Shown here: one piece after another, positions 1-64,000 of the stretch
Layout of the letters: every line of letters begins with the position of its first letter
Position numbering within the stretch: position 1 is the first letter of the stretch
From: a virus
IMG/VR virus record: IMGVR_UViG_3300034198_015644
Location: 1 to 64,000 of that record
DNA: 64,000 nt
Direction: 5' to 3' (one strand)
Notes under the pieces: model-generated
Told to the model about the DNA's origin: nothing
What the model saw: only the letters and a program-made list of their open reading frames with translations
Databases searched by the model: none
Translations under genes and position numbers: made by a program

Positions 1-2
1 AA

Positions 3-122
3 ACCGCATTAAATGGTGTTTTTCTTCCTGAACAATTAAAAGTAATTGTTGATATGAGAAAATACAAATCAATCACTAAAGAAGAAAGAGAAGAACTTAT
101 AGATTTACTTAAAAATAAATGA
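3..122 (+). CDS. C-terminal end of an unknown gene (5' truncated by window)
   Basis: An open frame enters from the left edge and encodes about 39 residues before a TGA stop. The tail is charged and helical (KSITKEEREELIDLLKNK). In T4 the gene before the tail sheath is the large terminase subunit, but this short end is not enough to identify the protein. A terminator-like hairpin follows, separating it from the tail sheath gene. It is real coding sequence by composition; its function is unknown. Confidence 0.55.
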   Translation, partial: TALNGVFLPEQLKVIVDMRKYKSITKEEREELIDLLKNK

Positions 123-132
123 TTAATTTTTC

Positions 133-165
133 AACCACATTATTAATTTAAAATAATGGTTTTTT
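133..165 (+). terminator. Putative intrinsic terminator
   Basis: AACC-ACATTATT pairs with AATAATGGTT (two-base bulge, 7-nt loop) and is followed by a run of T. It lies directly after the truncated first gene. Confidence 0.5.
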
Positions 166-176
166 GGAAAATTAAT

Positions 177-185
177 AATATTTAT
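177..185 (+). promoter_or_regulatory. Putative late promoter motif AATATTTAT
   Basis: Copy of a motif that recurs upstream of many structural genes in this window. It sits 41 nt before the tail sheath start and just after a terminator-like hairpin. Confidence 0.45.
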
Positions 186-226
186 AATGAAAAGATAATA
201 ATATAACTAAAAAATAAAAAAAAATA

Positions 227-2737
227 ATGGCAAATTCAATTTTTGTAAGTCCCGGTGTCTATACAAGAGAAAAAGATCTAACATACGTTGTTAGACAGGT
301 TGGTGTGACTACCTTGGGTATTGCAGGTGAGACTCCTCAAGGACCTGCATTTGAACCTATTTTCGTATCTAATTACGAAGAATTTATGATGTATTTTGGT
401 GGTTTAGATCCTGAAAAATTTCCCGGAAATAGATATCCTAAGTATGAGGCAAATTACATAGCAAAATCGTATTTAACTCAATCTAACCAAATGTTTATAA
501 CAAGAATTCTTGGTTTATCGGGTTATGATGCGGGTCCGGCTTGGGCAATTAGAACTAATACAGGTGAAGTTGTAGCGCTTATAAGATCAAGAGGTGAATA
601 TGATTTAAATGAAGTATTACATTACTACGTAACTACATTGACCGCAACTAATATAAGTGCAACCACCAATCCTTTGGGGTCATTTTTATTAGGTGGTACA
701 GTAGCGTATGGTGCTCAGGCAGGTAATACATTTTCATATGAAGTATCATTTGACACCACTCAAAGATCATTTATTACTCGTGTTTTAGGTGTAACTGCAA
801 CAGATGCAGATGCTTTTATTTACGTAGAGGAAGTCTATAATAATAGATTAGATTATTTAATAAGTACAAGCGCGGTTACAGGTATTAACATGACCTTAAC
901 ACCATATGTTACAACATTTTCTGATTATTTACAAAAATGGAATACTCCATTTACGCCATTCGTTGTTTCAGAACTTCGTGGTAACAAATTATTTAGATTA
1001 TTTAGATTTGTAATGATTTCTGATGGTGATTCGGGTAATAGACAATGTAAATTTTCTATTATAAACATAAAACCTGACACTAAAGACTTTGATTTAATAG
1101 TTAGAGATTTTAATGACACCGATGAAGAGCAAATAATTTTAGAAAGATGGACAAAACTTAATTTACGTTTTGACGATCAAAATTTTATTGGAAGAAGAAT
1201 TGGTACCACTAATGGTGACTTTGCATTAAGCAGTAAATACATTATGGTTGAGATGGCAGAAAATTGTCCTGAGGACGCTTTCCCTGCGGGTTTTGAGGGG
1301 TATGTACAAAGAGACTATACTCCGGCAACAAATCCTTCTATAGTATATAAAACTACATATACCTTAAAAGAATTAAGTACAATTGCAAAATTAAGTAGAT
1401 CTTACTTAGGTTTATCTGATATAGTAGGTATTGATCAAGATTTCTTCGATTATAAAGGTATGGTTTCTTCATTACCTAATAACCCTGATGTATATTGGAC
1501 AGACTTTACACATGGATTCCATATGGACTCAGGTGCAAACGGGGCTGGTGTAACTGTTGAGAACGCTACGATACCTAATTATCGTGGAGGTTTAAGTGGA
1601 CTTTATACCCCTGTGTTTGATGTGGGTGCATATCCATTCCAAACAATAATTGGAATTGTAGGTACTCCATATGAAAGATTAAGAGCACGTAAATTTACAT
1701 TCGTACCTTACGGTGGTTTTGATGGATGGGACGTATATAGAACAAAACGTACAAATACACCAAACTATGTTTATAATGGATATTCAGCAACTTTTGGTTT
1801 GACTAGTGGAGTATTTTTCCCTTACACAACTGTAGATGGAAACCTTGGTAATACTTCAGATTGGTACGCATATTATGAAGGTATGCACACATTTGATAAC
1901 CCAATTTCTGTAAACGTAAACGTATTTACAACTCCTGGTATAACAACTATAGATAACGATAACTTAGTATACGAAGCCATTGATATGGTAGAGACACTAA
2001 GAGCGGATTCAATCTATATTGTAACCACACCTGATTTTAGTTATTATGAAACATCTGCAATAACAGAATACTATACGGCCGAAGATATTGTTTTAACTCT
2101 TGAGGGACAATTTAACTCAAATTATACCGCAACATATTGGCCTTGGATTCAGATGAATGATACTGAAAACTATATTCAGGTTTGGATGCCACCTACAATG
2201 GAGGTTGTTAGAAACATTGCACTTACGGATAATATTGCATTCCCTTGGTTTGCAACTGCGGGTGTTGAGAGGGGTTCTACTACCGCAATTAAGGCTCGTA
2301 TCAAATTAAGACAAGCAGATAGAGACATTCTTTATGAAGGTAGAATCAATCCTATGGCAACATTCACCGAAGAGGGTGTATTGATTTGGGGTAATAAAAC
2401 AATGCAAGAGGCAGAAACTGCACTTAATAGATTAAACGTAAGACGTTTGTTATTACAAGCTCGTAAGTTGATTTCTGCGGTTGCCACACGTTTATTATTT
2501 GATCCTAATGACCAAGTAGTAAGAGATAGATTCGCTTCATTGGTGAACCCAATTCTTGATAACATTCGTAAAGAAAGAGGTTTATACGACTTTAGAGTTG
2601 TAGTATCAAATGATATTGAAGAGTATGATCGTAATGAAATGAGTGCTAAATTGTACTTGAAACCTACAAGAGCATTAGAATATATTATCATCGACTTCAT
2701 TATCACACCTACAGGTGCGTCTTTTGATAATGTTTAA
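227..2737 (+). CDS. gp18: Contractile tail sheath protein (T4 gp18-like)
   Basis: Forms the contractile outer tube of the tail, which shortens to drive the inner tube through the host envelope. The N-terminus (IFVSPGVYTREKDLT, then VGVTTLGIAGETPQGPAF) is the classic sheath start. The C-terminal 200 residues (IWGNKTMQ, then RLLLQARKLISA, EYIIIDFIIT) match the conserved sheath core that makes the inter-subunit mesh. At 836 residues it is longer than T4 gp18 (659), the excess falling in the middle, where protruding domains are variable in this family. The start is chosen because the conserved N-terminus begins here and an A-rich leader precedes it. It is followed by a strong terminator and is preceded by a late-type motif. 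The family call is secure. Confidence 0.95.
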   Translation: MANSIFVSPGVYTREKDLTYVVRQVGVTTLGIAGETPQGPAFEPIFVSNYEEFMMYFGGLDPEKFPGNRYPKYEANYIAKSYLTQSNQMFITRILGLSGYDAGPAWAIRTNTGEVVALIRSRGEYDLNEVLHYYVTTLTATNISATTNPLGSFLLGGTVAYGAQAGNTFSYEVSFDTTQRSFITRVLGVTATDADAFIYVEEVYNNRLDYLISTSAVTGINMTLTPYVTTFSDYLQKWNTPFTPFVVSELRGNKLFRLFRFVMISDGDSGNRQCKFSIINIKPDTKDFDLIVRDFNDTDEEQIILERWTKLNLRFDDQNFIGRRIGTTNGDFALSSKYIMVEMAENCPEDAFPAGFEGYVQRDYTPATNPSIVYKTTYTLKELSTIAKLSRSYLGLSDIVGIDQDFFDYKGMVSSLPNNPDVYWTDFTHGFHMDSGANGAGVTVENATIPNYRGGLSGLYTPVFDVGAYPFQTIIGIVGTPYERLRARKFTFVPYGGFDGWDVYRTKRTNTPNYVYNGYSATFGLTSGVFFPYTTVDGNLGNTSDWYAYYEGMHTFDNPISVNVNVFTTPGITTIDNDNLVYEAIDMVETLRADSIYIVTTPDFSYYETSAITEYYTAEDIVLTLEGQFNSNYTATYWPWIQMNDTENYIQVWMPPTMEVVRNIALTDNIAFPWFATAGVERGSTTAIKARIKLRQADRDILYEGRINPMATFTEEGVLIWGNKTMQEAETALNRLNVRRLLLQARKLISAVATRLLFDPNDQVVRDRFASLVNPILDNIRKERGLYDFRVVVSNDIEEYDRNEMSAKLYLKPTRALEYIIIDFIITPTGASFDNV

Positions 2738-2755
2738 TAAAATTTAAATAACGAT

Positions 2756-2782
2756 AAAAAAGGGAGGAAACTCCCTTTTTTA
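2756..2782 (+). terminator. Intrinsic terminator after tail sheath gene
   Basis: An 11-bp perfect stem (AAAAAAGGGAG / CTCCCTTTTTT) with a GAAA tetraloop, ending in a T run. Confidence 0.9.
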
Positions 2783-2790
2783 TTTTAACT

Positions 2791-2799
2791 AATATTTAT
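2791..2799 (+). promoter_or_regulatory. Putative late promoter motif AATATTTAT
   Basis: Recurring motif 20 nt before the next start codon and 9 nt after a strong terminator, so a new transcript is expected to begin here. Confidence 0.5.
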
Positions 2800-2819
2800 G
2801 ATAAAATATCGTATATAAA

Positions 2820-3947
2820 ATGAAAATTTTAATCACAGAAAATCAATTAAAAGATATTGTAGTTCCGTATTTTTCACAAAAAAATGATGATTTAATTACT
2901 TTAAGAGAAAATTGGGAAAAACTTAATGAAGAAGAAAAACAATTAGTTATTGAATTATATAAATTATTCAACCCAAAAAATTCTAAATTAATTAACGAGG
3001 GATTTATGGATTGGATTCAAACAGGTTTAGATGTGGGCGGTATATTTGATCCTACGGGAATTGCAGATACTGTTAATGCGGTAATCTATTTTAGTAGAGG
3101 AGAAGTCCTTTTTGGTATGTTATCTTTAGTTGCAATAGTTCCTTATGTAGGAGATGCGGTTGCAAAGCCAGTAATAATGGCCGCAAAGGTAGGATCTAAA
3201 GAAGTAAAATTATTTTCTGCAGCTTTAAAAACTAAAAATGCAACAAAAATTGCCGAAACAACAAAAACAATTAAAGGTAGTAGTGTAGGTAATAAAATTT
3301 TAAAGTTTTTGGAAAGTTTTGGTGATGGTCAATTGGGTCGTAAAATTATGAGTCTTTTGGAAAAAGGTAAAAAAATACCTATTGTTGGTAAATTTTTTAA
3401 ATTAATAGAGGAGTGGGTGGGTATTTTAACTAAAGCATCTAAAGAAGTTAAAGTACCGACAACTGCCTCTAAGATTGAAGTAAAAACCGGTGCAGGTGTT
3501 TGGAAAGGTACTTTAAAGGGTAGTGAAAAAGTTGCTTGGGGTGAAGTTTTAAAACAAATGTTTGGTGGTAAAAAACTAACTACATTTAGGGAATTGTCTA
3601 AAGCAGGGAAATTACCTTACGATAGCGTAAGTAACATTTATAAAAATATTATGAGAGTCCCTGAATCAAGAAAACTTATGGGTAAAACTAAAATGTTTTT
3701 AAGATTTTTGGATCATTTGGGTTTGGGTAATTATGTTGGACCTGAGGAATTAGAAAAGAAAATACCAAATGTAGATCAAAAATTCGCAGAATTTGTAAAT
3801 ACTCCTGAAGGTAGGGAATCGTTTAATGAAGACGTAATCCCTTACTTAGAAGATTCTTCTTCTAAAGAATCTAATACATTAGGATTAAACAATATGACAC
3901 CTGAAATGGGGAATATAATATCACAATTTTTAAAAACACAAGTATAA
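2820..3947 (+). CDS. Unknown virion-associated candidate with N-terminal leader-like region and hydrophobic segment
   Basis: Family not recognised. The first ~58 residues are charged and helical (MKILITENQLKDIV...), ending at KLINE-G, which fits the (I/L)xE-G/A/S cleavage rule of T4-type prohead proteases. After that point comes a Gly-rich hydrophobic stretch (about residues 60-115, with IFDPTGIADTVNA and VPYVGDAV) reminiscent of pre-toxin or membrane-active segments. The rest is Lys-rich and helical. It is followed at once by a gene with the same architecture, and both lie between sheath and tube genes. I infer a packaged internal or ejected protein. This is unproven; it could equally be a tail accessory protein. 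Confidence 0.75.
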   Translation: MKILITENQLKDIVVPYFSQKNDDLITLRENWEKLNEEEKQLVIELYKLFNPKNSKLINEGFMDWIQTGLDVGGIFDPTGIADTVNAVIYFSRGEVLFGMLSLVAIVPYVGDAVAKPVIMAAKVGSKEVKLFSAALKTKNATKIAETTKTIKGSSVGNKILKFLESFGDGQLGRKIMSLLEKGKKIPIVGKFFKLIEEWVGILTKASKEVKVPTTASKIEVKTGAGVWKGTLKGSEKVAWGEVLKQMFGGKKLTTFRELSKAGKLPYDSVSNIYKNIMRVPESRKLMGKTKMFLRFLDHLGLGNYVGPEELEKKIPNVDQKFAEFVNTPEGRESFNEDVIPYLEDSSSKESNTLGLNNMTPEMGNIISQFLKTQV

Positions 3948-3948
3948 A

Positions 3949-4635
3949 ATGAAAAAATTAACTGATTTTCAAATTGAACATTTGGTCGAAAACACTATCA
4001 ATAAAAAAAATAATTTTAAAAATAAAAAATTAATAGAATTTTACGTTAAAAAATGGAATAAATGTGAAACTAAAAAAGATCGACATCAATTTTTTAACGA
4101 GTTTTTTATCAATAGAAAAAAATTAATTAGCGAAGGATACAATCAACGTATGATCGATGAGGGACTTTTTAGTTCTCTTCTTGGAAGCGGTTTAGGTGGT
4201 TTTAAATCTACATTCAAAGAATGGTTAGCAGGTAAATTGGTCGGAGCTTTAGGTGTTAGTGATCCTGAATTAAAAAATAAAATATCAATTGCGTTGGCCA
4301 ACTTAAATTGGAGTCAGGATTGGACTAAACTTTTATCTCCGATAAAAAATTGTAGATATTTCACCGATGTAATTTTAGATTCTGTAATTGAATATTATAT
4401 AGACAAAGGACTTAAAGATTGGGCAGGAGTAGGTACTGGAACTTTAGGTACTGCATTTAGAAATGCGGTTTCAGATGCGTTAAGTGATCAAAAATATGTA
4501 CAACAATTAGAAGATTCTATTGGTAATATTTTATGTGGTGCACTTGAGAAAATGTTTGGTGGTGGCATAACCAATACAGTTAAAAATGTTATGGGTATGG
4601 ATAAAACAACTAATCCAACTCCTGCAACATCGTAA
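3949..4635 (+). CDS. Unknown virion-associated candidate, partner of the preceding gene
   Basis: Starts one base after the preceding stop, so the two are co-transcribed and probably coupled. The N-terminal ~66 residues are strongly basic (repeated KNKK and KK clusters) and contain two sites of the form (I/L)xE-G: KKLISE-G and RMIDE-G. The next stretch is Gly-rich and amphipathic (LFSSLLGSGLGGF), followed by a helical region with a possible Cys pair and a low-complexity Thr/Pro tail. The plan mirrors its neighbour. No family is recognised. A processed capsid-internal protein is an inference from the cleavage-like sites. Confidence 0.72.
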   Translation: MKKLTDFQIEHLVENTINKKNNFKNKKLIEFYVKKWNKCETKKDRHQFFNEFFINRKKLISEGYNQRMIDEGLFSSLLGSGLGGFKSTFKEWLAGKLVGALGVSDPELKNKISIALANLNWSQDWTKLLSPIKNCRYFTDVILDSVIEYYIDKGLKDWAGVGTGTLGTAFRNAVSDALSDQKYVQQLEDSIGNILCGALEKMFGGGITNTVKNVMGMDKTTNPTPATS

Positions 4636-4658
4636 ATGTATATTAAAAAGTATATTTT

Positions 4659-4684
4659 AAAACCCCTCCATGAGGGGTTTTTTT
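4659..4684. terminator. Intrinsic terminator between convergent genes
   Basis: A 10-bp stem (AAAACCCCTC / GAGGGGTTTT) with a 3-nt loop and flanking T and A runs on both sides. It lies between a plus-strand and a minus-strand gene that converge, so it may serve both. Confidence 0.85.
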
Positions 4685-4946
4685 ATAAGAATTCGTAAAC
4701 GATTTTACAATGTCTACCAGGTATTAACTTAATACTATTATTGGGTAATTTGTAGAAGTAAGTTACTTCTTTTTGTTTTTTTTCTTTATCTAAATAAGAT
4801 GTACTATATAAGGAAACATCCAATTCTTCATTATTAAAACCATACCATTCGCCATAATATTCTCGCAAATCTATTTTACTTTTTGTTTTTTCATTGAAAA
4901 ATTCAGGTAATATTATAATTCTTGCTGCAATTTTATTATTTTCCAT
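4683..4946 (-). CDS. Small protein of unknown function, only minus-strand gene in the window
   Basis: Encodes 87 residues with mixed composition (aromatic, acidic and basic; REYYGEWYGF motif), with no signal peptide or membrane segment. It is not overlapped by any plus-strand gene, fills an otherwise empty 470-base gap, converges with the preceding gene across a terminator, and has a well-formed Bacteroidota-type promoter 18 nt upstream of its start. Those points argue that it is real rather than a chance frame. Orientation and its own host-type promoter suggest an early or independently expressed accessory gene (a moron). Function is unknown; I recognise no family. Confidence 0.7.
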   Translation of the reverse strand: MENNKIAARIIILPEFFNEKTKSKIDLREYYGEWYGFNNEELDVSLYSTSYLDKEKKQKEVTYFYKLPNNSIKLIPGRHCKIVYEFL

Positions 4947-4964
4947 AGGGATTAAATTTTATAT

Positions 4965-4994
4965 AAAATATATCTTTTTTTTTAAAAAAGTCAA
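4965..4994 (-). promoter_or_regulatory. Bacteroidota-type promoter driving the minus-strand gene
   Basis: Read on the minus strand: TTG, 19 nt, then TATATTTT, matching the Bacteroidota housekeeping consensus TTG/TTTG-N19-TAnnTTTG except for the last base. The start codon lies 18 nt after the -7 element. Confidence 0.6.
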
Positions 4995-5039
4995 TTTTTA
5001 CTTTATAAAAAAATAATAATAAATTTTTTATTTTTTGAT

Positions 5040-5047
5040 ATATTTAT
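5040..5047 (+). promoter_or_regulatory. Putative late promoter motif ATATTTAT
   Basis: Recurring motif, 63 nt upstream of the tail tube start, in a very AT-rich region between divergent genes. Confidence 0.4.
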
Positions 5048-5110
5048 TATTAAATATTGTATATAAAACAATAAAACTAACTATAATAAAAAAATTAAAA
5101 AACTAAAAAA

Positions 5111-5602
5111 ATGGCTGATTTGCTTTTAAAAGCTCCCGTACCTTACGAACCTAAACGTAAGAATAGATGGATATTAAGATTCCCAGCAGATTTAGGTATT
5201 CAAGAGTGGTGGTTGGCTACTGCTAACAGACCAACAATAAATCAAAATGCGGTAGAGATCCCATTTATTAACACATCTACTTTCGTAGTAGGTAGATTTA
5301 AATGGAGTACCATTGGGTGTACATTAAGAGATCCTATCGGTCCTTCTGCCGCACAAGCAATCATGGAGTGGGTTCGTTTACACTCTGAATCAGTAACAGG
5401 TAGACAAGGTTATGCCGCTGGTTATAAAAAAGATATCGAATTAGAAATGTTAGACCCTACGGGTGTTACAGTAGAAAAATGGATACTACAAAGTACCATG
5501 TTGGCAGGTGACACTAATTTTGGTTCATTAGGATATAGTGATGATGCTTTGGCTGATATCAGCATATCTTTACAACCTGACCGTTGTATATTGGTATTCT
5601 AA
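5111..5602 (+). CDS. gp19: Tail tube protein (T4 gp19-like)
   Basis: Builds the inner tail tube through which DNA passes and which the sheath drives into the cell. Its 163 residues equal the length of T4 gp19. Motifs fit the family: a basic N-terminus leading to NRWILRFP, a central FKWSTIGCTLRDPIGPS, an AIMEWVRLH helix and a C-terminal ADISISLQPDRCIL strand. It is a single gene between two terminators, which fits a very abundantly made protein with its own transcript. The preceding A-rich leader and the conserved N-terminus support the start. Confident call. Confidence 0.92.
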   Translation: MADLLLKAPVPYEPKRKNRWILRFPADLGIQEWWLATANRPTINQNAVEIPFINTSTFVVGRFKWSTIGCTLRDPIGPSAAQAIMEWVRLHSESVTGRQGYAAGYKKDIELEMLDPTGVTVEKWILQSTMLAGDTNFGSLGYSDDALADISISLQPDRCILVF

Positions 5603-5619
5603 TATATTAAAAAAAAAAG

Positions 5620-5652
5620 AAAAAAGTCTCATATTTCTATGAGACTTTTTTA
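5620..5652 (+). terminator. Intrinsic terminator after tail tube gene
   Basis: A 13-bp perfect stem (AAAAAAGTCTCAT / ATGAGACTTTTTT) with a 6-nt loop. Confidence 0.9.
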
Positions 5653-5661
5653 ATTTTATGA

Positions 5662-5670
5662 AATATTTAT
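5662..5670 (+). promoter_or_regulatory. Putative late promoter motif AATATTTAT
   Basis: Recurring motif placed 10 nt after a terminator and 19 nt before the next start codon, the same geometry as at the gene after the tail sheath. Confidence 0.5.
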
Positions 5671-5689
5671 CTAATAAAACATTAATAAA

Positions 5690-7399
5690 ATGGGAAAAAA
5701 ATTTAAAAATATTAACGAAGAGTTAGAGAGAATGAAAACTCTAATGTATGAAACAGATAATTTAATTTTAAATAATGAAAAGACAATCATAAATGAATCT
5801 GTAGAAACTCAAGAAGAAAGTGATTCTATGGATGAACAAGATACCGATTTTAAAACTAAAAGAAGTTCATTTAAAGTTGCTAAAGTTAGTGACATTAATA
5901 CTCTTGTAAGAGGTGGAGCATCTAAATTTGATACATATAAGATTAAAGGTACAGGAGTAACTCAGTTATTTGATGATAAGGGTAAAATGACTCCCGAAGG
6001 TATGGAGTTGATGAAAAAATCAGGATTAAATTTACCTGCAGGTCAAGTAGTTATGCGTATCGGTAAAAGAGACGATGCTGATACAGACAAAGTATTTTTT
6101 CAAGTTGTACCTGCAACTGAATTAAGTATCGTTACAAAAGATCAACAAATCGCAGATTTAACTGCACAAGATCTTGATAAATTGGCAACCGAAAAAACTA
6201 AAGTAGTTCCTGCTCCAACACCAAGTCCTAAGCAAGAACCAACTCCTACACCATCAGGTAAAATTCCTTCCGATAAAGAATTGTTGTATTCACAATATAG
6301 TAAATTTGAAAAAGTATTAGATACTGTTGATGGTACTAAAAATTTTAATTCGGCAGGATATACAAAATTTGTTGGTGCAACCTATAAAATAAATAAAGTA
6401 AACGGTGACGTTTATAGAGTAACTAAAGATGGTGTTATAAGTGCAATTTTTAAGAAAAAAGGTAAAGAATTAACTAAAGAAAATTTTAATTTAGATTTAG
6501 TTTTCGTTAACCCTATGTTATTTGAATCAGTAATTTTAGAACAAACTACAGGTAAAAATTATGAGTATCAGTGTGTGGGGGATTGTTCAGGTCAAAATAT
6601 TATGTCTACTAAATTTACGGATGTAGTTGATGATACTTTAGCGGGTAAAGAATGGAAAGGTGAAGTTCAACCTACCCCAAGCCCAACCCCATCTCCCGTA
6701 AAAGAAGGTGGCGATTGGTCTAATTTCCCATGTATAACAAGTAATCCTGCGATTAAGAAAATTGAAGATCCTAAGTTTGGTGTTATTTATCAAGACGCCG
6801 CAAATAAATATTTTGCCAATGGTAGGTTCTTGGATATTAAAGCAGGTAAAATGGGTAATTACAAATGTGAGGGAAATAAAATTGTTTCCGATAAACAACA
6901 AACTGCAGAAACCCCAAAATATAAAATAGTAACAGATTCGGATTTAATTGGGGATACAGGTAGATTAAGACAGTATATCCAACAAGTAACTGATCTTGGC
7001 GGTGGAATGGCAACAATATTAGATACATTAGGTATAAATATTGCTAATTTAGCTGCGGGTAGAAGATTAGGTGTTAAAGGTGTTGTAGATGCCTTAGATG
7101 GTTTTGTTGATTCTAAAGATTTAGCCTATGTTTTACAAGTAATAAAATCTTTAAATAATGTTTATTATTTTGATGAGGAAACTGAAAGTTATACTAATGC
7201 CACTACAAGATTTTTAGAGGTTTATTCTGAAGATGAAGGTGGTGACAATTTGATAACGGATGTTGAAAGCGTAGGTACTACGACATTACCAACTGGTGCA
7301 GAAAAATTGAAAAAAGTTATTGTTGCCACAATTAATAAACAAAAAGATCAAGAAGTACCTGCTGATTTACAAAAATCGGGAGAAAGTAATGTTAGTTAA
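5690..7399 (+). CDS. Proline-linker multidomain protein of unknown function
   Basis: 569 residues. A charged helical N-terminus (NINEELERMKTLMYE) runs to IINE-S near residue 36, another (I/L)xE-S site. Two proline/threonine linkers (PAPTPSPKQEPTPTPS near 175 and PTPSPTPSPVKE near 330) split the protein into three parts. The middle part has a Cys pair (QCVGDC); the third begins with a FPCITSNPAIKK block ending in NYKC, which looks like a small disulphide or wall-binding module. The C-terminus is helical and acidic. No family is assigned. Linker-separated small domains next to tail genes suggest a virion protein, possibly envelope-interacting; this is inference. Confidence 0.75.
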   Translation: MGKKFKNINEELERMKTLMYETDNLILNNEKTIINESVETQEESDSMDEQDTDFKTKRSSFKVAKVSDINTLVRGGASKFDTYKIKGTGVTQLFDDKGKMTPEGMELMKKSGLNLPAGQVVMRIGKRDDADTDKVFFQVVPATELSIVTKDQQIADLTAQDLDKLATEKTKVVPAPTPSPKQEPTPTPSGKIPSDKELLYSQYSKFEKVLDTVDGTKNFNSAGYTKFVGATYKINKVNGDVYRVTKDGVISAIFKKKGKELTKENFNLDLVFVNPMLFESVILEQTTGKNYEYQCVGDCSGQNIMSTKFTDVVDDTLAGKEWKGEVQPTPSPTPSPVKEGGDWSNFPCITSNPAIKKIEDPKFGVIYQDAANKYFANGRFLDIKAGKMGNYKCEGNKIVSDKQQTAETPKYKIVTDSDLIGDTGRLRQYIQQVTDLGGGMATILDTLGINIANLAAGRRLGVKGVVDALDGFVDSKDLAYVLQVIKSLNNVYYFDEETESYTNATTRFLEVYSEDEGGDNLITDVESVGTTTLPTGAEKLKKVIVATINKQKDQEVPADLQKSGESNVS

Positions 7400-7420
7400 T
7401 TTTATATAAATTAAATTTTT

Positions 7421-7446
7421 AAACCCCCTTTATGGGGGTTTTTTAT
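7421..7446 (+). terminator. Intrinsic terminator
   Basis: AAACCCCC pairs with GGGGGTTT across a 5-nt loop, followed by T6. Confidence 0.88.
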
Positions 7447-7472
7447 TTTTTAATAAATTTTTATTTACTAAT

Positions 7473-7480
7473 CTATTTAT
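7473..7480 (+). promoter_or_regulatory. Putative late promoter motif, variant CTATTTAT
   Basis: One-base variant of the recurring motif, 17 nt before the gp26-like start and downstream of a terminator. Confidence 0.4.
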
Positions 7481-7497
7481 TATTATATTATTAAGTT

Positions 7498-8226
7498 ATG
7501 GAAAATACACAAATACCTTACGACATTATTCAATTAGCTTCAGAGGGATTACTATACCCTAATGGACAAAAGACTGTTAAAGTAGAATATTTAACTGCAA
7601 TGGATGAATCTATTTTAACTTCATCTAACCTTGCAAGTCAAGGGTTAACTTTTGATGTTCTTTTAGAGAGAAAAATTAAAAATTTAGATTTTCATCCTTT
7701 AGATCTTTTAAGGGGGGATAGAATGGCTATATTAATATGGCTTAGAACTACAGGTTATGGTTCTGAATATCCAATCAGAGTATTTTCAGACAAAGAAAAT
7801 ACTTACGTTGATTTAGTATTTGATTTAAGTACTCTAAAAATGAAACCTATAGGTGCAAAACCTGATGAAAAAGGTGAGTTTGATATGGTATTACCTGTTT
7901 CAAAAAAACACGTAAAATTCAAATTATTGACGGGTAGGGATGAAAAAGAAATTTCACGAAAGGACGAGGAATGGATTAGAAGAGGAAATGAGTCGGATAG
8001 GGGTAGATTCTTATTAGAACAACAAATAGTTGAGATTGATGGTGAGAGAGATATTGTTAAAAATTTACAAGAAATTCCAAGAATGCCATTAAGAGATGCT
8101 ATAGAATTTAAAAAATATTCAAATTCAATAGAACCTGGTATTGATTTTAATATTCAGGTAGAAGCTCCCGGAGGTGAGTTAATTAAAACCTTTCTTAGCA
8201 TCAGACCAGATTTTTTCCTTTTTTAA
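7498..8226 (+). CDS. gp26: Baseplate hub assembly protein (T4 gp26-like family)
   Basis: 242 residues. The N-terminal half carries the pattern of the T4 gp26 baseplate family: ASEGLLYPNG, VEYLTAMDESILTS and GDRMAILIWLRTTGYG. In T4 this protein takes part in assembling the central hub; here the gene lies upstream of the tape measure gene, where tail-assembly chaperones usually sit. The last codons are CUU UUU followed by UAA, and the +1 frame is open across that site into a short frame, so a frameshifted longer product is possible. T4 gp26 is 208 residues. The family call is moderately secure. Confidence 0.7.
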   Translation: MENTQIPYDIIQLASEGLLYPNGQKTVKVEYLTAMDESILTSSNLASQGLTFDVLLERKIKNLDFHPLDLLRGDRMAILIWLRTTGYGSEYPIRVFSDKENTYVDLVFDLSTLKMKPIGAKPDEKGEFDMVLPVSKKHVKFKLLTGRDEKEISRKDEEWIRRGNESDRGRFLLEQQIVEIDGERDIVKNLQEIPRMPLRDAIEFKKYSNSIEPGIDFNIQVEAPGGELIKTFLSIRPDFFLF

Positions 8227-8236
8227 CTCAACTTAC

Positions 8237-8365
8237 ATGGGTAATTTGACTAAGAAATTTTATGCCCTAAATAGACGTATAAATCTTTCTTATTCAGATT
8301 TTTTAATTATGCCAGTTTATTTAAGAGAATCCATAATTGATATTTTGATAGAGGAAAATAAATAA
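8237..8365 (+). CDS. Small 42-residue frame after gp26-like gene; separate protein or frameshift extension
   Basis: ATG-initiated frame encoding 42 residues, beginning MGNLTKKFYALNRRINL and ending IIDILIEENK, with convincing amphipathic helical composition. It starts 10 nt after the gp26-like stop, in the +1 frame relative to it. That frame is open from about 8183, inside the end of the upstream gene, so the sequence could also be read as a C-terminal extension after a +1 (or -2) slip. T4-type gp26 proteins lack a documented extension of this sort. Function is unknown; a chaperone tail domain is an inference from position. Confidence 0.6.
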   Translation: MGNLTKKFYALNRRINLSYSDFLIMPVYLRESIIDILIEENK

Positions 8366-8372
8366 AATCCTC

Positions 8373-8381
8373 AATATTTAT
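8373..8381 (+). promoter_or_regulatory. Putative late promoter motif AATATTTAT
   Basis: Recurring motif, 12 nt upstream of the next start codon. Confidence 0.4.
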
Positions 8382-8393
8382 TAATAAAAAGTA

Positions 8394-9089
8394 ATGGATA
8401 AAAAACCTTTGTTCGGTCCTGGGAATTTATTGGCAATGCCATTTAGGGCTTTAAACTTACCTTTTAAAAAATATAGAGAATATTACGGTACCCCAAAAAA
8501 AGAAGAGGAATATCAAGGTACTTTTTTACAGAAAGAAAGAGTAAAAAAAATAATTCCATTAATTCTTAGAGGAAAAAATATCGATAAAAAAGATCAAAAA
8601 TTTATGGATATGTTTAATGATTTTTTAACATCAGAAGGACATCATCCTATAGATCAAACGGGTGTTAATATGAAATGTGATGATTCAAATAATTGCACCC
8701 AATATTTTTATAAGAGTTCAGGAACTAAAAGAAAAAAAATTGTTTCCGAACCTGAAAGTGATGAGGAAACAAAAGATAATGATGTTAATAAATTTAACAT
8801 TTATTTTTATACCGACCTTTTAGGTATGGATAAAAAGAAAATTCTATTTCTTAAAAATGGAGATTATGGTTTATCATTTTTAGGTAAAGATTCTTCTAAA
8901 GGTACTAACGATTTTTATTTTAAAACTACTCGTTTACCTAAAGATCATTTTTTAATTTTTAAAACAAAATATAAAAATCCAATTAATAGAAATGCATATT
9001 ATAGTGTTTATCAAGATAACAGTGTAGTACACTTTAGAGAACCTTTTTATTTGGGGGATATAAGTGCTAAAATTTATACTAAAAAATAA
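8394..9089 (+). CDS. Unknown protein preceding the tape measure gene
   Basis: 231 residues, basic N-terminal third (KKYREYYG, KERVKKIIP), a Cys pair at KCDDSNNC and a beta-rich C-terminal half. There is no membrane segment or known motif. Its stop codon overlaps the tape measure start (TAATG), so the two are translationally coupled. Position suggests a tail completion or assembly factor, but the sequence itself does not show it. Confidence 0.72.
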   Translation: MDKKPLFGPGNLLAMPFRALNLPFKKYREYYGTPKKEEEYQGTFLQKERVKKIIPLILRGKNIDKKDQKFMDMFNDFLTSEGHHPIDQTGVNMKCDDSNNCTQYFYKSSGTKRKKIVSEPESDEETKDNDVNKFNIYFYTDLLGMDKKKILFLKNGDYGLSFLGKDSSKGTNDFYFKTTRLPKDHFLIFKTKYKNPINRNAYYSVYQDNSVVHFREPFYLGDISAKIYTKK

Positions 9090-12000
9090 TGGCTTTAGAC
9101 GAAAAAGATATTGAAAAAAATATTAAATCCCTAAGAGACCAATTAAAAAAATTGGGTAAGGATGGTAGTGCGGACGATCTTAAAGATATACAAGATGAAA
9201 TAAAAAAGACTAGGGGTCAAATAGATGAACTTTCTAAAAGTGGTAAAAATGTTGATCAACTTAATAGAGAATTAAATTCTATAGATGAAACTGTTTCAAA
9301 AAGTTTTTCTAGGATAAATAAAACAGTAAAAGAAAGTGAGAGTATTTTTGATCAAGCTTTTGCATCAATTAAACAAGGTTTAAATACCGATACAGGTAAT
9401 TTAATAGATAAAGCGGAAGAATTTATTAATTTATTTGATATTACAAGTCCTGGCGCTAATTTAGAGTTTTGGAGAGCATATGATAAACGTATACGGGATG
9501 TTGGGGTATCATATGGTTTAACTTCAAATAGAGTAGAAGAATTTAGAGTTGGTAGTAGGAAATTAGAACAACAATTTATAGATTTAGGTGGAAGTTCAGA
9601 AGATCTTTACAAAGGTATAGAAGCACTTTACAATCAAACTAATCGTACAGACTTAATTACTAAAGATTTTGTCGACACTTTAGGTGGAATGACATTGGCC
9701 TTTGGTATAAATGCAACAGAAGCGGGAAAATATATTGGTTCGTTTAGGGATTTAAATATTACCTATGCTGCGACCGGTAAAATTATGAATGATTTAAGAA
9801 ACGCGGCAGTTTCTGCGGGACTTAATACATCAAAAATTTTTAGTGTTTTCACTGAAAAATTTAAAGATTTAAATACATACTCTTTTAAGAATGGTGTTCA
9901 GGGAATGGTTGAGTTGGTGAAACAATCTCAAGCCCTTAAAATTAATATGGATAGTGTTTTATCTTTATCCAATGATTTTACCGATCCTGAAAAAACTATG
10001 GAATTTGCATCTAACATGCAAATGTTAGGTGGTTCATTTGCACAGTTAGGTGATTTTAATAAATTAATGTATGATGCCGCAGTTGCCCCTGAAGAATTGG
10101 CTAAAAATATTGCCAAAGCAAGTGCGTCAATGGGGTCTTTTAATAGAGAAACAGGTAGATTAGATATAAGTTTTGCGGAAAGAATGCAGTTAGATCGTGC
10201 GGGTAAAGAGCTCGGTATGACTAGAAAAGAAATGATGGATATGGCATCTGCTGCGGGAAAAATTAATGACATGAAAGTGTCGTTAAATTTTAAACCATTA
10301 AGTGAAGATGCCTATAATACATTAAGTACTTTATCAGAATTTGATCTATCTAAAGGTGAATATGTAGTTAAATTTAAAGATGAAAAAGGTGAAGAAGTTA
10401 CAAAATCAATAGCCGAGTTAAGTGAAGAAGATATAAAGAAAATTGCGGAAACTAAAGAAACCGAATCACTAAAGTCTCTAAAAACTGAAAGATTTGATGC
10501 CGTTCAATTACAAGTACAAAAATTTGAAGGTTTAAAATTAGATGCGCCCGATTTCTTTAAAGCAATAGGTGGTCAAAGTGAAGAATTAAAAAAATCATTA
10601 GATGGTTTTAATGATTCAATTTCTAAAGGTTTAGGTAAAATGAAAGAAAATGCCTTTATGCCTGTTGAAAATTTCTTAGGTAAATTAGCTTCGGAACAAT
10701 TATCTGCAGGTCTTAAAAACATGACATCTGCTTTAGATACGTTTATTGATTTAATTACTAAAGCTGTTGAGGAGGCTAAAAAAACTGGAATATATAAAGA
10801 AACTAAAGCTGCGGTTAAAGAAGCGGTTCAACCAAGTACTTCTCAAACCCCTGCCCCTGAAATTGGTAGTATGGGTGCAATTCTTTATGGTGACAAATTT
10901 TCAGAAGGTAATATTTTAAAAGGACTTTCACACGATGAGGGTGGAATACCTTTTACAATAAACGGTAAACCGGGTTTTGAAGCTGAAGGTGGTGAAGTTT
11001 TATTAACTAAAGGTGTAAGTAAAGATCCTGATTTATTATCCGCTGCGTCAGATATTAATGAAGCTGCCGGTGGAAAAAAATTATTTGATGATGGTGGTAT
11101 AGTTCAGAAATATGCTGATGGAGGAAAAATACCTTCAATATCTAATTATGACTATAAAAATGTTTCGCAAATTTTTGAAAACATAAGTAATACTACCCAA
11201 CTACAAAAAACAATTAATAACGAAACGTATGAAAAATTAACAAATACGTTTGTACCTCTATACGAAAATTTTAATGATTATTTTAAAAATGTCGATCAAA
11301 CAAATACTAAATTAATTGATGTTTTAAATAAATTAAATGAAAATCTAATTAATCAAAAAAATATTGATGTTGTTAGTGGACGTGAAAAAGGTAATGTTCT
11401 TACTATGGGTGGGCAAGATAAAACGATCTACGAAAAAATTCGTGAATCAATGCCCAAAGAAATTGAAGACTTTAGATTAAGAAAAAGTAACTTTGAATCG
11501 GAAAATAAAAAAAGTGAAATTACGAATGTAGGTAAAAAAGAAAATAGTGAATGGTTTAATAAAACATTAGAACAGTATAAAAAAAACGAGAACGAATATA
11601 AAGTTTCAGATTTAATTACAGGTATTGGGGATTTATCAATTAATAATAAAAATTATTCTTCACTACAAAAACTACCTACACTTGAATCCAATGAGATTGA
11701 CAAAAATAAAAATTTAAATATAGAAAGTTTAAGTGTACAAAAATTAACTTCCAATGATTTAAATAAAAGTTCTAGCTCAAATATTAGTAATATAAGTAAC
11801 TACGATAATGCTATGAGTTTAACAACTCAAAAAATAAAAGAAATGGTTAGTTATATTGAAGGTAGTAAAAGTATTAATAATGTTTCTAATAAAATAGAAA
11901 GTCCAACATTTATATCTAATTTAAAAACAAACGATCAATTATCAGATTTGGTGAGTCCACTTAAAGGTATGGATAAATTTCAGGGGGGTTTAGTAGAAAA

Positions 12001-12268
12001 AAGGTCAGAAATTGGGTTAAATTCTATGTCAGTTGGTGGTACAGTAAATGTTGGAGGTAATGTATCGTTTACTCCAATAAAAGTAACCATAGAAGGTACT
12101 TCCGCTTCTAAAGAAATTAATGTACCTGATAATGTTCAAAAAGAGATTTTAAGGGTAGTTGAAGATAAAATAAAAAATATGAATCTTTATAGTCAATTTT
12201 TAACTAAAAAAAATACAGGAATACCCGATGGTAAAGGGGTAGAATTTCCTGGAATGTTTCCCGCTTAA
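9089..12268 (+). CDS. gp29: Tail tape measure protein
   Basis: Runs through the tail tube lumen and sets tail length. 1059 residues. The N-terminal ~120 residues are coiled-coil (KDIEKNIKSLRDQLKKL and onward). A helical tape domain follows, with MNDLRNAAVSAGL and a block near residues 310-390 (MLGGSFAQLGDFNKL, RMQLDRAGKELGMT) seen in phage tape measures. Around residues 610-680 is the typical Gly-rich motif GGIPFTINGKPGFEAEGGE followed by KLFDDGGIV and KYADGGKIP. The C-terminal third is Asn/Lys-rich. It is longer than T4 gp29 (590), implying a longer tail. The start is fixed by overlap with the preceding stop. Confidence 0.88.
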   Translation: MALDEKDIEKNIKSLRDQLKKLGKDGSADDLKDIQDEIKKTRGQIDELSKSGKNVDQLNRELNSIDETVSKSFSRINKTVKESESIFDQAFASIKQGLNTDTGNLIDKAEEFINLFDITSPGANLEFWRAYDKRIRDVGVSYGLTSNRVEEFRVGSRKLEQQFIDLGGSSEDLYKGIEALYNQTNRTDLITKDFVDTLGGMTLAFGINATEAGKYIGSFRDLNITYAATGKIMNDLRNAAVSAGLNTSKIFSVFTEKFKDLNTYSFKNGVQGMVELVKQSQALKINMDSVLSLSNDFTDPEKTMEFASNMQMLGGSFAQLGDFNKLMYDAAVAPEELAKNIAKASASMGSFNRETGRLDISFAERMQLDRAGKELGMTRKEMMDMASAAGKINDMKVSLNFKPLSEDAYNTLSTLSEFDLSKGEYVVKFKDEKGEEVTKSIAELSEEDIKKIAETKETESLKSLKTERFDAVQLQVQKFEGLKLDAPDFFKAIGGQSEELKKSLDGFNDSISKGLGKMKENAFMPVENFLGKLASEQLSAGLKNMTSALDTFIDLITKAVEEAKKTGIYKETKAAVKEAVQPSTSQTPAPEIGSMGAILYGDKFSEGNILKGLSHDEGGIPFTINGKPGFEAEGGEVLLTKGVSKDPDLLSAASDINEAAGGKKLFDDGGIVQKYADGGKIPSISNYDYKNVSQIFENISNTTQLQKTINNETYEKLTNTFVPLYENFNDYFKNVDQTNTKLIDVLNKLNENLINQKNIDVVSGREKGNVLTMGGQDKTIYEKIRESMPKEIEDFRLRKSNFESENKKSEITNVGKKENSEWFNKTLEQYKKNENEYKVSDLITGIGDLSINNKNYSSLQKLPTLESNEIDKNKNLNIESLSVQKLTSNDLNKSSSSNISNISNYDNAMSLTTQKIKEMVSYIEGSKSINNVSNKIESPTFISNLKTNDQLSDLVSPLKGMDKFQGGLVEKRSEIGLNSMSVGGTVNVGGNVSFTPIKVTIEGTSASKEINVPDNVQKEILRVVEDKIKNMNLYSQFLTKKNTGIPDGKGVEFPGMFPA

Positions 12269-12454
12269 TTAGTGAAATAAAGTGGTTGGTAATGTGAAAG
12301 TTATATTTTTTTTAAAAAAAAACTATTTACTTTACTAAAAAAAACGGTATTTTAGGACCCTAGCAAGTTCAACTGCAAGTAATAAAACCGCAAGTATAAA
12401 TATACTATAATAAAACAATATAAAAAATGGTTTTATTGGTATTTATAAAGAAAA
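12269..12454. other. 186-base non-coding gap with repeated leader-like elements
   Basis: No credible gene. It contains a T8A9 run, a CGGTATTTTA segment that can pair imperfectly with TAATAAAACCG about 45 nt later, and an exact TATAAATA (the T4 late -10 sequence) at 12395-12402. It may be a leader or terminator region for the next gene. Confidence 0.4.
12440..12446 (+). promoter_or_regulatory. Putative late promoter motif, variant TATTTAT
   Basis: Short form of the recurring motif only 8 nt before the start codon. If it is a -10 element the transcript would have almost no leader. Confidence 0.3.
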
Positions 12455-15445
12455 ATGCCGATAGGATTATTAAATAGCCAGCTAATAAAAGATTTAAGGA
12501 CATCATTACTTGTTAGAAACTTAAATCCTACTACAGAAGCTACTTTGGGTGGAGTTTCTTCACAGAATAGTAATAGAGGTCTTCCTGCGGAAACTTCTTT
12601 ACCACAAGGAGAATATGTACCATTTAATCAAGACAGTGTTTCTTCTTTAGGGTATTATCAATTACAGAATTTAGGGTTAAAAAATAGATATGCTCCGTCC
12701 CAATACCCAACAACGGAAATAACTGATATATCCGCAATAGCTGGAAATATAGGTACATACGATGAGTTTGTAAGATCATATACCACAAGAACATTTGATT
12801 TAAAACAATTTGTTTTAAATTCACCAACGCTAATAGGTTACCAAGATACTCCTTTAGGTATTATAGGTGCAGAGCAATTAAAATTTAATTTAGAGGCAAA
12901 CATAGGTCAAAATATTAAAAAAAATACTTTAGGTAGAATTAACACCAATGTTTTCAGTTTATTAAATGGAGAAGAACTTTTAATTAGAGATTATCAAGTA
13001 ACAGTTGTACCAAATACTCCGTTAGGATTTTTTGCAAATTTAGCCCAAAAATATTCAGGTTTTGAAATACCAAAATCATATATACCAAAAAGTGCAATTG
13101 GATTTTTAGATTCTCTATTTGACGGTAAAGTGAATTATGCAGATTGTAATTTACAAGCATTAGACAATACAAGTAGAATGGGAATGGGTGGAACTATAGC
13201 TAGGAACAATCAGCTATTAAGATTCACAGGAAGAGGTAATAGAATTCAATTATTTAATATGTTGGGTACTAATAAATATAGACCCGACTATGATAGTCAA
13301 AATGGTGGAGGAGCATTAAATAGAATTTTCGGTTTCCTACAACAACAACATGATAATGCAGCTGCATCTTATGATACATTAGAAAAGACTAGAAGACATT
13401 CAGGTGTTTTACCTGTAATGTTAGAACAAAATATTGCCGCACCATTAAATTCTGCGGACAAAGGTAAAACGGGCGCTTTTGTTAAAAATGATGCTAGGAG
13501 TGTTTTACAACCAAACGGAATACCTAGAATTACATGGGACGACAAAGGAATCAAAAAATTTATGTTTTCAATTGAAAATTTAGCGTGGATTGGTAATACA
13601 TACGGATTACCAACTTGCGAGATTGGAAATGGAGACCCAAATAGTAATGATGATAGACCGGGTAGAATTATGTGGTTTCCACCTTATGATTTAAGTTTTG
13701 ATGAAAGTGTTAGTGTTGCATGGGACAAAACTAATTTTATAGGTAGAGGAGAGCCAATTTTTACATACAACAATACCACAAGAGGAGGCACCATTAAATT
13801 TAAAATAGTTGTTGACCACCCATCTATACTTAATGAAATTAGAGGGGTAGCATCAGATACTGATATTTTAAAATTTTTTGAAGGATGTGAAGATTATGTT
13901 GATAGAGCATTGGCCACATTAACCGAAAAACAAAACACTTTCGCTTCTTCCGAACAAAGAGATGCGACAGAACAAAAAATAGTAAATGCGGGTGCACCTA
14001 CTAATAATAAAGAATTTAATGCTACTACAGTTCCCGGTGGAACTGATTCTTTTCAAGTAAAAATTTATTTCCCCAATGATAGTAGTCAGGTAATAAATAA
14101 TTACCAAAACGGTACAGATTCGTTAACAGGTACAACTGCGGTCGATAGTAATTTACCAAACGCAGGTCAAACATTTTTACCTGGTATAGATTTAGGTTAT
14201 AATGCAAGATCTTATGATAATGGTACCTTAGGTTTTCAAAGTCCTGAAGCTCAACAAAAAATTAATGATTTAAAAAATATTGCAAATGATATTGAAAGTT
14301 TAGATATTAAAATTACAGTATCAAATACTGCGACAAATACTGCACAAGTCAATTCTTTATTGGCGGATAATAGATTTACCAATGCTGCGGCTTGGGTAAA
14401 AGGAGAATTAAGTCCACCTATACCTGCAAGTGTGATTAACATAACTAATGGTGGTTATGTCGATGTACCCGTAACGGCTAATTCAAATTCTACTAATCCC
14501 GAACAAATAGAAAACAGATTTGCACTTTTAGATATTACTGTACGTAAAAAAGATTTAAAAACATCAGGTTCAACTACGGTTGATCCTGAAACTTATTCTA
14601 ATGATGAGGTACAAGATAAAGTTATTACTATTGTTAAAAAATATTTTACACCTGTTTATACAGAATGTGATTATTTTAAATATTTAGAGACCAATGTACC
14701 TTTTCTATTTGAAAAACTCACTGAAAAATTAAAATATTTTACACCAGGTTTCCATTCTACTACACCTGAAGGATTAAACTCTAGATTAACATTCTTACAT
14801 CAATGTACTAGACAAGGACCATCAATTGACCCAAATAAAAATAACAGAAGTAATTTAGCGTTTGGTAGACCACCAATTTGTATTTTAAGAATAGGTGATT
14901 TTTTCCATACAAAAATGGTAATTGAAAGTATGAGTATACAATATGATGAAGGAGTATTGTGGGATTTAAATCCTGAGGGAATAGGAGTACAACCAAGATT
15001 GGCGACAGTAAGTTTAAATGTTTCGTATATAGGCGGTCAATCTTTGTCGGCACCAATAAAAGAATTACAAAACGCATTAGGATTCCATTTCTATGCAAAT
15101 ACCGAAACATTCCAACACGCACCTAGATTAATTGAAATAACAACATCATTACCTGTTGCAGAAAATGTGAAGAAAAAAGATGATGCAGTTAAACCTAATA
15201 ATTTAGTACCTGAACCAACTTTAAGTAATATATTGAATTATGGAAATTATGGTTCGATGAATAATACAACTAATGTACAAATTCCTTATGCGTTACCTGA
15301 TTCTAATGCAACTCCGGTACCCGAAGGACAAAAACCATTTATTGGACCACCAAACTACAATTTTAACAATTACGTAGATTCTCCTGTTGGAGGTAGTCCT
15401 TTTAATAACATAACCAATCAAGGTGGAGGATTTTTAAATGCATAA
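12455..15445 (+). CDS. Large tail/baseplate structural protein
   Basis: 996 residues, no membrane segment. A central block (about residues 350-480) has ITWDDKGIKKFMFSIENLAW, RIMWFPPYDLSFDESV, FIGRGEPIFTY and GTIKFKIVVDHPS. The C-terminal third has RPPICILRIGDFFHTK, LWDLNPEGIGVQP and NALGFHFYANTETF. These read like beta-rich tail-tip or tube-initiator domains of contractile systems. Location between tape measure and gp53-like/hub genes supports a role in baseplate centre or tube initiation (the job of T4 gp48/gp54), but homology to those is not visible to me. The next gene starts 2 nt after the stop. Confidence 0.72.
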   Translation: MPIGLLNSQLIKDLRTSLLVRNLNPTTEATLGGVSSQNSNRGLPAETSLPQGEYVPFNQDSVSSLGYYQLQNLGLKNRYAPSQYPTTEITDISAIAGNIGTYDEFVRSYTTRTFDLKQFVLNSPTLIGYQDTPLGIIGAEQLKFNLEANIGQNIKKNTLGRINTNVFSLLNGEELLIRDYQVTVVPNTPLGFFANLAQKYSGFEIPKSYIPKSAIGFLDSLFDGKVNYADCNLQALDNTSRMGMGGTIARNNQLLRFTGRGNRIQLFNMLGTNKYRPDYDSQNGGGALNRIFGFLQQQHDNAAASYDTLEKTRRHSGVLPVMLEQNIAAPLNSADKGKTGAFVKNDARSVLQPNGIPRITWDDKGIKKFMFSIENLAWIGNTYGLPTCEIGNGDPNSNDDRPGRIMWFPPYDLSFDESVSVAWDKTNFIGRGEPIFTYNNTTRGGTIKFKIVVDHPSILNEIRGVASDTDILKFFEGCEDYVDRALATLTEKQNTFASSEQRDATEQKIVNAGAPTNNKEFNATTVPGGTDSFQVKIYFPNDSSQVINNYQNGTDSLTGTTAVDSNLPNAGQTFLPGIDLGYNARSYDNGTLGFQSPEAQQKINDLKNIANDIESLDIKITVSNTATNTAQVNSLLADNRFTNAAAWVKGELSPPIPASVINITNGGYVDVPVTANSNSTNPEQIENRFALLDITVRKKDLKTSGSTTVDPETYSNDEVQDKVITIVKKYFTPVYTECDYFKYLETNVPFLFEKLTEKLKYFTPGFHSTTPEGLNSRLTFLHQCTRQGPSIDPNKNNRSNLAFGRPPICILRIGDFFHTKMVIESMSIQYDEGVLWDLNPEGIGVQPRLATVSLNVSYIGGQSLSAPIKELQNALGFHFYANTETFQHAPRLIEITTSLPVAENVKKKDDAVKPNNLVPEPTLSNILNYGNYGSMNNTTNVQIPYALPDSNATPVPEGQKPFIGPPNYNFNNYVDSPVGGSPFNNITNQGGGFLNA

Positions 15446-15447
15446 TT

Positions 15448-15786
15448 ATGGCAAAATATTTTGATAGATATTCAAGTTTTAGATTAAATGGTACTACCGC
15501 AACTTTACCTTTTTTACCAATACCACCAAAAGGTACTGATAAAGAAGTAGTATTTAGAATAGGGAGAGATAGAACGGATAAATTATCACAAACATTTTAT
15601 GGTAATCCTTATTGTGGTTGGTTAATAATGTTAGCTAATCCGCAATACGGAGGGCTTGAATTTTTAATTCCTAATCGTACTATTCTAAGGATTCCTTATC
15701 CATTAACGGAAAGTTTACAACAATATATAAATAACATACAAACATTCGATCAATTATACGGTATTTTCAATGGCACAAGTGTTTGA
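15448..15786 (+). CDS. gp53: Baseplate wedge protein, gp53-like (LysM-like fold)
   Basis: 112 residues. The segment SQTFYGNPYCGWLIMLANPQ followed by IPNRTILRIPYPL matches the core of the T4 gp53 family, where YGNPxxxW is the hallmark and a LysM-like module clamps wedge to hub. It is shorter than T4 gp53 (196), consisting mainly of the core. Its 3' end overlaps the start of the hub gene by 17 bases in another frame, indicating coupled translation. Position between tail-tip and hub genes fits. Confidence 0.7.
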   Translation: MAKYFDRYSSFRLNGTTATLPFLPIPPKGTDKEVVFRIGRDRTDKLSQTFYGNPYCGWLIMLANPQYGGLEFLIPNRTILRIPYPLTESLQQYINNIQTFDQLYGIFNGTSV

Positions 15787-18700
15787 TAATGGTTCTAATC
15801 AGTACAATACAGGTAATTTAGACACCGCTAGTTTTTCTAAAAAAATTTATTTTGTAGAACCTTTAGGATCTACAGATAAAAATGGAAATCCTGTGTCCAA
15901 TGTTGTCGATAATAAAGATTTGGTTATTTATGTAGACTTAAAAGCTAGTAGAAGACCAAGAACTATATTACAAATAAATGATAGTAATAGTAGAGGTAGA
16001 AGTGTAAATATAAGTGATAGTTCAATAAATTTGATAGGTTATAGGATTAATTCCGATGGGTCAAAAACTATGACTACAAATTGGAGTAATAAACCTAATT
16101 TAGATAGAAGTAAAGTACCTGGCAAAACTACTGAATTAAATTCAAGTCTAAGTGATTCAGTTTTTGAAGGATTTGGGGTGGAAAGTATTGATATTAATAT
16201 AACGGCAATGAATCCACCAACTGTGACTATTAAATTTATTGACACTAGAGGTGGAGGGTTATTTGATCAAGAAACATTTAATTCACAAACTGCACCAATA
16301 AATGGGTATGATAATAGTACTTCACCATATAGTGTATTTTTTGAGATGCCACCACCTTTGTTTTATTTAACTATAAAAGGTTATTATGGTCATCCTGTTA
16401 CATTATGTTTATATATGACTAAATGGGACGGAACGTTTAATTCTGAAACAGGTAATTTTGAAATGACCGCAAATTTTTTAGGTTATACATTTGCGTTTTT
16501 ACAAGATGTAAAAATAGGACATTTAATTGGAGCAGGAAATACTGATGAAGGTAGGAAAAAATTAGTAAAAGTTTCAAGTATTGAAACAGAAGAAGGTTTA
16601 ACATTTCCTGCGATAACTTTAGATGATTTGGCAATAAAATTCCAAAGGATTACAGTTAAAAGACAGGAAGAACAAAAAAATTCAGAAGAATTTCAAAAAT
16701 TAAAAGTCATTAATGAACAAATAAATTTTATAAAAAAATTTAGAAGTTATTTAGGTTATCCCACATCACCAAACATGGCTAACACATTATTTGGTGCGTA
16801 TTTAGATACGGCAAAATTAAAACCAAATAGAGAACAAGTGTTTTTTAGAGACGTTGGTTTAATTGCAAAAAATGAAAATACGGAAAGTAATTATTTAAAT
16901 TTATATACAGTTATTAATAATGGATTGACGGCATATGAAGAATTACAAAAAGGATATTCTTCTGATTTCTTTAATCAAGCGGCATTAACTAAAAAAGATA
17001 TAACAATTCCTGAAAAATTAGACGGGACTCAAACTAGTAGAAAAGGTATTCAATCTGCAATTGATGAGGTTAATAAAATAATGTTAGAGAATGAACCCGA
17101 TTTAAAAGTTAAGGCAACTGTAGGAAGTTTTACTGCAAAAACACAAAATAATTGGTCGGTCGATGGTGAGTTTTATGTTTTAAATTTAAAGAAAACGAGA
17201 CAATCATTAAATGATAAATTAGATTCATTATTAGAATTTAAAAAGTTACAAGAACAAGCAATACAAAATAAACTAAATAGAGAAATTACAGATATTTTAG
17301 GATTTCAACCTAGTATAAGTAACATTATTGGTATTTTATGTAACAACATAGAAATGTTTTTAGAAATGATCTATGACGTAGGGGTTGAGGCGCAAAAAAA
17401 TAATAATACTAGTACTGATAATACGGCAAACAATAACCCAAGGGCGCAAGAACTTAGTGGTTATTATAGTGATAGTCCTGACAATGATTTTATAGTATAT
17501 CCGTTCCCTAAGGTAGTAGATAAAGATTATAAAGAAATTTATTTAGGAAATATAGAAAAATTAACACCAGGAAATTTTCCCGAAATTAATTTTGTGGAAA
17601 AAATATGTAATGGTTTAGCGTATTCTATAAAACAAATAACCGAGTTTAATCAAGCATTACAAAGTATAGAAAAAATTTCTAAATTAGATTCTTTCCCAAT
17701 TAATACCAGAGATGTTAGAATTGATTCTTATTCAAATTTAGATAGTTTACCTTATGAAAAGATTAGTTCATATGATAAGGCGACATTAAATAGGGAAATT
17801 GTTTTAACAATTTTAAAAAGGGCGTTTTTGGCATATTCTTCTTCAAAGTATAGAGGTTCCGCATTTAATAAAATAGCAGAACTTGAGGCAATAAATTTTT
17901 ATAAGACAATGGTAAATGATACTTATAAAAATGCTTTTAATGAACTTTCAGATACTGAATTAATTGATTTGGGAAAAGATCCTGAATATGGGGTTTTAGG
18001 AATTTCAAATACAAATGCAAATAATTTTACAATTGATGGATTTTTATACCCAAAGAGTTTTGATATCGATACTTTAGGTAACGCGGATTCGGGTACAAGA
18101 CAATGGGATGTGCATTTAAATTTAAAAGAAGAAATTAATGAATCGTTAAAATTAAATCCTAAAACAGATCCTAATAATACAAATTCAATTAATACTTCCG
18201 AAATAGATAAATTTACAAGCCCAAAAAGAAGTACAACTTATATTGGTAGATTTTTTGATAGTAAAAATGTTTTCTTAAATAAATCATATCTTAGTGTCGC
18301 AACATTTAGAAATGATAATGTAAAAAATGATTTATTGTTAGGAACTTCTTTAGATAAAGCAAATTTATTTGAAAGTTATAATTTTTTAAAATTATTAAAA
18401 TTAGATAATGGTGCAGGAAAAGATCCATTTGGGTTAACAAATTATTTTTATGTTCCAAGAACACCACAAAATAATATTTTAATACCGTTAACAAAAACAT
18501 CACTTTATAATAATACTACATTAAATACGGGTAAGGCTTACTTAATTTTAAGTTCTTTTATATTAGAAACTGATCAACTATTGGACGATGAAATAGGTGA
18601 AGATTATACAAAAATAATTAGAGTACCAAAAATTTATTTATTATGGTTAGGTGCAAATTATTATAGATCAGTTAGGGCTACTGATATTTTATCTTTTAAC

Positions 18701-21373
18701 TTAGAATACCCCACCGTACCAAAAACTCAATTTTATTATCCAACTAAAGGAGATGTTAAAGGTTTTACAAACACATACTTAATGAGTTTAATGGAAAAAA
18801 CTTTTAAAGATTGGGCAAATAGTGATGAATTTGGTTTGATACAACAATTATATGAAAAATTATTAAATACTGAAAATTTAAGTGAAGATGAAAGAAAAAA
18901 CATATGTGATAATTTAACTAAATTATTATTTCAAGAACAGGACTTATTAGTTTATGATTCAGTTTGGATGAGAAAAGGAGATTCATTTAAAGATGAGACA
19001 GTACCACAAACTGAGTTGAGTACATATGTAAAAACTTTTATGGATTCTTACAGGTCAATTTATGCAAAAAATGGTGGTAATAATACTTCAGATAAAAAAT
19101 TACCTGAACCCCCAATCAAAACTGTAGTAAAAGACAAAGATATAAAAGCAGCTTGCTATATTGATTTAAAACAAATTTACGACAATTGGATTGCCGGTAA
19201 CCAAGATTCAAATGTTTACTCTTGTTGTAAAAACATTGATGCACCTAAAACGGCACAAAAGTTAAAACTTTATGACTTATTTAAATTTGTCGATAAATTT
19301 AGAAATACTATTGCAGGAGATGCAATTATTAATATAAATTCGTTTAATGATTTAATTGGTAAAAAAGATAATGGACTTTATTCTTTTATAAGTAAAGTTT
19401 TAACAGACTCTTATTTTATGCACTTTAATCTACCAATATTTTTAGAATTTTCTAAAAAAGAAGAAGTACAAGCAATATTTGAGCCACAACTTACATTTGA
19501 AAAGATGAGAAGTGCACCTAGTTTTTTATGTGTATATAACGGACCTCCATCTACTAATTTACAATCGACTAATAATTTTTCAAACGATAGTTTTAAATTT
19601 AGTGATCCAAACAGACCCAAATCGATATATGACGCAAAAGAAAATGAACAAAATTCTTATTTAGTTGCATTTAATGTCAATTACGGATCACAAGCACAAT
19701 CAATATTTAAAAATATAAGTGTCGGTACTCAAGAAAGTAAAATTACTGGTGAATATATTACTGCATTAAGTAATTACGTGCAGGGTACGGGAGAGTCAAA
19801 ACCACTCTTAAAAGATAATTCAATTTATCCTTTAATGAGGAATAGATCATATACATCTACGGTACAAATGATGGGTGATATGATGATACAACCTCAAATG
19901 TATTTTCAATTAAATAATATTCCTTTCTTTTCGGGATCATATATGATTATGAATGTTTCCCACCAAGTTAAGGCTAATACAATTAATACTACATTTAAAG
20001 GTGTAAGACAAAATAGAAGTCCTGTTAATATTGTTACCGAAGTAACTTCATTCTTGAATTTCCAATTTAATCAAGGAATTTATAGTTCATCTACATTTGG
20101 AGATGTCACAACTACGGTAGATCCTGTAAAACAACAACAAACTGAAGAGGCAAATACGTCAGTAATTAGTGATGCGGCGTTAAAAAATTATGCACCTGTG
20201 TCAGGTACAAAAATTTTAAGACCGTTCATAACTGCTGAGGAATATCATGAAGGTATTGATATTGAGGTAGATTCCATAGAACAAATTTTTACTGTAAACA
20301 AAAAAGGAGTTGTTTTAGCAAATTTTCAAGGAGACGCAAACACCGCAGGAAGATTAATAATTAAACACGACCCTGAAGAAGATGGATATACGTATTTTAC
20401 GGGTTATTTTGGAATAACCGATAATAATTTTTCTGTTGGAGGAAACATTCCCGCTAAAAAAAATATTGGTAATCCTGTAAGTTTTAGTAGTACCACTGTT
20501 AAGGAAAGAACGGTTCAACCTAGCCAACCAAATGCAATAAGACCTAATTATACTTTTGATGTTCAACAGACATTTTATACTAGTAATAATGAATTTTCAG
20601 GTTTTGAAGCAAAAATATATAATAATGGAGAATATATTGGGTATAAAAACTATGATACTCTAGAAGGTTTAACAAATGCAAATACTCCCGTTACTCCAGC
20701 AAGAATTGCACAACAAATAAATGCCATAAAAAACCAATTGACTACAACTGCGGAGATACAAGGTTTTTGTGGTGGATCATTTATTGCTGCTGACAGGAAA
20801 GAAATTGACTTCGGTGCTTATACTAGAGGAACTTGTTACCCTAGTTATACAGAATTTGACAAACAAAAAAATCAACCAGTAAGTCCAGTAACTGAAAAAT
20901 ATACAGAAACAACTATAAAATATTATTATCACTTTGAAATCAGGAGAACAAAGGCAACCATAAACACTTATGAGGAGTATTTAAATTCTAAAGAAATAGA
21001 AACAAAAAATCCTCAACAATTTGCACCAAATTTTGAAGTCGCATTGGAAAAAAGGGCAATACATAATAATGATTTTTATACTCAAACAACTCCAACAGTA
21101 GTATGGCAAGCAGGAGAAGTTGTTTATTCGGGAACGATGTCACCATCAACAGCAAATCCACCAATACCTTGGGACACTGCACAAAGAGGAATCCCACCAC
21201 CAACAGTATATTGGGATGTGATAAAAAGTAAAGTTGAAGGTTATTATTTAGGCACTTACGAAGATATTGATGGAGGAGGAAGTACGTCTTGGACTGATAC
21301 TAGCGCATCCTATGTGAAACAACAAATTTTAGATCATCTATATCGAGATCTAAGTAGTTATCCAAGTATCTAA
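15770..21373 (+). CDS. Giant baseplate hub protein with C-terminal degenerate M23-like domain
   Basis: 1867 residues. The N-terminal ~260 residues (FEGFGVESIDINITAMNPP, FIDTRGGGLFDQ, FYLTIKGYYGHPVTL) look like a gp27-type hub barrel. A long helical and beta middle has a Cys pair (YSCC). The C-terminal ~390 residues hold an M23 (lysostaphin/LytM) signature: YHEGIDIEV with zinc-ligand H1493 and D1497, and YYHFEIRR with H1721. The first His of the HxH pair is Tyr, and about 150 residues are inserted compared with LytM. It probably combines the hub with the peptidoglycan-facing module that T4 splits between gp27 and gp5. The M23 part is likely inactive or altered. The start overlaps the gp53-like gene. 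Confidence 0.78.
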   Translation: MAQVFDNGSNQYNTGNLDTASFSKKIYFVEPLGSTDKNGNPVSNVVDNKDLVIYVDLKASRRPRTILQINDSNSRGRSVNISDSSINLIGYRINSDGSKTMTTNWSNKPNLDRSKVPGKTTELNSSLSDSVFEGFGVESIDINITAMNPPTVTIKFIDTRGGGLFDQETFNSQTAPINGYDNSTSPYSVFFEMPPPLFYLTIKGYYGHPVTLCLYMTKWDGTFNSETGNFEMTANFLGYTFAFLQDVKIGHLIGAGNTDEGRKKLVKVSSIETEEGLTFPAITLDDLAIKFQRITVKRQEEQKNSEEFQKLKVINEQINFIKKFRSYLGYPTSPNMANTLFGAYLDTAKLKPNREQVFFRDVGLIAKNENTESNYLNLYTVINNGLTAYEELQKGYSSDFFNQAALTKKDITIPEKLDGTQTSRKGIQSAIDEVNKIMLENEPDLKVKATVGSFTAKTQNNWSVDGEFYVLNLKKTRQSLNDKLDSLLEFKKLQEQAIQNKLNREITDILGFQPSISNIIGILCNNIEMFLEMIYDVGVEAQKNNNTSTDNTANNNPRAQELSGYYSDSPDNDFIVYPFPKVVDKDYKEIYLGNIEKLTPGNFPEINFVEKICNGLAYSIKQITEFNQALQSIEKISKLDSFPINTRDVRIDSYSNLDSLPYEKISSYDKATLNREIVLTILKRAFLAYSSSKYRGSAFNKIAELEAINFYKTMVNDTYKNAFNELSDTELIDLGKDPEYGVLGISNTNANNFTIDGFLYPKSFDIDTLGNADSGTRQWDVHLNLKEEINESLKLNPKTDPNNTNSINTSEIDKFTSPKRSTTYIGRFFDSKNVFLNKSYLSVATFRNDNVKNDLLLGTSLDKANLFESYNFLKLLKLDNGAGKDPFGLTNYFYVPRTPQNNILIPLTKTSLYNNTTLNTGKAYLILSSFILETDQLLDDEIGEDYTKIIRVPKIYLLWLGANYYRSVRATDILSFNLEYPTVPKTQFYYPTKGDVKGFTNTYLMSLMEKTFKDWANSDEFGLIQQLYEKLLNTENLSEDERKNICDNLTKLLFQEQDLLVYDSVWMRKGDSFKDETVPQTELSTYVKTFMDSYRSIYAKNGGNNTSDKKLPEPPIKTVVKDKDIKAACYIDLKQIYDNWIAGNQDSNVYSCCKNIDAPKTAQKLKLYDLFKFVDKFRNTIAGDAIININSFNDLIGKKDNGLYSFISKVLTDSYFMHFNLPIFLEFSKKEEVQAIFEPQLTFEKMRSAPSFLCVYNGPPSTNLQSTNNFSNDSFKFSDPNRPKSIYDAKENEQNSYLVAFNVNYGSQAQSIFKNISVGTQESKITGEYITALSNYVQGTGESKPLLKDNSIYPLMRNRSYTSTVQMMGDMMIQPQMYFQLNNIPFFSGSYMIMNVSHQVKANTINTTFKGVRQNRSPVNIVTEVTSFLNFQFNQGIYSSSTFGDVTTTVDPVKQQQTEEANTSVISDAALKNYAPVSGTKILRPFITAEEYHEGIDIEVDSIEQIFTVNKKGVVLANFQGDANTAGRLIIKHDPEEDGYTYFTGYFGITDNNFSVGGNIPAKKNIGNPVSFSSTTVKERTVQPSQPNAIRPNYTFDVQQTFYTSNNEFSGFEAKIYNNGEYIGYKNYDTLEGLTNANTPVTPARIAQQINAIKNQLTTTAEIQGFCGGSFIAADRKEIDFGAYTRGTCYPSYTEFDKQKNQPVSPVTEKYTETTIKYYYHFEIRRTKATINTYEEYLNSKEIETKNPQQFAPNFEVALEKRAIHNNDFYTQTTPTVVWQAGEVVYSGTMSPSTANPPIPWDTAQRGIPPPTVYWDVIKSKVEGYYLGTYEDIDGGGSTSWTDTSASYVKQQILDHLYRDLSSYPSI

Positions 21374-21404
21374 TTGTTAATTAAATTTTTTTTTAGTAAA
21401 TTTG
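21374..21404 (+). promoter_or_regulatory. Bacteroidota-type promoter, near-leaderless
   Basis: TTG, 20 nt, TAAATTTG: a full match to TAnnTTTG at near-ideal spacing. The start codon is only 4 nt after the -7 element, so the mRNA would be leaderless or nearly so. Confidence 0.6.
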
Positions 21405-21408
21405 TTTT

Positions 21409-21969
21409 ATGTTAAAAAAATTAGATAATATATCAAATATAGATAAACCGTTACTAATAACAGGTTGGTCTAAAGTTAAGACTTTATACCCAAATCAAAA
21501 AATTAATAATAAACAAATAAGTGATAATATTTTTTGGACTTTTTCAGAAAAAGAAAAAAGGACAGAAAATGAGAATGATATTAAAAAATTTAAAAAATAC
21601 TGTATTGATTACATTAGTTCTAAGTACAAATATTATTTTTTAAATCCATTTGAACTTAATTTTTGGAATGTTAAAAAATTAATTACAAAGATAAATAGTG
21701 TTAAAGGTGATAAATATTATTATTTTGATGGTAAACATTTTTTTATTCTTATTGAAAATTATGTTTTTGGTCTCAATTTAGACTTTTTAGTATATGGTAA
21801 AATTTCCGCAAATAAGATCAAAAACTGGTTAAAACTCAAAAATTTTAAAATTATTGAAGATTCTCCGATATTTAATATAAAAGAGATGAATAATAAAAAA
21901 AATTTAATACCTATTTTGGGAAAAGATAAACATGAAGAACAACTTATTATTGGTTACATTTTTGAATAG
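21409..21969 (+). CDS. Unknown protein, Lys/aromatic-rich
   Basis: 186 residues, highly basic and rich in Tyr, Phe and Asn (KYYYFDGKHFFILIENYVFG); no recognised family, signal or membrane segment. It begins immediately after a host-type promoter with a perfect TAnnTTTG element, so expression independent of the late structural genes is likely. Its 3' end overlaps the next gene by 38 bases. Codon use is even more A-rich than its neighbours, as in small phage accessory genes. Confidence 0.68.
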   Translation: MLKKLDNISNIDKPLLITGWSKVKTLYPNQKINNKQISDNIFWTFSEKEKRTENENDIKKFKKYCIDYISSKYKYYFLNPFELNFWNVKKLITKINSVKGDKYYYFDGKHFFILIENYVFGLNLDFLVYGKISANKIKNWLKLKNFKIIEDSPIFNIKEMNNKKNLIPILGKDKHEEQLIIGYIFE

Positions 21970-22342
21970 TAACACTTTGGAAAGCTTTTTAAGATTTTTA
22001 TATAAAAAATTTGGAATTAAAAAACGCAGTGTTTTTGCGTTTAAATCATTAAATGATGAGGATAAAATTTTTGCCACATTTAAAGTTTTTTTAAATGAAG
22101 AAGAAAAATTAGATTTAAAATCAGTTTTTAGAAATACATCATTAATACATAAAAAAGGTTCTACTTTTTATACAATAAACGCTTTGAATAAATTAATTGA
22201 AAAAGAATACAATTTAGAACCTGGTAATATAAATTATAAGGATTTTTCGATTCAATGGGAAAATTACGAAAATACCTTTTTATTAATACAAAATGATGAA
22301 TTGGTCATTAAACCTGTGGAAAAACTTTTATTAGAATCCTAA
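21932..22342 (+). CDS. Unknown small protein overlapping the preceding gene
   Basis: 136 residues, mixed alpha/beta composition (NNLLLVTFLNSNTLESFLRFL at the start), with the order strand-helix-strand suggestive of a small ferredoxin-like fold, though no family is recognised. It shares 38 bases with the preceding gene in a different frame and is presumably translated by coupling. It ends just before a late-type motif. Function is unknown. Confidence 0.65.
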   Translation: MKNNLLLVTFLNSNTLESFLRFLYKKFGIKKRSVFAFKSLNDEDKIFATFKVFLNEEEKLDLKSVFRNTSLIHKKGSTFYTINALNKLIEKEYNLEPGNINYKDFSIQWENYENTFLLIQNDELVIKPVEKLLLES

Positions 22343-22349
22343 TATTTAT
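22341..22349 (+). promoter_or_regulatory. Putative late promoter motif AATATTTAT
   Basis: Recurring motif overlapping the preceding stop region, 16 nt before the next start codon. Confidence 0.45.
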
Positions 22350-22365
22350 ATATAAAGAAATCAAT

Positions 22366-22551
22366 ATGGAAAATATAAAAAATTCACAAAATCCTGAAGA
22401 TTTAAAGAAAAAATTAAATGATTTTATTGGAAATACCAATAAAAACGAAGAATGTCAAGGAGAAGAATGTTTTATTAAACAACCTCAAGACGTTATTGAG
22501 AGAGTTGAAAAAAAATATATAACAAACGATGGTAGACAATTATTAATATAA
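22366..22551 (+). CDS. Small acidic protein of unknown function
   Basis: 61 residues with an ECQGEEC Cys pair and a conserved-looking C-terminal end (VEKKYITNDGRQLL). The next gene begins with GTG one base after its stop. A late-type motif lies just upstream, so it is probably made with virion proteins. No family is recognised. Confidence 0.65.
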   Translation: MENIKNSQNPEDLKKKLNDFIGNTNKNEECQGEECFIKQPQDVIERVEKKYITNDGRQLLI

Positions 22552-22552
22552 G

Positions 22553-23224
22553 GTGGAAAAGAATAGACTAGCAGAAACATTAAAAAAGCACCAAATGTTG
22601 GTGGAGTATAATTTTTATATACCTAAGGGAATGGATGAACAGGATGTCCCTCCTGCAGATCCTGGGGCAGCTCCTGCTGATCCCGGTGCTGCACCAACAG
22701 ACGCAGTAACACCACCTGCAGATCCTACTGCAGCTCCTGCTACACCTGAACCTACTCCAGACGTACCTGCGGCGGGTATTGAAACTACTGAACCGGCACC
22801 AAATGCGGAAGGAGAGGTAGAATTAGATATTACAGATTTAGTAAATTCTACTAAAGATACTAAAGAAAAGATAGAGGGTACTAATGAACTTTTGAATAGT
22901 TTAATGGCTAAGTTTGATGAATTTGAGAGTAAAATATCTTCATTCGATCAAATTTTAAATAAAATAGATTCTTTAGAAAAAGATTTTGATAAGAGAATGC
23001 CAACGCCAGTTGAAAAATTGGAAATGAGATCTATGGATTCTTTTCCATATAGTGTAAAATTGACTGATTTTTGGAATGATGAGACAGAGAATATTGAAAA
23101 TGAAGAAGGTAAAGAAGATGGATATAGTTTGACACCTGAAGATGTAAAAAAAGATTATAGCCCTTCCGATATAAAAACTTCATTTGATATACAAAAGTCT
23201 GAAGACCAAAGTTTTAATAATTAA
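22553..23224 (+). CDS. Proline/alanine-rich coiled-coil protein, candidate virion or scaffold protein
   Basis: 223 residues from a GTG start directly abutting the preceding gene; the only later in-frame ATGs would lose the helical N-terminus (RLAETLKKHQMLVE). Residues ~30-75 are a repetitive Pro/Ala/Asp linker (ADPGAAPADPGAAP). Residues ~85-145 form a heptad-like coiled coil (ELLNSLMAKFDEFESKI, ILNKIDSLEKDFDKRM). The C-terminus is acidic. The N-terminal MLVE-Y fits the (I/L)xE cleavage rule. A scaffold or capsid-associated role is possible but not shown. A terminator follows. Confidence 0.68.
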   Translation: MEKNRLAETLKKHQMLVEYNFYIPKGMDEQDVPPADPGAAPADPGAAPTDAVTPPADPTAAPATPEPTPDVPAAGIETTEPAPNAEGEVELDITDLVNSTKDTKEKIEGTNELLNSLMAKFDEFESKISSFDQILNKIDSLEKDFDKRMPTPVEKLEMRSMDSFPYSVKLTDFWNDETENIENEEGKEDGYSLTPEDVKKDYSPSDIKTSFDIQKSEDQSFNN

Positions 23225-23251
23225 TTTTTATATTAAAAAATAGAAAAAATT

Positions 23252-23277
23252 AAGACGGCAAATGCCGTCTTTTTTAT
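23252..23277 (+). terminator. Intrinsic terminator
   Basis: AAGACGGCA / TGCCGTCTT stem (or GACGGC/GCCGTC with an AAAT loop) followed by T6. It separates late-type genes from the replication block. Confidence 0.9.
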
Positions 23278-23291
23278 TTTTAGACCACCTA

Positions 23292-23322
23292 TTTACTTGT
23301 ATTATTTTTTTTCCTATCTTTG
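23292..23322 (+). promoter_or_regulatory. Bacteroidota-type promoter for the ssDNA-binding protein gene
   Basis: TTTAC, 18 nt, TATCTTTG, a full TAnnTTTG match. The same TTTAC-N18-TATCTTT arrangement occurs before the 5'-3' nuclease gene in this window. Confidence 0.7.
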
Positions 23323-23350
23323 TAACATAAACATTTAAAACTAAAAAAAT

Positions 23351-24304
23351 ATGAATAAAGAAAATTCAAAAACATCGGTTCTTGATAGTATCATGAATCA
23401 GTATGAAAAGAACAAAACTTTTGGTAGTTCTGAGTATGAAAAAGTAGATCTCACTAAGTATTTTTCCGACAAACTACAACAGGGACAAAATTCTGATGAA
23501 AAAACTATTAGAATTTTACCTAATAAAGATGGTGGAAGTCCATTTGTTGAGGCGTATTGGCACGAAATGCAAGTAGATGGAAAGTGGAATAAAATTTATT
23601 GTAATAGTTATAATGATGACGAAAGATGTCCACTTTGTGAAGTTGAAGAAGCACTTCGTTTGACAGGTAACGATGAGGACAAGAAACTTGCGAGAACATA
23701 TAAACCTAAAAAGTTTTATGTCGTAAAAGTCATTGATCGTGAAAAAGAATCTGAAGGTATTAAATTTTATCGTTTCAAACATAATTACAGTAATGATGGT
23801 GTTATGGATAAATTAGTACCTATCTTTAAGAAACGTGGTGATATTACAGATCCTCGCGAAGGTAGAGACATTACCATGACTATTGGTCGCGATCAAAATA
23901 AGAATAGTAAGGTTACTTCTATTCAGGCAGAAGATCCTTCAATGTTGACTGAAGATAAAGATAAGGCAAAAATTTGGTATAATGATACTTCGACTTGGAA
24001 AGATGTATATCGTCCAAAAGACATGAATTATTTAGAAATTGTCGCTAAACAACAAAAACCTGTTTGGGATAAAGAACAGAAAAAATTTGTTAGCGAAGAT
24101 GAATATAAAAATCGTGAGTCGGTAACTTTGGATGATGAAATTCGAATTTCTAAAGACGAACTTTCAAAGAAAAAATCTGAACCTAAAACTGAAAGTAAGT
24201 CTAAAGAAAAATTTAAATTGAAAACTTATGAGGCGGAGGAAGAAGAAACAACTTCAGAGTCTAATAATAGTTCATCAGATGATGGAGATGATTTTCCTTT
24301 CTAA
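23351..24304 (+). CDS. gp32: Single-stranded DNA-binding protein (T4 gp32-like)
   Basis: Coats ssDNA and organises replication and recombination proteins. 317 residues against 301 in T4. Zinc ligands are visible as H71, C84, C93 and C96 (spacings 13, 9, 3; T4 has H64, C77, C87, C90 with 13, 10, 3), including the CPLC motif. The core continues through KKFYVVKVIDR and the RFKHNYSNDGVMDKL region. The C-terminus is Ser/Glu/Asp-rich and ends DDGDDFPF, the acidic tail that recruits partners in gp32-type proteins. It has its own host-type promoter, so it is probably expressed early and strongly. Confidence 0.93.
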   Translation: MNKENSKTSVLDSIMNQYEKNKTFGSSEYEKVDLTKYFSDKLQQGQNSDEKTIRILPNKDGGSPFVEAYWHEMQVDGKWNKIYCNSYNDDERCPLCEVEEALRLTGNDEDKKLARTYKPKKFYVVKVIDREKESEGIKFYRFKHNYSNDGVMDKLVPIFKKRGDITDPREGRDITMTIGRDQNKNSKVTSIQAEDPSMLTEDKDKAKIWYNDTSTWKDVYRPKDMNYLEIVAKQQKPVWDKEQKKFVSEDEYKNRESVTLDDEIRISKDELSKKKSEPKTESKSKEKFKLKTYEAEEEETTSESNNSSSDDGDDFPF

Positions 24305-24315
24305 AAAATAAATTT

Positions 24316-24453
24316 ATGTGTTCTTGTAAAAATCACAGAAAAAATTTAACCACAAAAAAAATTGAGGTTAAAAAAATTGAAACAGTAAAATATAAAACTG
24401 TTTTAGTAGATAAAAAAGTAAAAAAACTTGCTTTAGAATATTTAGAAAATTAA
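24316..24453 (+). CDS. Small 45-residue Cys/Lys-rich protein
   Basis: ATG frame starting MCSCKNHRKN and continuing as a Lys/Val-rich segment ending LALEYLEN. It sits 11 nt after the gp32-like gene and 4 nt before uvsX, filling the gap exactly, which argues that it is translated. The CxC-x2-H start could bind a metal ion. A similar CxCKN start occurs in the small membrane protein at 33750. Function is unknown. Confidence 0.6.
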   Translation: MCSCKNHRKNLTTKKIEVKKIETVKYKTVLVDKKVKKLALEYLEN

Positions 24454-24457
24454 TATT

Positions 24458-25561
24458 ATGGCGACTAAAACTCCCCCTAAAAAAGGGGCAACAATAAAAA
24501 AACAAGAATTTGATTTAACAAGTTTTAAAACAAATTCAGGTTTACAAAGTAATGTAAAAGATAAAGATCTTGAGTGGATTCCACTTGGTGAAGCTTTTTC
24601 TGATATTACTAAATGTGGAATTGCCAAAGGTTACGTAACTCTTCTGAGGGGTTACAGTAACACTGGCAAATCTACAGGAATGTATGAAGGTATTGCATCT
24701 TGTCAAAAGTTAGGAATTCTACCTGTAATTATTGACACCGAAGGTAACTTTAATTGGGAATACGCGCGTAATGTTGGTGTAGAATTTAATGAAGTTGTCA
24801 ATGATTCGGGTGAAATTATAAACTATGATGGATTCTTTATCTTTATGAATACCGATTTGATTGAACAAAAGTATGGTAAATATAAACACGATGAAGGTAA
24901 GTACGGATCTACGTCTCGTGGCGAAGGTTGTATCGAAGACATATCAATGTTTATAAATGAACTTCTCGACCAACAAATGGAAGAAAAACTTCCTTACGAA
25001 TTATGTTTCTTTTGGGATTCAATAGGATCGATTGATTGTTATAAATCAATAGTATCAAAGAGTAGAAATAATATGTGGAATGCTAACTCTCTTGAAGTAT
25101 CATTCAAATCTATTCTTAATAACAGAATCCCTAATTCAAGAAAAGAAGGTAAGAAATATACTAACACTTTTGTAGGTGTACAAAAAATTTGGTATGACGG
25201 TATGAATAACGTTGTTCGTCATAAAGGTGGTGAAGCGTTTTTCTACGGGGCAAGAATGATTTTCCATTACGGTGGAATCATTGCTCACGGTACATCAAAA
25301 CTTACTGCAACTCTTGAAGGTCGTAATTATAATTTTGGTACGGAAACAAAATTGGGTTGTGTTAAGAATCAGGTTAATGGTCTGACATTGGAAGGAAAAA
25401 TTTGTTCTACACCACATGGATATTGGTTACCTGATAAGATTGATCAATATAAGAAACAGAATAAAGATTATCTGTTGAATAAATTAGGTTTAGATGGTGG
25501 AGAAATCTCTATTAAAAAAGAAGAAGTTTCTACTGTAGATGATATGTTTAGTGAGGATTAA
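24458..25561 (+). CDS. uvsX: RecA-like recombinase UvsX
   Basis: Catalyses homologous pairing and strand exchange for recombination-dependent replication and repair. 367 residues against 391 in T4 UvsX. Walker A is GYSNTGKST beginning at residue 65; LPVIIDTEGNFNWEYA supplies the conserved acidic residue; Walker B is in LCFFWDSIGSID; the later EGKICSTPHGYWLPDKI region is typical of phage RecA proteins rather than bacterial RecA. The N-terminus is basic (PPKKGATIKKQ). It lies downstream of gp32, its functional partner, and ends in a terminator. Confidence 0.93.
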   Translation: MATKTPPKKGATIKKQEFDLTSFKTNSGLQSNVKDKDLEWIPLGEAFSDITKCGIAKGYVTLLRGYSNTGKSTGMYEGIASCQKLGILPVIIDTEGNFNWEYARNVGVEFNEVVNDSGEIINYDGFFIFMNTDLIEQKYGKYKHDEGKYGSTSRGEGCIEDISMFINELLDQQMEEKLPYELCFFWDSIGSIDCYKSIVSKSRNNMWNANSLEVSFKSILNNRIPNSRKEGKKYTNTFVGVQKIWYDGMNNVVRHKGGEAFFYGARMIFHYGGIIAHGTSKLTATLEGRNYNFGTETKLGCVKNQVNGLTLEGKICSTPHGYWLPDKIDQYKKQNKDYLLNKLGLDGGEISIKKEEVSTVDDMFSED

Positions 25562-25583
25562 TTTTTTAGTTAGTTGATTAGAG

Positions 25584-25613
25584 ACCCGTAGCTTTACTGT
25601 TACGGGTTTTTTT
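25584..25613 (+). terminator. Intrinsic terminator after uvsX
   Basis: ACCCGTA pairs with TACGGGT across a 10-nt loop, then T7. The -33 box of the next promoter lies inside the loop region. Confidence 0.82.
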
Positions 25614-25623
25614 GTTATCTTTA
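25593..25623 (+). promoter_or_regulatory. Bacteroidota-type promoter overlapping a terminator, near-leaderless
   Basis: TTTAC, 18 nt, TATCTTTA, the same layout as the gp32 promoter. The start codon is 4 nt after the -7 element, again predicting a leaderless message. Confidence 0.55.
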
Positions 25624-25627
25624 ATAT

Positions 25628-26659
25628 ATGGGACAAATACCACCAAGACATAAAAAAACTATTTATAAACTTACTTGTATTGTTGATGGTAATGCATTAT
25701 TAAAAGTAGCTTATCATGGGGCTCACGACCTTTATAACAGTCGCGGAGAACATATAGGTGGATTATTTCAATTTATGTCTATTTTAAGGAAGATCGTAAA
25801 AGAAAATGACGTTAAACAAATCATTGTTTTTTGGGACGGAAAATTAAGTGGTAAATTAAGACATAATATTTATCCCGAATATAAACAAAATAGGAAAAAA
25901 AATTATAGAGAAGATTTTGAAAAAATAGATGCCGAATTAGAATATCAAAAAATTCGTATTAAACAATATCTTGAAGAACTGTCAATTAAACAATTTGAGG
26001 ATGAAATTGTGGAGGCAGATGATTGTGTTGCATATTATGTTTTAAATCGTGAAAAAGATGAAAAAATTTTAATATGTACAGGAGATAGAGATCTTTGTCA
26101 ACTAATGGATGAACACGTTTCAGTTTATTTATTTGATAGAAAAAGAATTTATACTATTGACAACTATGATGAATATTTTAACTATCACATTAGAAATTTA
26201 AAATTAATAAAAATTATAGTTGGAGACACTAGTGACAATATTAAGGGTATTGATGGAATTGGAGAAGATACACTTTTGAAATTATTTCCAGAATTAAAAG
26301 AAAAGGAATGTACTTTGTATGAGATAATTGAAAAGGCAAAAATTTTACAAGAAGGTAAAAAAAATAAATCTAAAAGATTACAAAATATTATTGAAGGTAA
26401 TACTGTTGGAGTTCAAGGAAATATGGTTTATGAAATTAATGATAAATTAATAAATTTATCCGCTCCTTTACTAAGTGAAAAATGTTTAGTAAATTTAACA
26501 ACATTCATTGAAACACCATTAGATCCTGAAGGTAGAGAAATAAAAAATCTTCTGAATATGATGATGGACGATGAGTTTCTAAAAGAAATACCAGGAAATT
26601 CAGAATCATTTATAGAATATTTAAGACCATTTTTAAGATTAAAAAATATTAACAATTAA
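25628..26659 (+). CDS. rnh: 5'-3' exonuclease / flap nuclease (T4 RNase H-like)
   Basis: FEN1-family nuclease that removes RNA primers and flaps during lagging-strand synthesis. 343 residues against 305 in T4 RNase H. Metal-binding acidic motifs are in order: CIVDGNALLKVAY near residue 20, VFWDGKLS, EADDCVAYYV near residue 130, CTGDRDLCQLM, and VGDTSDNIKGIDGIGEDT, the helix-hairpin-helix region. It follows uvsX and precedes the helicase gene, as expected in a replication cluster. It may be translated from a leaderless transcript because its promoter is only 4 nt upstream. Confidence 0.88.
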   Translation: MGQIPPRHKKTIYKLTCIVDGNALLKVAYHGAHDLYNSRGEHIGGLFQFMSILRKIVKENDVKQIIVFWDGKLSGKLRHNIYPEYKQNRKKNYREDFEKIDAELEYQKIRIKQYLEELSIKQFEDEIVEADDCVAYYVLNREKDEKILICTGDRDLCQLMDEHVSVYLFDRKRIYTIDNYDEYFNYHIRNLKLIKIIVGDTSDNIKGIDGIGEDTLLKLFPELKEKECTLYEIIEKAKILQEGKKNKSKRLQNIIEGNTVGVQGNMVYEINDKLINLSAPLLSEKCLVNLTTFIETPLDPEGREIKNLLNMMMDDEFLKEIPGNSESFIEYLRPFLRLKNINN

Positions 26660-26670
26660 AAAAACAAATT

Positions 26671-27123
26671 ATGAAAAAGATTGAAAAAACTCCTTATGAA
26701 TTTTATTTGTACATTAACAACAACATCGTTTGTCAAAGATTCTTTCAGTTGAAAGGATATAACGATAAAGTTTTAAAGTCGATAGAATTAAAAGAGTTAA
26801 TTGATGATGTTGTCGAGATAGTTCAAAGAGATTTAATGAATAAAACTAGAGATTATTTGTATTCTCATTACAATCCGTTTGAACCACAAGATCCTGAGAC
26901 CAGCCAAAGAATTAATATTTACGAAAATGAGGATGTGTTTGATGTAGAAGTCAGAATTTATGACAAAATTGTCGCAAAAAAAAGGTTTACTGGTAATGTT
27001 TACCCCCCAAAAGTAAGATACTCGGTGAATATCAAGGAGTTAATTCCTGAAATTATTTCGACAATTCAGGAAAAATTGTCACAAAAAAAATATTCGCAAA
27101 CCTACGCCGGTATTGAACTTTAA
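26671..27123 (+). CDS. Unknown protein with internal duplication
   Basis: 150 residues in two similar halves: about residues 11-55 (FYLYINNNIVCQRFF ... IELKELIDDVVEIVQ) and 90-136 (FDVEVRIYDKIVAKKRF ... VNIKELIPEIISTIQ), each a two-strand plus helix unit joined by a Pro-rich linker. It starts 11 nt after the nuclease stop and lies before the helicase. No known family; a small replication accessory factor is possible from context only. Confidence 0.7.
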   Translation: MKKIEKTPYEFYLYINNNIVCQRFFQLKGYNDKVLKSIELKELIDDVVEIVQRDLMNKTRDYLYSHYNPFEPQDPETSQRINIYENEDVFDVEVRIYDKIVAKKRFTGNVYPPKVRYSVNIKELIPEIISTIQEKLSQKKYSQTYAGIEL

Positions 27124-27124
27124 T

Positions 27125-27133
27125 AGTATTTAT
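27125..27133 (+). promoter_or_regulatory. Possible late promoter motif, variant AGTATTTAT
   Basis: Variant of the recurring motif, 23 nt before the helicase start. The helicase is not a structural gene, so this copy may be fortuitous. Confidence 0.25.
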
Positions 27134-27156
27134 CATTTACTAACAGTATTTTTCTT

Positions 27157-28560
27157 ATGTCAAAAAGTAGAGCAAATTTAGGGTATTTGGGTCATAGCTT
27201 TCAAATACAATTATTAAATCAATTAATTGTTGACGAAAAGTTTGCCATGTCAATTATTGATATATTAGACCCTACCTATTTTGATAGTGAGTATTTGAGA
27301 TTAATTTCTGCGGAAATAAAAGATTATCATGAGAAGTATCAAACAATTCCTTTAATATCTACAATTGAACAAATTGTTAGTCAAAAGATTACAAAAGAAA
27401 TTACTAAAGAATATGTAGTTGAAAGTTTACAGGAAATTAAAAATACTGATCAAAAAGATTGTTTATTTATACAGGATACTGCTATAAAATTTTGTAAACA
27501 ACAAGAATTAAAAAAGGCAAATAAAAAAATTGAGAAAATTTTAGAGAGTGGTGATTTTGAGAAATACGACGAATGTGTAGAAATAATGAAAAAGGCGGTA
27601 TCTGTTGGAGAACATAAAGATACTGGTATAAATTTATTCGACAATATTTTGGATGTTTTGTCTGATGATTTTAGAAGCCCTATTCCAACAGGAATTAAAG
27701 GATTAGATAATTTAATGGAAGGTGGACTATCTAAAGGAGAATTGGGGGTTATATTGGCACCATTTGGTGTAGGTAAAACAACTTTAATTACAAGATTCGC
27801 ACATACTGCATGGGAATTAGGATATAACGTAGTACAAATATTTTTTGAGGATAATCCTAAAGTTATACAAAAGAAACACACGACATGTATGACAGGAATT
27901 GCATTGAATGATTTAAATGCAAATGCTTCGGAGGTTGAGGAACTAATTAATAAAAAACAAGGCGAAAGATCGAATCATCTAATTTTAAAAAAGTTCCAAA
28001 GTGCAAATACGACTATGCAACAAATAGAACAGTATCTTAGAAAGTTAATTTCTGATGGTATTCGTCCCGATATTGTTCTTTTAGATTATATTGATTGTGT
28101 AGTTTCTAATAGACAATATAAAGATGAGTATGCGGGTGAAGGTGATATTATGAGATCTTTTGAAACTATAATATCCGAATTAAACGTTGTCGGTTGGACG
28201 GCAGTGCAGGGAAATAGATCATCGATCGGTGCGGATATAGTTGATTCTAATATGATTGGGGGATCAATTAAGAAAGGTCAGATTGGACATTTTATTTTGT
28301 CGGTCGCAAGGACAATAGCACAAAAAGAAGATAACTTAGCAACAATGGCGATATTAAAATCTAGGTTTGGTAAAGACGGAGTAGTATTTGAGGATATTCG
28401 TTTTGACAATGGATTGTTACACATAGACACTACTGAGACATCAACTACTTCCATTCTTCAAATGGGTAAATTTAAAGATAAGTCTAATCAAGATAGAGTC
28501 ACCAACGCATTGGATAAAGTAAATAAGGCAAAGAATAGTTTAAAAAATAAAATACAATAA
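27157..28560 (+). CDS. gp41: Replicative DNA helicase (T4 gp41 / DnaB-like)
   Basis: Hexameric 5'-3' helicase of the replication fork. 467 residues against 475 in T4 gp41. There is a DnaB-type N-terminal helical domain (GHSFQIQLLNQLIVDEKF), a linker, then the RecA-like motor: PTGIKGLDNLMEGGLSKGE, Walker A APFGVGKTT around residue 200-208, Walker B IVLLDYIDCV, sensor AVQGNRSS, and an arginine-finger region near AILKSRFGKDG. The C-terminus is Lys/Asn-rich. It forms a cluster with nuclease, recombinase and SSB genes. Confidence 0.92.
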   Translation: MSKSRANLGYLGHSFQIQLLNQLIVDEKFAMSIIDILDPTYFDSEYLRLISAEIKDYHEKYQTIPLISTIEQIVSQKITKEITKEYVVESLQEIKNTDQKDCLFIQDTAIKFCKQQELKKANKKIEKILESGDFEKYDECVEIMKKAVSVGEHKDTGINLFDNILDVLSDDFRSPIPTGIKGLDNLMEGGLSKGELGVILAPFGVGKTTLITRFAHTAWELGYNVVQIFFEDNPKVIQKKHTTCMTGIALNDLNANASEVEELINKKQGERSNHLILKKFQSANTTMQQIEQYLRKLISDGIRPDIVLLDYIDCVVSNRQYKDEYAGEGDIMRSFETIISELNVVGWTAVQGNRSSIGADIVDSNMIGGSIKKGQIGHFILSVARTIAQKEDNLATMAILKSRFGKDGVVFEDIRFDNGLLHIDTTETSTTSILQMGKFKDKSNQDRVTNALDKVNKAKNSLKNKIQ

Positions 28561-28582
28561 ATAAATAAAGAATTAAAAAATT

Positions 28583-31363
28583 ATGGATATCTCACAAAAA
28601 ATACTTAGCGACATCACTGTTCATATGAAGTACGCGAAGTATGTACCCGAATTACAACGAAGAGAAACTTGGGACGAATTAGTAACACGAAATATGAATA
28701 TGCATATTAAAAAATACCCAAAGATTGAAAATGAAATAAGAGAAGCGTATAAATTAGTTTTTGATAAAAAAGTTTTACCTTCAATGAGATCTTTACAATT
28801 TGGAGGAAAACCTATTGAGATAAGTCCTAATAGAGTATACAATTGTTTTGGTAGAGAAACTGAATTTATCACAGACCAAGGATTAAAATCATTTAAAGAT
28901 TTTAATGATGGAGATGATGTTTTAGTTTTAACACATAAAGGCAATTGGAAACCTGCTAAAGTAAAAAAATACGGGGAACAAAAATTAAATAAGATTAAAT
29001 TTGTTAGAGGTAACTCATCAAAAACTGTAAGAGCAACAGGAAATCATAGATGGATATTATTTAACGGAAACGAGACTACTAACTTAAATGTTGGTGACGT
29101 AATTTACCCAACTCAACAGAACAAAAATTTTAATTATGACAATGCATCAATTCTCGAAAAATTATATTGGTGCTATGGGTATGTTTTTGGTGACGGAACT
29201 AAAGTTAAACAGAATGGAGAATATAAGTATTCTATGGTAAGACTCTGCGGTAAAGATGCATTACAGTATTTACACAGATTTAAAGAAATGGGTTTTGGTA
29301 CGTCTGAATCTTTGAGTTTAGGTGGCGACATTATGGTATACACGGGTAAATATTTAAAAACTGCGCCAGACCCTAAAATTGATAGTATTAGTCAGATTAA
29401 AGCATTTATGGATGGATATCTTTCTGCTGACGGTTATAAAAACCCTGATTGGTATGAAAATAATGAATTATCAAAATATAAAAACATTTTATCTTCCCAA
29501 GAAGACCACCAAGAATTTTTAGAAAAATTTTTAGATTTATGCGGATATTACATTACAAATATTGGTGATTTAACTGGTCAAGAAACAAATTATGGCGTTA
29601 GAGTAAACACTAAAAGATATTCCATAACAAATCATATTGGAAGTAGAAACAATACATCTTGGTCAGTGAAAGAAATTGTTGAGGACGAAATCGAAGAAGT
29701 TTGGTGTTTAGAAGTTAAAGACGACGCTAGTTTTGTCTTAGGAGGTGGTATAGTAACAGGTAATTGTGCTTATTTACCTATTGACCACATTGATAGTTTT
29801 TCTGAAGTAATGTTTTTATTGTTAGGAGGAACGGGTGTTGGTTATTCGGTACAAAAACACCATATTGATGATTTACCTGAAATTAGAAAACCAAATGCAG
29901 GAAGGACTCGTAGATATTTGATTGGTGATAGTATTGAAGGATGGGCGGATGCAATTAAAACTTTAATGAAATCTTATTTTGGAGAAACAACATCTACACC
30001 AATATTTGATTACTCCGATATTAGACCAAAAGGTGCACATCTATTAACATCGGGTGGAAAGGCTCCGGGTCCTCAACCTTTAAAAGATTGTATTCATAAT
30101 ATTAAAAAAGTTTTGGATGAAGTTGAAGACGGTAATAAATTAAAACCAATTCAAGTACACGACATAGTGTGTCATATTGCAGACGCAGTACTTGCAGGAG
30201 GTATTCGTAGAGCGGCATTAATTAGTTTATTTAATGCTGATGATCATGAAATGATTTCTTGTAAATCGGGACCTTGGTGGGAACAAAATCCACAAAGAGG
30301 AAGAGCAAATAATTCCGCAGTTTTAGTTAGACATAAGGCAACTGAAGAATTTTTTATGGATCTTTGGAAACGTATTGAGGCATCTGGAGCAGGAGAACCT
30401 GGAATTTATTTTACTAATGATAAAGATTGGGGAACTAATCCTTGTTGTGAAATTGCACTTCGACCATATCAATTCTGTAATCTTTGCGAGGTAAATGTAT
30501 CCAATGTAGAATCCCAAGAAGACTTAAATGAAAGAGTTAAAGCAGCAACATTTATTGGTACTTTACAAGCGGGTTACACAGATTTCCATTATCTTCGTGA
30601 TGTGTGGAGACGTACTACAGAAAAAGATGCATTAATTGGTGTTGGTATGACAGGTATAGGATCTGGTAAAATTTTAGATTACGATATGGCTGAAGCCGCT
30701 AACGTAGTAAAAATTGAAAATGAAAGAGTATCAAAACTTATTGGAATTAATCCTGCGGCTAGAACAACCACTGTAAAACCTTCAGGTACTAGTTCATTAG
30801 TTCTTGGAACTTCTTCGGGTATTCACGCATGGCACAATGATTATTATATTCGTAGAATTCGTGTCGGTAAGAATGAGGCAATTTATACTTACCTATCACT
30901 TTACCATCCTGAATTGATTGAAGATGAGTTTTTTAGACCACACGATACTGCGGTTATTTCAGTACCACAAAAGGCGCCTGAATGTGCAATTTTAAGAACT
31001 GAGTCCCCACTTCAGTTATTAGAAAGAGTTAAAAGAATTCACACCGAGTGGATTAAGGAAGGACATAGAACAGGTAATAATACCCACAATATATCAGCAA
31101 CCGTTTCTTTAAAAACTGAAGAATGGGAAACAGTCGGTCATTGGATGTGGAAAAACAGAAAAAGTTATAATGGTTTATCTGTTTTACCTTATGATGGAGG
31201 AACGTATACCCAAGCCCCTTTTGAGGATTGCACGAAAGAAAAGTATGAAGAAATGATGTCACATTTACATAATATAGATTTAACCAAAGTTGTTGAAATG
31301 AGTGACGAAACCAATTTATCGGGTGAAGTTGCTTGTGGTGCAATGGGTTGTGAGGTAAAATAA
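28583..31363 (+). CDS. nrdJ: Adenosylcobalamin-dependent (class II) ribonucleotide reductase with intein
   Basis: Reduces ribonucleotides to deoxynucleotides for phage DNA synthesis. 926 residues, of which 307 are an intein, leaving a 619-residue enzyme. Extein motifs: NCAYLP (first redox Cys, C395), NPCCEI with thiyl-radical Cys C621 and E623, partner C632 eleven residues on, GMTGIGSGKILDY, VKPSGTSSLVLGTSSGIHA, and a C-terminal ACGAMGCEVK redox pair. This pattern resembles the monomeric class II enzyme of Lactobacillus type; no small-subunit gene is near. It needs vitamin B12 cofactor from the host. Function depends on intein removal because the intein interrupts the active-site Cys motif. 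Confidence 0.85.
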   Translation: MDISQKILSDITVHMKYAKYVPELQRRETWDELVTRNMNMHIKKYPKIENEIREAYKLVFDKKVLPSMRSLQFGGKPIEISPNRVYNCFGRETEFITDQGLKSFKDFNDGDDVLVLTHKGNWKPAKVKKYGEQKLNKIKFVRGNSSKTVRATGNHRWILFNGNETTNLNVGDVIYPTQQNKNFNYDNASILEKLYWCYGYVFGDGTKVKQNGEYKYSMVRLCGKDALQYLHRFKEMGFGTSESLSLGGDIMVYTGKYLKTAPDPKIDSISQIKAFMDGYLSADGYKNPDWYENNELSKYKNILSSQEDHQEFLEKFLDLCGYYITNIGDLTGQETNYGVRVNTKRYSITNHIGSRNNTSWSVKEIVEDEIEEVWCLEVKDDASFVLGGGIVTGNCAYLPIDHIDSFSEVMFLLLGGTGVGYSVQKHHIDDLPEIRKPNAGRTRRYLIGDSIEGWADAIKTLMKSYFGETTSTPIFDYSDIRPKGAHLLTSGGKAPGPQPLKDCIHNIKKVLDEVEDGNKLKPIQVHDIVCHIADAVLAGGIRRAALISLFNADDHEMISCKSGPWWEQNPQRGRANNSAVLVRHKATEEFFMDLWKRIEASGAGEPGIYFTNDKDWGTNPCCEIALRPYQFCNLCEVNVSNVESQEDLNERVKAATFIGTLQAGYTDFHYLRDVWRRTTEKDALIGVGMTGIGSGKILDYDMAEAANVVKIENERVSKLIGINPAARTTTVKPSGTSSLVLGTSSGIHAWHNDYYIRRIRVGKNEAIYTYLSLYHPELIEDEFFRPHDTAVISVPQKAPECAILRTESPLQLLERVKRIHTEWIKEGHRTGNNTHNISATVSLKTEEWETVGHWMWKNRKSYNGLSVLPYDGGTYTQAPFEDCTKEKYEEMMSHLHNIDLTKVVEMSDETNLSGEVACGAMGCEVK
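28844..29764 (+). mobile_element. Intein with LAGLIDADG homing endonuclease inside nrdJ
   Basis: Residues 88-394 of the encoded protein. It starts with Cys (CFGRETEFITDQGLKSF, block A), has block B ATGNHRWILF, a DOD/LAGLIDADG pair (YGYVFGDGTK and FMDGYLSADGYK), block F VWCLEVKDDASFVL and block G GGIVTGN followed by extein Cys. The penultimate residue is Gly instead of the usual His, a variant that can still splice in some inteins. Insertion is exactly before the conserved redox Cys. Confidence 0.92.
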
Positions 31364-31388
31364 ATTAAAAATTTTACTAAAAATAAAG

Positions 31389-31416
31389 GGGGAATAGTAA
31401 TATTCCCCTTTTTTAT
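31389..31416 (+). terminator. Intrinsic terminator after nrdJ
   Basis: GGGGAATA / TATTCCCC with GTAA loop, then a T run. It ends the replication block. Confidence 0.88.
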
Positions 31417-31431
31417 TTTTATCTATACCTT

Positions 31432-31439
31432 ATATTTAT
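31432..31439 (+). promoter_or_regulatory. Putative late promoter motif ATATTTAT
   Basis: Recurring motif only 4 nt before the gp25-like start codon. As a -10 element it would give a leaderless mRNA, as proposed for two host-type promoters here. Confidence 0.4.
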
Positions 31440-31443
31440 ATGC

Positions 31444-31833
31444 ATGGCAGAGAAATTTATAAACATAAGATTCCCCTTTGAAGATAGTAAAAGGGGATTT
31501 TTTGTAGAAATGAATCAAACCGCAAAAGACGCGGTAAAATCAGATCTATTACACCTTTTATTTACTGATAAAGGTAGTAGATATTATTTACCCACATTTG
31601 GTACAAATTTAAGAAGATATATTTTCCAACCAAATGATGCCCCAACCCATAATGATATTATTTCTGAAATACAATTGGAGGTCAATACATTTATACCGGG
31701 TTTAAAAATAAACAGTATTGGGGTTACTGTAGACCCTAATGATGAAAATATAGCAATTGTTAATGTAAAATTTAGTATTGGGGATGGAATATTTGAAGAA
31801 ACTGACTTTGTAGAGGTCGCTATTTCTCAATAA
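31444..31833 (+). CDS. gp25: Baseplate wedge protein (T4 gp25-like)
   Basis: 129 residues against 132 in T4 gp25. It carries the gp25/lysozyme-like wedge pattern: KDAVKSDLLHLLFTDKGSRYYLPTFG split around the conserved KGSR-x-FG core, then RRYIFQPND and a C-terminal VNVKFSIGDG strand. It nucleates sheath assembly on the baseplate with gp6 and gp53. It is directly followed by gp6, as in most contractile systems. An out-of-frame ATG 4 nt upstream is closed quickly, supporting the chosen start. Confidence 0.9.
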   Translation: MAEKFINIRFPFEDSKRGFFVEMNQTAKDAVKSDLLHLLFTDKGSRYYLPTFGTNLRRYIFQPNDAPTHNDIISEIQLEVNTFIPGLKINSIGVTVDPNDENIAIVNVKFSIGDGIFEETDFVEVAISQ

Positions 31834-31845
31834 AATTAAAAATTT

Positions 31846-31854
31846 AATATTTAT
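31846..31854 (+). promoter_or_regulatory. Putative late promoter motif AATATTTAT
   Basis: Recurring motif between gp25 and gp6, 25 nt before the gp6 start. Confidence 0.45.
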
Positions 31855-31879
31855 TAAAAACAAAGTATTTGGATAAAAA

Positions 31880-33706
31880 ATGTCAAAAAAATTAAATTAT
31901 TACTCAAGAAACTTCGCAGATTTTAGAACAGAATTAATAAATTTTGTTAGACAGTATTATCCTGATATTTTTTCAGATTTTAATGATAGTTCTATTGGAA
32001 CTATGTTAATCGAATTAAACGCGGGTGTTGCGGACGTATTGGCATTTCAAACCGATAGAATGTTTCAGGAAACACAACTTGATTATGCCCAAGAAAGAAG
32101 ATCATTATTGGCGATAGCAAGAACATATGGATTGAAAATACCCAACAAAAGACCGTCAATAACTATTTTAGATTGGAGTTGTACTGTACCCGTATTAGGT
32201 GATACTTTTGATGTTGCGTATGCACCATTAATTAGAAAAGGGGCACAAGCAATTGGTGCAGGTAGAACATTTGAGGCAATTGAAGATGTTGATTTTTCTT
32301 CACCATATTCATCGGGGGGTATACCTAACAGATTGGTAATACCTAACTTAGATGCCAACGGCAACATATTAAATTATACACTAGTAAAGAGAGAAATTGC
32401 TTTAAACGGGATCACAAAGATTTATAGATATGATGTCAACGTACAAGATTCTAGACCATTTTTTGAATTATATTTACCCGATATTGATGTTTTAAATGTT
32501 GAACAAGTTATAACATTACAGGGTACTAATTATAATACTATACCTTCTTTAAATGAATTTTTAAATTTTAACAATAGATGGTGGGAAGTTCAAGCATTGG
32601 CAGAAAATAAAATTTTTATTGAAGACACGACTAAAGTTTCTGATCGTGCAGGAGTTAGACCTGGTAGGTGGGTCAACATAAGTAGAAAATTTATTACAGA
32701 ATTTACAGATAAAAATTATTGTAAATTAATTTTTGGTTCAGGATCTATAGATACATCAACTTTATTATCATTTTGTGCACCTAGTATAACACAACAAGTA
32801 CAACAAGTTGGTAATTTTATTAATACAAGTGCACTTGGTGAAGTATTAAAACCAAATACAACTCTTTTTGTTAAATATAGAGTTGGAGGTGGGGCTAGTA
32901 CAAATTTAGGTGCCAATATTATTAATACATTAGGTTTTATAGATGTTACTGTAACGGGACCTAACGCAAATACTAATACTAATGTAAAATCTTCAATAAA
33001 AGTTAATAATCCTATACCAGCACTTGGTGGTGCAGATACATTAGACATTGAACAAATTAGGGTATTAATACGATATAATTTTAGCGCACAAAATAGATGT
33101 GTGACTATAAAAGATTATAAATCTAGAATATTATTAATGCCGGGTGAATACGGAGTACCATATAGAACAAATGTAACTGAAGAACAAAATAAGATTGTTG
33201 TTTCATTATTGACACTTGGAACTGACGGTAAATTATCCAATCAATCTACCAATACCCTAAAAGAAAATATCGCAGAGTATTTAGCGGACTATAGAATGAT
33301 TAATGATTTTGTGGTCTTAAAAGATGGTAAAATTTATAATTTAAAATTTGAAATTGATTTATACATTGATAGTGCTTATTCTAAATCTGAAATAGTAACA
33401 AATACTGTTAATGCGGTTTATAACTATATGAATATAATAAACCACGATATGGGTGAAAATATTTATTTAGGTCAATTGATTGAAAATATAAATAATATTG
33501 GAGGAGTATTAAATGTAATTGATATTAGAGTTTTCAATAAAGTAGGAGGAACTGCATATTCCTCAAACGAGGTGTCACAACCATTAATAGATACTACAAC
33601 AAGACAAATAAATTTATTAGGTGAATTTACTTTATTTGCAGACCCTGATTCAATGTTTGAAGTCAAATATCCCGAAAAGGATATTGTAATTAGAATAAAA
33701 TCTTAA
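31880..33706 (+). CDS. gp6: Baseplate wedge protein (T4 gp6 / baseplate J-like)
   Basis: 608 residues against 660 in T4 gp6. The N-terminus (RNFADFRTELINFVRQYYP, FNDSSIGTMLIELNAGVADVL, RRSLLAIARTYGL) is the hallmark of gp6/J-type wedge proteins. The C-terminal half has VTIKDYKSRILLMPGEYG and the ENIYLGQLIENINNIGGV core that dimerises in the inner baseplate ring. Its stop codon lies inside a 12-bp inverted repeat that may act as terminator. Secure call. Confidence 0.93.
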   Translation: MSKKLNYYSRNFADFRTELINFVRQYYPDIFSDFNDSSIGTMLIELNAGVADVLAFQTDRMFQETQLDYAQERRSLLAIARTYGLKIPNKRPSITILDWSCTVPVLGDTFDVAYAPLIRKGAQAIGAGRTFEAIEDVDFSSPYSSGGIPNRLVIPNLDANGNILNYTLVKREIALNGITKIYRYDVNVQDSRPFFELYLPDIDVLNVEQVITLQGTNYNTIPSLNEFLNFNNRWWEVQALAENKIFIEDTTKVSDRAGVRPGRWVNISRKFITEFTDKNYCKLIFGSGSIDTSTLLSFCAPSITQQVQQVGNFINTSALGEVLKPNTTLFVKYRVGGGASTNLGANIINTLGFIDVTVTGPNANTNTNVKSSIKVNNPIPALGGADTLDIEQIRVLIRYNFSAQNRCVTIKDYKSRILLMPGEYGVPYRTNVTEEQNKIVVSLLTLGTDGKLSNQSTNTLKENIAEYLADYRMINDFVVLKDGKIYNLKFEIDLYIDSAYSKSEIVTNTVNAVYNYMNIINHDMGENIYLGQLIENINNIGGVLNVIDIRVFNKVGGTAYSSNEVSQPLIDTTTRQINLLGEFTLFADPDSMFEVKYPEKDIVIRIKS

Positions 33707-33727
33707 TTTTGTAATTTACAAAATTAA
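33703..33727. terminator. Perfect inverted repeat at the end of gp6
   Basis: TTAATTTTGTAA / TTACAAAATTAA around a single T, containing the gp6 stop codon. AT-only except one pair, with no long T run: a weak terminator or a protein-binding palindrome. Confidence 0.45.
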
Positions 33728-33749
33728 AATATTAAATATTTTTGATAAT

Positions 33750-34064
33750 ATGGGATGCGGATGTAAAAACAATAGCGAATTTGTCGTAAGTGACGGTAAT
33801 ACAAATAGTAGTACATACACTATAGTAGGAAAAAAAGATTTTACTGAAAAATTTGGAGATTTTTTACTTAGAAAAAATAAATTTTCTATTTTTGGTATTT
33901 TTTTATTTTTTATTATAACACCAGTAACACTGGCTTTTATGATACCAATAGTTATTATTTTTTTATTCAATAAACTAATTTTTGGTAAAGATACTAACCC
34001 TGTAAATTTAATAGCTTTTTCTAAAGATAAAAGTTATAAAAATTTTAAAAAAATAAAAAAATAA
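33750..34064 (+). CDS. Small membrane protein with Cys-rich N-terminus
   Basis: 104 residues: MGCGCKNN start, a polar region, then about 35 hydrophobic residues (near positions 47-82, FGIFLFFIITPVTLAF and onward) that can form one long or two short membrane helices, and a basic tail. No known family. Size and topology could suit a holin or a tail-associated membrane protein, but it sits among baseplate genes, with no lysis gene beside it. The antisense frame here is a mirror artefact of low complexity. Confidence 0.65.
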   Translation: MGCGCKNNSEFVVSDGNTNSSTYTIVGKKDFTEKFGDFLLRKNKFSIFGIFLFFIITPVTLAFMIPIVIIFLFNKLIFGKDTNPVNLIAFSKDKSYKNFKKIKK

Positions 34065-34071
34065 TATTTAT
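34063..34071 (+). promoter_or_regulatory. Putative late promoter motif AATATTTAT
   Basis: Recurring motif, 13 nt before the start of the 1545-residue baseplate protein. Confidence 0.45.
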
Positions 34072-34084
34072 TTAAAAATGTTAA

Positions 34085-37000
34085 ATGTCGGTTAGTGATA
34101 GTAATAATAATATACGTATTCGTACAACTCCTTTAGGTTCAGATAGATATGTAAAAATTAATCTGAATCAAAACTTTGATTTTTTAGAAATTTTAAGTTT
34201 AAAAATAGGGCAACAAGATGTATATAGAAAATATTGTTCCGATTACGGGGTAATAGTTGGTAGGGTAATTTGTAATAATGGAGTAGGAGTACCTAATGCG
34301 AAAATTTCAATATTCATACCAATATCTGACGAAGACCAAGAAAATCCAAAAATAAGGGCAATATATCCATTTACCAATGTAAATGATTTAAATTCTTTAG
34401 GAGTTCGTTATAACCTTTTACCTGAAACACCATTAGTTGACGATATTTGTTATACTGAAATAGGTAGTTTTCCTGAAAAAAGAAGGATATTGGATTGTGA
34501 ACCTTGGTGCGAAATTTATGGTAAATACTACAAGTATACTACCACAACTAATAATTCAGGAGATTATATTATATTTGGTGTGCCAACGGGATTACAAACC
34601 GTACACATGGATGTTGATTTAAGTGACATAGGTTATTTAAGTCAAAAACCATACGATATGATACATCAAGGATCATCTCCCGATTTGTTTGAATCATATA
34701 ATAAATTTAAACAATCAACAATATTAAGTCAATTACCCCAAATAAAGACGCAAAATAAAACTATAAATGTTGCACCTTTTTGGGGAAATTTAGATCAATG
34801 TGAAGTAGGGATAAATAGAGTTGATTTTGATTTACAATATAAAATAGACACAACTGCATTTTTTATTGGGTCAATTTTTGGAGACTCCGAAAAAAATTCA
34901 GTAAATAAAAGTTGTAGACCTAGAAAAAATTTAGGAAGATTAGATCAATTAGTTACTGGACCCGGAACTATAAAAATGATAAGAAGAACTCCTTTTGGGG
35001 GTACTGAGTCTTTTTCATTAAAGGGGGATCAGTTAATTGACAATGACGGTACTTGGGTAGTTCAACTACCGATGAATTTAGATTATAAAATTACAGATGA
35101 GTTTGGCAATTTAATTGATAGTGGTAGTCCTGAACAGGGTATTGCAACAAGTGCAAAATATCGTTTCATGATAACGATGAATGATTATGGTGCAGGACAA
35201 GCAAGATTAAGAGCTAGGGCAAATTATTTAGTTCCTAATTATGGTGATTACAGTTTTGACGATACTACACCTGATTTTATTACAAGTGGTCCTACTGCAT
35301 CAAGACCAAATTTTGCGGAATTAAAATGGAATGGAGTATATACAGTAAGACAATTTATTTCAAGATACTCTAATAGAAATGAAAGTACTTGTAAAGATAA
35401 TAACTTTATTGGAATAAAAGATGTTACCGCAAACGGTAATAATAATTTATTTCCATATAATAGGGCAGATGCAAATACTAATCCACTATATATTATACTA
35501 TGTCTTATATTAGTTTTAATTAGTTATATAGTCGCAGTAGTTAATATTATTATCAGTGCATTTAACTCATTCTTATTGGCACTCGCAAACATTTGTTTAC
35601 GTATTAGGTCAATAGGATTACAATGGTGTCCATTTGGATTTTTAAAAAAATTTACAATCGGTTGTTTGGTTATAGATCTTTGCGATAGGAAATATGCACC
35701 TAGTTGCAAAACACCAAAACCGGGACAACAAATAGATGATAATACGGAAAGCGGATTCAGAGAGTGTATTCAAGCAAGTTTAGCAGAGGCTTTAGGTATA
35801 TTTTCATTTTATTTTACAAATGATTGGATAAACGGTGCGTTATTTGCATTTTTATTTAAAATAAAATTTAAGAAAAAAAGATCACCTAAATTTTGTAAGG
35901 CCAATGAACCAAACGGAAGTAATCAATTTATAAAAGATCAAGTTTGTGTTAATGACGGAAGATTGGTAGATTGTGCGGATGTAGTTTACAGTACAAGACA
36001 AGGAGTAATAAAATATGTAGATAGTATTTTATATTATGCGGCAACAATTGAAAACACAATATTATTCCCAACTGACATATATGATTTGGGGTCTATGAAA
36101 AATTGTGATTATTATGGAAGACCAAAAACTGCAGTATTTCTTCCACCAACAACGTTTAATTTACCTGATTTAGAAGAAGACCCAAATGATGCATATCAAG
36201 ACGGAGAAAAAGGTATAGATGATTTGTTATTAGAATTTGATTGTTTAGGTGTCAAAGAAAACGCAACACAATGTGTTAACTTAGCAAGAATATGTGAGTT
36301 ATATGTCGATCCTGATTATATCGATCCTGAACCAATAGATATAAATTCAATTGACGATGAAGATGATAGAGAAGTTAGAATTAATTTAGAATGTTTAAAT
36401 TCTGGACAATGCAATCTATCAATAGCAAATAATGATGGTGGGTTTGGTTCTGATTGGAATAAATATAGGACAACATATGTAGTTGGTACTAACACACCAT
36501 ATAGTAAAAGATATGTTTATAGTACTAGATCTTTTTCTGAATCTACAAGAAATAGTTTACAACAACAACAATTAGTTAATAATTCATTTTATTTTTATTT
36601 TGGTTTAAAAGCGGGATCAACTGCGATTGATAAATTAAAATCTAAATATTTTGCACCTTGCGAAAGAAAAGAACCTTGCCCTATATCGATATCTGCAATT
36701 ATTAAAAATAATGAGTGCCCTAATGGTGCAACGGGAGAATTAACGGCAATTGCGGAAAATGGAACACCACCATACAAATATCAATGGTTCGCCGGTAATT
36801 ATCAAGGAAACTCTTTAGATGTACCTTTATGTTCAGTACCTAGCACTACCTGTGATCATATTACAGGACTTAGTGCAGGTACATACACAGTTGTTGTTTA
36901 TGACAATGTAGGACAAATTTGTAAAAAAACATTTAGTGTAGCTGACCCAACACCATTTTTTGTGTCAGTAGATTATAGTCAATATATTTGTCCAAATTCA

Positions 37001-38722
37001 AATAACGGTTATATTTCAGTTATTCCTTCAGGTGGAGTTCCACCTTATAATATAACTTGGTATTCTCCACCAAATGGGGCTGATGTTACAATTAATAATA
37101 CGGGCAATACCGGTAGTTTTTATGTGACAAATTTAAACCCAACATCTTTTTGTAATAATAGTGGAATAACTATTAATACAAATTCAACCACTAATTATGT
37201 CAATAATGGAGATTTTTCAAATGGGTTTTCTTATTGGACATATACAGGAATGATTTCACATGATAACACTAATAATTGTGCATTATTTGCAGGAAGGGCG
37301 GTAATTAGTCAAAATATTTCAGGAGTTATACCTTGTCCATCTTCATTTCCTTGTTATTTATTAACATTTACTCTTTCAAACTTTAATCCGGCACAAGGAT
37401 TTGTAAATCTTTTAGTTGACGGAAATTTAATTGCCACATATACTAATGGTGGAACATATACAGTTGATCTTAATAGTGTATCAATAATTTCTTTTGAAGG
37501 AGGAGGTACGACTACTAATCAGTACGTTTACACATGCTTAAGTAATGTTTCAGTACTAAGAAAAAATCAATTAGTAACAAATGCCGCACAATTTTATAAT
37601 GCATTAATTACTGATTCATCTCCGGCTAGCTGTCCAAATAGCGTTAATATAATTGTAGATATAAGTGTGGCTTGTCAATTAAGTATAAGTGCAAATACAA
37701 TTGACGATTATTGTACAAATATTGTTGGTAATAAATTAGGTAGCGGATCAATTACTTGGGGACCTTTATCTCCATTAGGCGTACCACCATTTACATACAT
37801 TTTAGATAGTACAGATGTTAATTTCCATTATACGGGAGTTACAAGTGATAGAGAAAAAACAATTGAAGGGTTATTGGGGGGAACTTGTCCAGGATTTACA
37901 TATACTGCAACTTGTATTGATAGTTGTGGATTTTCTGCGACATTAGTTACTGAACTTTATAAATGTGATGGATTAAAAAGTGGAAATACATTTTTCAATA
38001 GTTGGGTCAGAACAATTACTAACGCAATTTCAGGTACAGTGATAAGTACTGTGTCATCAACCACTAGACCTCATAAATTTGAATTTCCTAGCAATGGATT
38101 CTTTGGTTCACCAGGTTATAATTGGTATTACGTAGATTTTGTAGGTTGTTCAGGAACATATGAATTAACTGATTGTGCAAATATTGGTCAAGATGGATAT
38201 TGGGGTTGGATTGGAACTAGCACAAGTAACTCATTTGCAACTAGGGCAATTAACAATTGTTTTGCAGTAAACGGTAATGATAGTAATGGAAGTATTTATG
38301 ATAATAGTTATGTATTTGGTTCAAATTATAATACCAATGGAAGTGGTAATGTACAGGCACATATTGATCTTAGTCACTTCCATATTTTAGGTTCAGTAAC
38401 ACCAGGAAATCCTGCTCGATTAAGTTTTTGGGATAGAGGAATGGGATTAGATATTACAAGAACTAGTATTGTTGGTACAGATTACGATGAAATAATTATT
38501 AATTATTATAGTTATACCCCTAATGGCGGACCTTGTGGTGATTTAATTAAATTAAATGATGTGATAACAGGTACTATATGTAGAAATGCTGATTATATTT
38601 TCCACACTGTATTTTTTAATAATGATCTTGAATCTTGTCAAATATCAATATCATCACCTGATTGTTCAGATAAAGCAATAACTGTAGTCCATACTTATAG
38701 TACTACCGCAAGCTCACCTTAA
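34085..38722 (+). CDS. Large baseplate/fibre protein with regulatory-like beta domain and SprB-type repeat
   Basis: 1545 residues. Residues ~55-190 look like a carboxypeptidase-regulatory-like beta sandwich (GRVICNNGVGVPNAKISIF ... SGDYIIFGVPTGLQTV). Residues ~460-520 include a strongly hydrophobic stretch (YIILCLILVLISYIVAVV) unusual in a virion protein. From ~865 comes an SprB-like repeat (ECPNGATGELTAIAENG, PPYKYQW, GLSAGTYTVVVYD), then further Ig-like and lectin-like segments. Position after gp6 corresponds to T4 gp7-gp12, so it probably links wedge to fibres. An ATG 7 nt upstream is closed after five codons. Confidence 0.72.
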   Translation: MSVSDSNNNIRIRTTPLGSDRYVKINLNQNFDFLEILSLKIGQQDVYRKYCSDYGVIVGRVICNNGVGVPNAKISIFIPISDEDQENPKIRAIYPFTNVNDLNSLGVRYNLLPETPLVDDICYTEIGSFPEKRRILDCEPWCEIYGKYYKYTTTTNNSGDYIIFGVPTGLQTVHMDVDLSDIGYLSQKPYDMIHQGSSPDLFESYNKFKQSTILSQLPQIKTQNKTINVAPFWGNLDQCEVGINRVDFDLQYKIDTTAFFIGSIFGDSEKNSVNKSCRPRKNLGRLDQLVTGPGTIKMIRRTPFGGTESFSLKGDQLIDNDGTWVVQLPMNLDYKITDEFGNLIDSGSPEQGIATSAKYRFMITMNDYGAGQARLRARANYLVPNYGDYSFDDTTPDFITSGPTASRPNFAELKWNGVYTVRQFISRYSNRNESTCKDNNFIGIKDVTANGNNNLFPYNRADANTNPLYIILCLILVLISYIVAVVNIIISAFNSFLLALANICLRIRSIGLQWCPFGFLKKFTIGCLVIDLCDRKYAPSCKTPKPGQQIDDNTESGFRECIQASLAEALGIFSFYFTNDWINGALFAFLFKIKFKKKRSPKFCKANEPNGSNQFIKDQVCVNDGRLVDCADVVYSTRQGVIKYVDSILYYAATIENTILFPTDIYDLGSMKNCDYYGRPKTAVFLPPTTFNLPDLEEDPNDAYQDGEKGIDDLLLEFDCLGVKENATQCVNLARICELYVDPDYIDPEPIDINSIDDEDDREVRINLECLNSGQCNLSIANNDGGFGSDWNKYRTTYVVGTNTPYSKRYVYSTRSFSESTRNSLQQQQLVNNSFYFYFGLKAGSTAIDKLKSKYFAPCERKEPCPISISAIIKNNECPNGATGELTAIAENGTPPYKYQWFAGNYQGNSLDVPLCSVPSTTCDHITGLSAGTYTVVVYDNVGQICKKTFSVADPTPFFVSVDYSQYICPNSNNGYISVIPSGGVPPYNITWYSPPNGADVTINNTGNTGSFYVTNLNPTSFCNNSGITINTNSTTNYVNNGDFSNGFSYWTYTGMISHDNTNNCALFAGRAVISQNISGVIPCPSSFPCYLLTFTLSNFNPAQGFVNLLVDGNLIATYTNGGTYTVDLNSVSIISFEGGGTTTNQYVYTCLSNVSVLRKNQLVTNAAQFYNALITDSSPASCPNSVNIIVDISVACQLSISANTIDDYCTNIVGNKLGSGSITWGPLSPLGVPPFTYILDSTDVNFHYTGVTSDREKTIEGLLGGTCPGFTYTATCIDSCGFSATLVTELYKCDGLKSGNTFFNSWVRTITNAISGTVISTVSSTTRPHKFEFPSNGFFGSPGYNWYYVDFVGCSGTYELTDCANIGQDGYWGWIGTSTSNSFATRAINNCFAVNGNDSNGSIYDNSYVFGSNYNTNGSGNVQAHIDLSHFHILGSVTPGNPARLSFWDRGMGLDITRTSIVGTDYDEIIINYYSYTPNGGPCGDLIKLNDVITGTICRNADYIFHTVFFNNDLESCQISISSPDCSDKAITVVHTYSTTASSP

Positions 38723-38731
38723 TAAATAAAA

Positions 38732-40963
38732 ATGGAATTTTATAAAAAAATATTAAGTAATAAATTGTATCAAGGAAGTCAGTTATCTAACTTCCAACTT
38801 AATACTTTTATAGACCAAGATAACCGACCACTTCCATTAGGTGAACAAGATGTTGCTATTAGCGAGTACCAACAATTTATTAATGAAAGAAATAATTCTA
38901 CATGTTATAGATTAAGTGGAATACTTAGGGGATTATTTACAAATATTTTGTTTAACGTAACGGGTGATAGGAGTTATGAAAATATATTGGCACTTACTGG
39001 AGATACAGGAGAATTTAATCCAAACGTACAAATATTTCAGAATTTTGGTTACAAAGATATTTTATTAGAAAGAGATGGATGGTTTTTTTATCGAGAAAAA
39101 ACTGCCGGTACATTAAAAGGATGTGTCAATAATTGTTTAAGACCATTACCAAACGACTTTTATTTTTTACCGTTGGCATATAGCGGTAAAACAATGTTAG
39201 ATCCTAATGGAGATCCGGTACAAAATTGGTATTTTAAACTTACATATCCTGCATATAGTGGAACTTGTTCAAATATATATTTTCAATCTCCATATGTCGC
39301 AGGATCATTGGGACAAGTAAATTTATGTGATGGTATTGTAATTAATAATATATTTACGGGAATAATAAATGGTAGAAATGCCACATATGTTCAAACACCT
39401 ATAAATCACGGTCTTTTAGATGGCGATCAAGTCATCATACGACCATTTGATATTTTTACTACCGAAAAAATTTTCAATGTATTGGCAGTTTCGGGTGAAA
39501 CTGGTTTTTGGATTGACTACTATGATAATTTTGTACCAATAACATTCATTAATGCTTCCACAATTAATTTTGATCCGTTAAGATTTAAAAGAATATTTCA
39601 AGGAATAGAATCTCAATACATGCCAAGAGTTTTTAAAAGTATTAGTAATTTAAATGATTATCAAATATACCAACCAACAAGTTTTGGGGTTAATATGTTT
39701 CATGACCCATTAGAATTATATCATTTTAATACGGATATTGATACTTCTCCATATAAAGATTATTTAAATCGACCATTGACAGAACTTTATTTAACAAAAA
39801 TAAAATATACAAATCCTGGTAAAATAATTGCGGATATGGAGGATTGGACAATATTGACTGTAGGTTTATTGACAAATCAACCAAATCAAAATTACGATGT
39901 TAGGGCAATTTATGGTGGGTCACCAAATAGATTATCTCCACCGCCACCAAAAATAATAAATTTTGTGACTGAAAATGACACAGAATTTTTTGGTGATATT
40001 GTGGATTACAATATTGGAGACATAACAGAACGAATTATTGCAGTGCCATATTATAGATTTAATAGTGTTAATAGGGAAGATAATGCATATGGGGAAGGTT
40101 ATTTTTATAAGGCACATGATAAAATTCAATTATTAGAATTTTCATCTCAGGTCGAACAAGAAAATTTAATATTACCTGATGCGAATGTTCCTGATTATGT
40201 GGTTACAGTAAATGGTGTACAACAATGGAGAGATTTATTAACACCAGGATTTAAAGACGCAGCAGGAAGAGGAGTTGATTATCCATTTTTAAATGGTTGT
40301 ACTTATATATTTACCGAACACGATATGTGTCTATATAGACAAAACCCAAAACAATTGGAAGTTTATAGTGGGACAGTTGCGACTTATGCAAATAATGTAG
40401 TTAATCCTGTAAATTTAAATTTTAATAATACTATAAACACTAGTTATAATGTTAGTGCACCTTCAGGACAAAATACATCGGGTAGTTTAATAATTGCAAA
40501 TAGTAATTATGTTGCACAATTTTACGGGATTTACGTATTTAATTATAACCTTACTATAGGAATGAACCCAAGTACACTTCCTATAGGTAATGAGGTTTCT
40601 ACAACTTTAATCATAGAGATTAAAAATAATTTAGGTGTCACTAAAGAGACTTTTACAATTGGAAATATATCGTCACAAAATTTAAGTACTTTGGGTAGTA
40701 TGAATTTTACAGGATCGTTGAATATTATTTTAGATGTTAATGATTATGTGAACATAGTAACGCTTTATGATGGTAAATCTTATTTTGGTGCAAATAATTT
40801 AAATGTTACATTTAGTGTTATAGGATCTTTTGGGTCATCATTTCAAATAACAACAAATAATATCCCAAATGGAACGGTAAGTCAATTACATTATTGGATT
40901 GCTGGTGTCAATTGTGATAGAATTTATGGAGAATATATAGAACCTGTAGATGGAGATTGTTAA
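38732..40963 (+). CDS. Baseplate/tail structural protein
   Basis: 743 residues, beta-rich, no recognised family. N-terminus MEFYKKILSNKLYQGSQLSN; a GDRSYENILALTGDTGEF segment; the middle has INHGLLDGDQVIIRPFD, a strand-turn pattern common in phage tail proteins; the C-terminal 200 residues look like a jelly-roll domain ending with a Cys-containing tail. It begins 9 nt after the preceding gene and overlaps the next by 14 nt, so it belongs to one baseplate operon. Confidence 0.68.
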   Translation: MEFYKKILSNKLYQGSQLSNFQLNTFIDQDNRPLPLGEQDVAISEYQQFINERNNSTCYRLSGILRGLFTNILFNVTGDRSYENILALTGDTGEFNPNVQIFQNFGYKDILLERDGWFFYREKTAGTLKGCVNNCLRPLPNDFYFLPLAYSGKTMLDPNGDPVQNWYFKLTYPAYSGTCSNIYFQSPYVAGSLGQVNLCDGIVINNIFTGIINGRNATYVQTPINHGLLDGDQVIIRPFDIFTTEKIFNVLAVSGETGFWIDYYDNFVPITFINASTINFDPLRFKRIFQGIESQYMPRVFKSISNLNDYQIYQPTSFGVNMFHDPLELYHFNTDIDTSPYKDYLNRPLTELYLTKIKYTNPGKIIADMEDWTILTVGLLTNQPNQNYDVRAIYGGSPNRLSPPPPKIINFVTENDTEFFGDIVDYNIGDITERIIAVPYYRFNSVNREDNAYGEGYFYKAHDKIQLLEFSSQVEQENLILPDANVPDYVVTVNGVQQWRDLLTPGFKDAAGRGVDYPFLNGCTYIFTEHDMCLYRQNPKQLEVYSGTVATYANNVVNPVNLNFNNTINTSYNVSAPSGQNTSGSLIIANSNYVAQFYGIYVFNYNLTIGMNPSTLPIGNEVSTTLIIEIKNNLGVTKETFTIGNISSQNLSTLGSMNFTGSLNIILDVNDYVNIVTLYDGKSYFGANNLNVTFSVIGSFGSSFQITTNNIPNGTVSQLHYWIAGVNCDRIYGEYIEPVDGDC

Positions 40964-41798
40964 TAAAATACAAATTAGGTTAGACTCAATAAAAACAAGT
41001 GCATCGACCATATCGATTCCATTTGGTTTAGACTTTTTTCCTGTAGACAATTCTGAATTACAAGAAGTTGAATTTGTTGATAAGGAAATTGAAAGGGCTA
41101 TAAATCCAATATTTGACGATGAAAAATATCCATTTTATCCTACATACGTAGATAACGCACAAACTTTAATGGCGTATAATGTAAATTTTGTGATATTAAA
41201 TCAAAATTTATCATTCTTAGGATTAACTGACGATGACATTATATATAGAAGAAATTCTTTTAGAAGAACTTATCTTAGACTTAATTTTTATGATAGTAGA
41301 GATACTAAAATTCAAAATTTAGTGGCAAGAGAAACTATACATTTAGAATTAGACCCAAATTGGTTTGACAGTGACCAAAAAATAAAAGATCAAACAACCT
41401 TACCATTAATTTTTAAAACAAATTTTAAAGAATTAATTTATAATTCTTCAAATGGAGAGGGGTATAATTTTTATTGGTACAAACAAAATTTACCAAAAAC
41501 ACTTTATGTAAAGGCATCTATTATGAATGCTAAAACAGGTAGAGTTGAAAATTTATATTCATCTACAGTCAACCCCACAACATTATTTCCTGGTCAAGTA
41601 CTTTCACTTCCTGTTGCTATAGTGTCGGGAGGATTTAATTATATAAGATGTGATTTTTATGAAGAATTAACTAAAAAACAACAATTTTATTATACATTGA
41701 ACAGTGATTCACTTTGTGATGTTAGCAATACAGGAACACCAACTTCAATTGCAAATTCAATAACGAATACAATAATAATAAATTTACAGACATACTAA
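40950..41798 (+). CDS. Baseplate-associated structural protein
   Basis: 282 residues, beta-rich, with no known motif. It shares a 14-nt overlap upstream and a TAATG overlap downstream with its neighbours, which indicates a tightly coupled operon and roughly linked expression. The N-terminal half has a basic-acidic mix (DKEIERAINPIFDDEK); the C-terminal tail is Thr/Asn-rich. A connector or short-fibre role is inferred only from position. Confidence 0.65.
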   Translation: MEIVNKIQIRLDSIKTSASTISIPFGLDFFPVDNSELQEVEFVDKEIERAINPIFDDEKYPFYPTYVDNAQTLMAYNVNFVILNQNLSFLGLTDDDIIYRRNSFRRTYLRLNFYDSRDTKIQNLVARETIHLELDPNWFDSDQKIKDQTTLPLIFKTNFKELIYNSSNGEGYNFYWYKQNLPKTLYVKASIMNAKTGRVENLYSSTVNPTTLFPGQVLSLPVAIVSGGFNYIRCDFYEELTKKQQFYYTLNSDSLCDVSNTGTPTSIANSITNTIIINLQTY

Positions 41799-42703
41799 TG
41801 GAGTTAATTAAGAAAACAATTAATTTAGGTGAGTTGAGAAGTCATATGACTCCATTGGTTTATGAACTTTTAACTAAAGATTTAAAACAAAAAGGTTGTT
41901 GTACGGGACTTAACAATAAACAAATTATTTTACAAAATGCCGAAACATTTGACAATAATTGGGGAAAATTAGATTTTCCATTTATTTACATAAATGTTTT
42001 TTTAACTCAGAATATAGATGATATGGGTATATTTACAGATCAACCGTATGTTGATGAACCTGTAGATTACACATTAATTTATAATAATTTTACCGCTTTT
42101 ACTAATCCATTACCTGTAAGTATAATATTTTCCGCATCGTCATTAGATCCTTATTTACCTTATTTTGCAAGATTAAATGGTCAAACAGAATCTGATTTTT
42201 ACGCGGCAGATGGAATAATAAGTGGTTTGACAGATGATAAATTTTATTCTGTGACTAGTTACAGTTCAAGTACACCATTTGTACCATATTTGAACTTGAG
42301 TATTGACCCAAATTATTTTGTAGGTGTAACTAATATTTTTTCTACGTATACTGCATATACAATTGATGCTCAAGTTGGTAGTATTTGGACTACAGGTTTA
42401 CATTATTATACCTATAATTTTGATAGGTTAATTTATAATTCAAATATTGGTTCATATTTCACGATACCATATACAAAAGTACTTTATCAAAGTGAGGGTT
42501 GGAATGCTTCAAATACGTCATTATCGGCAATAACAAAAGAAGAGATTTATTTTGGAATTGTTTTCCCACCAAAAATTGAAAATAATGTATTTATTGATAG
42601 AGGCGGAGTATCTGTTTTTGAAAACCACTCAAGATTGAGATCAATTTCGAGTATTCAACAACTTGAGATATATGGAAATGGGTACTATAACTTAATTAAT
42701 TAA
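41798..42703 (+). CDS. Baseplate-associated structural protein
   Basis: 301 residues. A basic helical N-terminus with two adjacent cysteines (KQKGCCTG) is followed by a long aromatic-rich beta domain (YLNLSIDPNYFVGV, LHYYTYNFDRLIYN). It is coupled to the preceding gene through TAATG. No known family. Residue make-up and neighbours support a virion structural role. Confidence 0.65.
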   Translation: MELIKKTINLGELRSHMTPLVYELLTKDLKQKGCCTGLNNKQIILQNAETFDNNWGKLDFPFIYINVFLTQNIDDMGIFTDQPYVDEPVDYTLIYNNFTAFTNPLPVSIIFSASSLDPYLPYFARLNGQTESDFYAADGIISGLTDDKFYSVTSYSSSTPFVPYLNLSIDPNYFVGVTNIFSTYTAYTIDAQVGSIWTTGLHYYTYNFDRLIYNSNIGSYFTIPYTKVLYQSEGWNASNTSLSAITKEEIYFGIVFPPKIENNVFIDRGGVSVFENHSRLRSISSIQQLEIYGNGYYNLIN

Positions 42704-42716
42704 AAAAAAAGATAAA

Positions 42717-43622
42717 ATGTCAACAGGAAATTATGGAATAATCAGACCCGCAGACGTGTCACCAGATGACATGGAGGTTTTTTACCATTTTACCCCTACT
42801 AGGGATCAAATTGGTAATGTAAATTTAATAAAGTTGGATCCAAATACTATAGTTAAAAAAATTGACAACCCAACTAATCCAAACCAAATATTTGGAGGTT
42901 TATATACCCTACAACTACCAACCTCAATTTTTAACCAAAAAGGTATATATACTTTAGTAATTAAACCTAAAGAAATTAGGACAAGAATATTAGATTGCGG
43001 AGTTCTTTCATCATTTCCTGAGGTTAGAGGAATCATATTTGATTCAGGACAAATACCCGCAGGTGATGTTACTAAATTTGAAAATGGGGCGTTAGTTGGT
43101 TATAGAGTAGAATATTTAAGTACTGACCCTAATGCACCTGAAAAGAAAATTCAAAATTTATTTAGAATTTTTACGTCTAATAATAAAGCGGAGGCGGTAA
43201 GTCAAAATTTAAATAATACTACACAAAAGGCATTAACTTATAGATTTAACGATAACTCAAGCTTAGTATTTTGCACAGTAACACCTAGCTCTGCACCAAG
43301 TGTTAGACCTAACGCGTTACCATATATTGGAGTACCCGGACAAGATGTGATAATAACAAATACATTTTTTAATCCAGTATCAATTGAAATTGATATGGTA
43401 GAATATGATATAGAATCATTGGCATATGGTTTATTTGGTAATCAAACCAAATCCATTGATGATGGTATATATACAATTTATAACTTTCAAAATCAAATTT
43501 ACAAACAATATAACTTGTTTGAAATTAAAGATCAATATGATAAAGCGTTATATGAAGTTAGAGAAGAAAGAACTAATATTGATTTTGGTAAAGATTTTGT
43601 AACTGTAACTAGTGGTTTATAA
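42717..43622 (+). CDS. Baseplate wedge-type structural protein
   Basis: 301 residues. It opens with GIIRPADVSPDDMEVFYHFTP and contains strand patterns such as GIYTLVIKPKEIRTRILD, with a C-terminal YNLFEIKDQYDKALYEV. It resembles conserved wedge/connector proteins that accompany gp6-type operons in large myophages, in the position of T4 gp8, but I cannot show homology. It is separated from its downstream neighbour by 3 nt. Confidence 0.65.
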   Translation: MSTGNYGIIRPADVSPDDMEVFYHFTPTRDQIGNVNLIKLDPNTIVKKIDNPTNPNQIFGGLYTLQLPTSIFNQKGIYTLVIKPKEIRTRILDCGVLSSFPEVRGIIFDSGQIPAGDVTKFENGALVGYRVEYLSTDPNAPEKKIQNLFRIFTSNNKAEAVSQNLNNTTQKALTYRFNDNSSLVFCTVTPSSAPSVRPNALPYIGVPGQDVIITNTFFNPVSIEIDMVEYDIESLAYGLFGNQTKSIDDGIYTIYNFQNQIYKQYNLFEIKDQYDKALYEVREERTNIDFGKDFVTVTSGL

Positions 43623-43625
43623 TAG

Positions 43626-46187
43626 ATGGCGACAGTTAAGACAAAAGTAGTTGGGAATAATTTTGATCCTTACTTAGTAGGATTACAATGGACTAGTGAA
43701 GGAGGTACACCTCTTTTCACTGTAGGTAATTTTCAAATTACTACTAACTTAACTTCACCACCCAAAAGAAATTTTCAACTAGGATCATTTTCAGATCCAT
43801 TAACATTAGAAAATTTAGGTACAACACTTACTGAGGCGACTCAATTTGTTGACGATAATTATAGTATTTTTCTAAATTTAAATACTGAAAATTTATTAAG
43901 TTTTACTTTATTTGGTTCATTTAAAGAATTTGTAAGGGTAGAGTTAGAACAAATACAATTAAATTGGCCTGCTTCAATATACGTTTTTTATGCGTATGGA
44001 ACAACTACGGGTAACACCATGACGAATTATAGTTATAATTCGGGAACAGGAGAGGCTTCATTTGATGTATCTACTAATTTTTTCTACAATAATTATAATA
44101 TAAATTTTTTACAAAGTGGTGCTTTATTACCAAACACTTCAATACCTAGTTCAATAAGAAATTTAAGTGTTTATTATCCTGAGTATGAAATTTTTATAAA
44201 TGGACAAAGTTATCCTATCATTGGGTTTACGGGGTCGACTACCATAACTAATGGTACAGTAAATTTTATCATTCAAGGAGATCCACTTAGCGGTGCAACA
44301 AACACCACATTATCTTATCATATAAGACCAAATAGTAGATATTTGGAAAGATTTTTTTCCAATTTAGATGATTTTGCTAGATTTCTATTAAATAGAAATA
44401 CAGTACCTCAATATACATGTATGATATATTATGAGGAACAAAATGAAAATTATCAAATACTACAAAGATCACAAAGATTCACATGGCCGGTTACAGATGG
44501 ATATAATTTAGATTTAAATACGGGTGAATTTTTATTATATAGAAAATCATTATTAGAAATTGCAGAAAATTATGACGAGTATAGATCAGATTTAATGAGA
44601 AGAATGCTCGTAACAGAGTCTGTATCATACTTTGAATTAAATCCAAGACTATCCGCGTATATACCAATTAATACTACAGAAAAAATTGATAAATTATTAA
44701 ACATTTATGGTAGAGAGTTTGATGAAATAAGAAAGTACATTGAAGGTATTTCTTTTGCGGCAACAGTATCATATAATAAACAAGGTAATACTCCTGATGC
44801 TTTAATAAAAGATTTTGCTTATTATTTAGGTTGGGACATATTATCACCTATGGACGAGAATCAACTCTTCCAAAATTTTATGCCAACACAGAGTGTATTT
44901 TCAGGAATGACGGTTGGTTATACCCCTGCGGAGGCAGAGATTGAATTTTGGAGAAGATTAATTTTAAATTCGTCATTTTTATGGAAGAGTAAAGGCACTA
45001 GAAAACCAATCGAATTTTTATTTGATTTTATTAATACACCACCCGCTTTAGTTAATTTTAATGAATACATTTATCAAGCAAAAAATAAATTAGATATTAA
45101 TAATTTTAGACAAATAATACAATATCTTTATGATGATACTAATTTAGATGGATATAATGTGGATGAAAATGGTTATCCTAAAGTTCCGGTAGACACACTA
45201 CAAAATTATTTTCAAAAAGGTGGAGGATGGTACAGAGAAACCGCAGGAATCAATTCCCAAGTAGATTATTATGAAGGTAATAATCCACATATAGGACCTT
45301 ACGATGGTGGACAATTCTATATAGATAGTTTTCGTTGTTTATTAGAAAATTTTTCAGGACAAACAATAAAAATAACTAATGAGTATGTAGAATTTACAAA
45401 TATATTTTCAAATTATTATGGTGGCACAGTTGGAGATTATACAGGACAAATTTATGTTGATCCTGTAGATGGAGGTAACAATCCAACAGATTGTATATTA
45501 ATAGCAGGTACAGTAGTTACTGCAATTACGGCACCAGAATATACGGTATGTGGTTGTTTGTTACCATCAGGATTAACTAAGGCAATTGTGATTAACGTAA
45601 GACCAAATCCAAACCCGAACCCTGGATGTTCAACTGCGGCAACTCCATCTTGCCCAAGCAATTTATTGTATTATAATCAAGTTAATAATTTGCATGTTTG
45701 GATAGATAATAATACTGGTAATTTCGTAAATCAAGTACCGGCACAATGTTGTCAAGATATTGGAGGGGTTTATGATTCGTTAACACAACATTGTTTAGTT
45801 TCGGGAACTAATGGTTCTTCAGGAACTAGCGGTTCTTCAGGAACTAGTGGGTCTTCAGGAACTAGTGGGTCTTCAGGAACTAGCGGTTCTTCAGGAACTA
45901 GCGGTTCTTCAGGAACTAGTGGCGGTGGGGCATATAGATCTTGGATTATTACAAAATGTATAAATTCTTGTGGAGCAAATGGTTACGAATGTATTGGACC
46001 TTCAACAGTCACAGTTTATACTAACTCTACTGTAACATCTTTAACTGATCCAAATACGGTAATTTATTCAGACCCATTAGGAACTACATTATTTAGTTTA
46101 CAATATTTCTCTCGTTTAGGAAGTATATACATTACAGATATTGATGGCACCCCTGCGGTAGAAGGTGCAATAGGAAATCCGTGTTAA
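43626..46187 (+). CDS. Baseplate-to-fibre structural protein with GTSGSS repeat linker
   Basis: 853 residues. The N-terminal 250 residues are beta-rich. A helical middle (residues ~330-520; RMLVTESVSYFELNPRLS, EFWRRLILNSSFLWKSKGTRK split) resembles the scaffold of large wedge/adaptor proteins. Then comes a Cys-rich segment, a flexible linker of six GTSGSS-type units (about 730-765), and a small C-terminal beta domain with cysteines. The linker suggests a stiff body carrying a mobile distal domain. It ends the baseplate operon before the nucleotidyltransferase gene. Confidence 0.7.
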   Translation: MATVKTKVVGNNFDPYLVGLQWTSEGGTPLFTVGNFQITTNLTSPPKRNFQLGSFSDPLTLENLGTTLTEATQFVDDNYSIFLNLNTENLLSFTLFGSFKEFVRVELEQIQLNWPASIYVFYAYGTTTGNTMTNYSYNSGTGEASFDVSTNFFYNNYNINFLQSGALLPNTSIPSSIRNLSVYYPEYEIFINGQSYPIIGFTGSTTITNGTVNFIIQGDPLSGATNTTLSYHIRPNSRYLERFFSNLDDFARFLLNRNTVPQYTCMIYYEEQNENYQILQRSQRFTWPVTDGYNLDLNTGEFLLYRKSLLEIAENYDEYRSDLMRRMLVTESVSYFELNPRLSAYIPINTTEKIDKLLNIYGREFDEIRKYIEGISFAATVSYNKQGNTPDALIKDFAYYLGWDILSPMDENQLFQNFMPTQSVFSGMTVGYTPAEAEIEFWRRLILNSSFLWKSKGTRKPIEFLFDFINTPPALVNFNEYIYQAKNKLDINNFRQIIQYLYDDTNLDGYNVDENGYPKVPVDTLQNYFQKGGGWYRETAGINSQVDYYEGNNPHIGPYDGGQFYIDSFRCLLENFSGQTIKITNEYVEFTNIFSNYYGGTVGDYTGQIYVDPVDGGNNPTDCILIAGTVVTAITAPEYTVCGCLLPSGLTKAIVINVRPNPNPNPGCSTAATPSCPSNLLYYNQVNNLHVWIDNNTGNFVNQVPAQCCQDIGGVYDSLTQHCLVSGTNGSSGTSGSSGTSGSSGTSGSSGTSGSSGTSGSSGTSGGGAYRSWIITKCINSCGANGYECIGPSTVTVYTNSTVTSLTDPNTVIYSDPLGTTLFSLQYFSRLGSIYITDIDGTPAVEGAIGNPC
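45813..45920 (+). repeat. Six 18-bp tandem repeats encoding GSSGTS units
   Basis: Six in-frame copies of GGTTCTTCAGGAACTAGC, differing only at the third and last bases. They encode a Gly/Ser/Thr flexible linker in the 853-residue structural protein. Near-identity of copies predicts length variation between related phages. Confidence 0.95.
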
Positions 46188-46197
46188 AAATTTAAAT

Positions 46198-46557
46198 ATG
46201 GAAATACATAAACTTCGTTGGCCACTTAATGAATGTCCCATTCCCGTTAAATTTAAAACACAAAAACCTATAATTTATCCGATCATAGAAAATTTTTATG
46301 AATTACCCGATGAACAAAAAAATGTTTTATTAGAAATAAAAAAGATAATAAATTTTTATTTACCCGATGCGAAGTTATTTTTATTTGGTTCTAGAATAAA
46401 AGGTAATTGGGATGAAAATAGTGATTATGACATAATGGTTGAAACTAAAGAAAATGGCGAAAAAAATAAAATTTTAAAAAAATACGATTTTGGGGTAAAA
46501 GTAGACATTTGTTTTACCCAAAAATACGAAGCACTAAAAAAAATTGAAATTACTTAA
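46198..46557 (+). CDS. MNT-type minimal nucleotidyltransferase
   Basis: 119 residues. The catalytic signature of the polymerase-beta-like minimal nucleotidyltransferases is complete: FGSR with G64-S65, the D76-x-D78 pair in SDYDIMVE, and a third acid D103 in KVDICF. The ~30-residue N-terminal extension (LRWPLNECPIPVKF) is unusual. MNT proteins act as antitoxins that modify HEPN toxins (type VII HepT-MntA). No HEPN gene is adjacent here, so this is an orphan. It lies alone between two virion structural genes, 10 nt after one. A host-modifying or anti-defence accessory role is inferred; the enzyme class is well supported. Confidence 0.8.
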   Translation: MEIHKLRWPLNECPIPVKFKTQKPIIYPIIENFYELPDEQKNVLLEIKKIINFYLPDAKLFLFGSRIKGNWDENSDYDIMVETKENGEKNKILKKYDFGVKVDICFTQKYEALKKIEIT

Positions 46558-46587
46558 AAAATAAAAAATAATTTGAAAAAAACTTCA

Positions 46588-46610
46588 AAAACAAAATAAT
46601 TATTTTAAAA
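46588..46610 (+). promoter_or_regulatory. Shared 23-nt upstream element, copy 1
   Basis: Identical to a 23-nt stretch before the 626-residue fibre gene and containing the 14-bp palindrome AAAATAATTATTTT. It ends 8 nt before the start of the 4101-residue fibre gene. Confidence 0.55.
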
Positions 46611-46618
46611 TTGACATA

Positions 46619-49600
46619 ATGGCGTTCCCAATATTAAGAGATCCTGAAGTAATACATTTATTTGTAGATAAGTTCCCAACTTTATTGAGTGGTCCGTCTA
46701 GTGCAATTACAGAATTTTATAGTTTTTGTGTAAAAAATGGAGTAAATGAACTTTCATTATATGACACATTAAGTGTTTTACCAAGTTCAACAAACTCAGT
46801 TAGTAATTTTATTTATAGTGCAAAAACTTTTAATTACGTATGTGAAGTTGGCGGAACCGTAAATCCTTATGATCCTGCAACATTAGGATTAAAATATTTA
46901 AACTTAATTACTACCTACAATAATGGACAACCAAATCTATCAAGAAAATACGATAGGATAACTATTGAGAATGAATTTTGGAACTTAGAGACAAGTATTA
47001 ATCCATTAAAAAATACTGCAGGATTTACCATATCAACAATTGCGGGAAATACTGTGGCATCCATAGCAGGGGGAATACCCTCATCAATTTTTGTTGTGGG
47101 AAATATGGTTAAAGTTTTTGGTGAATATAGACAAGTCTTAGCAATTGGGGCGACAACAATAACTGTTGATAGAGGATTTACTAATACAGTAACAAATCAA
47201 ACTTTTGAAATTAGAGATAATAAAGTTTCGGGGGCAGAAACATATGCAATTGATTTTGAAACATATTTGTTGCGTTTAAAAAATATTAGAAATGTTGCAG
47301 TTGCAAATAATTTAAAAATAGATGCATATCTTTCAAGAAGAGTAACACAAGTACAATTTTTAAAATTAATTCCATTTATTGACAGAATTTTAATTGAGGC
47401 AGATTACGATCAAAATAATTATTTACTATATAACGACCCAACACAATTAAATAAAATACGAGATGTTTTAATTAGATGTAGTCAAAATAGAACAGGTACT
47501 GTCAATATCAATGTTGGTAACAATAATATGCAAGGTATTGGGACTGACTTTACCAATGAGTTGGGAGTTGGTACAAAGATTTACGTTAGTGGACAAGTTT
47601 TTACAATACAATCTATTGTAAGCTCAACGCAGGCAACTTTATTGGAAACTAACAATAGTAGTACAATTAATAATGCAACTTTTAAAACTTATACAGAATT
47701 TGCCCCAATATTCTATATCAACAAGACATTAAGAAAAACTTGGTTAACCACACCTGTTAGTACTAAAAGTTATGCTGATGTTTTTAAAATGTTTACACTT
47801 AGTGGTTATACAGTAGGAGGATCAGTACAATCAGGTAGTAACCCAATTTGTTATAATTTGGAAGACAACCCATCAATAACTGGTGCGACTAATTTGATTG
47901 GCATATCAATATTTGATAGAACTGAGGCACAATCTATAGACATAAAAGTTGCACAATCTTCTTCACCAAGATCAAGTTGTACCAATCCTTTGGCTAGATC
48001 TATTGGTGCTAACAATACTTATGCAATAACTTTTCAAGGAAATGATTGTACCTGTGATAATGCGACAAATGGATCAGTAACTGCGAATTTTAGTACAATA
48101 CAACCTACCCCATACAACTATACATTTACAAATGGTGGTAGAGTAATTGAGATTACAAATTTAACTACACCACCACCATATACGTTTAGTGGTCTAGGTT
48201 TAGGTACTTGGAACATATCAGTAAGAGATGGTAATAATAGTGTTTCAACAGGTAGTGTCACAATAAATGAATCATTTCAACCAACCATTACAGGTAATTA
48301 TATAAGTGCAGGTCAAGGCGGAATTACAGTATTCTATACGGGAGGTTATAACAACTACTATATTTCAAGAATAGATAACCCAACAAATATAAACAATCAA
48401 TGGGGACCTTTTATTTCATATCACAATGCAGGTAGTGATCCATTTTTTGATTCTAACATAACAGTTAATAATACAACAAAATCATATAATTCATCATCTA
48501 CTCCTGCGTATAATTTTGTACCAAATCAAAGTTATAGTTTTGTTATTGGAGATACAGATGCATGTATTAAAATTTTTACTGTAACAATACCTCAAGCGTC
48601 AACGGGACCTTCAGTAAATATTACTCAAACTACCAATCCATCTTGTGATGCAGCATCAAACGGTTCTATAACTATGGTTGCAGCAGGCACAGGACCTTAC
48701 GTATTTCATGTAACATATCCAAATGGAAATACAAGTAACATAAATAGTGTGAGTACTACACAAGTATTAAATAATTTATCGGCAGGAAATTACTCAGTAA
48801 CAGTAACAGATGCAAATAATGTTACATCTACCCCTGCGGTTACTACAACTTTAACTAATACATATAATTCAAATATAAATGCAACTAGTACATCACCTAA
48901 TCAAGTGTGTTTTCAATTAGTCGCAGGATCAACATATACTATAACATCAGGAGGGGGAACATTCCAATCATTTAATCAAACAGTAAGTGGACCTAACTTT
49001 ACCCCATGTTTTAATAATTTACCAGGAGGACAATATAACTTTAATGTTTTATCTTCTAATGGTTGTTCAGAAACAATTTATTTAACAGTTAATAGTGCAA
49101 CATTAACATTATCATTAAATCAATACGAAAATCCAAGTTGTACACAAGTTAATGATGGAATTATTAATGTATTTGCGACAAGTAATGGTAATGGACAATT
49201 TTCTTATTCCGCATCAAATGGTAGTGTAATTTATAGCAACAATAGTGGTAATTTTACTAATTTGAGTGCCGGTACTTGGACATTATCAGTTAGTCAAAAT
49301 GGAATTTTGGGGAATAATATTGTAGTGCAATTAAATAATTCATTTTATGTTAATGTGACTAGTACAGGTGAAACTGTATGTGTTAGTGCGAGTGGTGGTT
49401 CATTAGGTATTTATACTGTAGATATTAACGGTACGTTACACACCTATAACACCGCATCCACAATAAATTGTTATACTGGTCTTTGTTCGGGAAATGTTGT
49501 CAGAGTTGTTGATGGTGACATTATAAACACTTCAATATCAGGTTGTGTATACACCACAACAACACCTAAAGATTGTGCATTTAATTTTAACGTCACTGCT

Positions 49601-52600
49601 AATACAATTACTTGTGGCGACTACGGATCAATAATAGCTAGGGCGGATGGTGGAGTTACTCCATATATTTATACTGCCACAGGTAATGGTACGTACACGA
49701 ATACTACAGGTAATTTTAATGTTTTACCATCAGGTATATGGACAATAACAGTAGAGGATAACATTGGTAACTCAGGAACTACGACAGTTAATTTAGATAG
49801 TAAACTTAAATTTAGTGCCGACAGTAGCGCTCTTAGTGCAACATGTGTTACCATTATAGATGGTTTAGCACCTTACTATATTTTAATAAATCAAATATTA
49901 TATACTGCCTCTACACAAGGAACTTATTGTTTTGATTTAGAATGTGGTTATAATGGTATTGATGTATATGATAGTTGTACAGGAACTACTTGTGCAAATT
50001 ATTTATTTACTGCTCCGGGTGGAATACAAAGTTTTTTTCAAAATATATTTTGGACTAATTGTAGTGGAATGACACAAAGTGGAATTTTAAATTCAATTAG
50101 CCCTATCATAGGTAATACTTTTAGTACCTGTGCAATTTTTGGAACTCCTGTTACTACAAATTCTAAAATAGAAATAAGTCTAATAGGTTTTTGTCCACCC
50201 GGCACAAATCAAGATTGCGTGGTTGATAATAGTGTGATTGTGTATTATGATTGTCCGGGACCATTAAGTTTAGAACAAACTCAAGATAGTGTCAATCCTA
50301 GCTGTACTGATAGTAGTGATGGTGAGATATACTTTAGTGGTTTTGGTGGGGACTATCCCTATGTTAGTTATTCAGCAATAAATGGTAATACCATATATGT
50401 TAATGGTACAGGTACATTTTCAAATTTAAGTGCAGGTACTTGGACGATTTATGTTGAAGATAGTTCAAACACTATAACATCAACAACTGTAACATTAGTT
50501 TCAGATTTTATAGTTGATTTTACTATCACTAGTTTTACAGAAAACAGCGTGACCATTTGTGCTAATATACCAATCCAATATCAAACATTAGAATATGAAT
50601 TAACGTTTGAAAATCAAACGGCGATATTGAATGCATCTAATTCTTTTTGTAATACATTTACAGGGATAACAGGATGTAGTGTAGTTAATGTTAATTTATG
50701 TTCTTTAAGAAATTATAGAAGGCTTACTAATATTGGTGGTGGAGGTAGAAGTGTAATTAAAGGAAGTGATGGTCTTTTTTATGGGGTAACACAAATTGGT
50801 GGTTTATACAATTATGGGACTATATACAGATATAATGAAACCACTAAGGTTTATACTACATTACATAGTTTTAATGGGACTACAGATGGAAACACCCCGC
50901 AAGATATAATTGAAGTATCTAATGGAAAATTATACGGAATTTGTTTAGTCGGTGGTAATAGTGGTTATGGTACGTTGTTTAGTTGTACCACTTCAGGATC
51001 ATACGCAGTAATACATAATTTTGATGGGACGAACGGTGGAAATCCGGTTAGCAATTTAACTTTGGCTAGTAATGGTGTCATGTATGGAATGACACAATAT
51101 GATTCTACTTATGGATACGGCACTATATTTAGTTGTAGTACCATTGGAAATTTTGGGGTAGTTTATTCTTTCCAATACGTTTTTTCCATACCTTTTGATG
51201 GGTACAACCCAACAGGAAAATTAATCGAAGCATCTAATGGGTTACTTTATGGGGTCACACCACTTGGAGGTTCGAGTGACCAAGGAATTTTATTTAATTA
51301 TGATTATATAAATAATCAATATAACAATTTATTTTCTTTTGATTATGGGTCAGTCGCATATCCAAATGAAATAGTTGAAGGATTGGATAATAATTTATAT
51401 GTAATAGGTGATACATTTTCAAATAAAAGTATTTATAAATTAGATTTATCGGGAACACCAAAAGGAAATGTACATAATTTTTCATTAAGTGACGGATCAA
51501 ATGCAAATAAATTAATAAAAGGACTTAATGGTAATTTATGGGGATCAACTTTATATGGTGGTTTATATAATTTTGGTACAATATTTAGTTGTGATACTTT
51601 AGGTAATTTTGAAGTACTGTATAATTTTAAAAATTCTCTTCCAAATGACAATTTCTTATTGAATACTAACTCAACAATATTTTATGGGACAAGACAATCA
51701 AATATATTGTATAAAATAAATGTTAGTTTACCCGAATCTTGTTGTTTTGATACAACTACAAATTTAAATGATTTGTTAAAACCAAATATAATTTCTCTTT
51801 ATGGAGACTATGTTAATGGGGTGCCAAGTATTTGTACTACGATAGATATTAGTAGCTCAGTTAATGTTTGGTATACTGTAACTGTAAATGGAGAAGAAAA
51901 CATATATGATAGAAGTTTAGAACCTAATTGTTTTAGTGCGCTAACTGAGGGGTTAACAGATGTTTCTATATGTGAATATGTGGATTCATTTAACTATCTA
52001 GCAATACATTATTTTGACTCAACTAACAATACTTTTGGGACTACTCCTAATGGAGGTTTGATAGAGGCAAGTGACGGCAACTTTTATGGTATGACATTTA
52101 ACGGAGGTTCAAATGATTTTGGTGTAATTTATAGTTGTGATACTATAGGTAATTATGGTATAATATATAATTTTGGGTCTGTTTTATTTGATGGAAAATA
52201 TCCACTTGGATCTTTAATACAAGGATCAAACGGAACATTATATGGGATGACATCATCAGACAATATATTAAATTTATGTGGAGTAATTTTTAGTTGTACT
52301 ACAACAGGTAATTATGGGATAATACATAGATTTGATAATACAGTTACTAATGGCGTAACTAAAGGAAGAACACCTGAAGGTTCTTTATGCGAAGTTTCTG
52401 ATGGATTCTTATATGGGGTGACAAGATATGGAGGTTTTAATAATGGTGGGGTAATATTTAAAATTAACCCAACAACAGGACAATATTTTTCAATTTATGA
52501 ATTTGGACAAGCACCAAATGATCCATTAGAACCAATAGAAGGTGTAATAGAAGTTAACAATAAATTATATGGAATGTCTTACTTTGGAGGACAACATAAT

Positions 52601-55600
52601 TTTGGCACTATATATGAATTGGACTTAAACATAGGTGTACCTAATACTGTATTTAGTTTTGAAAATGTAACTGGTTCGGGAGATATTGGATTTTATCCTA
52701 ATGGAAAATTAACTTTAGGGTCAAACGGATTGTTATATGGACTAACAACTGGTGGAGGATTTTATGGAGTAGGGGCATTTTTTGAATTCGATCCAACTTA
52801 TCTAACCTATAGGACAATACATAGTTTTAGTGGCACCCCTATTGACGGTGAGACTGCGACAGGTACTTTATTTGAAGATGAAAATGGAGTATTTTATGGG
52901 TTAACAAAAGAAGGTGGACCTATAGGTCGAGGAACAATTTTTGCTTGTGATATATATGATAATTATAAAATTTTAAAAACTTTAAATAATTCAAACGGTA
53001 GATATCCTGAGAATACATATTTTATAAAGGCATCCGATAATAATTTATATTCTACAGTTAGTGGTGGATTACCTAATAATGGTGGTGGTATTATAAAATT
53101 AACAATTGAAACATTAACGGGTTGTTGTTATAGTGCAACTACAAATATACCACAGTGTTTAGACGGAGTGACTATTGACACATTATGGATAGATAATATG
53201 CCATATGTTAATGTATTAATTAATAGTCAAAATACTACACCTCCATATGAAGTTACGGTTGGGGGTATAACATATCCTTATTATGTTGGATCATTAACCG
53301 GAAATTGTTACCCAATAATCGGATGTGATCCAGTTATTGTAAATGTTTGTGCACCTGAGATTACTTCCCAACAATTAAGTGGATTTACAGTAGAACATAA
53401 ATTTAGTTTTTCAGATGCTTATGATGGTAAAAATCCATATGGTGATTTAACATTAAATTATAATGGAATATTTTATGGAATGACATCGCAGGGTGGTGTA
53501 AATGAGCCAGGATATTTCCCCACAGGATGCGGAACAATTTTTAGTTTTGATCCAATAACTAAGATTTATCAAAAAGTTTATGATTTAGACGCTGATAATG
53601 GAGATGGATTTTTTCCAAAAGGAACATTACAATGTGACCTAAATTATAATTTATATGGGGTTAATTATTACGATGCAGTTAGTGGTTATGGTACGTTGTT
53701 TAGTTGTACCACTTCAGGATCATACGCAGTAATACATAATTTTGACGATGTTAATGGATCAAATCCTGTTACATTACCTAGTAGAGAACCATTAACAGGA
53801 CGATTCCAAAGAGTCGGAACAACAATAAAAAGTGCAACCGGTGATGGAGTTTTATATAGTTTTGATAATGGTACACACGTGAATGATGATTTTAGCTCAA
53901 TAGGGTCTTTTGGTCGAGGCACTAATTCATATTTTAATGACCCATCTATATCTTATAATAAAGGAATAAATTCAAACGGACCCTTATTAGTTGATCAAGA
54001 GTTATCATTAATATATTTCGGATCAACTCAAGCATTTGTTTACGGCATGACAAAAGAAGGGGGAACAAACAATAATGGTGTTATTTTTGCTTATGACTTT
54101 TTTGTCTATGGTTTATACGATATTTATAATTTTACAGGCGGAGCGGACGGAGGAAAACCAACAGGAGGTTTAATTAAGTATAGTTATGGGTTATATAATA
54201 AAGTTTATGGAATGACTTCAGAAGGTGGTGCAGGTTTTGGTGTCATATTTGAGATGGATTTATCAATTTTTGGTTCACCTGTAAATACAATTTTACATAC
54301 ATTTGCGGGAGGAACTTCTGATGGATCTAGACCATATGGTTCATTATACGAATTTAATGGTCGACTTTATGGTATGACATATTATGGAGGAACGAATAAT
54401 GCCGGTGTAATATTCTCATTAGACCCAAGACTTCCTTATCCACACGACTATACAATCATTCATAGCTTTAATGGAAGTACGGGAGGATCAAATCCTGTAG
54501 GTTCATTGACAATGGGCCCTGATGGTAAATTATATGGTATGACATTGTATGGCGGTAATGGAGTAGGTGTAGGAGGTAAAGGTATAATATTTAGTATTGA
54601 TTTTAATTTAACTCAAAGAGCGGCATGTTGTTATCAAACAACCATAGACGTAAATGATCCTAACGATATAAATTTACCTCTTATTGAGGGAACTTGGTTT
54701 AATTCACAACCAACAATTTCTGTGAGCATTGACCCAAATAATTATTATGTCGCTCCTTATACTGTAACTATTGATGGAGTTACATATAACTATGACACAA
54801 ATAGTGCTAAAAATTATTTCCCACAATTAAGTTGTGGTACACATACAGTAGTCATTACACCAAATGCGGGAAACAATACACTTGACTTTTCGGGTTTAAA
54901 ATCGTTTAGTGGACCAACAATTGATCCGGGTTCATTATTTGGTAATCCAATTGAACCAATCACCAACGAATTTTATGCCTTATCTTATGCGGGTGGAGCA
55001 TTAAATTTTGGTACAATTTTTAAGATTGATTTGTTAGGTAATGTTGAGATACTTCATAATTTTTCAGGATCAACTTATGGTGATGGAAACCACCCAATAC
55101 AAGATTTAATTTTATCGTCAAATGGAAAAATGTACGGTACAACCTCGGAAGGCGGAATATATAATGCGGGTACAATATTTAGTTGTGATACTTTAGGTAA
55201 TTATGGTATAGTTTATAATTTTTCTGGTGGCACAAATGGAGGTGGACCGATTCAAAATTTAACAGAAGTTTCTAATGGTATTTTTTATGGATTAGTGTAT
55301 CAAACCGGTGCATTTGGTATGGGTATTATTTTTAGTTGTGATACAATAGGAAATTATAAATTGATTCATAGTTTTAGTGGGTCACCTTATGATGGGATGC
55401 AACCTTTAGAAAGTTTTTATAAACATTCAAATGGTATTTTATATGGTACTACATTTAATGGGGGTACTTATAATGCGGGAACAATTTTTAGTTGTGACAC
55501 TTTAGGTAATTATGGTATAATTCATAGTTTTAATAATACAGTGATTCCCAATAACGGATGCAACCCAAGATGTACGTTAATTGAGGGAGATAATGGTATT

Positions 55601-58600
55601 TTATATGGTACTACATCAAATGGTGGAAATATAGGTTCATATGGGACAATTTTTACTTGTAGTACATCAGGAAATTATGGAGTAATACATAAATTTACAG
55701 GTGTAGATGGTGACGGACCACAAGAAGGTCTTTTTAAAGGTCAAAGTAATATTTTTTATGGGACTACTTATGGTGGTGGGATTCATAATTTGGGTACAAT
55801 TTATAGTTGTGATACTTTAGGTAATCATGGGGTAATTTACAATTTTAATGGTTCAGGTTCAACCGGATCTTTACCGTATAATGGATTATATGTGGCAGAA
55901 AATGATATTTTATACGGTTTCACTCAGTACGGCGGAATTTATTCGGCGGGAAATTTTTATAGATTTAATCCATATAATTTTCTATATGGAGATTGTCCTT
56001 ATTCGGGTACTGTTAACATACCATGTTTTTATTTAGATGAATTAAATGTGGAAGTTCCATGTACAACAAACGATGGTCAAATATCAGTTCAGGCATTGGG
56101 AGGTAATCCTGATTACACATATACTTTGACATATACTAGTATAACAAATGATACATACAGTATAACACAATTTGGTACCACATTTCAACCAATAACGTTT
56201 ATCAATTTAAGTGCATTAACATGGGGATTAATTGTCACAGATTCTAGTGGACAAACGTTAAGTCAAATTTATGATTTTAATCCAATCGATAACCCATCTA
56301 TCACTACAGTTAATGGTGATACTATTTGTATTAGTTTAGATCAAGTGGGATTATCATTAACAGGTATTACATTAGATGGTAATATACTATATAGTGGGAA
56401 TATAGGTCTAACTAATTTTTGTTTTACTGCAGGTTGTGGTAACCATTTGGCCCAATTTTATACTACCAATGGATGTATGTACCCCATTCCCTTTTCTTTT
56501 GATTGCCCACCAAGTAATTTAGTCTTCACAAATTTAAGTCAGATAGATCCTTTTTGTTGTAACTCTTCTGCAAAAATTAATGTGGCAGTAACAGGCGGTA
56601 CATTGCCATATACGTATACTATATATAATATACCAACTACCGCGACTTATACTAATACTACGGGTAATTTTACAAACATATACCCACCTACAGGAACTTG
56701 GCAAGTAATTGCAACGGATGCAAATGGTAGCACGATAAGTAGTAATATTTTTACATTAAATTCAATATTTTTTGCTGATATTACATTTATTAATAATATC
56801 GCAGTTATTAATTTTAGTGGATCTACTGGAATAGATGTACTAATAAATGGAGTTTCACAAACTTTAGGTTATATTGCAACTAAAGTAAGTGGGGGAACTT
56901 TAAGTTATCCAATACCTTGTGGAACTAATATTAATGTTGAAGTTATTGGTAGAATAGTTATAAATCCTATAACTAAAACTTATGAATATTGTCCTATAAG
57001 TGCAAGTACATTTTATCCTTGTCCTTTATTTTGTAGTAATATAATTAGTCAACCAAGATGTCCAGGACAAAACGCTAATTCTGTTACAGTCTTAGTAACA
57101 GGCGGAACACCAAACTACAATATAACATTAACTAATGGTACGTTAATTTATACTGCTAACACATCACTAAATAGTTATATTTTTAACGATAACCCACCTT
57201 TAGTCACTTTAATACAAGATGATTGGACAATAACTGTTATAGATTCTGATGGTACAGTTTGTATACAAGATATAACTATACAATCTAGTTTTGATGCAAC
57301 AATAACAGGTACGTCAACGGGGGCATGTTTTACGGTAGTTGGGGGAAATCCACCATATACACTTTATATTGATGGCGTGATTTATACACCATTAATAAAT
57401 CAAATAAGTAATGATATTGTTTATTGCGTACCACTAAATTGCGGTAATCATCAATTAGAAATAAGAGAAACAGGAGTACCACCAGCGGCATGTTCAATAG
57501 TTTTAGATTACTTTAGTTCCTGTCAATTGACTTGTAGTACAATAACTACAGATCCCGGTTGTAATGATAATTGTAGTGGATCAGTTACGATAAGTGTAAC
57601 TGGTGGAACACCACCATACAACTATAGTTTAATTAGAACCTCACCATCGTTTTATCAAACGACATATACGGGTCCACAAACTACTTGGACTTTCTATGAT
57701 CTATGCGAAGGGACTTATGATATTACAGTATCGGCGTTAACTAATGGTGCGTTTTGTACATCTAATTTGAATCTAGCATCAATATATGATGTAGTAGTTA
57801 GTGGATATGCAGTTTCAACTAACTGTCTATATGGTGTAATGTGTATTGACATTACGGGAGGAACACCACCTTATGATGTATATATTGATGGAATACTAAG
57901 AGCAACTGCAATTACTCAAACACATAGTTGTTATAGTGCAACTTGTGGTGTAAATCATACTTATCAGGTAATTGATTCTGCACCTCCTTGTAATATACCA
58001 TTAAATCAGGCATTACTTAAAAATACAAGTTTTACAGGGACTAGTGATTGGATATTGACTAATGATTATACTGGTAGTACTATAATATCGGGAGGTAGTG
58101 CAATAGTATCTTCTACGACATATAATACTTTACAAGTATTTAGATTTTTACAAGATTATATTTTCCCGTTCCAAAAACCAATATCAATAAAATATAATGT
58201 CAGTGTTAGTACAGGGACAATTCAAAATTACAATTATTTACCACAATTTAGGATACAAAGTCCTTTTGGTAGTACTAATATGGGTGGAATTGCACCTAAT
58301 TCGACATATTCTACAACAAAACAGATAGTAAGTACGGTAGAACCTGTAATTTTCTCAGGTTTTGGTATTAATTTTTATCAATCGTTCCTACCTAATAATA
58401 AAACTGAGGTAAAAGACATGCAATTGACATTATTGTCTTATACTGTAGATTGTAGATGTTCGGCTAGCGGAACTACATATGTACCTTGCAACCCACCATT
58501 AACATTAAATGTTGTTTCTTATACAGAACCAAATTGTTTCAGTGCTTGTAATGGAACTATCATCGTTTCTGCAACCGGAGGAGTACTCCCATATAGTTAC

Positions 58601-58924
58601 TCAGCAACTAATGGAACGTCAATTTACATAAGCCCTAACGGGGTATTTAACGATCTTTGTGAAGATACTTGGGACTTGTCGGTTAGTGATAGTTGTAATA
58701 CAGTTGTTACAAACGCAGGATTCTTCTTACCAAACTCATTCCATGTAACAGTGGATACGTATCCTACAGAGTTTTGTGTGGGAATAACAGGAGGAACACC
58801 ACCTTACCATGTTTTCATAGATAATGTAGAAATTGATACCATTAGTCAAAGTCCGGTTAATATTTGTTATAGCGCAAGTTGTGGGGTAACCACAATTATA
58901 CGTGTGGTGGATAGCTCTACTTAA
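46619..58924 (+). CDS. Giant tail fibre/adhesin with SprB modules and four seven-repeat GloVer blocks
   Basis: 4101 residues. Residues 1-~450 resemble a TIM-barrel-like domain (YDRITIENEFWN, YAIDFETYLLRLKNI, FIDRILIEADYD) interrupted by small beta inserts. Residues ~460-1360 hold five SprB-like modules (NPSCDAASNGSITM, NLSAGTWTLSV). Residues ~1365-3125 hold four blocks of seven GloVer-type repeats (YGMTFNGG, GTIFSCDTLGNYG, IHSFNG patterns), separated by ~90-residue Ig-like linkers beginning CCY/CCF. Residues ~3130-4101 hold five more SprB-like modules alternating with a companion domain. It should form a long receptor-binding fibre. Repeat types are typical of Bacteroidota surface proteins, suggesting exchange with hosts. 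A hairpin follows. Confidence 0.88.
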   Translation: MAFPILRDPEVIHLFVDKFPTLLSGPSSAITEFYSFCVKNGVNELSLYDTLSVLPSSTNSVSNFIYSAKTFNYVCEVGGTVNPYDPATLGLKYLNLITTYNNGQPNLSRKYDRITIENEFWNLETSINPLKNTAGFTISTIAGNTVASIAGGIPSSIFVVGNMVKVFGEYRQVLAIGATTITVDRGFTNTVTNQTFEIRDNKVSGAETYAIDFETYLLRLKNIRNVAVANNLKIDAYLSRRVTQVQFLKLIPFIDRILIEADYDQNNYLLYNDPTQLNKIRDVLIRCSQNRTGTVNINVGNNNMQGIGTDFTNELGVGTKIYVSGQVFTIQSIVSSTQATLLETNNSSTINNATFKTYTEFAPIFYINKTLRKTWLTTPVSTKSYADVFKMFTLSGYTVGGSVQSGSNPICYNLEDNPSITGATNLIGISIFDRTEAQSIDIKVAQSSSPRSSCTNPLARSIGANNTYAITFQGNDCTCDNATNGSVTANFSTIQPTPYNYTFTNGGRVIEITNLTTPPPYTFSGLGLGTWNISVRDGNNSVSTGSVTINESFQPTITGNYISAGQGGITVFYTGGYNNYYISRIDNPTNINNQWGPFISYHNAGSDPFFDSNITVNNTTKSYNSSSTPAYNFVPNQSYSFVIGDTDACIKIFTVTIPQASTGPSVNITQTTNPSCDAASNGSITMVAAGTGPYVFHVTYPNGNTSNINSVSTTQVLNNLSAGNYSVTVTDANNVTSTPAVTTTLTNTYNSNINATSTSPNQVCFQLVAGSTYTITSGGGTFQSFNQTVSGPNFTPCFNNLPGGQYNFNVLSSNGCSETIYLTVNSATLTLSLNQYENPSCTQVNDGIINVFATSNGNGQFSYSASNGSVIYSNNSGNFTNLSAGTWTLSVSQNGILGNNIVVQLNNSFYVNVTSTGETVCVSASGGSLGIYTVDINGTLHTYNTASTINCYTGLCSGNVVRVVDGDIINTSISGCVYTTTTPKDCAFNFNVTANTITCGDYGSIIARADGGVTPYIYTATGNGTYTNTTGNFNVLPSGIWTITVEDNIGNSGTTTVNLDSKLKFSADSSALSATCVTIIDGLAPYYILINQILYTASTQGTYCFDLECGYNGIDVYDSCTGTTCANYLFTAPGGIQSFFQNIFWTNCSGMTQSGILNSISPIIGNTFSTCAIFGTPVTTNSKIEISLIGFCPPGTNQDCVVDNSVIVYYDCPGPLSLEQTQDSVNPSCTDSSDGEIYFSGFGGDYPYVSYSAINGNTIYVNGTGTFSNLSAGTWTIYVEDSSNTITSTTVTLVSDFIVDFTITSFTENSVTICANIPIQYQTLEYELTFENQTAILNASNSFCNTFTGITGCSVVNVNLCSLRNYRRLTNIGGGGRSVIKGSDGLFYGVTQIGGLYNYGTIYRYNETTKVYTTLHSFNGTTDGNTPQDIIEVSNGKLYGICLVGGNSGYGTLFSCTTSGSYAVIHNFDGTNGGNPVSNLTLASNGVMYGMTQYDSTYGYGTIFSCSTIGNFGVVYSFQYVFSIPFDGYNPTGKLIEASNGLLYGVTPLGGSSDQGILFNYDYINNQYNNLFSFDYGSVAYPNEIVEGLDNNLYVIGDTFSNKSIYKLDLSGTPKGNVHNFSLSDGSNANKLIKGLNGNLWGSTLYGGLYNFGTIFSCDTLGNFEVLYNFKNSLPNDNFLLNTNSTIFYGTRQSNILYKINVSLPESCCFDTTTNLNDLLKPNIISLYGDYVNGVPSICTTIDISSSVNVWYTVTVNGEENIYDRSLEPNCFSALTEGLTDVSICEYVDSFNYLAIHYFDSTNNTFGTTPNGGLIEASDGNFYGMTFNGGSNDFGVIYSCDTIGNYGIIYNFGSVLFDGKYPLGSLIQGSNGTLYGMTSSDNILNLCGVIFSCTTTGNYGIIHRFDNTVTNGVTKGRTPEGSLCEVSDGFLYGVTRYGGFNNGGVIFKINPTTGQYFSIYEFGQAPNDPLEPIEGVIEVNNKLYGMSYFGGQHNFGTIYELDLNIGVPNTVFSFENVTGSGDIGFYPNGKLTLGSNGLLYGLTTGGGFYGVGAFFEFDPTYLTYRTIHSFSGTPIDGETATGTLFEDENGVFYGLTKEGGPIGRGTIFACDIYDNYKILKTLNNSNGRYPENTYFIKASDNNLYSTVSGGLPNNGGGIIKLTIETLTGCCYSATTNIPQCLDGVTIDTLWIDNMPYVNVLINSQNTTPPYEVTVGGITYPYYVGSLTGNCYPIIGCDPVIVNVCAPEITSQQLSGFTVEHKFSFSDAYDGKNPYGDLTLNYNGIFYGMTSQGGVNEPGYFPTGCGTIFSFDPITKIYQKVYDLDADNGDGFFPKGTLQCDLNYNLYGVNYYDAVSGYGTLFSCTTSGSYAVIHNFDDVNGSNPVTLPSREPLTGRFQRVGTTIKSATGDGVLYSFDNGTHVNDDFSSIGSFGRGTNSYFNDPSISYNKGINSNGPLLVDQELSLIYFGSTQAFVYGMTKEGGTNNNGVIFAYDFFVYGLYDIYNFTGGADGGKPTGGLIKYSYGLYNKVYGMTSEGGAGFGVIFEMDLSIFGSPVNTILHTFAGGTSDGSRPYGSLYEFNGRLYGMTYYGGTNNAGVIFSLDPRLPYPHDYTIIHSFNGSTGGSNPVGSLTMGPDGKLYGMTLYGGNGVGVGGKGIIFSIDFNLTQRAACCYQTTIDVNDPNDINLPLIEGTWFNSQPTISVSIDPNNYYVAPYTVTIDGVTYNYDTNSAKNYFPQLSCGTHTVVITPNAGNNTLDFSGLKSFSGPTIDPGSLFGNPIEPITNEFYALSYAGGALNFGTIFKIDLLGNVEILHNFSGSTYGDGNHPIQDLILSSNGKMYGTTSEGGIYNAGTIFSCDTLGNYGIVYNFSGGTNGGGPIQNLTEVSNGIFYGLVYQTGAFGMGIIFSCDTIGNYKLIHSFSGSPYDGMQPLESFYKHSNGILYGTTFNGGTYNAGTIFSCDTLGNYGIIHSFNNTVIPNNGCNPRCTLIEGDNGILYGTTSNGGNIGSYGTIFTCSTSGNYGVIHKFTGVDGDGPQEGLFKGQSNIFYGTTYGGGIHNLGTIYSCDTLGNHGVIYNFNGSGSTGSLPYNGLYVAENDILYGFTQYGGIYSAGNFYRFNPYNFLYGDCPYSGTVNIPCFYLDELNVEVPCTTNDGQISVQALGGNPDYTYTLTYTSITNDTYSITQFGTTFQPITFINLSALTWGLIVTDSSGQTLSQIYDFNPIDNPSITTVNGDTICISLDQVGLSLTGITLDGNILYSGNIGLTNFCFTAGCGNHLAQFYTTNGCMYPIPFSFDCPPSNLVFTNLSQIDPFCCNSSAKINVAVTGGTLPYTYTIYNIPTTATYTNTTGNFTNIYPPTGTWQVIATDANGSTISSNIFTLNSIFFADITFINNIAVINFSGSTGIDVLINGVSQTLGYIATKVSGGTLSYPIPCGTNINVEVIGRIVINPITKTYEYCPISASTFYPCPLFCSNIISQPRCPGQNANSVTVLVTGGTPNYNITLTNGTLIYTANTSLNSYIFNDNPPLVTLIQDDWTITVIDSDGTVCIQDITIQSSFDATITGTSTGACFTVVGGNPPYTLYIDGVIYTPLINQISNDIVYCVPLNCGNHQLEIRETGVPPAACSIVLDYFSSCQLTCSTITTDPGCNDNCSGSVTISVTGGTPPYNYSLIRTSPSFYQTTYTGPQTTWTFYDLCEGTYDITVSALTNGAFCTSNLNLASIYDVVVSGYAVSTNCLYGVMCIDITGGTPPYDVYIDGILRATAITQTHSCYSATCGVNHTYQVIDSAPPCNIPLNQALLKNTSFTGTSDWILTNDYTGSTIISGGSAIVSSTTYNTLQVFRFLQDYIFPFQKPISIKYNVSVSTGTIQNYNYLPQFRIQSPFGSTNMGGIAPNSTYSTTKQIVSTVEPVIFSGFGINFYQSFLPNNKTEVKDMQLTLLSYTVDCRCSASGTTYVPCNPPLTLNVVSYTEPNCFSACNGTIIVSATGGVLPYSYSATNGTSIYISPNGVFNDLCEDTWDLSVSDSCNTVVTNAGFFLPNSFHVTVDTYPTEFCVGITGGTPPYHVFIDNVEIDTISQSPVNICYSASCGVTTIIRVVDSST
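48030..50700 (+). repeat. SprB-type module array 1 (five modules)
   Basis: Protein-level repeats with NPSC-x4-NGSI and LSAGTWTI-x-V-x-D signatures, roughly 75 residues each, some followed by a companion domain. They match the SprB repeat style of flavobacterial gliding adhesins. Confidence 0.75.
50710..51730 (+). repeat. GloVer repeat block 1 (seven units)
   Basis: Seven units with the core YGxTxxGG-x(2-6)-GTIFSCD followed by IHNFDG. One unit is degenerate (YVIGDTFSNKSIYKLD). Predicted seven-bladed propeller. Confidence 0.7.
50959..51024 (+). repeat. 66-bp perfect direct repeat, copy 1
   Basis: Identical to 53680-53745 within the same gene; encodes one GloVer blade (YGTLFSCTTSGSYAVIHNFD). 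Confidence 0.97.
52010..53110 (+). repeat. GloVer repeat block 2 (seven units)
   Basis: Seven units: cores YGMTFNGG, YGMTSSDN, YGVTRYGG, YGMSYFGG, YGLTTGGG, YGLTKEGG, YSTVSGG. Confidence 0.72.
53390..54620 (+). repeat. GloVer repeat block 3 (seven units)
   Basis: Cores YGMTSQGG, YGVNYYDA, a degenerate YSFDNGTH unit, YGMTKEGG, YGMTSEGG, YGMTYYGG and YGMTLYGG. Confidence 0.7.
53680..53745 (+). repeat. 66-bp perfect direct repeat, copy 2
   Basis: Identical to 50959-51024, 2.7 kb upstream, in a different GloVer block. Confidence 0.97.
54890..55990 (+). repeat. GloVer repeat block 4 (seven units)
   Basis: Cores YALSYAGG, YGTTSEGG, YGLVYQTG, YGTTFNGG, YGTTSNGG, YGTTYGGG, YGFTQYGG, most followed by GTIFSCDTLGNYG. 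Confidence 0.75.
56030..58920 (+). repeat. SprB-type module array 2 (five modules with companion domain)
   Basis: Alternating A modules (TDPGCNDNCSGSVTISVTGG, PPYNYSL) and B modules (GGTPPYDVYIDG, CYSATCG, VIDS). The gene ends in a B module. Confidence 0.75.
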
Positions 58925-58966
58925 AAAAGTAAAATATAAAAGATTAAAACTATGTACGTTTTTTAT

Positions 58967-59012
58967 AAAATCCTTAATTTTAAATAATTAAGGATTTTAT
59001 CCTTTTATTTTT
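58967..59012 (+). terminator. Putative terminator between fibre genes
   Basis: A 13-bp perfect stem (AAAATCCTTAATT / AATTAAGGATTTT) with a 6-nt loop, followed by a T-rich but interrupted tract. Confidence 0.65.
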
Positions 59013-59036
59013 ATTAAAAAACTTATAAAAAATCAG

Positions 59037-59059
59037 AAAACAAAATAATTATTTTAAAA
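59037..59059 (+). promoter_or_regulatory. Shared 23-nt upstream element, copy 2
   Basis: Identical to the element before the giant fibre gene, here 7 nt before the 626-residue fibre gene start. It includes palindrome AAAATAATTATTTT. Confidence 0.55.
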
Positions 59060-59066
59060 ACAAAAG

Positions 59067-60947
59067 ATGCCTATTCCAGCACCATATAATCCTAAAAATT
59101 TACATTTATGGGTTGATAATGTTACTAGTTTGTTAACTAACAGTACCAATTTTTTCCAATTAATTGATAATAACTGTATTAACACATTCACTATGTATCA
59201 AATACCTACGATAACTTCGCAGGTACAATCTTTGGGAAATTTTATATGTGAGGCAAAAACAAATCATGGAGTCTGTAGTGTGGCAGGAATTATAAACCCA
59301 TACGATTGGACTCCTCCTCCGGCCGGTACAAGAAACGTTCAATCTATTGTCAATTACAATAATAACCCAATTACACAGGCAAATTCATGTCGTAGAATTG
59401 ATTATCTCACAATTGAGAGTGAGTTTTGGAATATAGACGATCCCGCAATAAATCCTGTAGTTTCTAATGGTTGTACCATAAATATAGCTGCTAACTCATC
59501 AACAGGTACAGTTTCAGGTTGTTTAGGAGGAGTAACCGCAGGTATGATAATAAAAGTTTCTGTTGGGGCGACTTTTGTTTATAGACAAATAATTGGTATT
59601 AGTGGTAATATTGTAACATTTGATAGAGTTTTTGATCCAATTAACGCGTACTTAGCTGCACCATTTACAGTAATTAACAACCAAACCTTCTATGGAATTG
59701 ATTTTGAAACACTATTATATAGGATAAAATATAATATACGACCTATGGCAATTGCAAATAACTTATTGCCATTAGAAATATATGTTTCAAGAGCTTTAAC
59801 CAGCGATCAATTTGAAAGACTAATACCACACGTTGATAGATTATTAATTGAGGTAGATTATAATCAATTAAGTTATCCTAGATACAACGATAACGATGTA
59901 ACTAATCCCTCATGGTCAACTAACACTATTAAAAACGCTCTAAGTCTTTGTAGCGTCATTAGAACGGGTACAATTTCAATTGCACAAAATAGTAATATTG
60001 TAACAGGTAGTGGAACTTTATTTACAAGAGATTTGGGTGAACAATCACAAATAATTGTAAATGGAAACCAAATTTATACAATTGCCACAATAATTTCAGA
60101 TACTCAGGCAACAATTGTTGGTACTTCCCCAATCAATATAACTGCAGGTAGCACATACGCATCTTATTTTGATTACATGCCAATTTTTTATACATTACCA
60201 GCTGGGGCATTTGGTACTCCTCTTAGGAGACAATGGATGTTAAACCCTTCACCAAAAAGTTATGCGGATGTATATAGATTCCATTCTCAAAACGCCTATA
60301 CTGCAGGTGGATCAATACAGGTAGGAAATACCCCTATTGCATTTAACAACGAAACAGATCCATATATTGTTGATTCAGTTTCATTAGTTGGTTTATCGTT
60401 ATTTGTTTGGTCTTCTGTTAGTAATTTATCTCCTGTTGCACCACCAGATTATCCTTGTCCACCTTGTAGTGGAGAAACCATAATAGGGTGCGAGGTTACC
60501 GCAATCACAACCTCAAATTGTTTAATCGCAACATATACTAATCCAGCTTGTGATGGTGTTTGTGATGGCACTATAAGTGCGTCTACAACATATGGAATTG
60601 CGCCATTTACTTATTATATAACAGGAATAACTAATTCAATAACTTATGTAAGTAGTACAGGTTTTTTCAGCGGATTATGTGAAGACACTTATATTTTATG
60701 TGTTACAGATTCTGCATCAAATACCGAATGTTATTATCAAAATATAGAATTAGTAAATACATTTTATGCATCTATAAATTCATTTTTAAATGGTTTTTGT
60801 GTTACAATAAGTGGAGGTACAGGAATTTATTATGTATACAAGGATAATCAAGTTTTGCCTTGGGATTATAATAATACTACAAATTGTTATAGTGCGGATT
60901 GTTCCACACTTTCAGTAATAACAGTAAGAGATACTAGCACATTATAA
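59067..60947 (+). CDS. Short fibre paralogue: TIM-barrel-like domain plus one SprB-type A+B unit
   Basis: 626 residues. Residues 1-~460 are a paralogue of the N-terminus of the giant fibre, with matching landmarks: LHLWVDNV, INPYDW, IDYLTIESEFWNI, YGIDFETLLYRIK, MAIANNLLPLEIYVSR, VDRLLIEVDY, PSPKSYADVY. Two small beta inserts occur at the same places. The C-terminus has one SprB-like module (NPACDGVCDGTISAS, GLCEDTYILCVTDS) and one companion module, ending VRDTSTL, like the VVDSST end of its large paralogue. It presumably attaches to the same site on the tail and presents a different tip. The next gene starts 1 nt after its stop. Confidence 0.85.
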   Translation: MPIPAPYNPKNLHLWVDNVTSLLTNSTNFFQLIDNNCINTFTMYQIPTITSQVQSLGNFICEAKTNHGVCSVAGIINPYDWTPPPAGTRNVQSIVNYNNNPITQANSCRRIDYLTIESEFWNIDDPAINPVVSNGCTINIAANSSTGTVSGCLGGVTAGMIIKVSVGATFVYRQIIGISGNIVTFDRVFDPINAYLAAPFTVINNQTFYGIDFETLLYRIKYNIRPMAIANNLLPLEIYVSRALTSDQFERLIPHVDRLLIEVDYNQLSYPRYNDNDVTNPSWSTNTIKNALSLCSVIRTGTISIAQNSNIVTGSGTLFTRDLGEQSQIIVNGNQIYTIATIISDTQATIVGTSPINITAGSTYASYFDYMPIFYTLPAGAFGTPLRRQWMLNPSPKSYADVYRFHSQNAYTAGGSIQVGNTPIAFNNETDPYIVDSVSLVGLSLFVWSSVSNLSPVAPPDYPCPPCSGETIIGCEVTAITTSNCLIATYTNPACDGVCDGTISASTTYGIAPFTYYITGITNSITYVSSTGFFSGLCEDTYILCVTDSASNTECYYQNIELVNTFYASINSFLNGFCVTISGGTGIYYVYKDNQVLPWDYNNTTNCYSADCSTLSVITVRDTSTL

Positions 60948-60948
60948 A

Positions 60949-63900
60949 ATGCCATATATTTTTAACGACAAATATTATAAAATAATACATAAAATAGGAC
61001 TTAATAATCTTAGTCAACAATCAAATAGTTCATTAATTATACCTAACTCCTTTCTAAATAATTTATTTTATGCAACAACGGAGGAAACGAGCTTAGTAGG
61101 TTCCAATTTTCGAGGTACTATATATAGAGCTGATGCGGATGGTAACGTTTTTGATGTTTTGTATCTTTTTTCGGGATTAACTCAACCACTCACACTATTT
61201 AAAGACGGTGATGGAGATCGACCAATCGGATCATTAATCGAAGCACCAAATGGGTTGTTGTATGGAACAACTGATGGTGGCGGGGTTTGGACTAATAGTA
61301 GTCAAACTCCTATTTATGGAAATGGTATATTATTTAGCTATGACCCTTTGGGTAATACATACAATATTTTATATAGATTTTCGGGTATAACAAATTTTGA
61401 TCCGATACCTTCTTTAACGGATGGTGGTAGGCCACAAGCAAATTTAAAAGTAATTTCAGGTACAACAATATTTGGTACAACTTGTGCCGGAGGTTATAAC
61501 CCTATAGGTGGGGGAACTGAATTAGGGTCTATTTGGAAATTTGATACGTCAACTAATACATATTCAATTTTACACCATATTACTGCATCTACGGAAGGAA
61601 GAAAAGTAACTGAACTTATTTTGGCTAATGATGATAATTTATATTTTACAACCAAATTTGATGGTGCGGGTTTTCCATGGCCTGCTGGAGGATCATTAGT
61701 TAAATTAGATCTAAATGGGAATAGTACAGTAATACATCAGTTTACCAATACTCCTGATGGGGCAGATCCTTCCGCATCATTATTACAGGCATCAAATAAT
61801 TTAATTTATGGTACAACTACTCAAGGAGGAACAGGAGGATATGGGACAATATATACGTGTGATACTTCAGGTAATTACGGAATCATATATAATTTTTTAG
61901 GTGGAATTAATGGACAAAATCCATCAGGATCTTTATATGAATATAGCCCTGGATTATTTTATGGTATGGCATATGGTGGGGGTAATTTTAATTTAGGTGT
62001 TATTTATAGTTCAGATACTTTTGGAAATGTAGGAGTAATTCACCATTTTGGATCTTTTTATCTAGATGGAGAATCTAATTATCGACAAATTACTAATCTT
62101 AGTACAGGAGTTAATGGATCTCTTTTTGGTGTTACAAACGGTGGAGGAATAGGAAGCGGGACAATTTATACTTGGATTGATACTTGTAGTTTTATTTATT
62201 CCAGAAGCGGAACAACATTAAATTATTTCGATCCAAATCATATTGAATATTCGTATTATTTTGAAACTATAAGTCCATCAAATATAAGAGTAGCATTTGC
62301 ATGTAGAAATAATAATCTTTTTTGGAGAAAAATTACCACATCATTTAATGTTATAGATGAATTTACGTTAGGAAATTTTTTAGACGAAGCGCCCGTCATA
62401 AATAGAAATATATTTTTACCTCCAGCAGCATTTAAAGGAATGGCATATGCCGGACCAAATCAACTCTTTGTAAACAATAGAACTTCACAAAGAGTTGAAT
62501 TATATGATATAACAAATACAAGTGCAACATTAATAACTCCAGTATTTTCACTACCTATAACACATCAGTTTAGTATAGGAAATTATACAGATTCTTTGTA
62601 TGTAAATAACACTCAAACAGTATTTTATATTAATTTTAATAATACATTTACATCGTTTGATTCTAGTGGACAAATTTTAAATGACGGGGCACCACCTTTA
62701 GGTAATGTAGTTAGTATGTATGTACATAATGGTGATATATACACTACTACTGACAATAATTTAATTTATCTTACCGAACCTTCCGCACCAAGTGGATGGA
62801 CTTTTACCTTGATAGGTAATACACCATATAACGAACCAATGTATGCAATCGCACAAGATAATATTTCTGAATGTCTATTATCAATCCCAACGGTAGATTA
62901 TTCTTGTGTAACTTTATTTGTACGTTATGCGGATGATTTTTATATTTATGAACTTGACCCCAATAATCCCGATATTTTAAATTATAGATTTAAGCCTTTT
63001 TATGCGACAACTCAATTAGCGACAAACGGAATTTATCTTTGGGCACATAGAAGTACAGTTCCTTCATCATTTATTGATGTGTATGATTTGGCCGCATCGT
63101 ATGCTACTCTTAATGGGGTATTAGTACCAAGTATGCAAATTACTGTTCCAATTAACACTAGACTTGGTGGAATTTTTTATATATCACCTAACCAATTATA
63201 TGTAGTTAATGAAACTTTAAATACGGTAGAATTGTGGGACATATCAACACCACCTACACCTATAATAACAACAGTATTTAATATACCCGCACCATATTCG
63301 CCAGTAATACTTAACTCTTCCTATAATTCTTTATATGTTGATTTAAATAATAATATATTTTATTTGACAACTTTTACTGATTTTGTTTCATTTAGTGTAA
63401 CACCTGGCAACCCTAATCCAACTGTTTTAAATACCTCATCAAGTACAATTCTCCCAAATGGGCATCAAATAATTAACATGTATTTGGATAATGGACAAAT
63501 ATATGTTACAACTCAACAAGGGTATATATATTTGGCACAACCGGCGGTGGGAGGAGGATGGACTTTTATACAACAAACATTTATACCTAGACCAACAAGA
63601 TTTGGTGTGACACAAACTTATGCAGAAGATTGTGTAGGTACTGTTCCACCCACACCTTTAACAGGTTGTGTTATCACAGGATTAACAGTAACAGGTTGTT
63701 CTGATTTTGTTATAGTAAGTGGGGATAGTCAAGACATAACATGTTTACATGATGGTAGTGTATCAATTCAAATATCAGGAGGATGCCCAAATTATACATA
63801 TACATTATACCACCCAAATATAAGTACACAAGTAAATCAAGTAGTAACACCTAACAAAAATTGGACTTTTACAGGATTAACTGATCCGGGAAATTACTAT

Positions 63901-64000
63901 GTATCTATAAGTGGATGTAGTGGGGCGACGTTAGTGACATTAAGTCCATTTACAATTTTAGATAACAATACTTTTTATAATAACATCTTCCAATTAAACA
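60949..64000 (+). CDS. Fibre/adhesin with seven GloVer repeats, duplicated propeller-like domain and SprB module (3' truncated by window)
   Basis: Open frame of at least 1017 codons starting MPYIFNDKYYKIIHKIG and running off the right edge. Residues ~10-415 hold seven GloVer units (YATTEETS, YGTTDGGG, FGTTCAGG, YFTTKFDG, YGTTTQGG, YGMAYGGG, FGVTNGGG). Residues ~415-900 hold two copies of a ~240-residue domain (VELYDITN / VELWDIST; SLYVNNTQ / SLYVDLNN; GWTFTLIG / GWTFIQQT) like YncE/LVIVD propellers. The end carries an SprB-like module (DITCLHDGSVSIQISGG). It lacks the TIM-barrel-like N-terminus of its neighbours, so it may bind to them. Probably co-translated with the 626-residue fibre. Confidence 0.85.
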   Translation, partial: MPYIFNDKYYKIIHKIGLNNLSQQSNSSLIIPNSFLNNLFYATTEETSLVGSNFRGTIYRADADGNVFDVLYLFSGLTQPLTLFKDGDGDRPIGSLIEAPNGLLYGTTDGGGVWTNSSQTPIYGNGILFSYDPLGNTYNILYRFSGITNFDPIPSLTDGGRPQANLKVISGTTIFGTTCAGGYNPIGGGTELGSIWKFDTSTNTYSILHHITASTEGRKVTELILANDDNLYFTTKFDGAGFPWPAGGSLVKLDLNGNSTVIHQFTNTPDGADPSASLLQASNNLIYGTTTQGGTGGYGTIYTCDTSGNYGIIYNFLGGINGQNPSGSLYEYSPGLFYGMAYGGGNFNLGVIYSSDTFGNVGVIHHFGSFYLDGESNYRQITNLSTGVNGSLFGVTNGGGIGSGTIYTWIDTCSFIYSRSGTTLNYFDPNHIEYSYYFETISPSNIRVAFACRNNNLFWRKITTSFNVIDEFTLGNFLDEAPVINRNIFLPPAAFKGMAYAGPNQLFVNNRTSQRVELYDITNTSATLITPVFSLPITHQFSIGNYTDSLYVNNTQTVFYINFNNTFTSFDSSGQILNDGAPPLGNVVSMYVHNGDIYTTTDNNLIYLTEPSAPSGWTFTLIGNTPYNEPMYAIAQDNISECLLSIPTVDYSCVTLFVRYADDFYIYELDPNNPDILNYRFKPFYATTQLATNGIYLWAHRSTVPSSFIDVYDLAASYATLNGVLVPSMQITVPINTRLGGIFYISPNQLYVVNETLNTVELWDISTPPTPIITTVFNIPAPYSPVILNSSYNSLYVDLNNNIFYLTTFTDFVSFSVTPGNPNPTVLNTSSSTILPNGHQIINMYLDNGQIYVTTQQGYIYLAQPAVGGGWTFIQQTFIPRPTRFGVTQTYAEDCVGTVPPTPLTGCVITGLTVTGCSDFVIVSGDSQDITCLHDGSVSIQISGGCPNYTYTLYHPNISTQVNQVVTPNKNWTFTGLTDPGNYYVSISGCSGATLVTLSPFTILDNNTFYNNIFQLN
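60990..62190 (+). repeat. GloVer repeat block 5 (seven units)
   Basis: Fifth heptad of the same repeat family, in a separate gene. Confidence 0.7.
62190..63645 (+). repeat. Two tandem ~240-residue propeller-like domains
   Basis: Paired landmarks in the same order: NQLFVNN/NQLYVVN, VELYDI/VELWDI, SLYVNN/SLYVDL, MYVHNGDIYTTT/MYLDNGQIYVTT, GWTFTLIG/GWTFIQQT. Confidence 0.8.

What the first reader, a model, noticed from the sequence alone, without database searches (positions are those of the whole stretch)
50710..62190. Five blocks of exactly seven GloVer repeats in phage fibres: predicted chain of seven-bladed beta-propellers
Counting the YGxTxxGG cores gives seven units in each of four blocks of the 4101-residue protein and seven in the next-but-one gene, with Ig-like linkers between blocks. 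A constant seven is what closed seven-bladed propellers would require. GloVer (TIGR03803) repeats are known from bacterial surface proteins; as a propeller string on a phage tail they appear unusual and may be a new receptor-binding architecture.
Basis: partly seen in the sequence, partly recalled or inferred. Interest (0 to 1): 0.8.

Follow-up and report, generated by a model that had tools for sequence, protein, structure and literature searches.

The report
Phage fibres strung with seven-bladed propellers
A large virus of bacteria carries giant fibre-like proteins in which a ring-shaped module of seven repeats, otherwise found mainly in bacterial proteins, is strung out like beads, which may give the virus many gripping points on its host.

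Summary
In the 4101-aa protein (A, window 46619-58924) and the next-but-one gene (C, from 60949) lie five GloVer (TIGR03803) blocks of seven units. C runs past the window to 4829 aa and holds a sixth block, also read as seven. A profile detects 38 of 42 units; four degenerate ones are read by eye. The literal YGxTxxGG core alone does not give seven per block.

AlphaFold2 models block A4 at pLDDT 87.4, pTM 0.88. The model aligns nearly end to end with 2z2n (293 of 293 residues, Z 30.6), and block C1 with 2qc5 (298 of 298, Z 29.7); both are, by recall, seven-bladed propellers. Each block opens with a lone fourth strand and ends without one (by eye), as in propeller closure.

Seven belongs to the family: 65 of 75 untruncated bacterial blocks hold 7 (37) or 14 (28) units. 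Verrucomicrobia also have strings of such blocks.

57 kin phage records, many of them fragments, gave no GloVer. The three largest have one shorter gene at this site. Multivalent adhesion to the host is the best reading; no binding was testable here.

The parts
46619..58924 (+). gene A, 4101 aa giant fibre-like protein: N-terminal module, SprB/Ig-like stretches, four GloVer propellers, SprB/Ig-like tail
   Evidence: TIGR03803 691.7 bits; SprB 72.7 bits
46619..47980 (+). N-terminal module of A (about 454 aa), shared with gene B at 41% identity; no Pfam family, no significant PDB relative
50705..51739 (+). GloVer block A1 (residues 1363-1707), seven units (5 by profile, units 5 and 7 by eye), opens with a lone d-like strand
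   Evidence: 206.9 bits to a bacterial-only block profile, model 22-343 of 363
51782..51985 (+). linker A1-A2, Ig-like by resemblance only
   Evidence: aligned with the others; no profile match
51983..53122 (+). GloVer block A2 (residues 1789-2168), seven units by profile
53165..53362 (+). linker A2-A3, Ig-like (weak, E 0.018)
53366..54616 (+). GloVer block A3 (residues 2250-2666), seven units (6 by profile, unit 3 by eye; one long insertion)
54677..54865 (+). linker A3-A4, Ig-like (E 1.5e-4)
54863..55987 (+). GloVer block A4 (residues 2749-3123), seven units; modelled as a seven-bladed propeller
57539..57631 (+). best-scoring SprB repeat of gene A (one of 24 SprB matches in the record)
59067..60947 (+). 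gene B, 626 aa: N-terminal module as in A, a weak SprB match (18.5 bits, below cut-off) and an Ig-like domain; no GloVer
60949..64000 (+). gene C (4829 aa in the record; leaves the window at residue 1017); holds blocks C1 and C2, a SprB run and a region conserved in kin phages (residues about 3350-4118)
60949..62193 (+). GloVer block C1 (residues 1-415), seven units; modelled as a seven-bladed propeller
62194..63678 (+). two tandem repeats of about 240 aa after C1 (34% identical over 168 aa); possibly further diverged propellers, model too weak to say
   Evidence: weak match, E 0.0089, at C 553-602

Best explanation
Genes A, B and C are giant fibre-like adhesins of a contractile-tailed, T4-like phage whose host is probably a member of the Bacteroidota. 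A carries four and C two closed seven-bladed beta-propellers of the GloVer family. Each propeller closes by pairing its lone N-terminal strand with the three strands of its last repeat, and the propellers of A are strung between SprB/Ig-like modules. Shown by sequence: the repeats, the count (four of 42 units and the closure pattern by eye), the linkers in part, and the gene position. Predicted: the fold of A4 and C1. Inferred by homology: the fold of A1-A3 and C2. Inferred: that the string sits on the tail or baseplate and works as a multivalent adhesin, the faces of several propellers each binding weakly to surface glycan or protein, while the SprB/Ig stretches act as spacers. The module was probably taken from bacterial proteins and multiplied inside this phage lineage, since the kin examined lack it.
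For: Repeats. Seven-bladed fold: A4 pLDDT 87.4, pTM 0.88, with seven sets of inner strands, six outer strands and a lone N-terminal strand 9-14; alignment to virginiamycin B lyase 2z2n (Z 30.6, rmsd 2.4, 293 of 293), integrin alpha-V and WD40 rings; C1 to 2qc5 (Z 29.7, rmsd 2.6, 298 of 298). Seven as a family rule: 65 of 75 untruncated bacterial blocks have 7 or 14 units. Register: a profile of 35 bacterial blocks alone runs nearly end to end through A1, A4 and C1. Fibre site: genes upstream match baseplate wedge and tail fibre PHROGs; the three largest kin records have at this site one gene of 1082, 1702 or 1776 aa that matches C within residues 3350-4118. Multiplication: the six phage blocks form one group (97/94, 96% of 200 bootstrap trees), and A1 and A3 share a 124-nt stretch at 79%. 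Phage precedent for propellers in host-recognition parts: phi11, phiKZ (PMC4901313, passages).
Against: No binding, host or virion protein data. A2, A3 and C2 do not align end to end with the bacterial block profile; their matches are split and shifted by repeats. In the Foldseek list of 50 rows TM-scores by query length are only 0.31-0.64, its first row is a designed protein at TM 0.55 and rmsd 7.6, and six-bladed families (DFPase, Drp35, SMP-30; blade number recalled) rank among the best by E-value; the seven-bladed call rests on the VIA list, the strand count and the repeats. Phage branches in the tree are long (C2 5.0 changes per column), so their grouping may be partly long-branch attraction. 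No two-block model was made. The stretches between propellers are only partly matched as Ig-like. An Ig/SprB-bearing gene upstream (34085-38722) matches Hoc-like head decoration PHROGs, so such modules need not mean tail. How many of the 57 kin records reach the fibre site was not determined.
Confidence: 0.6

Rival explanations
1. The propellers are enzymes (glycan lyase or hydrolase, or another lyase) that cut capsule or slime during approach, not passive adhesins.
For: The best structural neighbours include virginiamycin B lyase and carbohydrate enzymes such as L-rhamnose-alpha-1,4-D-glucuronate lyase 7esl/7esn and glycoside hydrolase 5mum; phage fibres often carry depolymerases (recalled).
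Against: A shared propeller fold says nothing about catalysis; sequence identity to these is 10-15%; a string of partly degenerate copies (A3 unit 3, A1 unit 7) fits binding better than catalysis. Active-site residues were not compared.
Confidence: 0.15
2. The propellers are structural beads (spacers or stiffeners) in a long fibre, and the binding tip lies elsewhere, for example in the conserved C region (residues about 3350-4118) or the N-terminal modules.
For: The three largest kin keep that C region without GloVer, so infection in the clade does not need propellers; the blocks of A alternate with spacer-like SprB/Ig modules.
Against: Propellers are costly spacers when SprB/Ig repeats are already there; the blocks differ strongly from each other (31-41% identity to A4), unlike uniform spacers.
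Confidence: 0.2
3. The repeats form an open solenoid or another non-propeller fold.
For: None found beyond the shifted profile matches of A2, A3 and C2 and moderate Foldseek TM-scores.
Against: Two predicted domains align with closed rings over their length; seven or fourteen in most bacterial blocks; closure strands at both ends of all six blocks (by eye).
Confidence: 0.03
4. The fibre genes are a chimera: bacterial adhesin genes wrongly joined to a phage contig.
For: GloVer was not found in phage collections apart from one doubtful contig; the record is a virus record of 106 kb that may be a fragment.
Against: G+C is 0.32-0.33 in the fibre genes and 0.30 elsewhere; C holds a region homologous to the kin phages' gene at the same site, between C1 and C2; SprB repeats also occur in the upstream gene 34085-38722 and in 14 of 34 kin records; downstream genes resemble those of kin by their first residues (by eye).
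Confidence: 0.03

Closest known systems
GloVer tandem-repeat family (NCBIfam TIGR03803, Gloeo_Verruco)
   Same: Same repeat by curated profile; the same seven-unit block; same closure as most non-Bacteroidota members in the sample.
   Different: Found here mainly in bacterial proteins; in this case in fibre-like genes of a phage, six blocks over two proteins, spaced in A by SprB/Ig-like modules.
Verrucomicrobial GloVer strings (for example L094, one open frame of 4198 aa in its genome)
   Same: At least four seven-unit blocks in one very long frame with linkers of about 260 aa.
   Different: Cellular genome; shorter linkers in the phage (about 80 aa) and a different neighbourhood.
phiKZ gp131C (PDB 4GBF)
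   Same: Seven-bladed propeller at the periphery of a phage baseplate, suspected of receptor binding (PMC4901313, passages).
   Different: One propeller domain as described there; not tested here for sequence kinship.
S. aureus phage phi11 receptor-binding protein (Gp45)
   Same: Propeller in a phage host-recognition part, closed by the N-terminal strand pairing with three C-terminal strands.
   Different: Five blades, one propeller per monomer of a trimer.
SprB gliding adhesin of Flavobacterium (PF13573 repeats)
   Same: SprB repeats lie around the propellers.
   Different: A cell-surface adhesin that may serve as a phage receptor (PMC13288928, passages); here the repeats are in a phage.
Pithovirus LCPAC304 protein A0A481Z910
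   Same: Predicted structure much like block A4 (Foldseek E 1.0e-21, TM 0.82, 24% identity).
   Different: Giant virus, a single 380-aa protein; whether it scores as GloVer was not tested.

Membership tests
TIGR03803 GloVer repeat | score over the curated cut-off of 44 bits | tested here: met
   691.7 bits (A) and 129.8 bits (first 1017 aa of C); 13 of 35 single matches over the cut-off
TIGR03803 GloVer repeat | block size as in bacterial members | tested here: met
   phage 7 in six of six blocks as read (38 of 42 units by profile; 36 of 42 by a second profile); bacteria 7 in 37 and 14 in 28 of 75 untruncated blocks
Seven-bladed beta-propeller | seven four-stranded blades in a ring | tested here: met
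   predicted only: A4 and C1; the other four blocks by alignment
Seven-bladed beta-propeller | ring closed by a strand from the far end of the chain | tested here: inconclusive
   lone d-like strand before unit 1 and no d strand in unit 7 in all six blocks, by eye; strand 9-14 in the A4 model and 10-15 in the C1 model. The pairing itself was not measured on coordinates
Seven-bladed beta-propeller | experimental structure | not testable with these tools
   no significant PDB relative by sequence; best 7plb, E 0.023
Phage tail fibre or receptor-binding protein | encoded in the baseplate and fibre region | tested here: met
   baseplate wedge and tail fibre PHROG matches upstream, with the genes between them unmatched or Hoc-like; kin gene at the same site in three records
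Phage tail fibre or receptor-binding protein | binds the host surface | not testable with these tools
   needs protein and host
SprB repeat PF13573 | score over the gathering cut-off of 28 bits | tested here: met
   72.7 bits in A; 24 matches in the record; the first 1017 aa of C alone score 26.5, just below

The most novel reading that the evidence does not exclude
The phage has rebuilt a host-type surface adhesin on its tail: bacterial GloVer propellers and gliding-adhesin SprB modules were taken in, multiplied and diversified, so that each of at least six propellers (more if the C 416-910 repeats are also propellers) offers a different binding face. It would be a combinatorial, avidity-based host-recognition string that one lineage gained and its sisters lack.
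Probability: 0.25. Interest if true: 0.8.

Novelty: new variant of a known kind. Interest (0 to 1): 0.55.

Why it matters
GloVer is a mainly bacterial repeat family for which I found no paper under its names in the library held (searches gave none; one search gave 266 papers, of which the 20 listed are unrelated by title) and no significant solved relative by sequence. The counts and models give it a likely fold, a seven-bladed propeller, a module size of seven or fourteen, and two ways of closing the ring. That makes the fold of many 'choice-of-anchor' proteins testable. In the phage it points to multivalent propeller strings as a way to build long fibres, gained at one locus in one lineage, and it gives a direct experiment: do single blocks bind host surface, and do different blocks bind different ligands?

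Tried and rejected
Open solenoid and six- or eight-unit readings: rejected on the models, the closure strands and the bacterial counts. Bacterial blocks with other counts were kept in the tally: 10 of 75 (1, 1, 3, 4, 4, 5, 6, 6, 9, 13); 26 further blocks lay near the ends of their frames and were set aside as possibly cut, 14 of them showing 7. Plasmid relatives: six records match and five were read; four read as seven units (two of these with 8 profile hits, one unit being split), while Adhaeribacter shows 13 hits, the first one partial. Rows dropped before the models: 4 of 39 bacterial blocks (two near-copies, two with an incomplete last unit). Relatives for the C 416-910 repeats: none in viral contigs, none in Pfam, E 0.03 at best in PDB, and 2 of 98 genomes of one bacterial family weakly; the model there is under pLDDT 50 over long stretches. 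The glycosidase-like look of C 2116-2397 found no PDB match and no real similarity to the N-termini of A and B; it stays a guess. Gene B and the N-terminal module of A have no match in 50,697 phage records, and viral-contig scans with the module and with window 43626-45600 gave no relative. GloVer scans of viral contigs gave none and one locus, L161, in a 14.4-kb contig with tail-like genes; its gene seems to begin with a signal peptide (by eye), so it may be a host gene beside a prophage. These scans look for exact peptide patterns and miss divergent members; a first genome scan of the same kind also gave none before one search gave 78 loci. The kin searches carry the tool's own warning that nothing rang anywhere, so absence is not proven. 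No structural family absent from the VIA lists is claimed to be excluded. Papers: besides those above, searches (14, 4, 4, 0 and 1 papers) showed by title and abstract nothing on GloVer or on a phage string of propellers; PMC4901313, PMC13288928 and PMC12923769 were seen as passages only.
Full report
What is there. The window is the first 64 kb of a virus record of 106,489 bases. It encodes a tail sheath whose best relatives in annotated phages include Microcystis and Flavobacterium phages at about 28-30% identity. PHROG matches name baseplate wedge subunits at 31444-33706 and tail fibre or collagen-like families in 43626-46187; the gene 34085-38722 matches Hoc-like head decoration and the four genes 38732-43622 match nothing. 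After them come three long genes on the same strand: A (46619-58924, 4101 aa), B (59067-60947, 626 aa) and C (60949 onward, 4829 aa, leaving the window). A and B share an N-terminal module at 41% identity. That this is a T4-like phage of Bacteroidota is my reading of gene content and of the SprB repeats (partly recalled).

The repeats. TIGR03803 (GloVer) matches 35 places in the record, 13 over its curated cut-off, and none of 14 control genomes. A profile from 18 of the phage's own units finds 5, 7, 6, 7, 7 and 6 units in blocks A1, A2, A3, A4, C1 and C2 (38 of 42; the weakest at 2 to 9 bits); a profile of phage plus bacterial units finds 36. The missing units lie at the right spacing and keep the strand pattern, by eye. 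The literal core YGxTxxGG is not enough to count by: it gives 2, 4, 5, 5, 2 and 1.

Closure. All six blocks start with a single strand that looks like the fourth strand of a unit (for example YRRLTNIG in A1, YKIIHKIG in C1), then run through six units and a seventh that stops after its third strand (by eye). This is what a ring closed by its N-terminal strand looks like.

Models. Block A4 with 39 other blocks (four from the window, 35 bacterial) gives pLDDT 87.4 and pTM 0.88; its strand list holds seven inner-strand sets, six fourth strands and the lone strand 9-14. VIA-align puts virginiamycin B lyase first (Z 30.6, rmsd 2.4, all 293 residues of the chain over model residues 6-371), followed among others by YncE, integrin alpha-V and WD40 rings and a designed seven-bladed protein; that most of these are seven-bladed is recalled. 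Foldseek lists 292 solved chains at E 0.001 or better, but among the 50 rows shown TM-scores by query length are only 0.31-0.64 and six-bladed families rank high, so Foldseek alone would not fix the blade number. For C 1-910 the GloVer part aligns with 2qc5 over all 298 residues (Z 29.7, rmsd 2.6, model 2-412) and its strand list again gives seven sets, while the rest of that model is poor (mean pLDDT 61.3 over the whole). A1, A2, A3 and C2 were not modelled.

Seven in the family. From 78 bacterial loci (the tool kept the best 80 of 144), 75 untruncated blocks hold 7 units (37), 14 units (28) or another number (10). Of the 28 fourteens, 25 are Bacteroidota by record title (lineage partly recalled). 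In these, and in most Bacteroidota sevens, the first hit starts inside the unit (profile position about 14-18) and the last ends with the fourth strand, so the ring would close at another point of the repeat. The phage blocks close like the Acidobacterial, Verrucomicrobial, Pseudomonadotal and Cyanobacterial blocks listed. A Verrucomicrobial frame, L094, has at least four blocks of seven with linkers of about 260 aa, in a frame of 4198 aa in its genome. Four of the five plasmid proteins read have seven.

Register test. A profile of the 35 bacterial blocks alone runs through A1 (model 22-343 of 363), A4 (23-357) and C1 (31-355); A2, A3 and C2 give split and shifted matches. So end-to-end agreement is shown for three of six blocks.

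Rarity in phages. tblastn with A4, C1 or a bacterial block finds nothing in 50,697 phage records; the tool may leave out records very near this one. The records of 23 sheath relatives and 34 baseplate-gene relatives hold no GloVer; they run from 4 to 194 kb, many are fragments, and how many reach the fibre site was not determined. SprB repeats are in 14 of those 34. The three largest (161, 194 and 103 kb) have a like gene order by size and first residues, with one gene of 1082, 1702 or 1776 aa where this phage has A, B and C; blastp matches it to C only, within residues 3350-4118. Hence A, B and the GloVer parts of C are additions in this lineage or losses in the others; addition is simpler. 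The six phage blocks form one group in the tree (97/94; 96% of 200 bootstrap trees) on long branches, and A1 and A3 share 124 nt at 79%, so at least some blocks arose by copying within the phage.

How it probably works. Propellers bind ligands on their faces (recalled) and phages use them in host-recognition parts: the phi11 receptor-binding protein has a five-bladed one with a cavity that could take GlcNAc, and phiKZ gp131C is a seven-bladed one at the edge of the baseplate with unproven function (PMC4901313, passages). A string of diverged propellers (31-41% identity to A4) separated in A by SprB/Ig-like stretches suggests a multivalent adhesin. This step is inference. Enzymes and spacers remain possible.

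What is new. The domain and the idea of a propeller in a phage host-recognition part are known. New here, as far as searched, are the fold and seven/fourteen rule for GloVer (by prediction and counts) and its use as a string in giant phage fibre-like proteins, not found in the kin examined.

Noticed in passing
L009 12880-14082 (record 73828-75030): Sixth GloVer block, C2, near the C-terminal end of gene C, beyond the window; most diverged of the six.
   Followed up: yes
window 62194-63678: Two tandem repeats of about 240 aa after block C1, 34% identical over 168 aa, with no family; a weak GloVer-block match (E 0.0089) hints at further diverged propellers.
   Followed up: partly
L009 6346-7191: C residues 2116-2397: a 280-aa domain with a glycosidase-like look between SprB repeats; no PDB or Pfam match.
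   Followed up: partly
L083-L160: Bacteroidota GloVer proteins of the sample often hold 14 contiguous units with partial units at the ends: two rings of seven sharing a split unit, or one ring of fourteen.
   Followed up: partly
window 28583-31363: Ribonucleotide reductase gene with an intein-like insertion (PF14890, E 5e-7, 30.1 bits against a cut-off of 35.8).
   Followed up: partly
window 43626-46187: Gene just before the fibres holds a run of GTSGSS repeats near its C-terminal end and matches tail fibre / collagen-like PHROGs over it.
   Followed up: no
L161 7200-8552: GloVer gene with seven units (by eye) and an apparent signal peptide at the end of a 14.4-kb viral contig with tail-like genes; virus or host origin unclear.
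   Followed up: partly
window 50705-62193: By eye, 13 of the phage units carry a cysteine in the third strand (IFSCDT, IYSCDT, IFTCST and the like), and blocks A1-A3 are each followed by a CC[FY] motif; meaning unknown.
   Followed up: no
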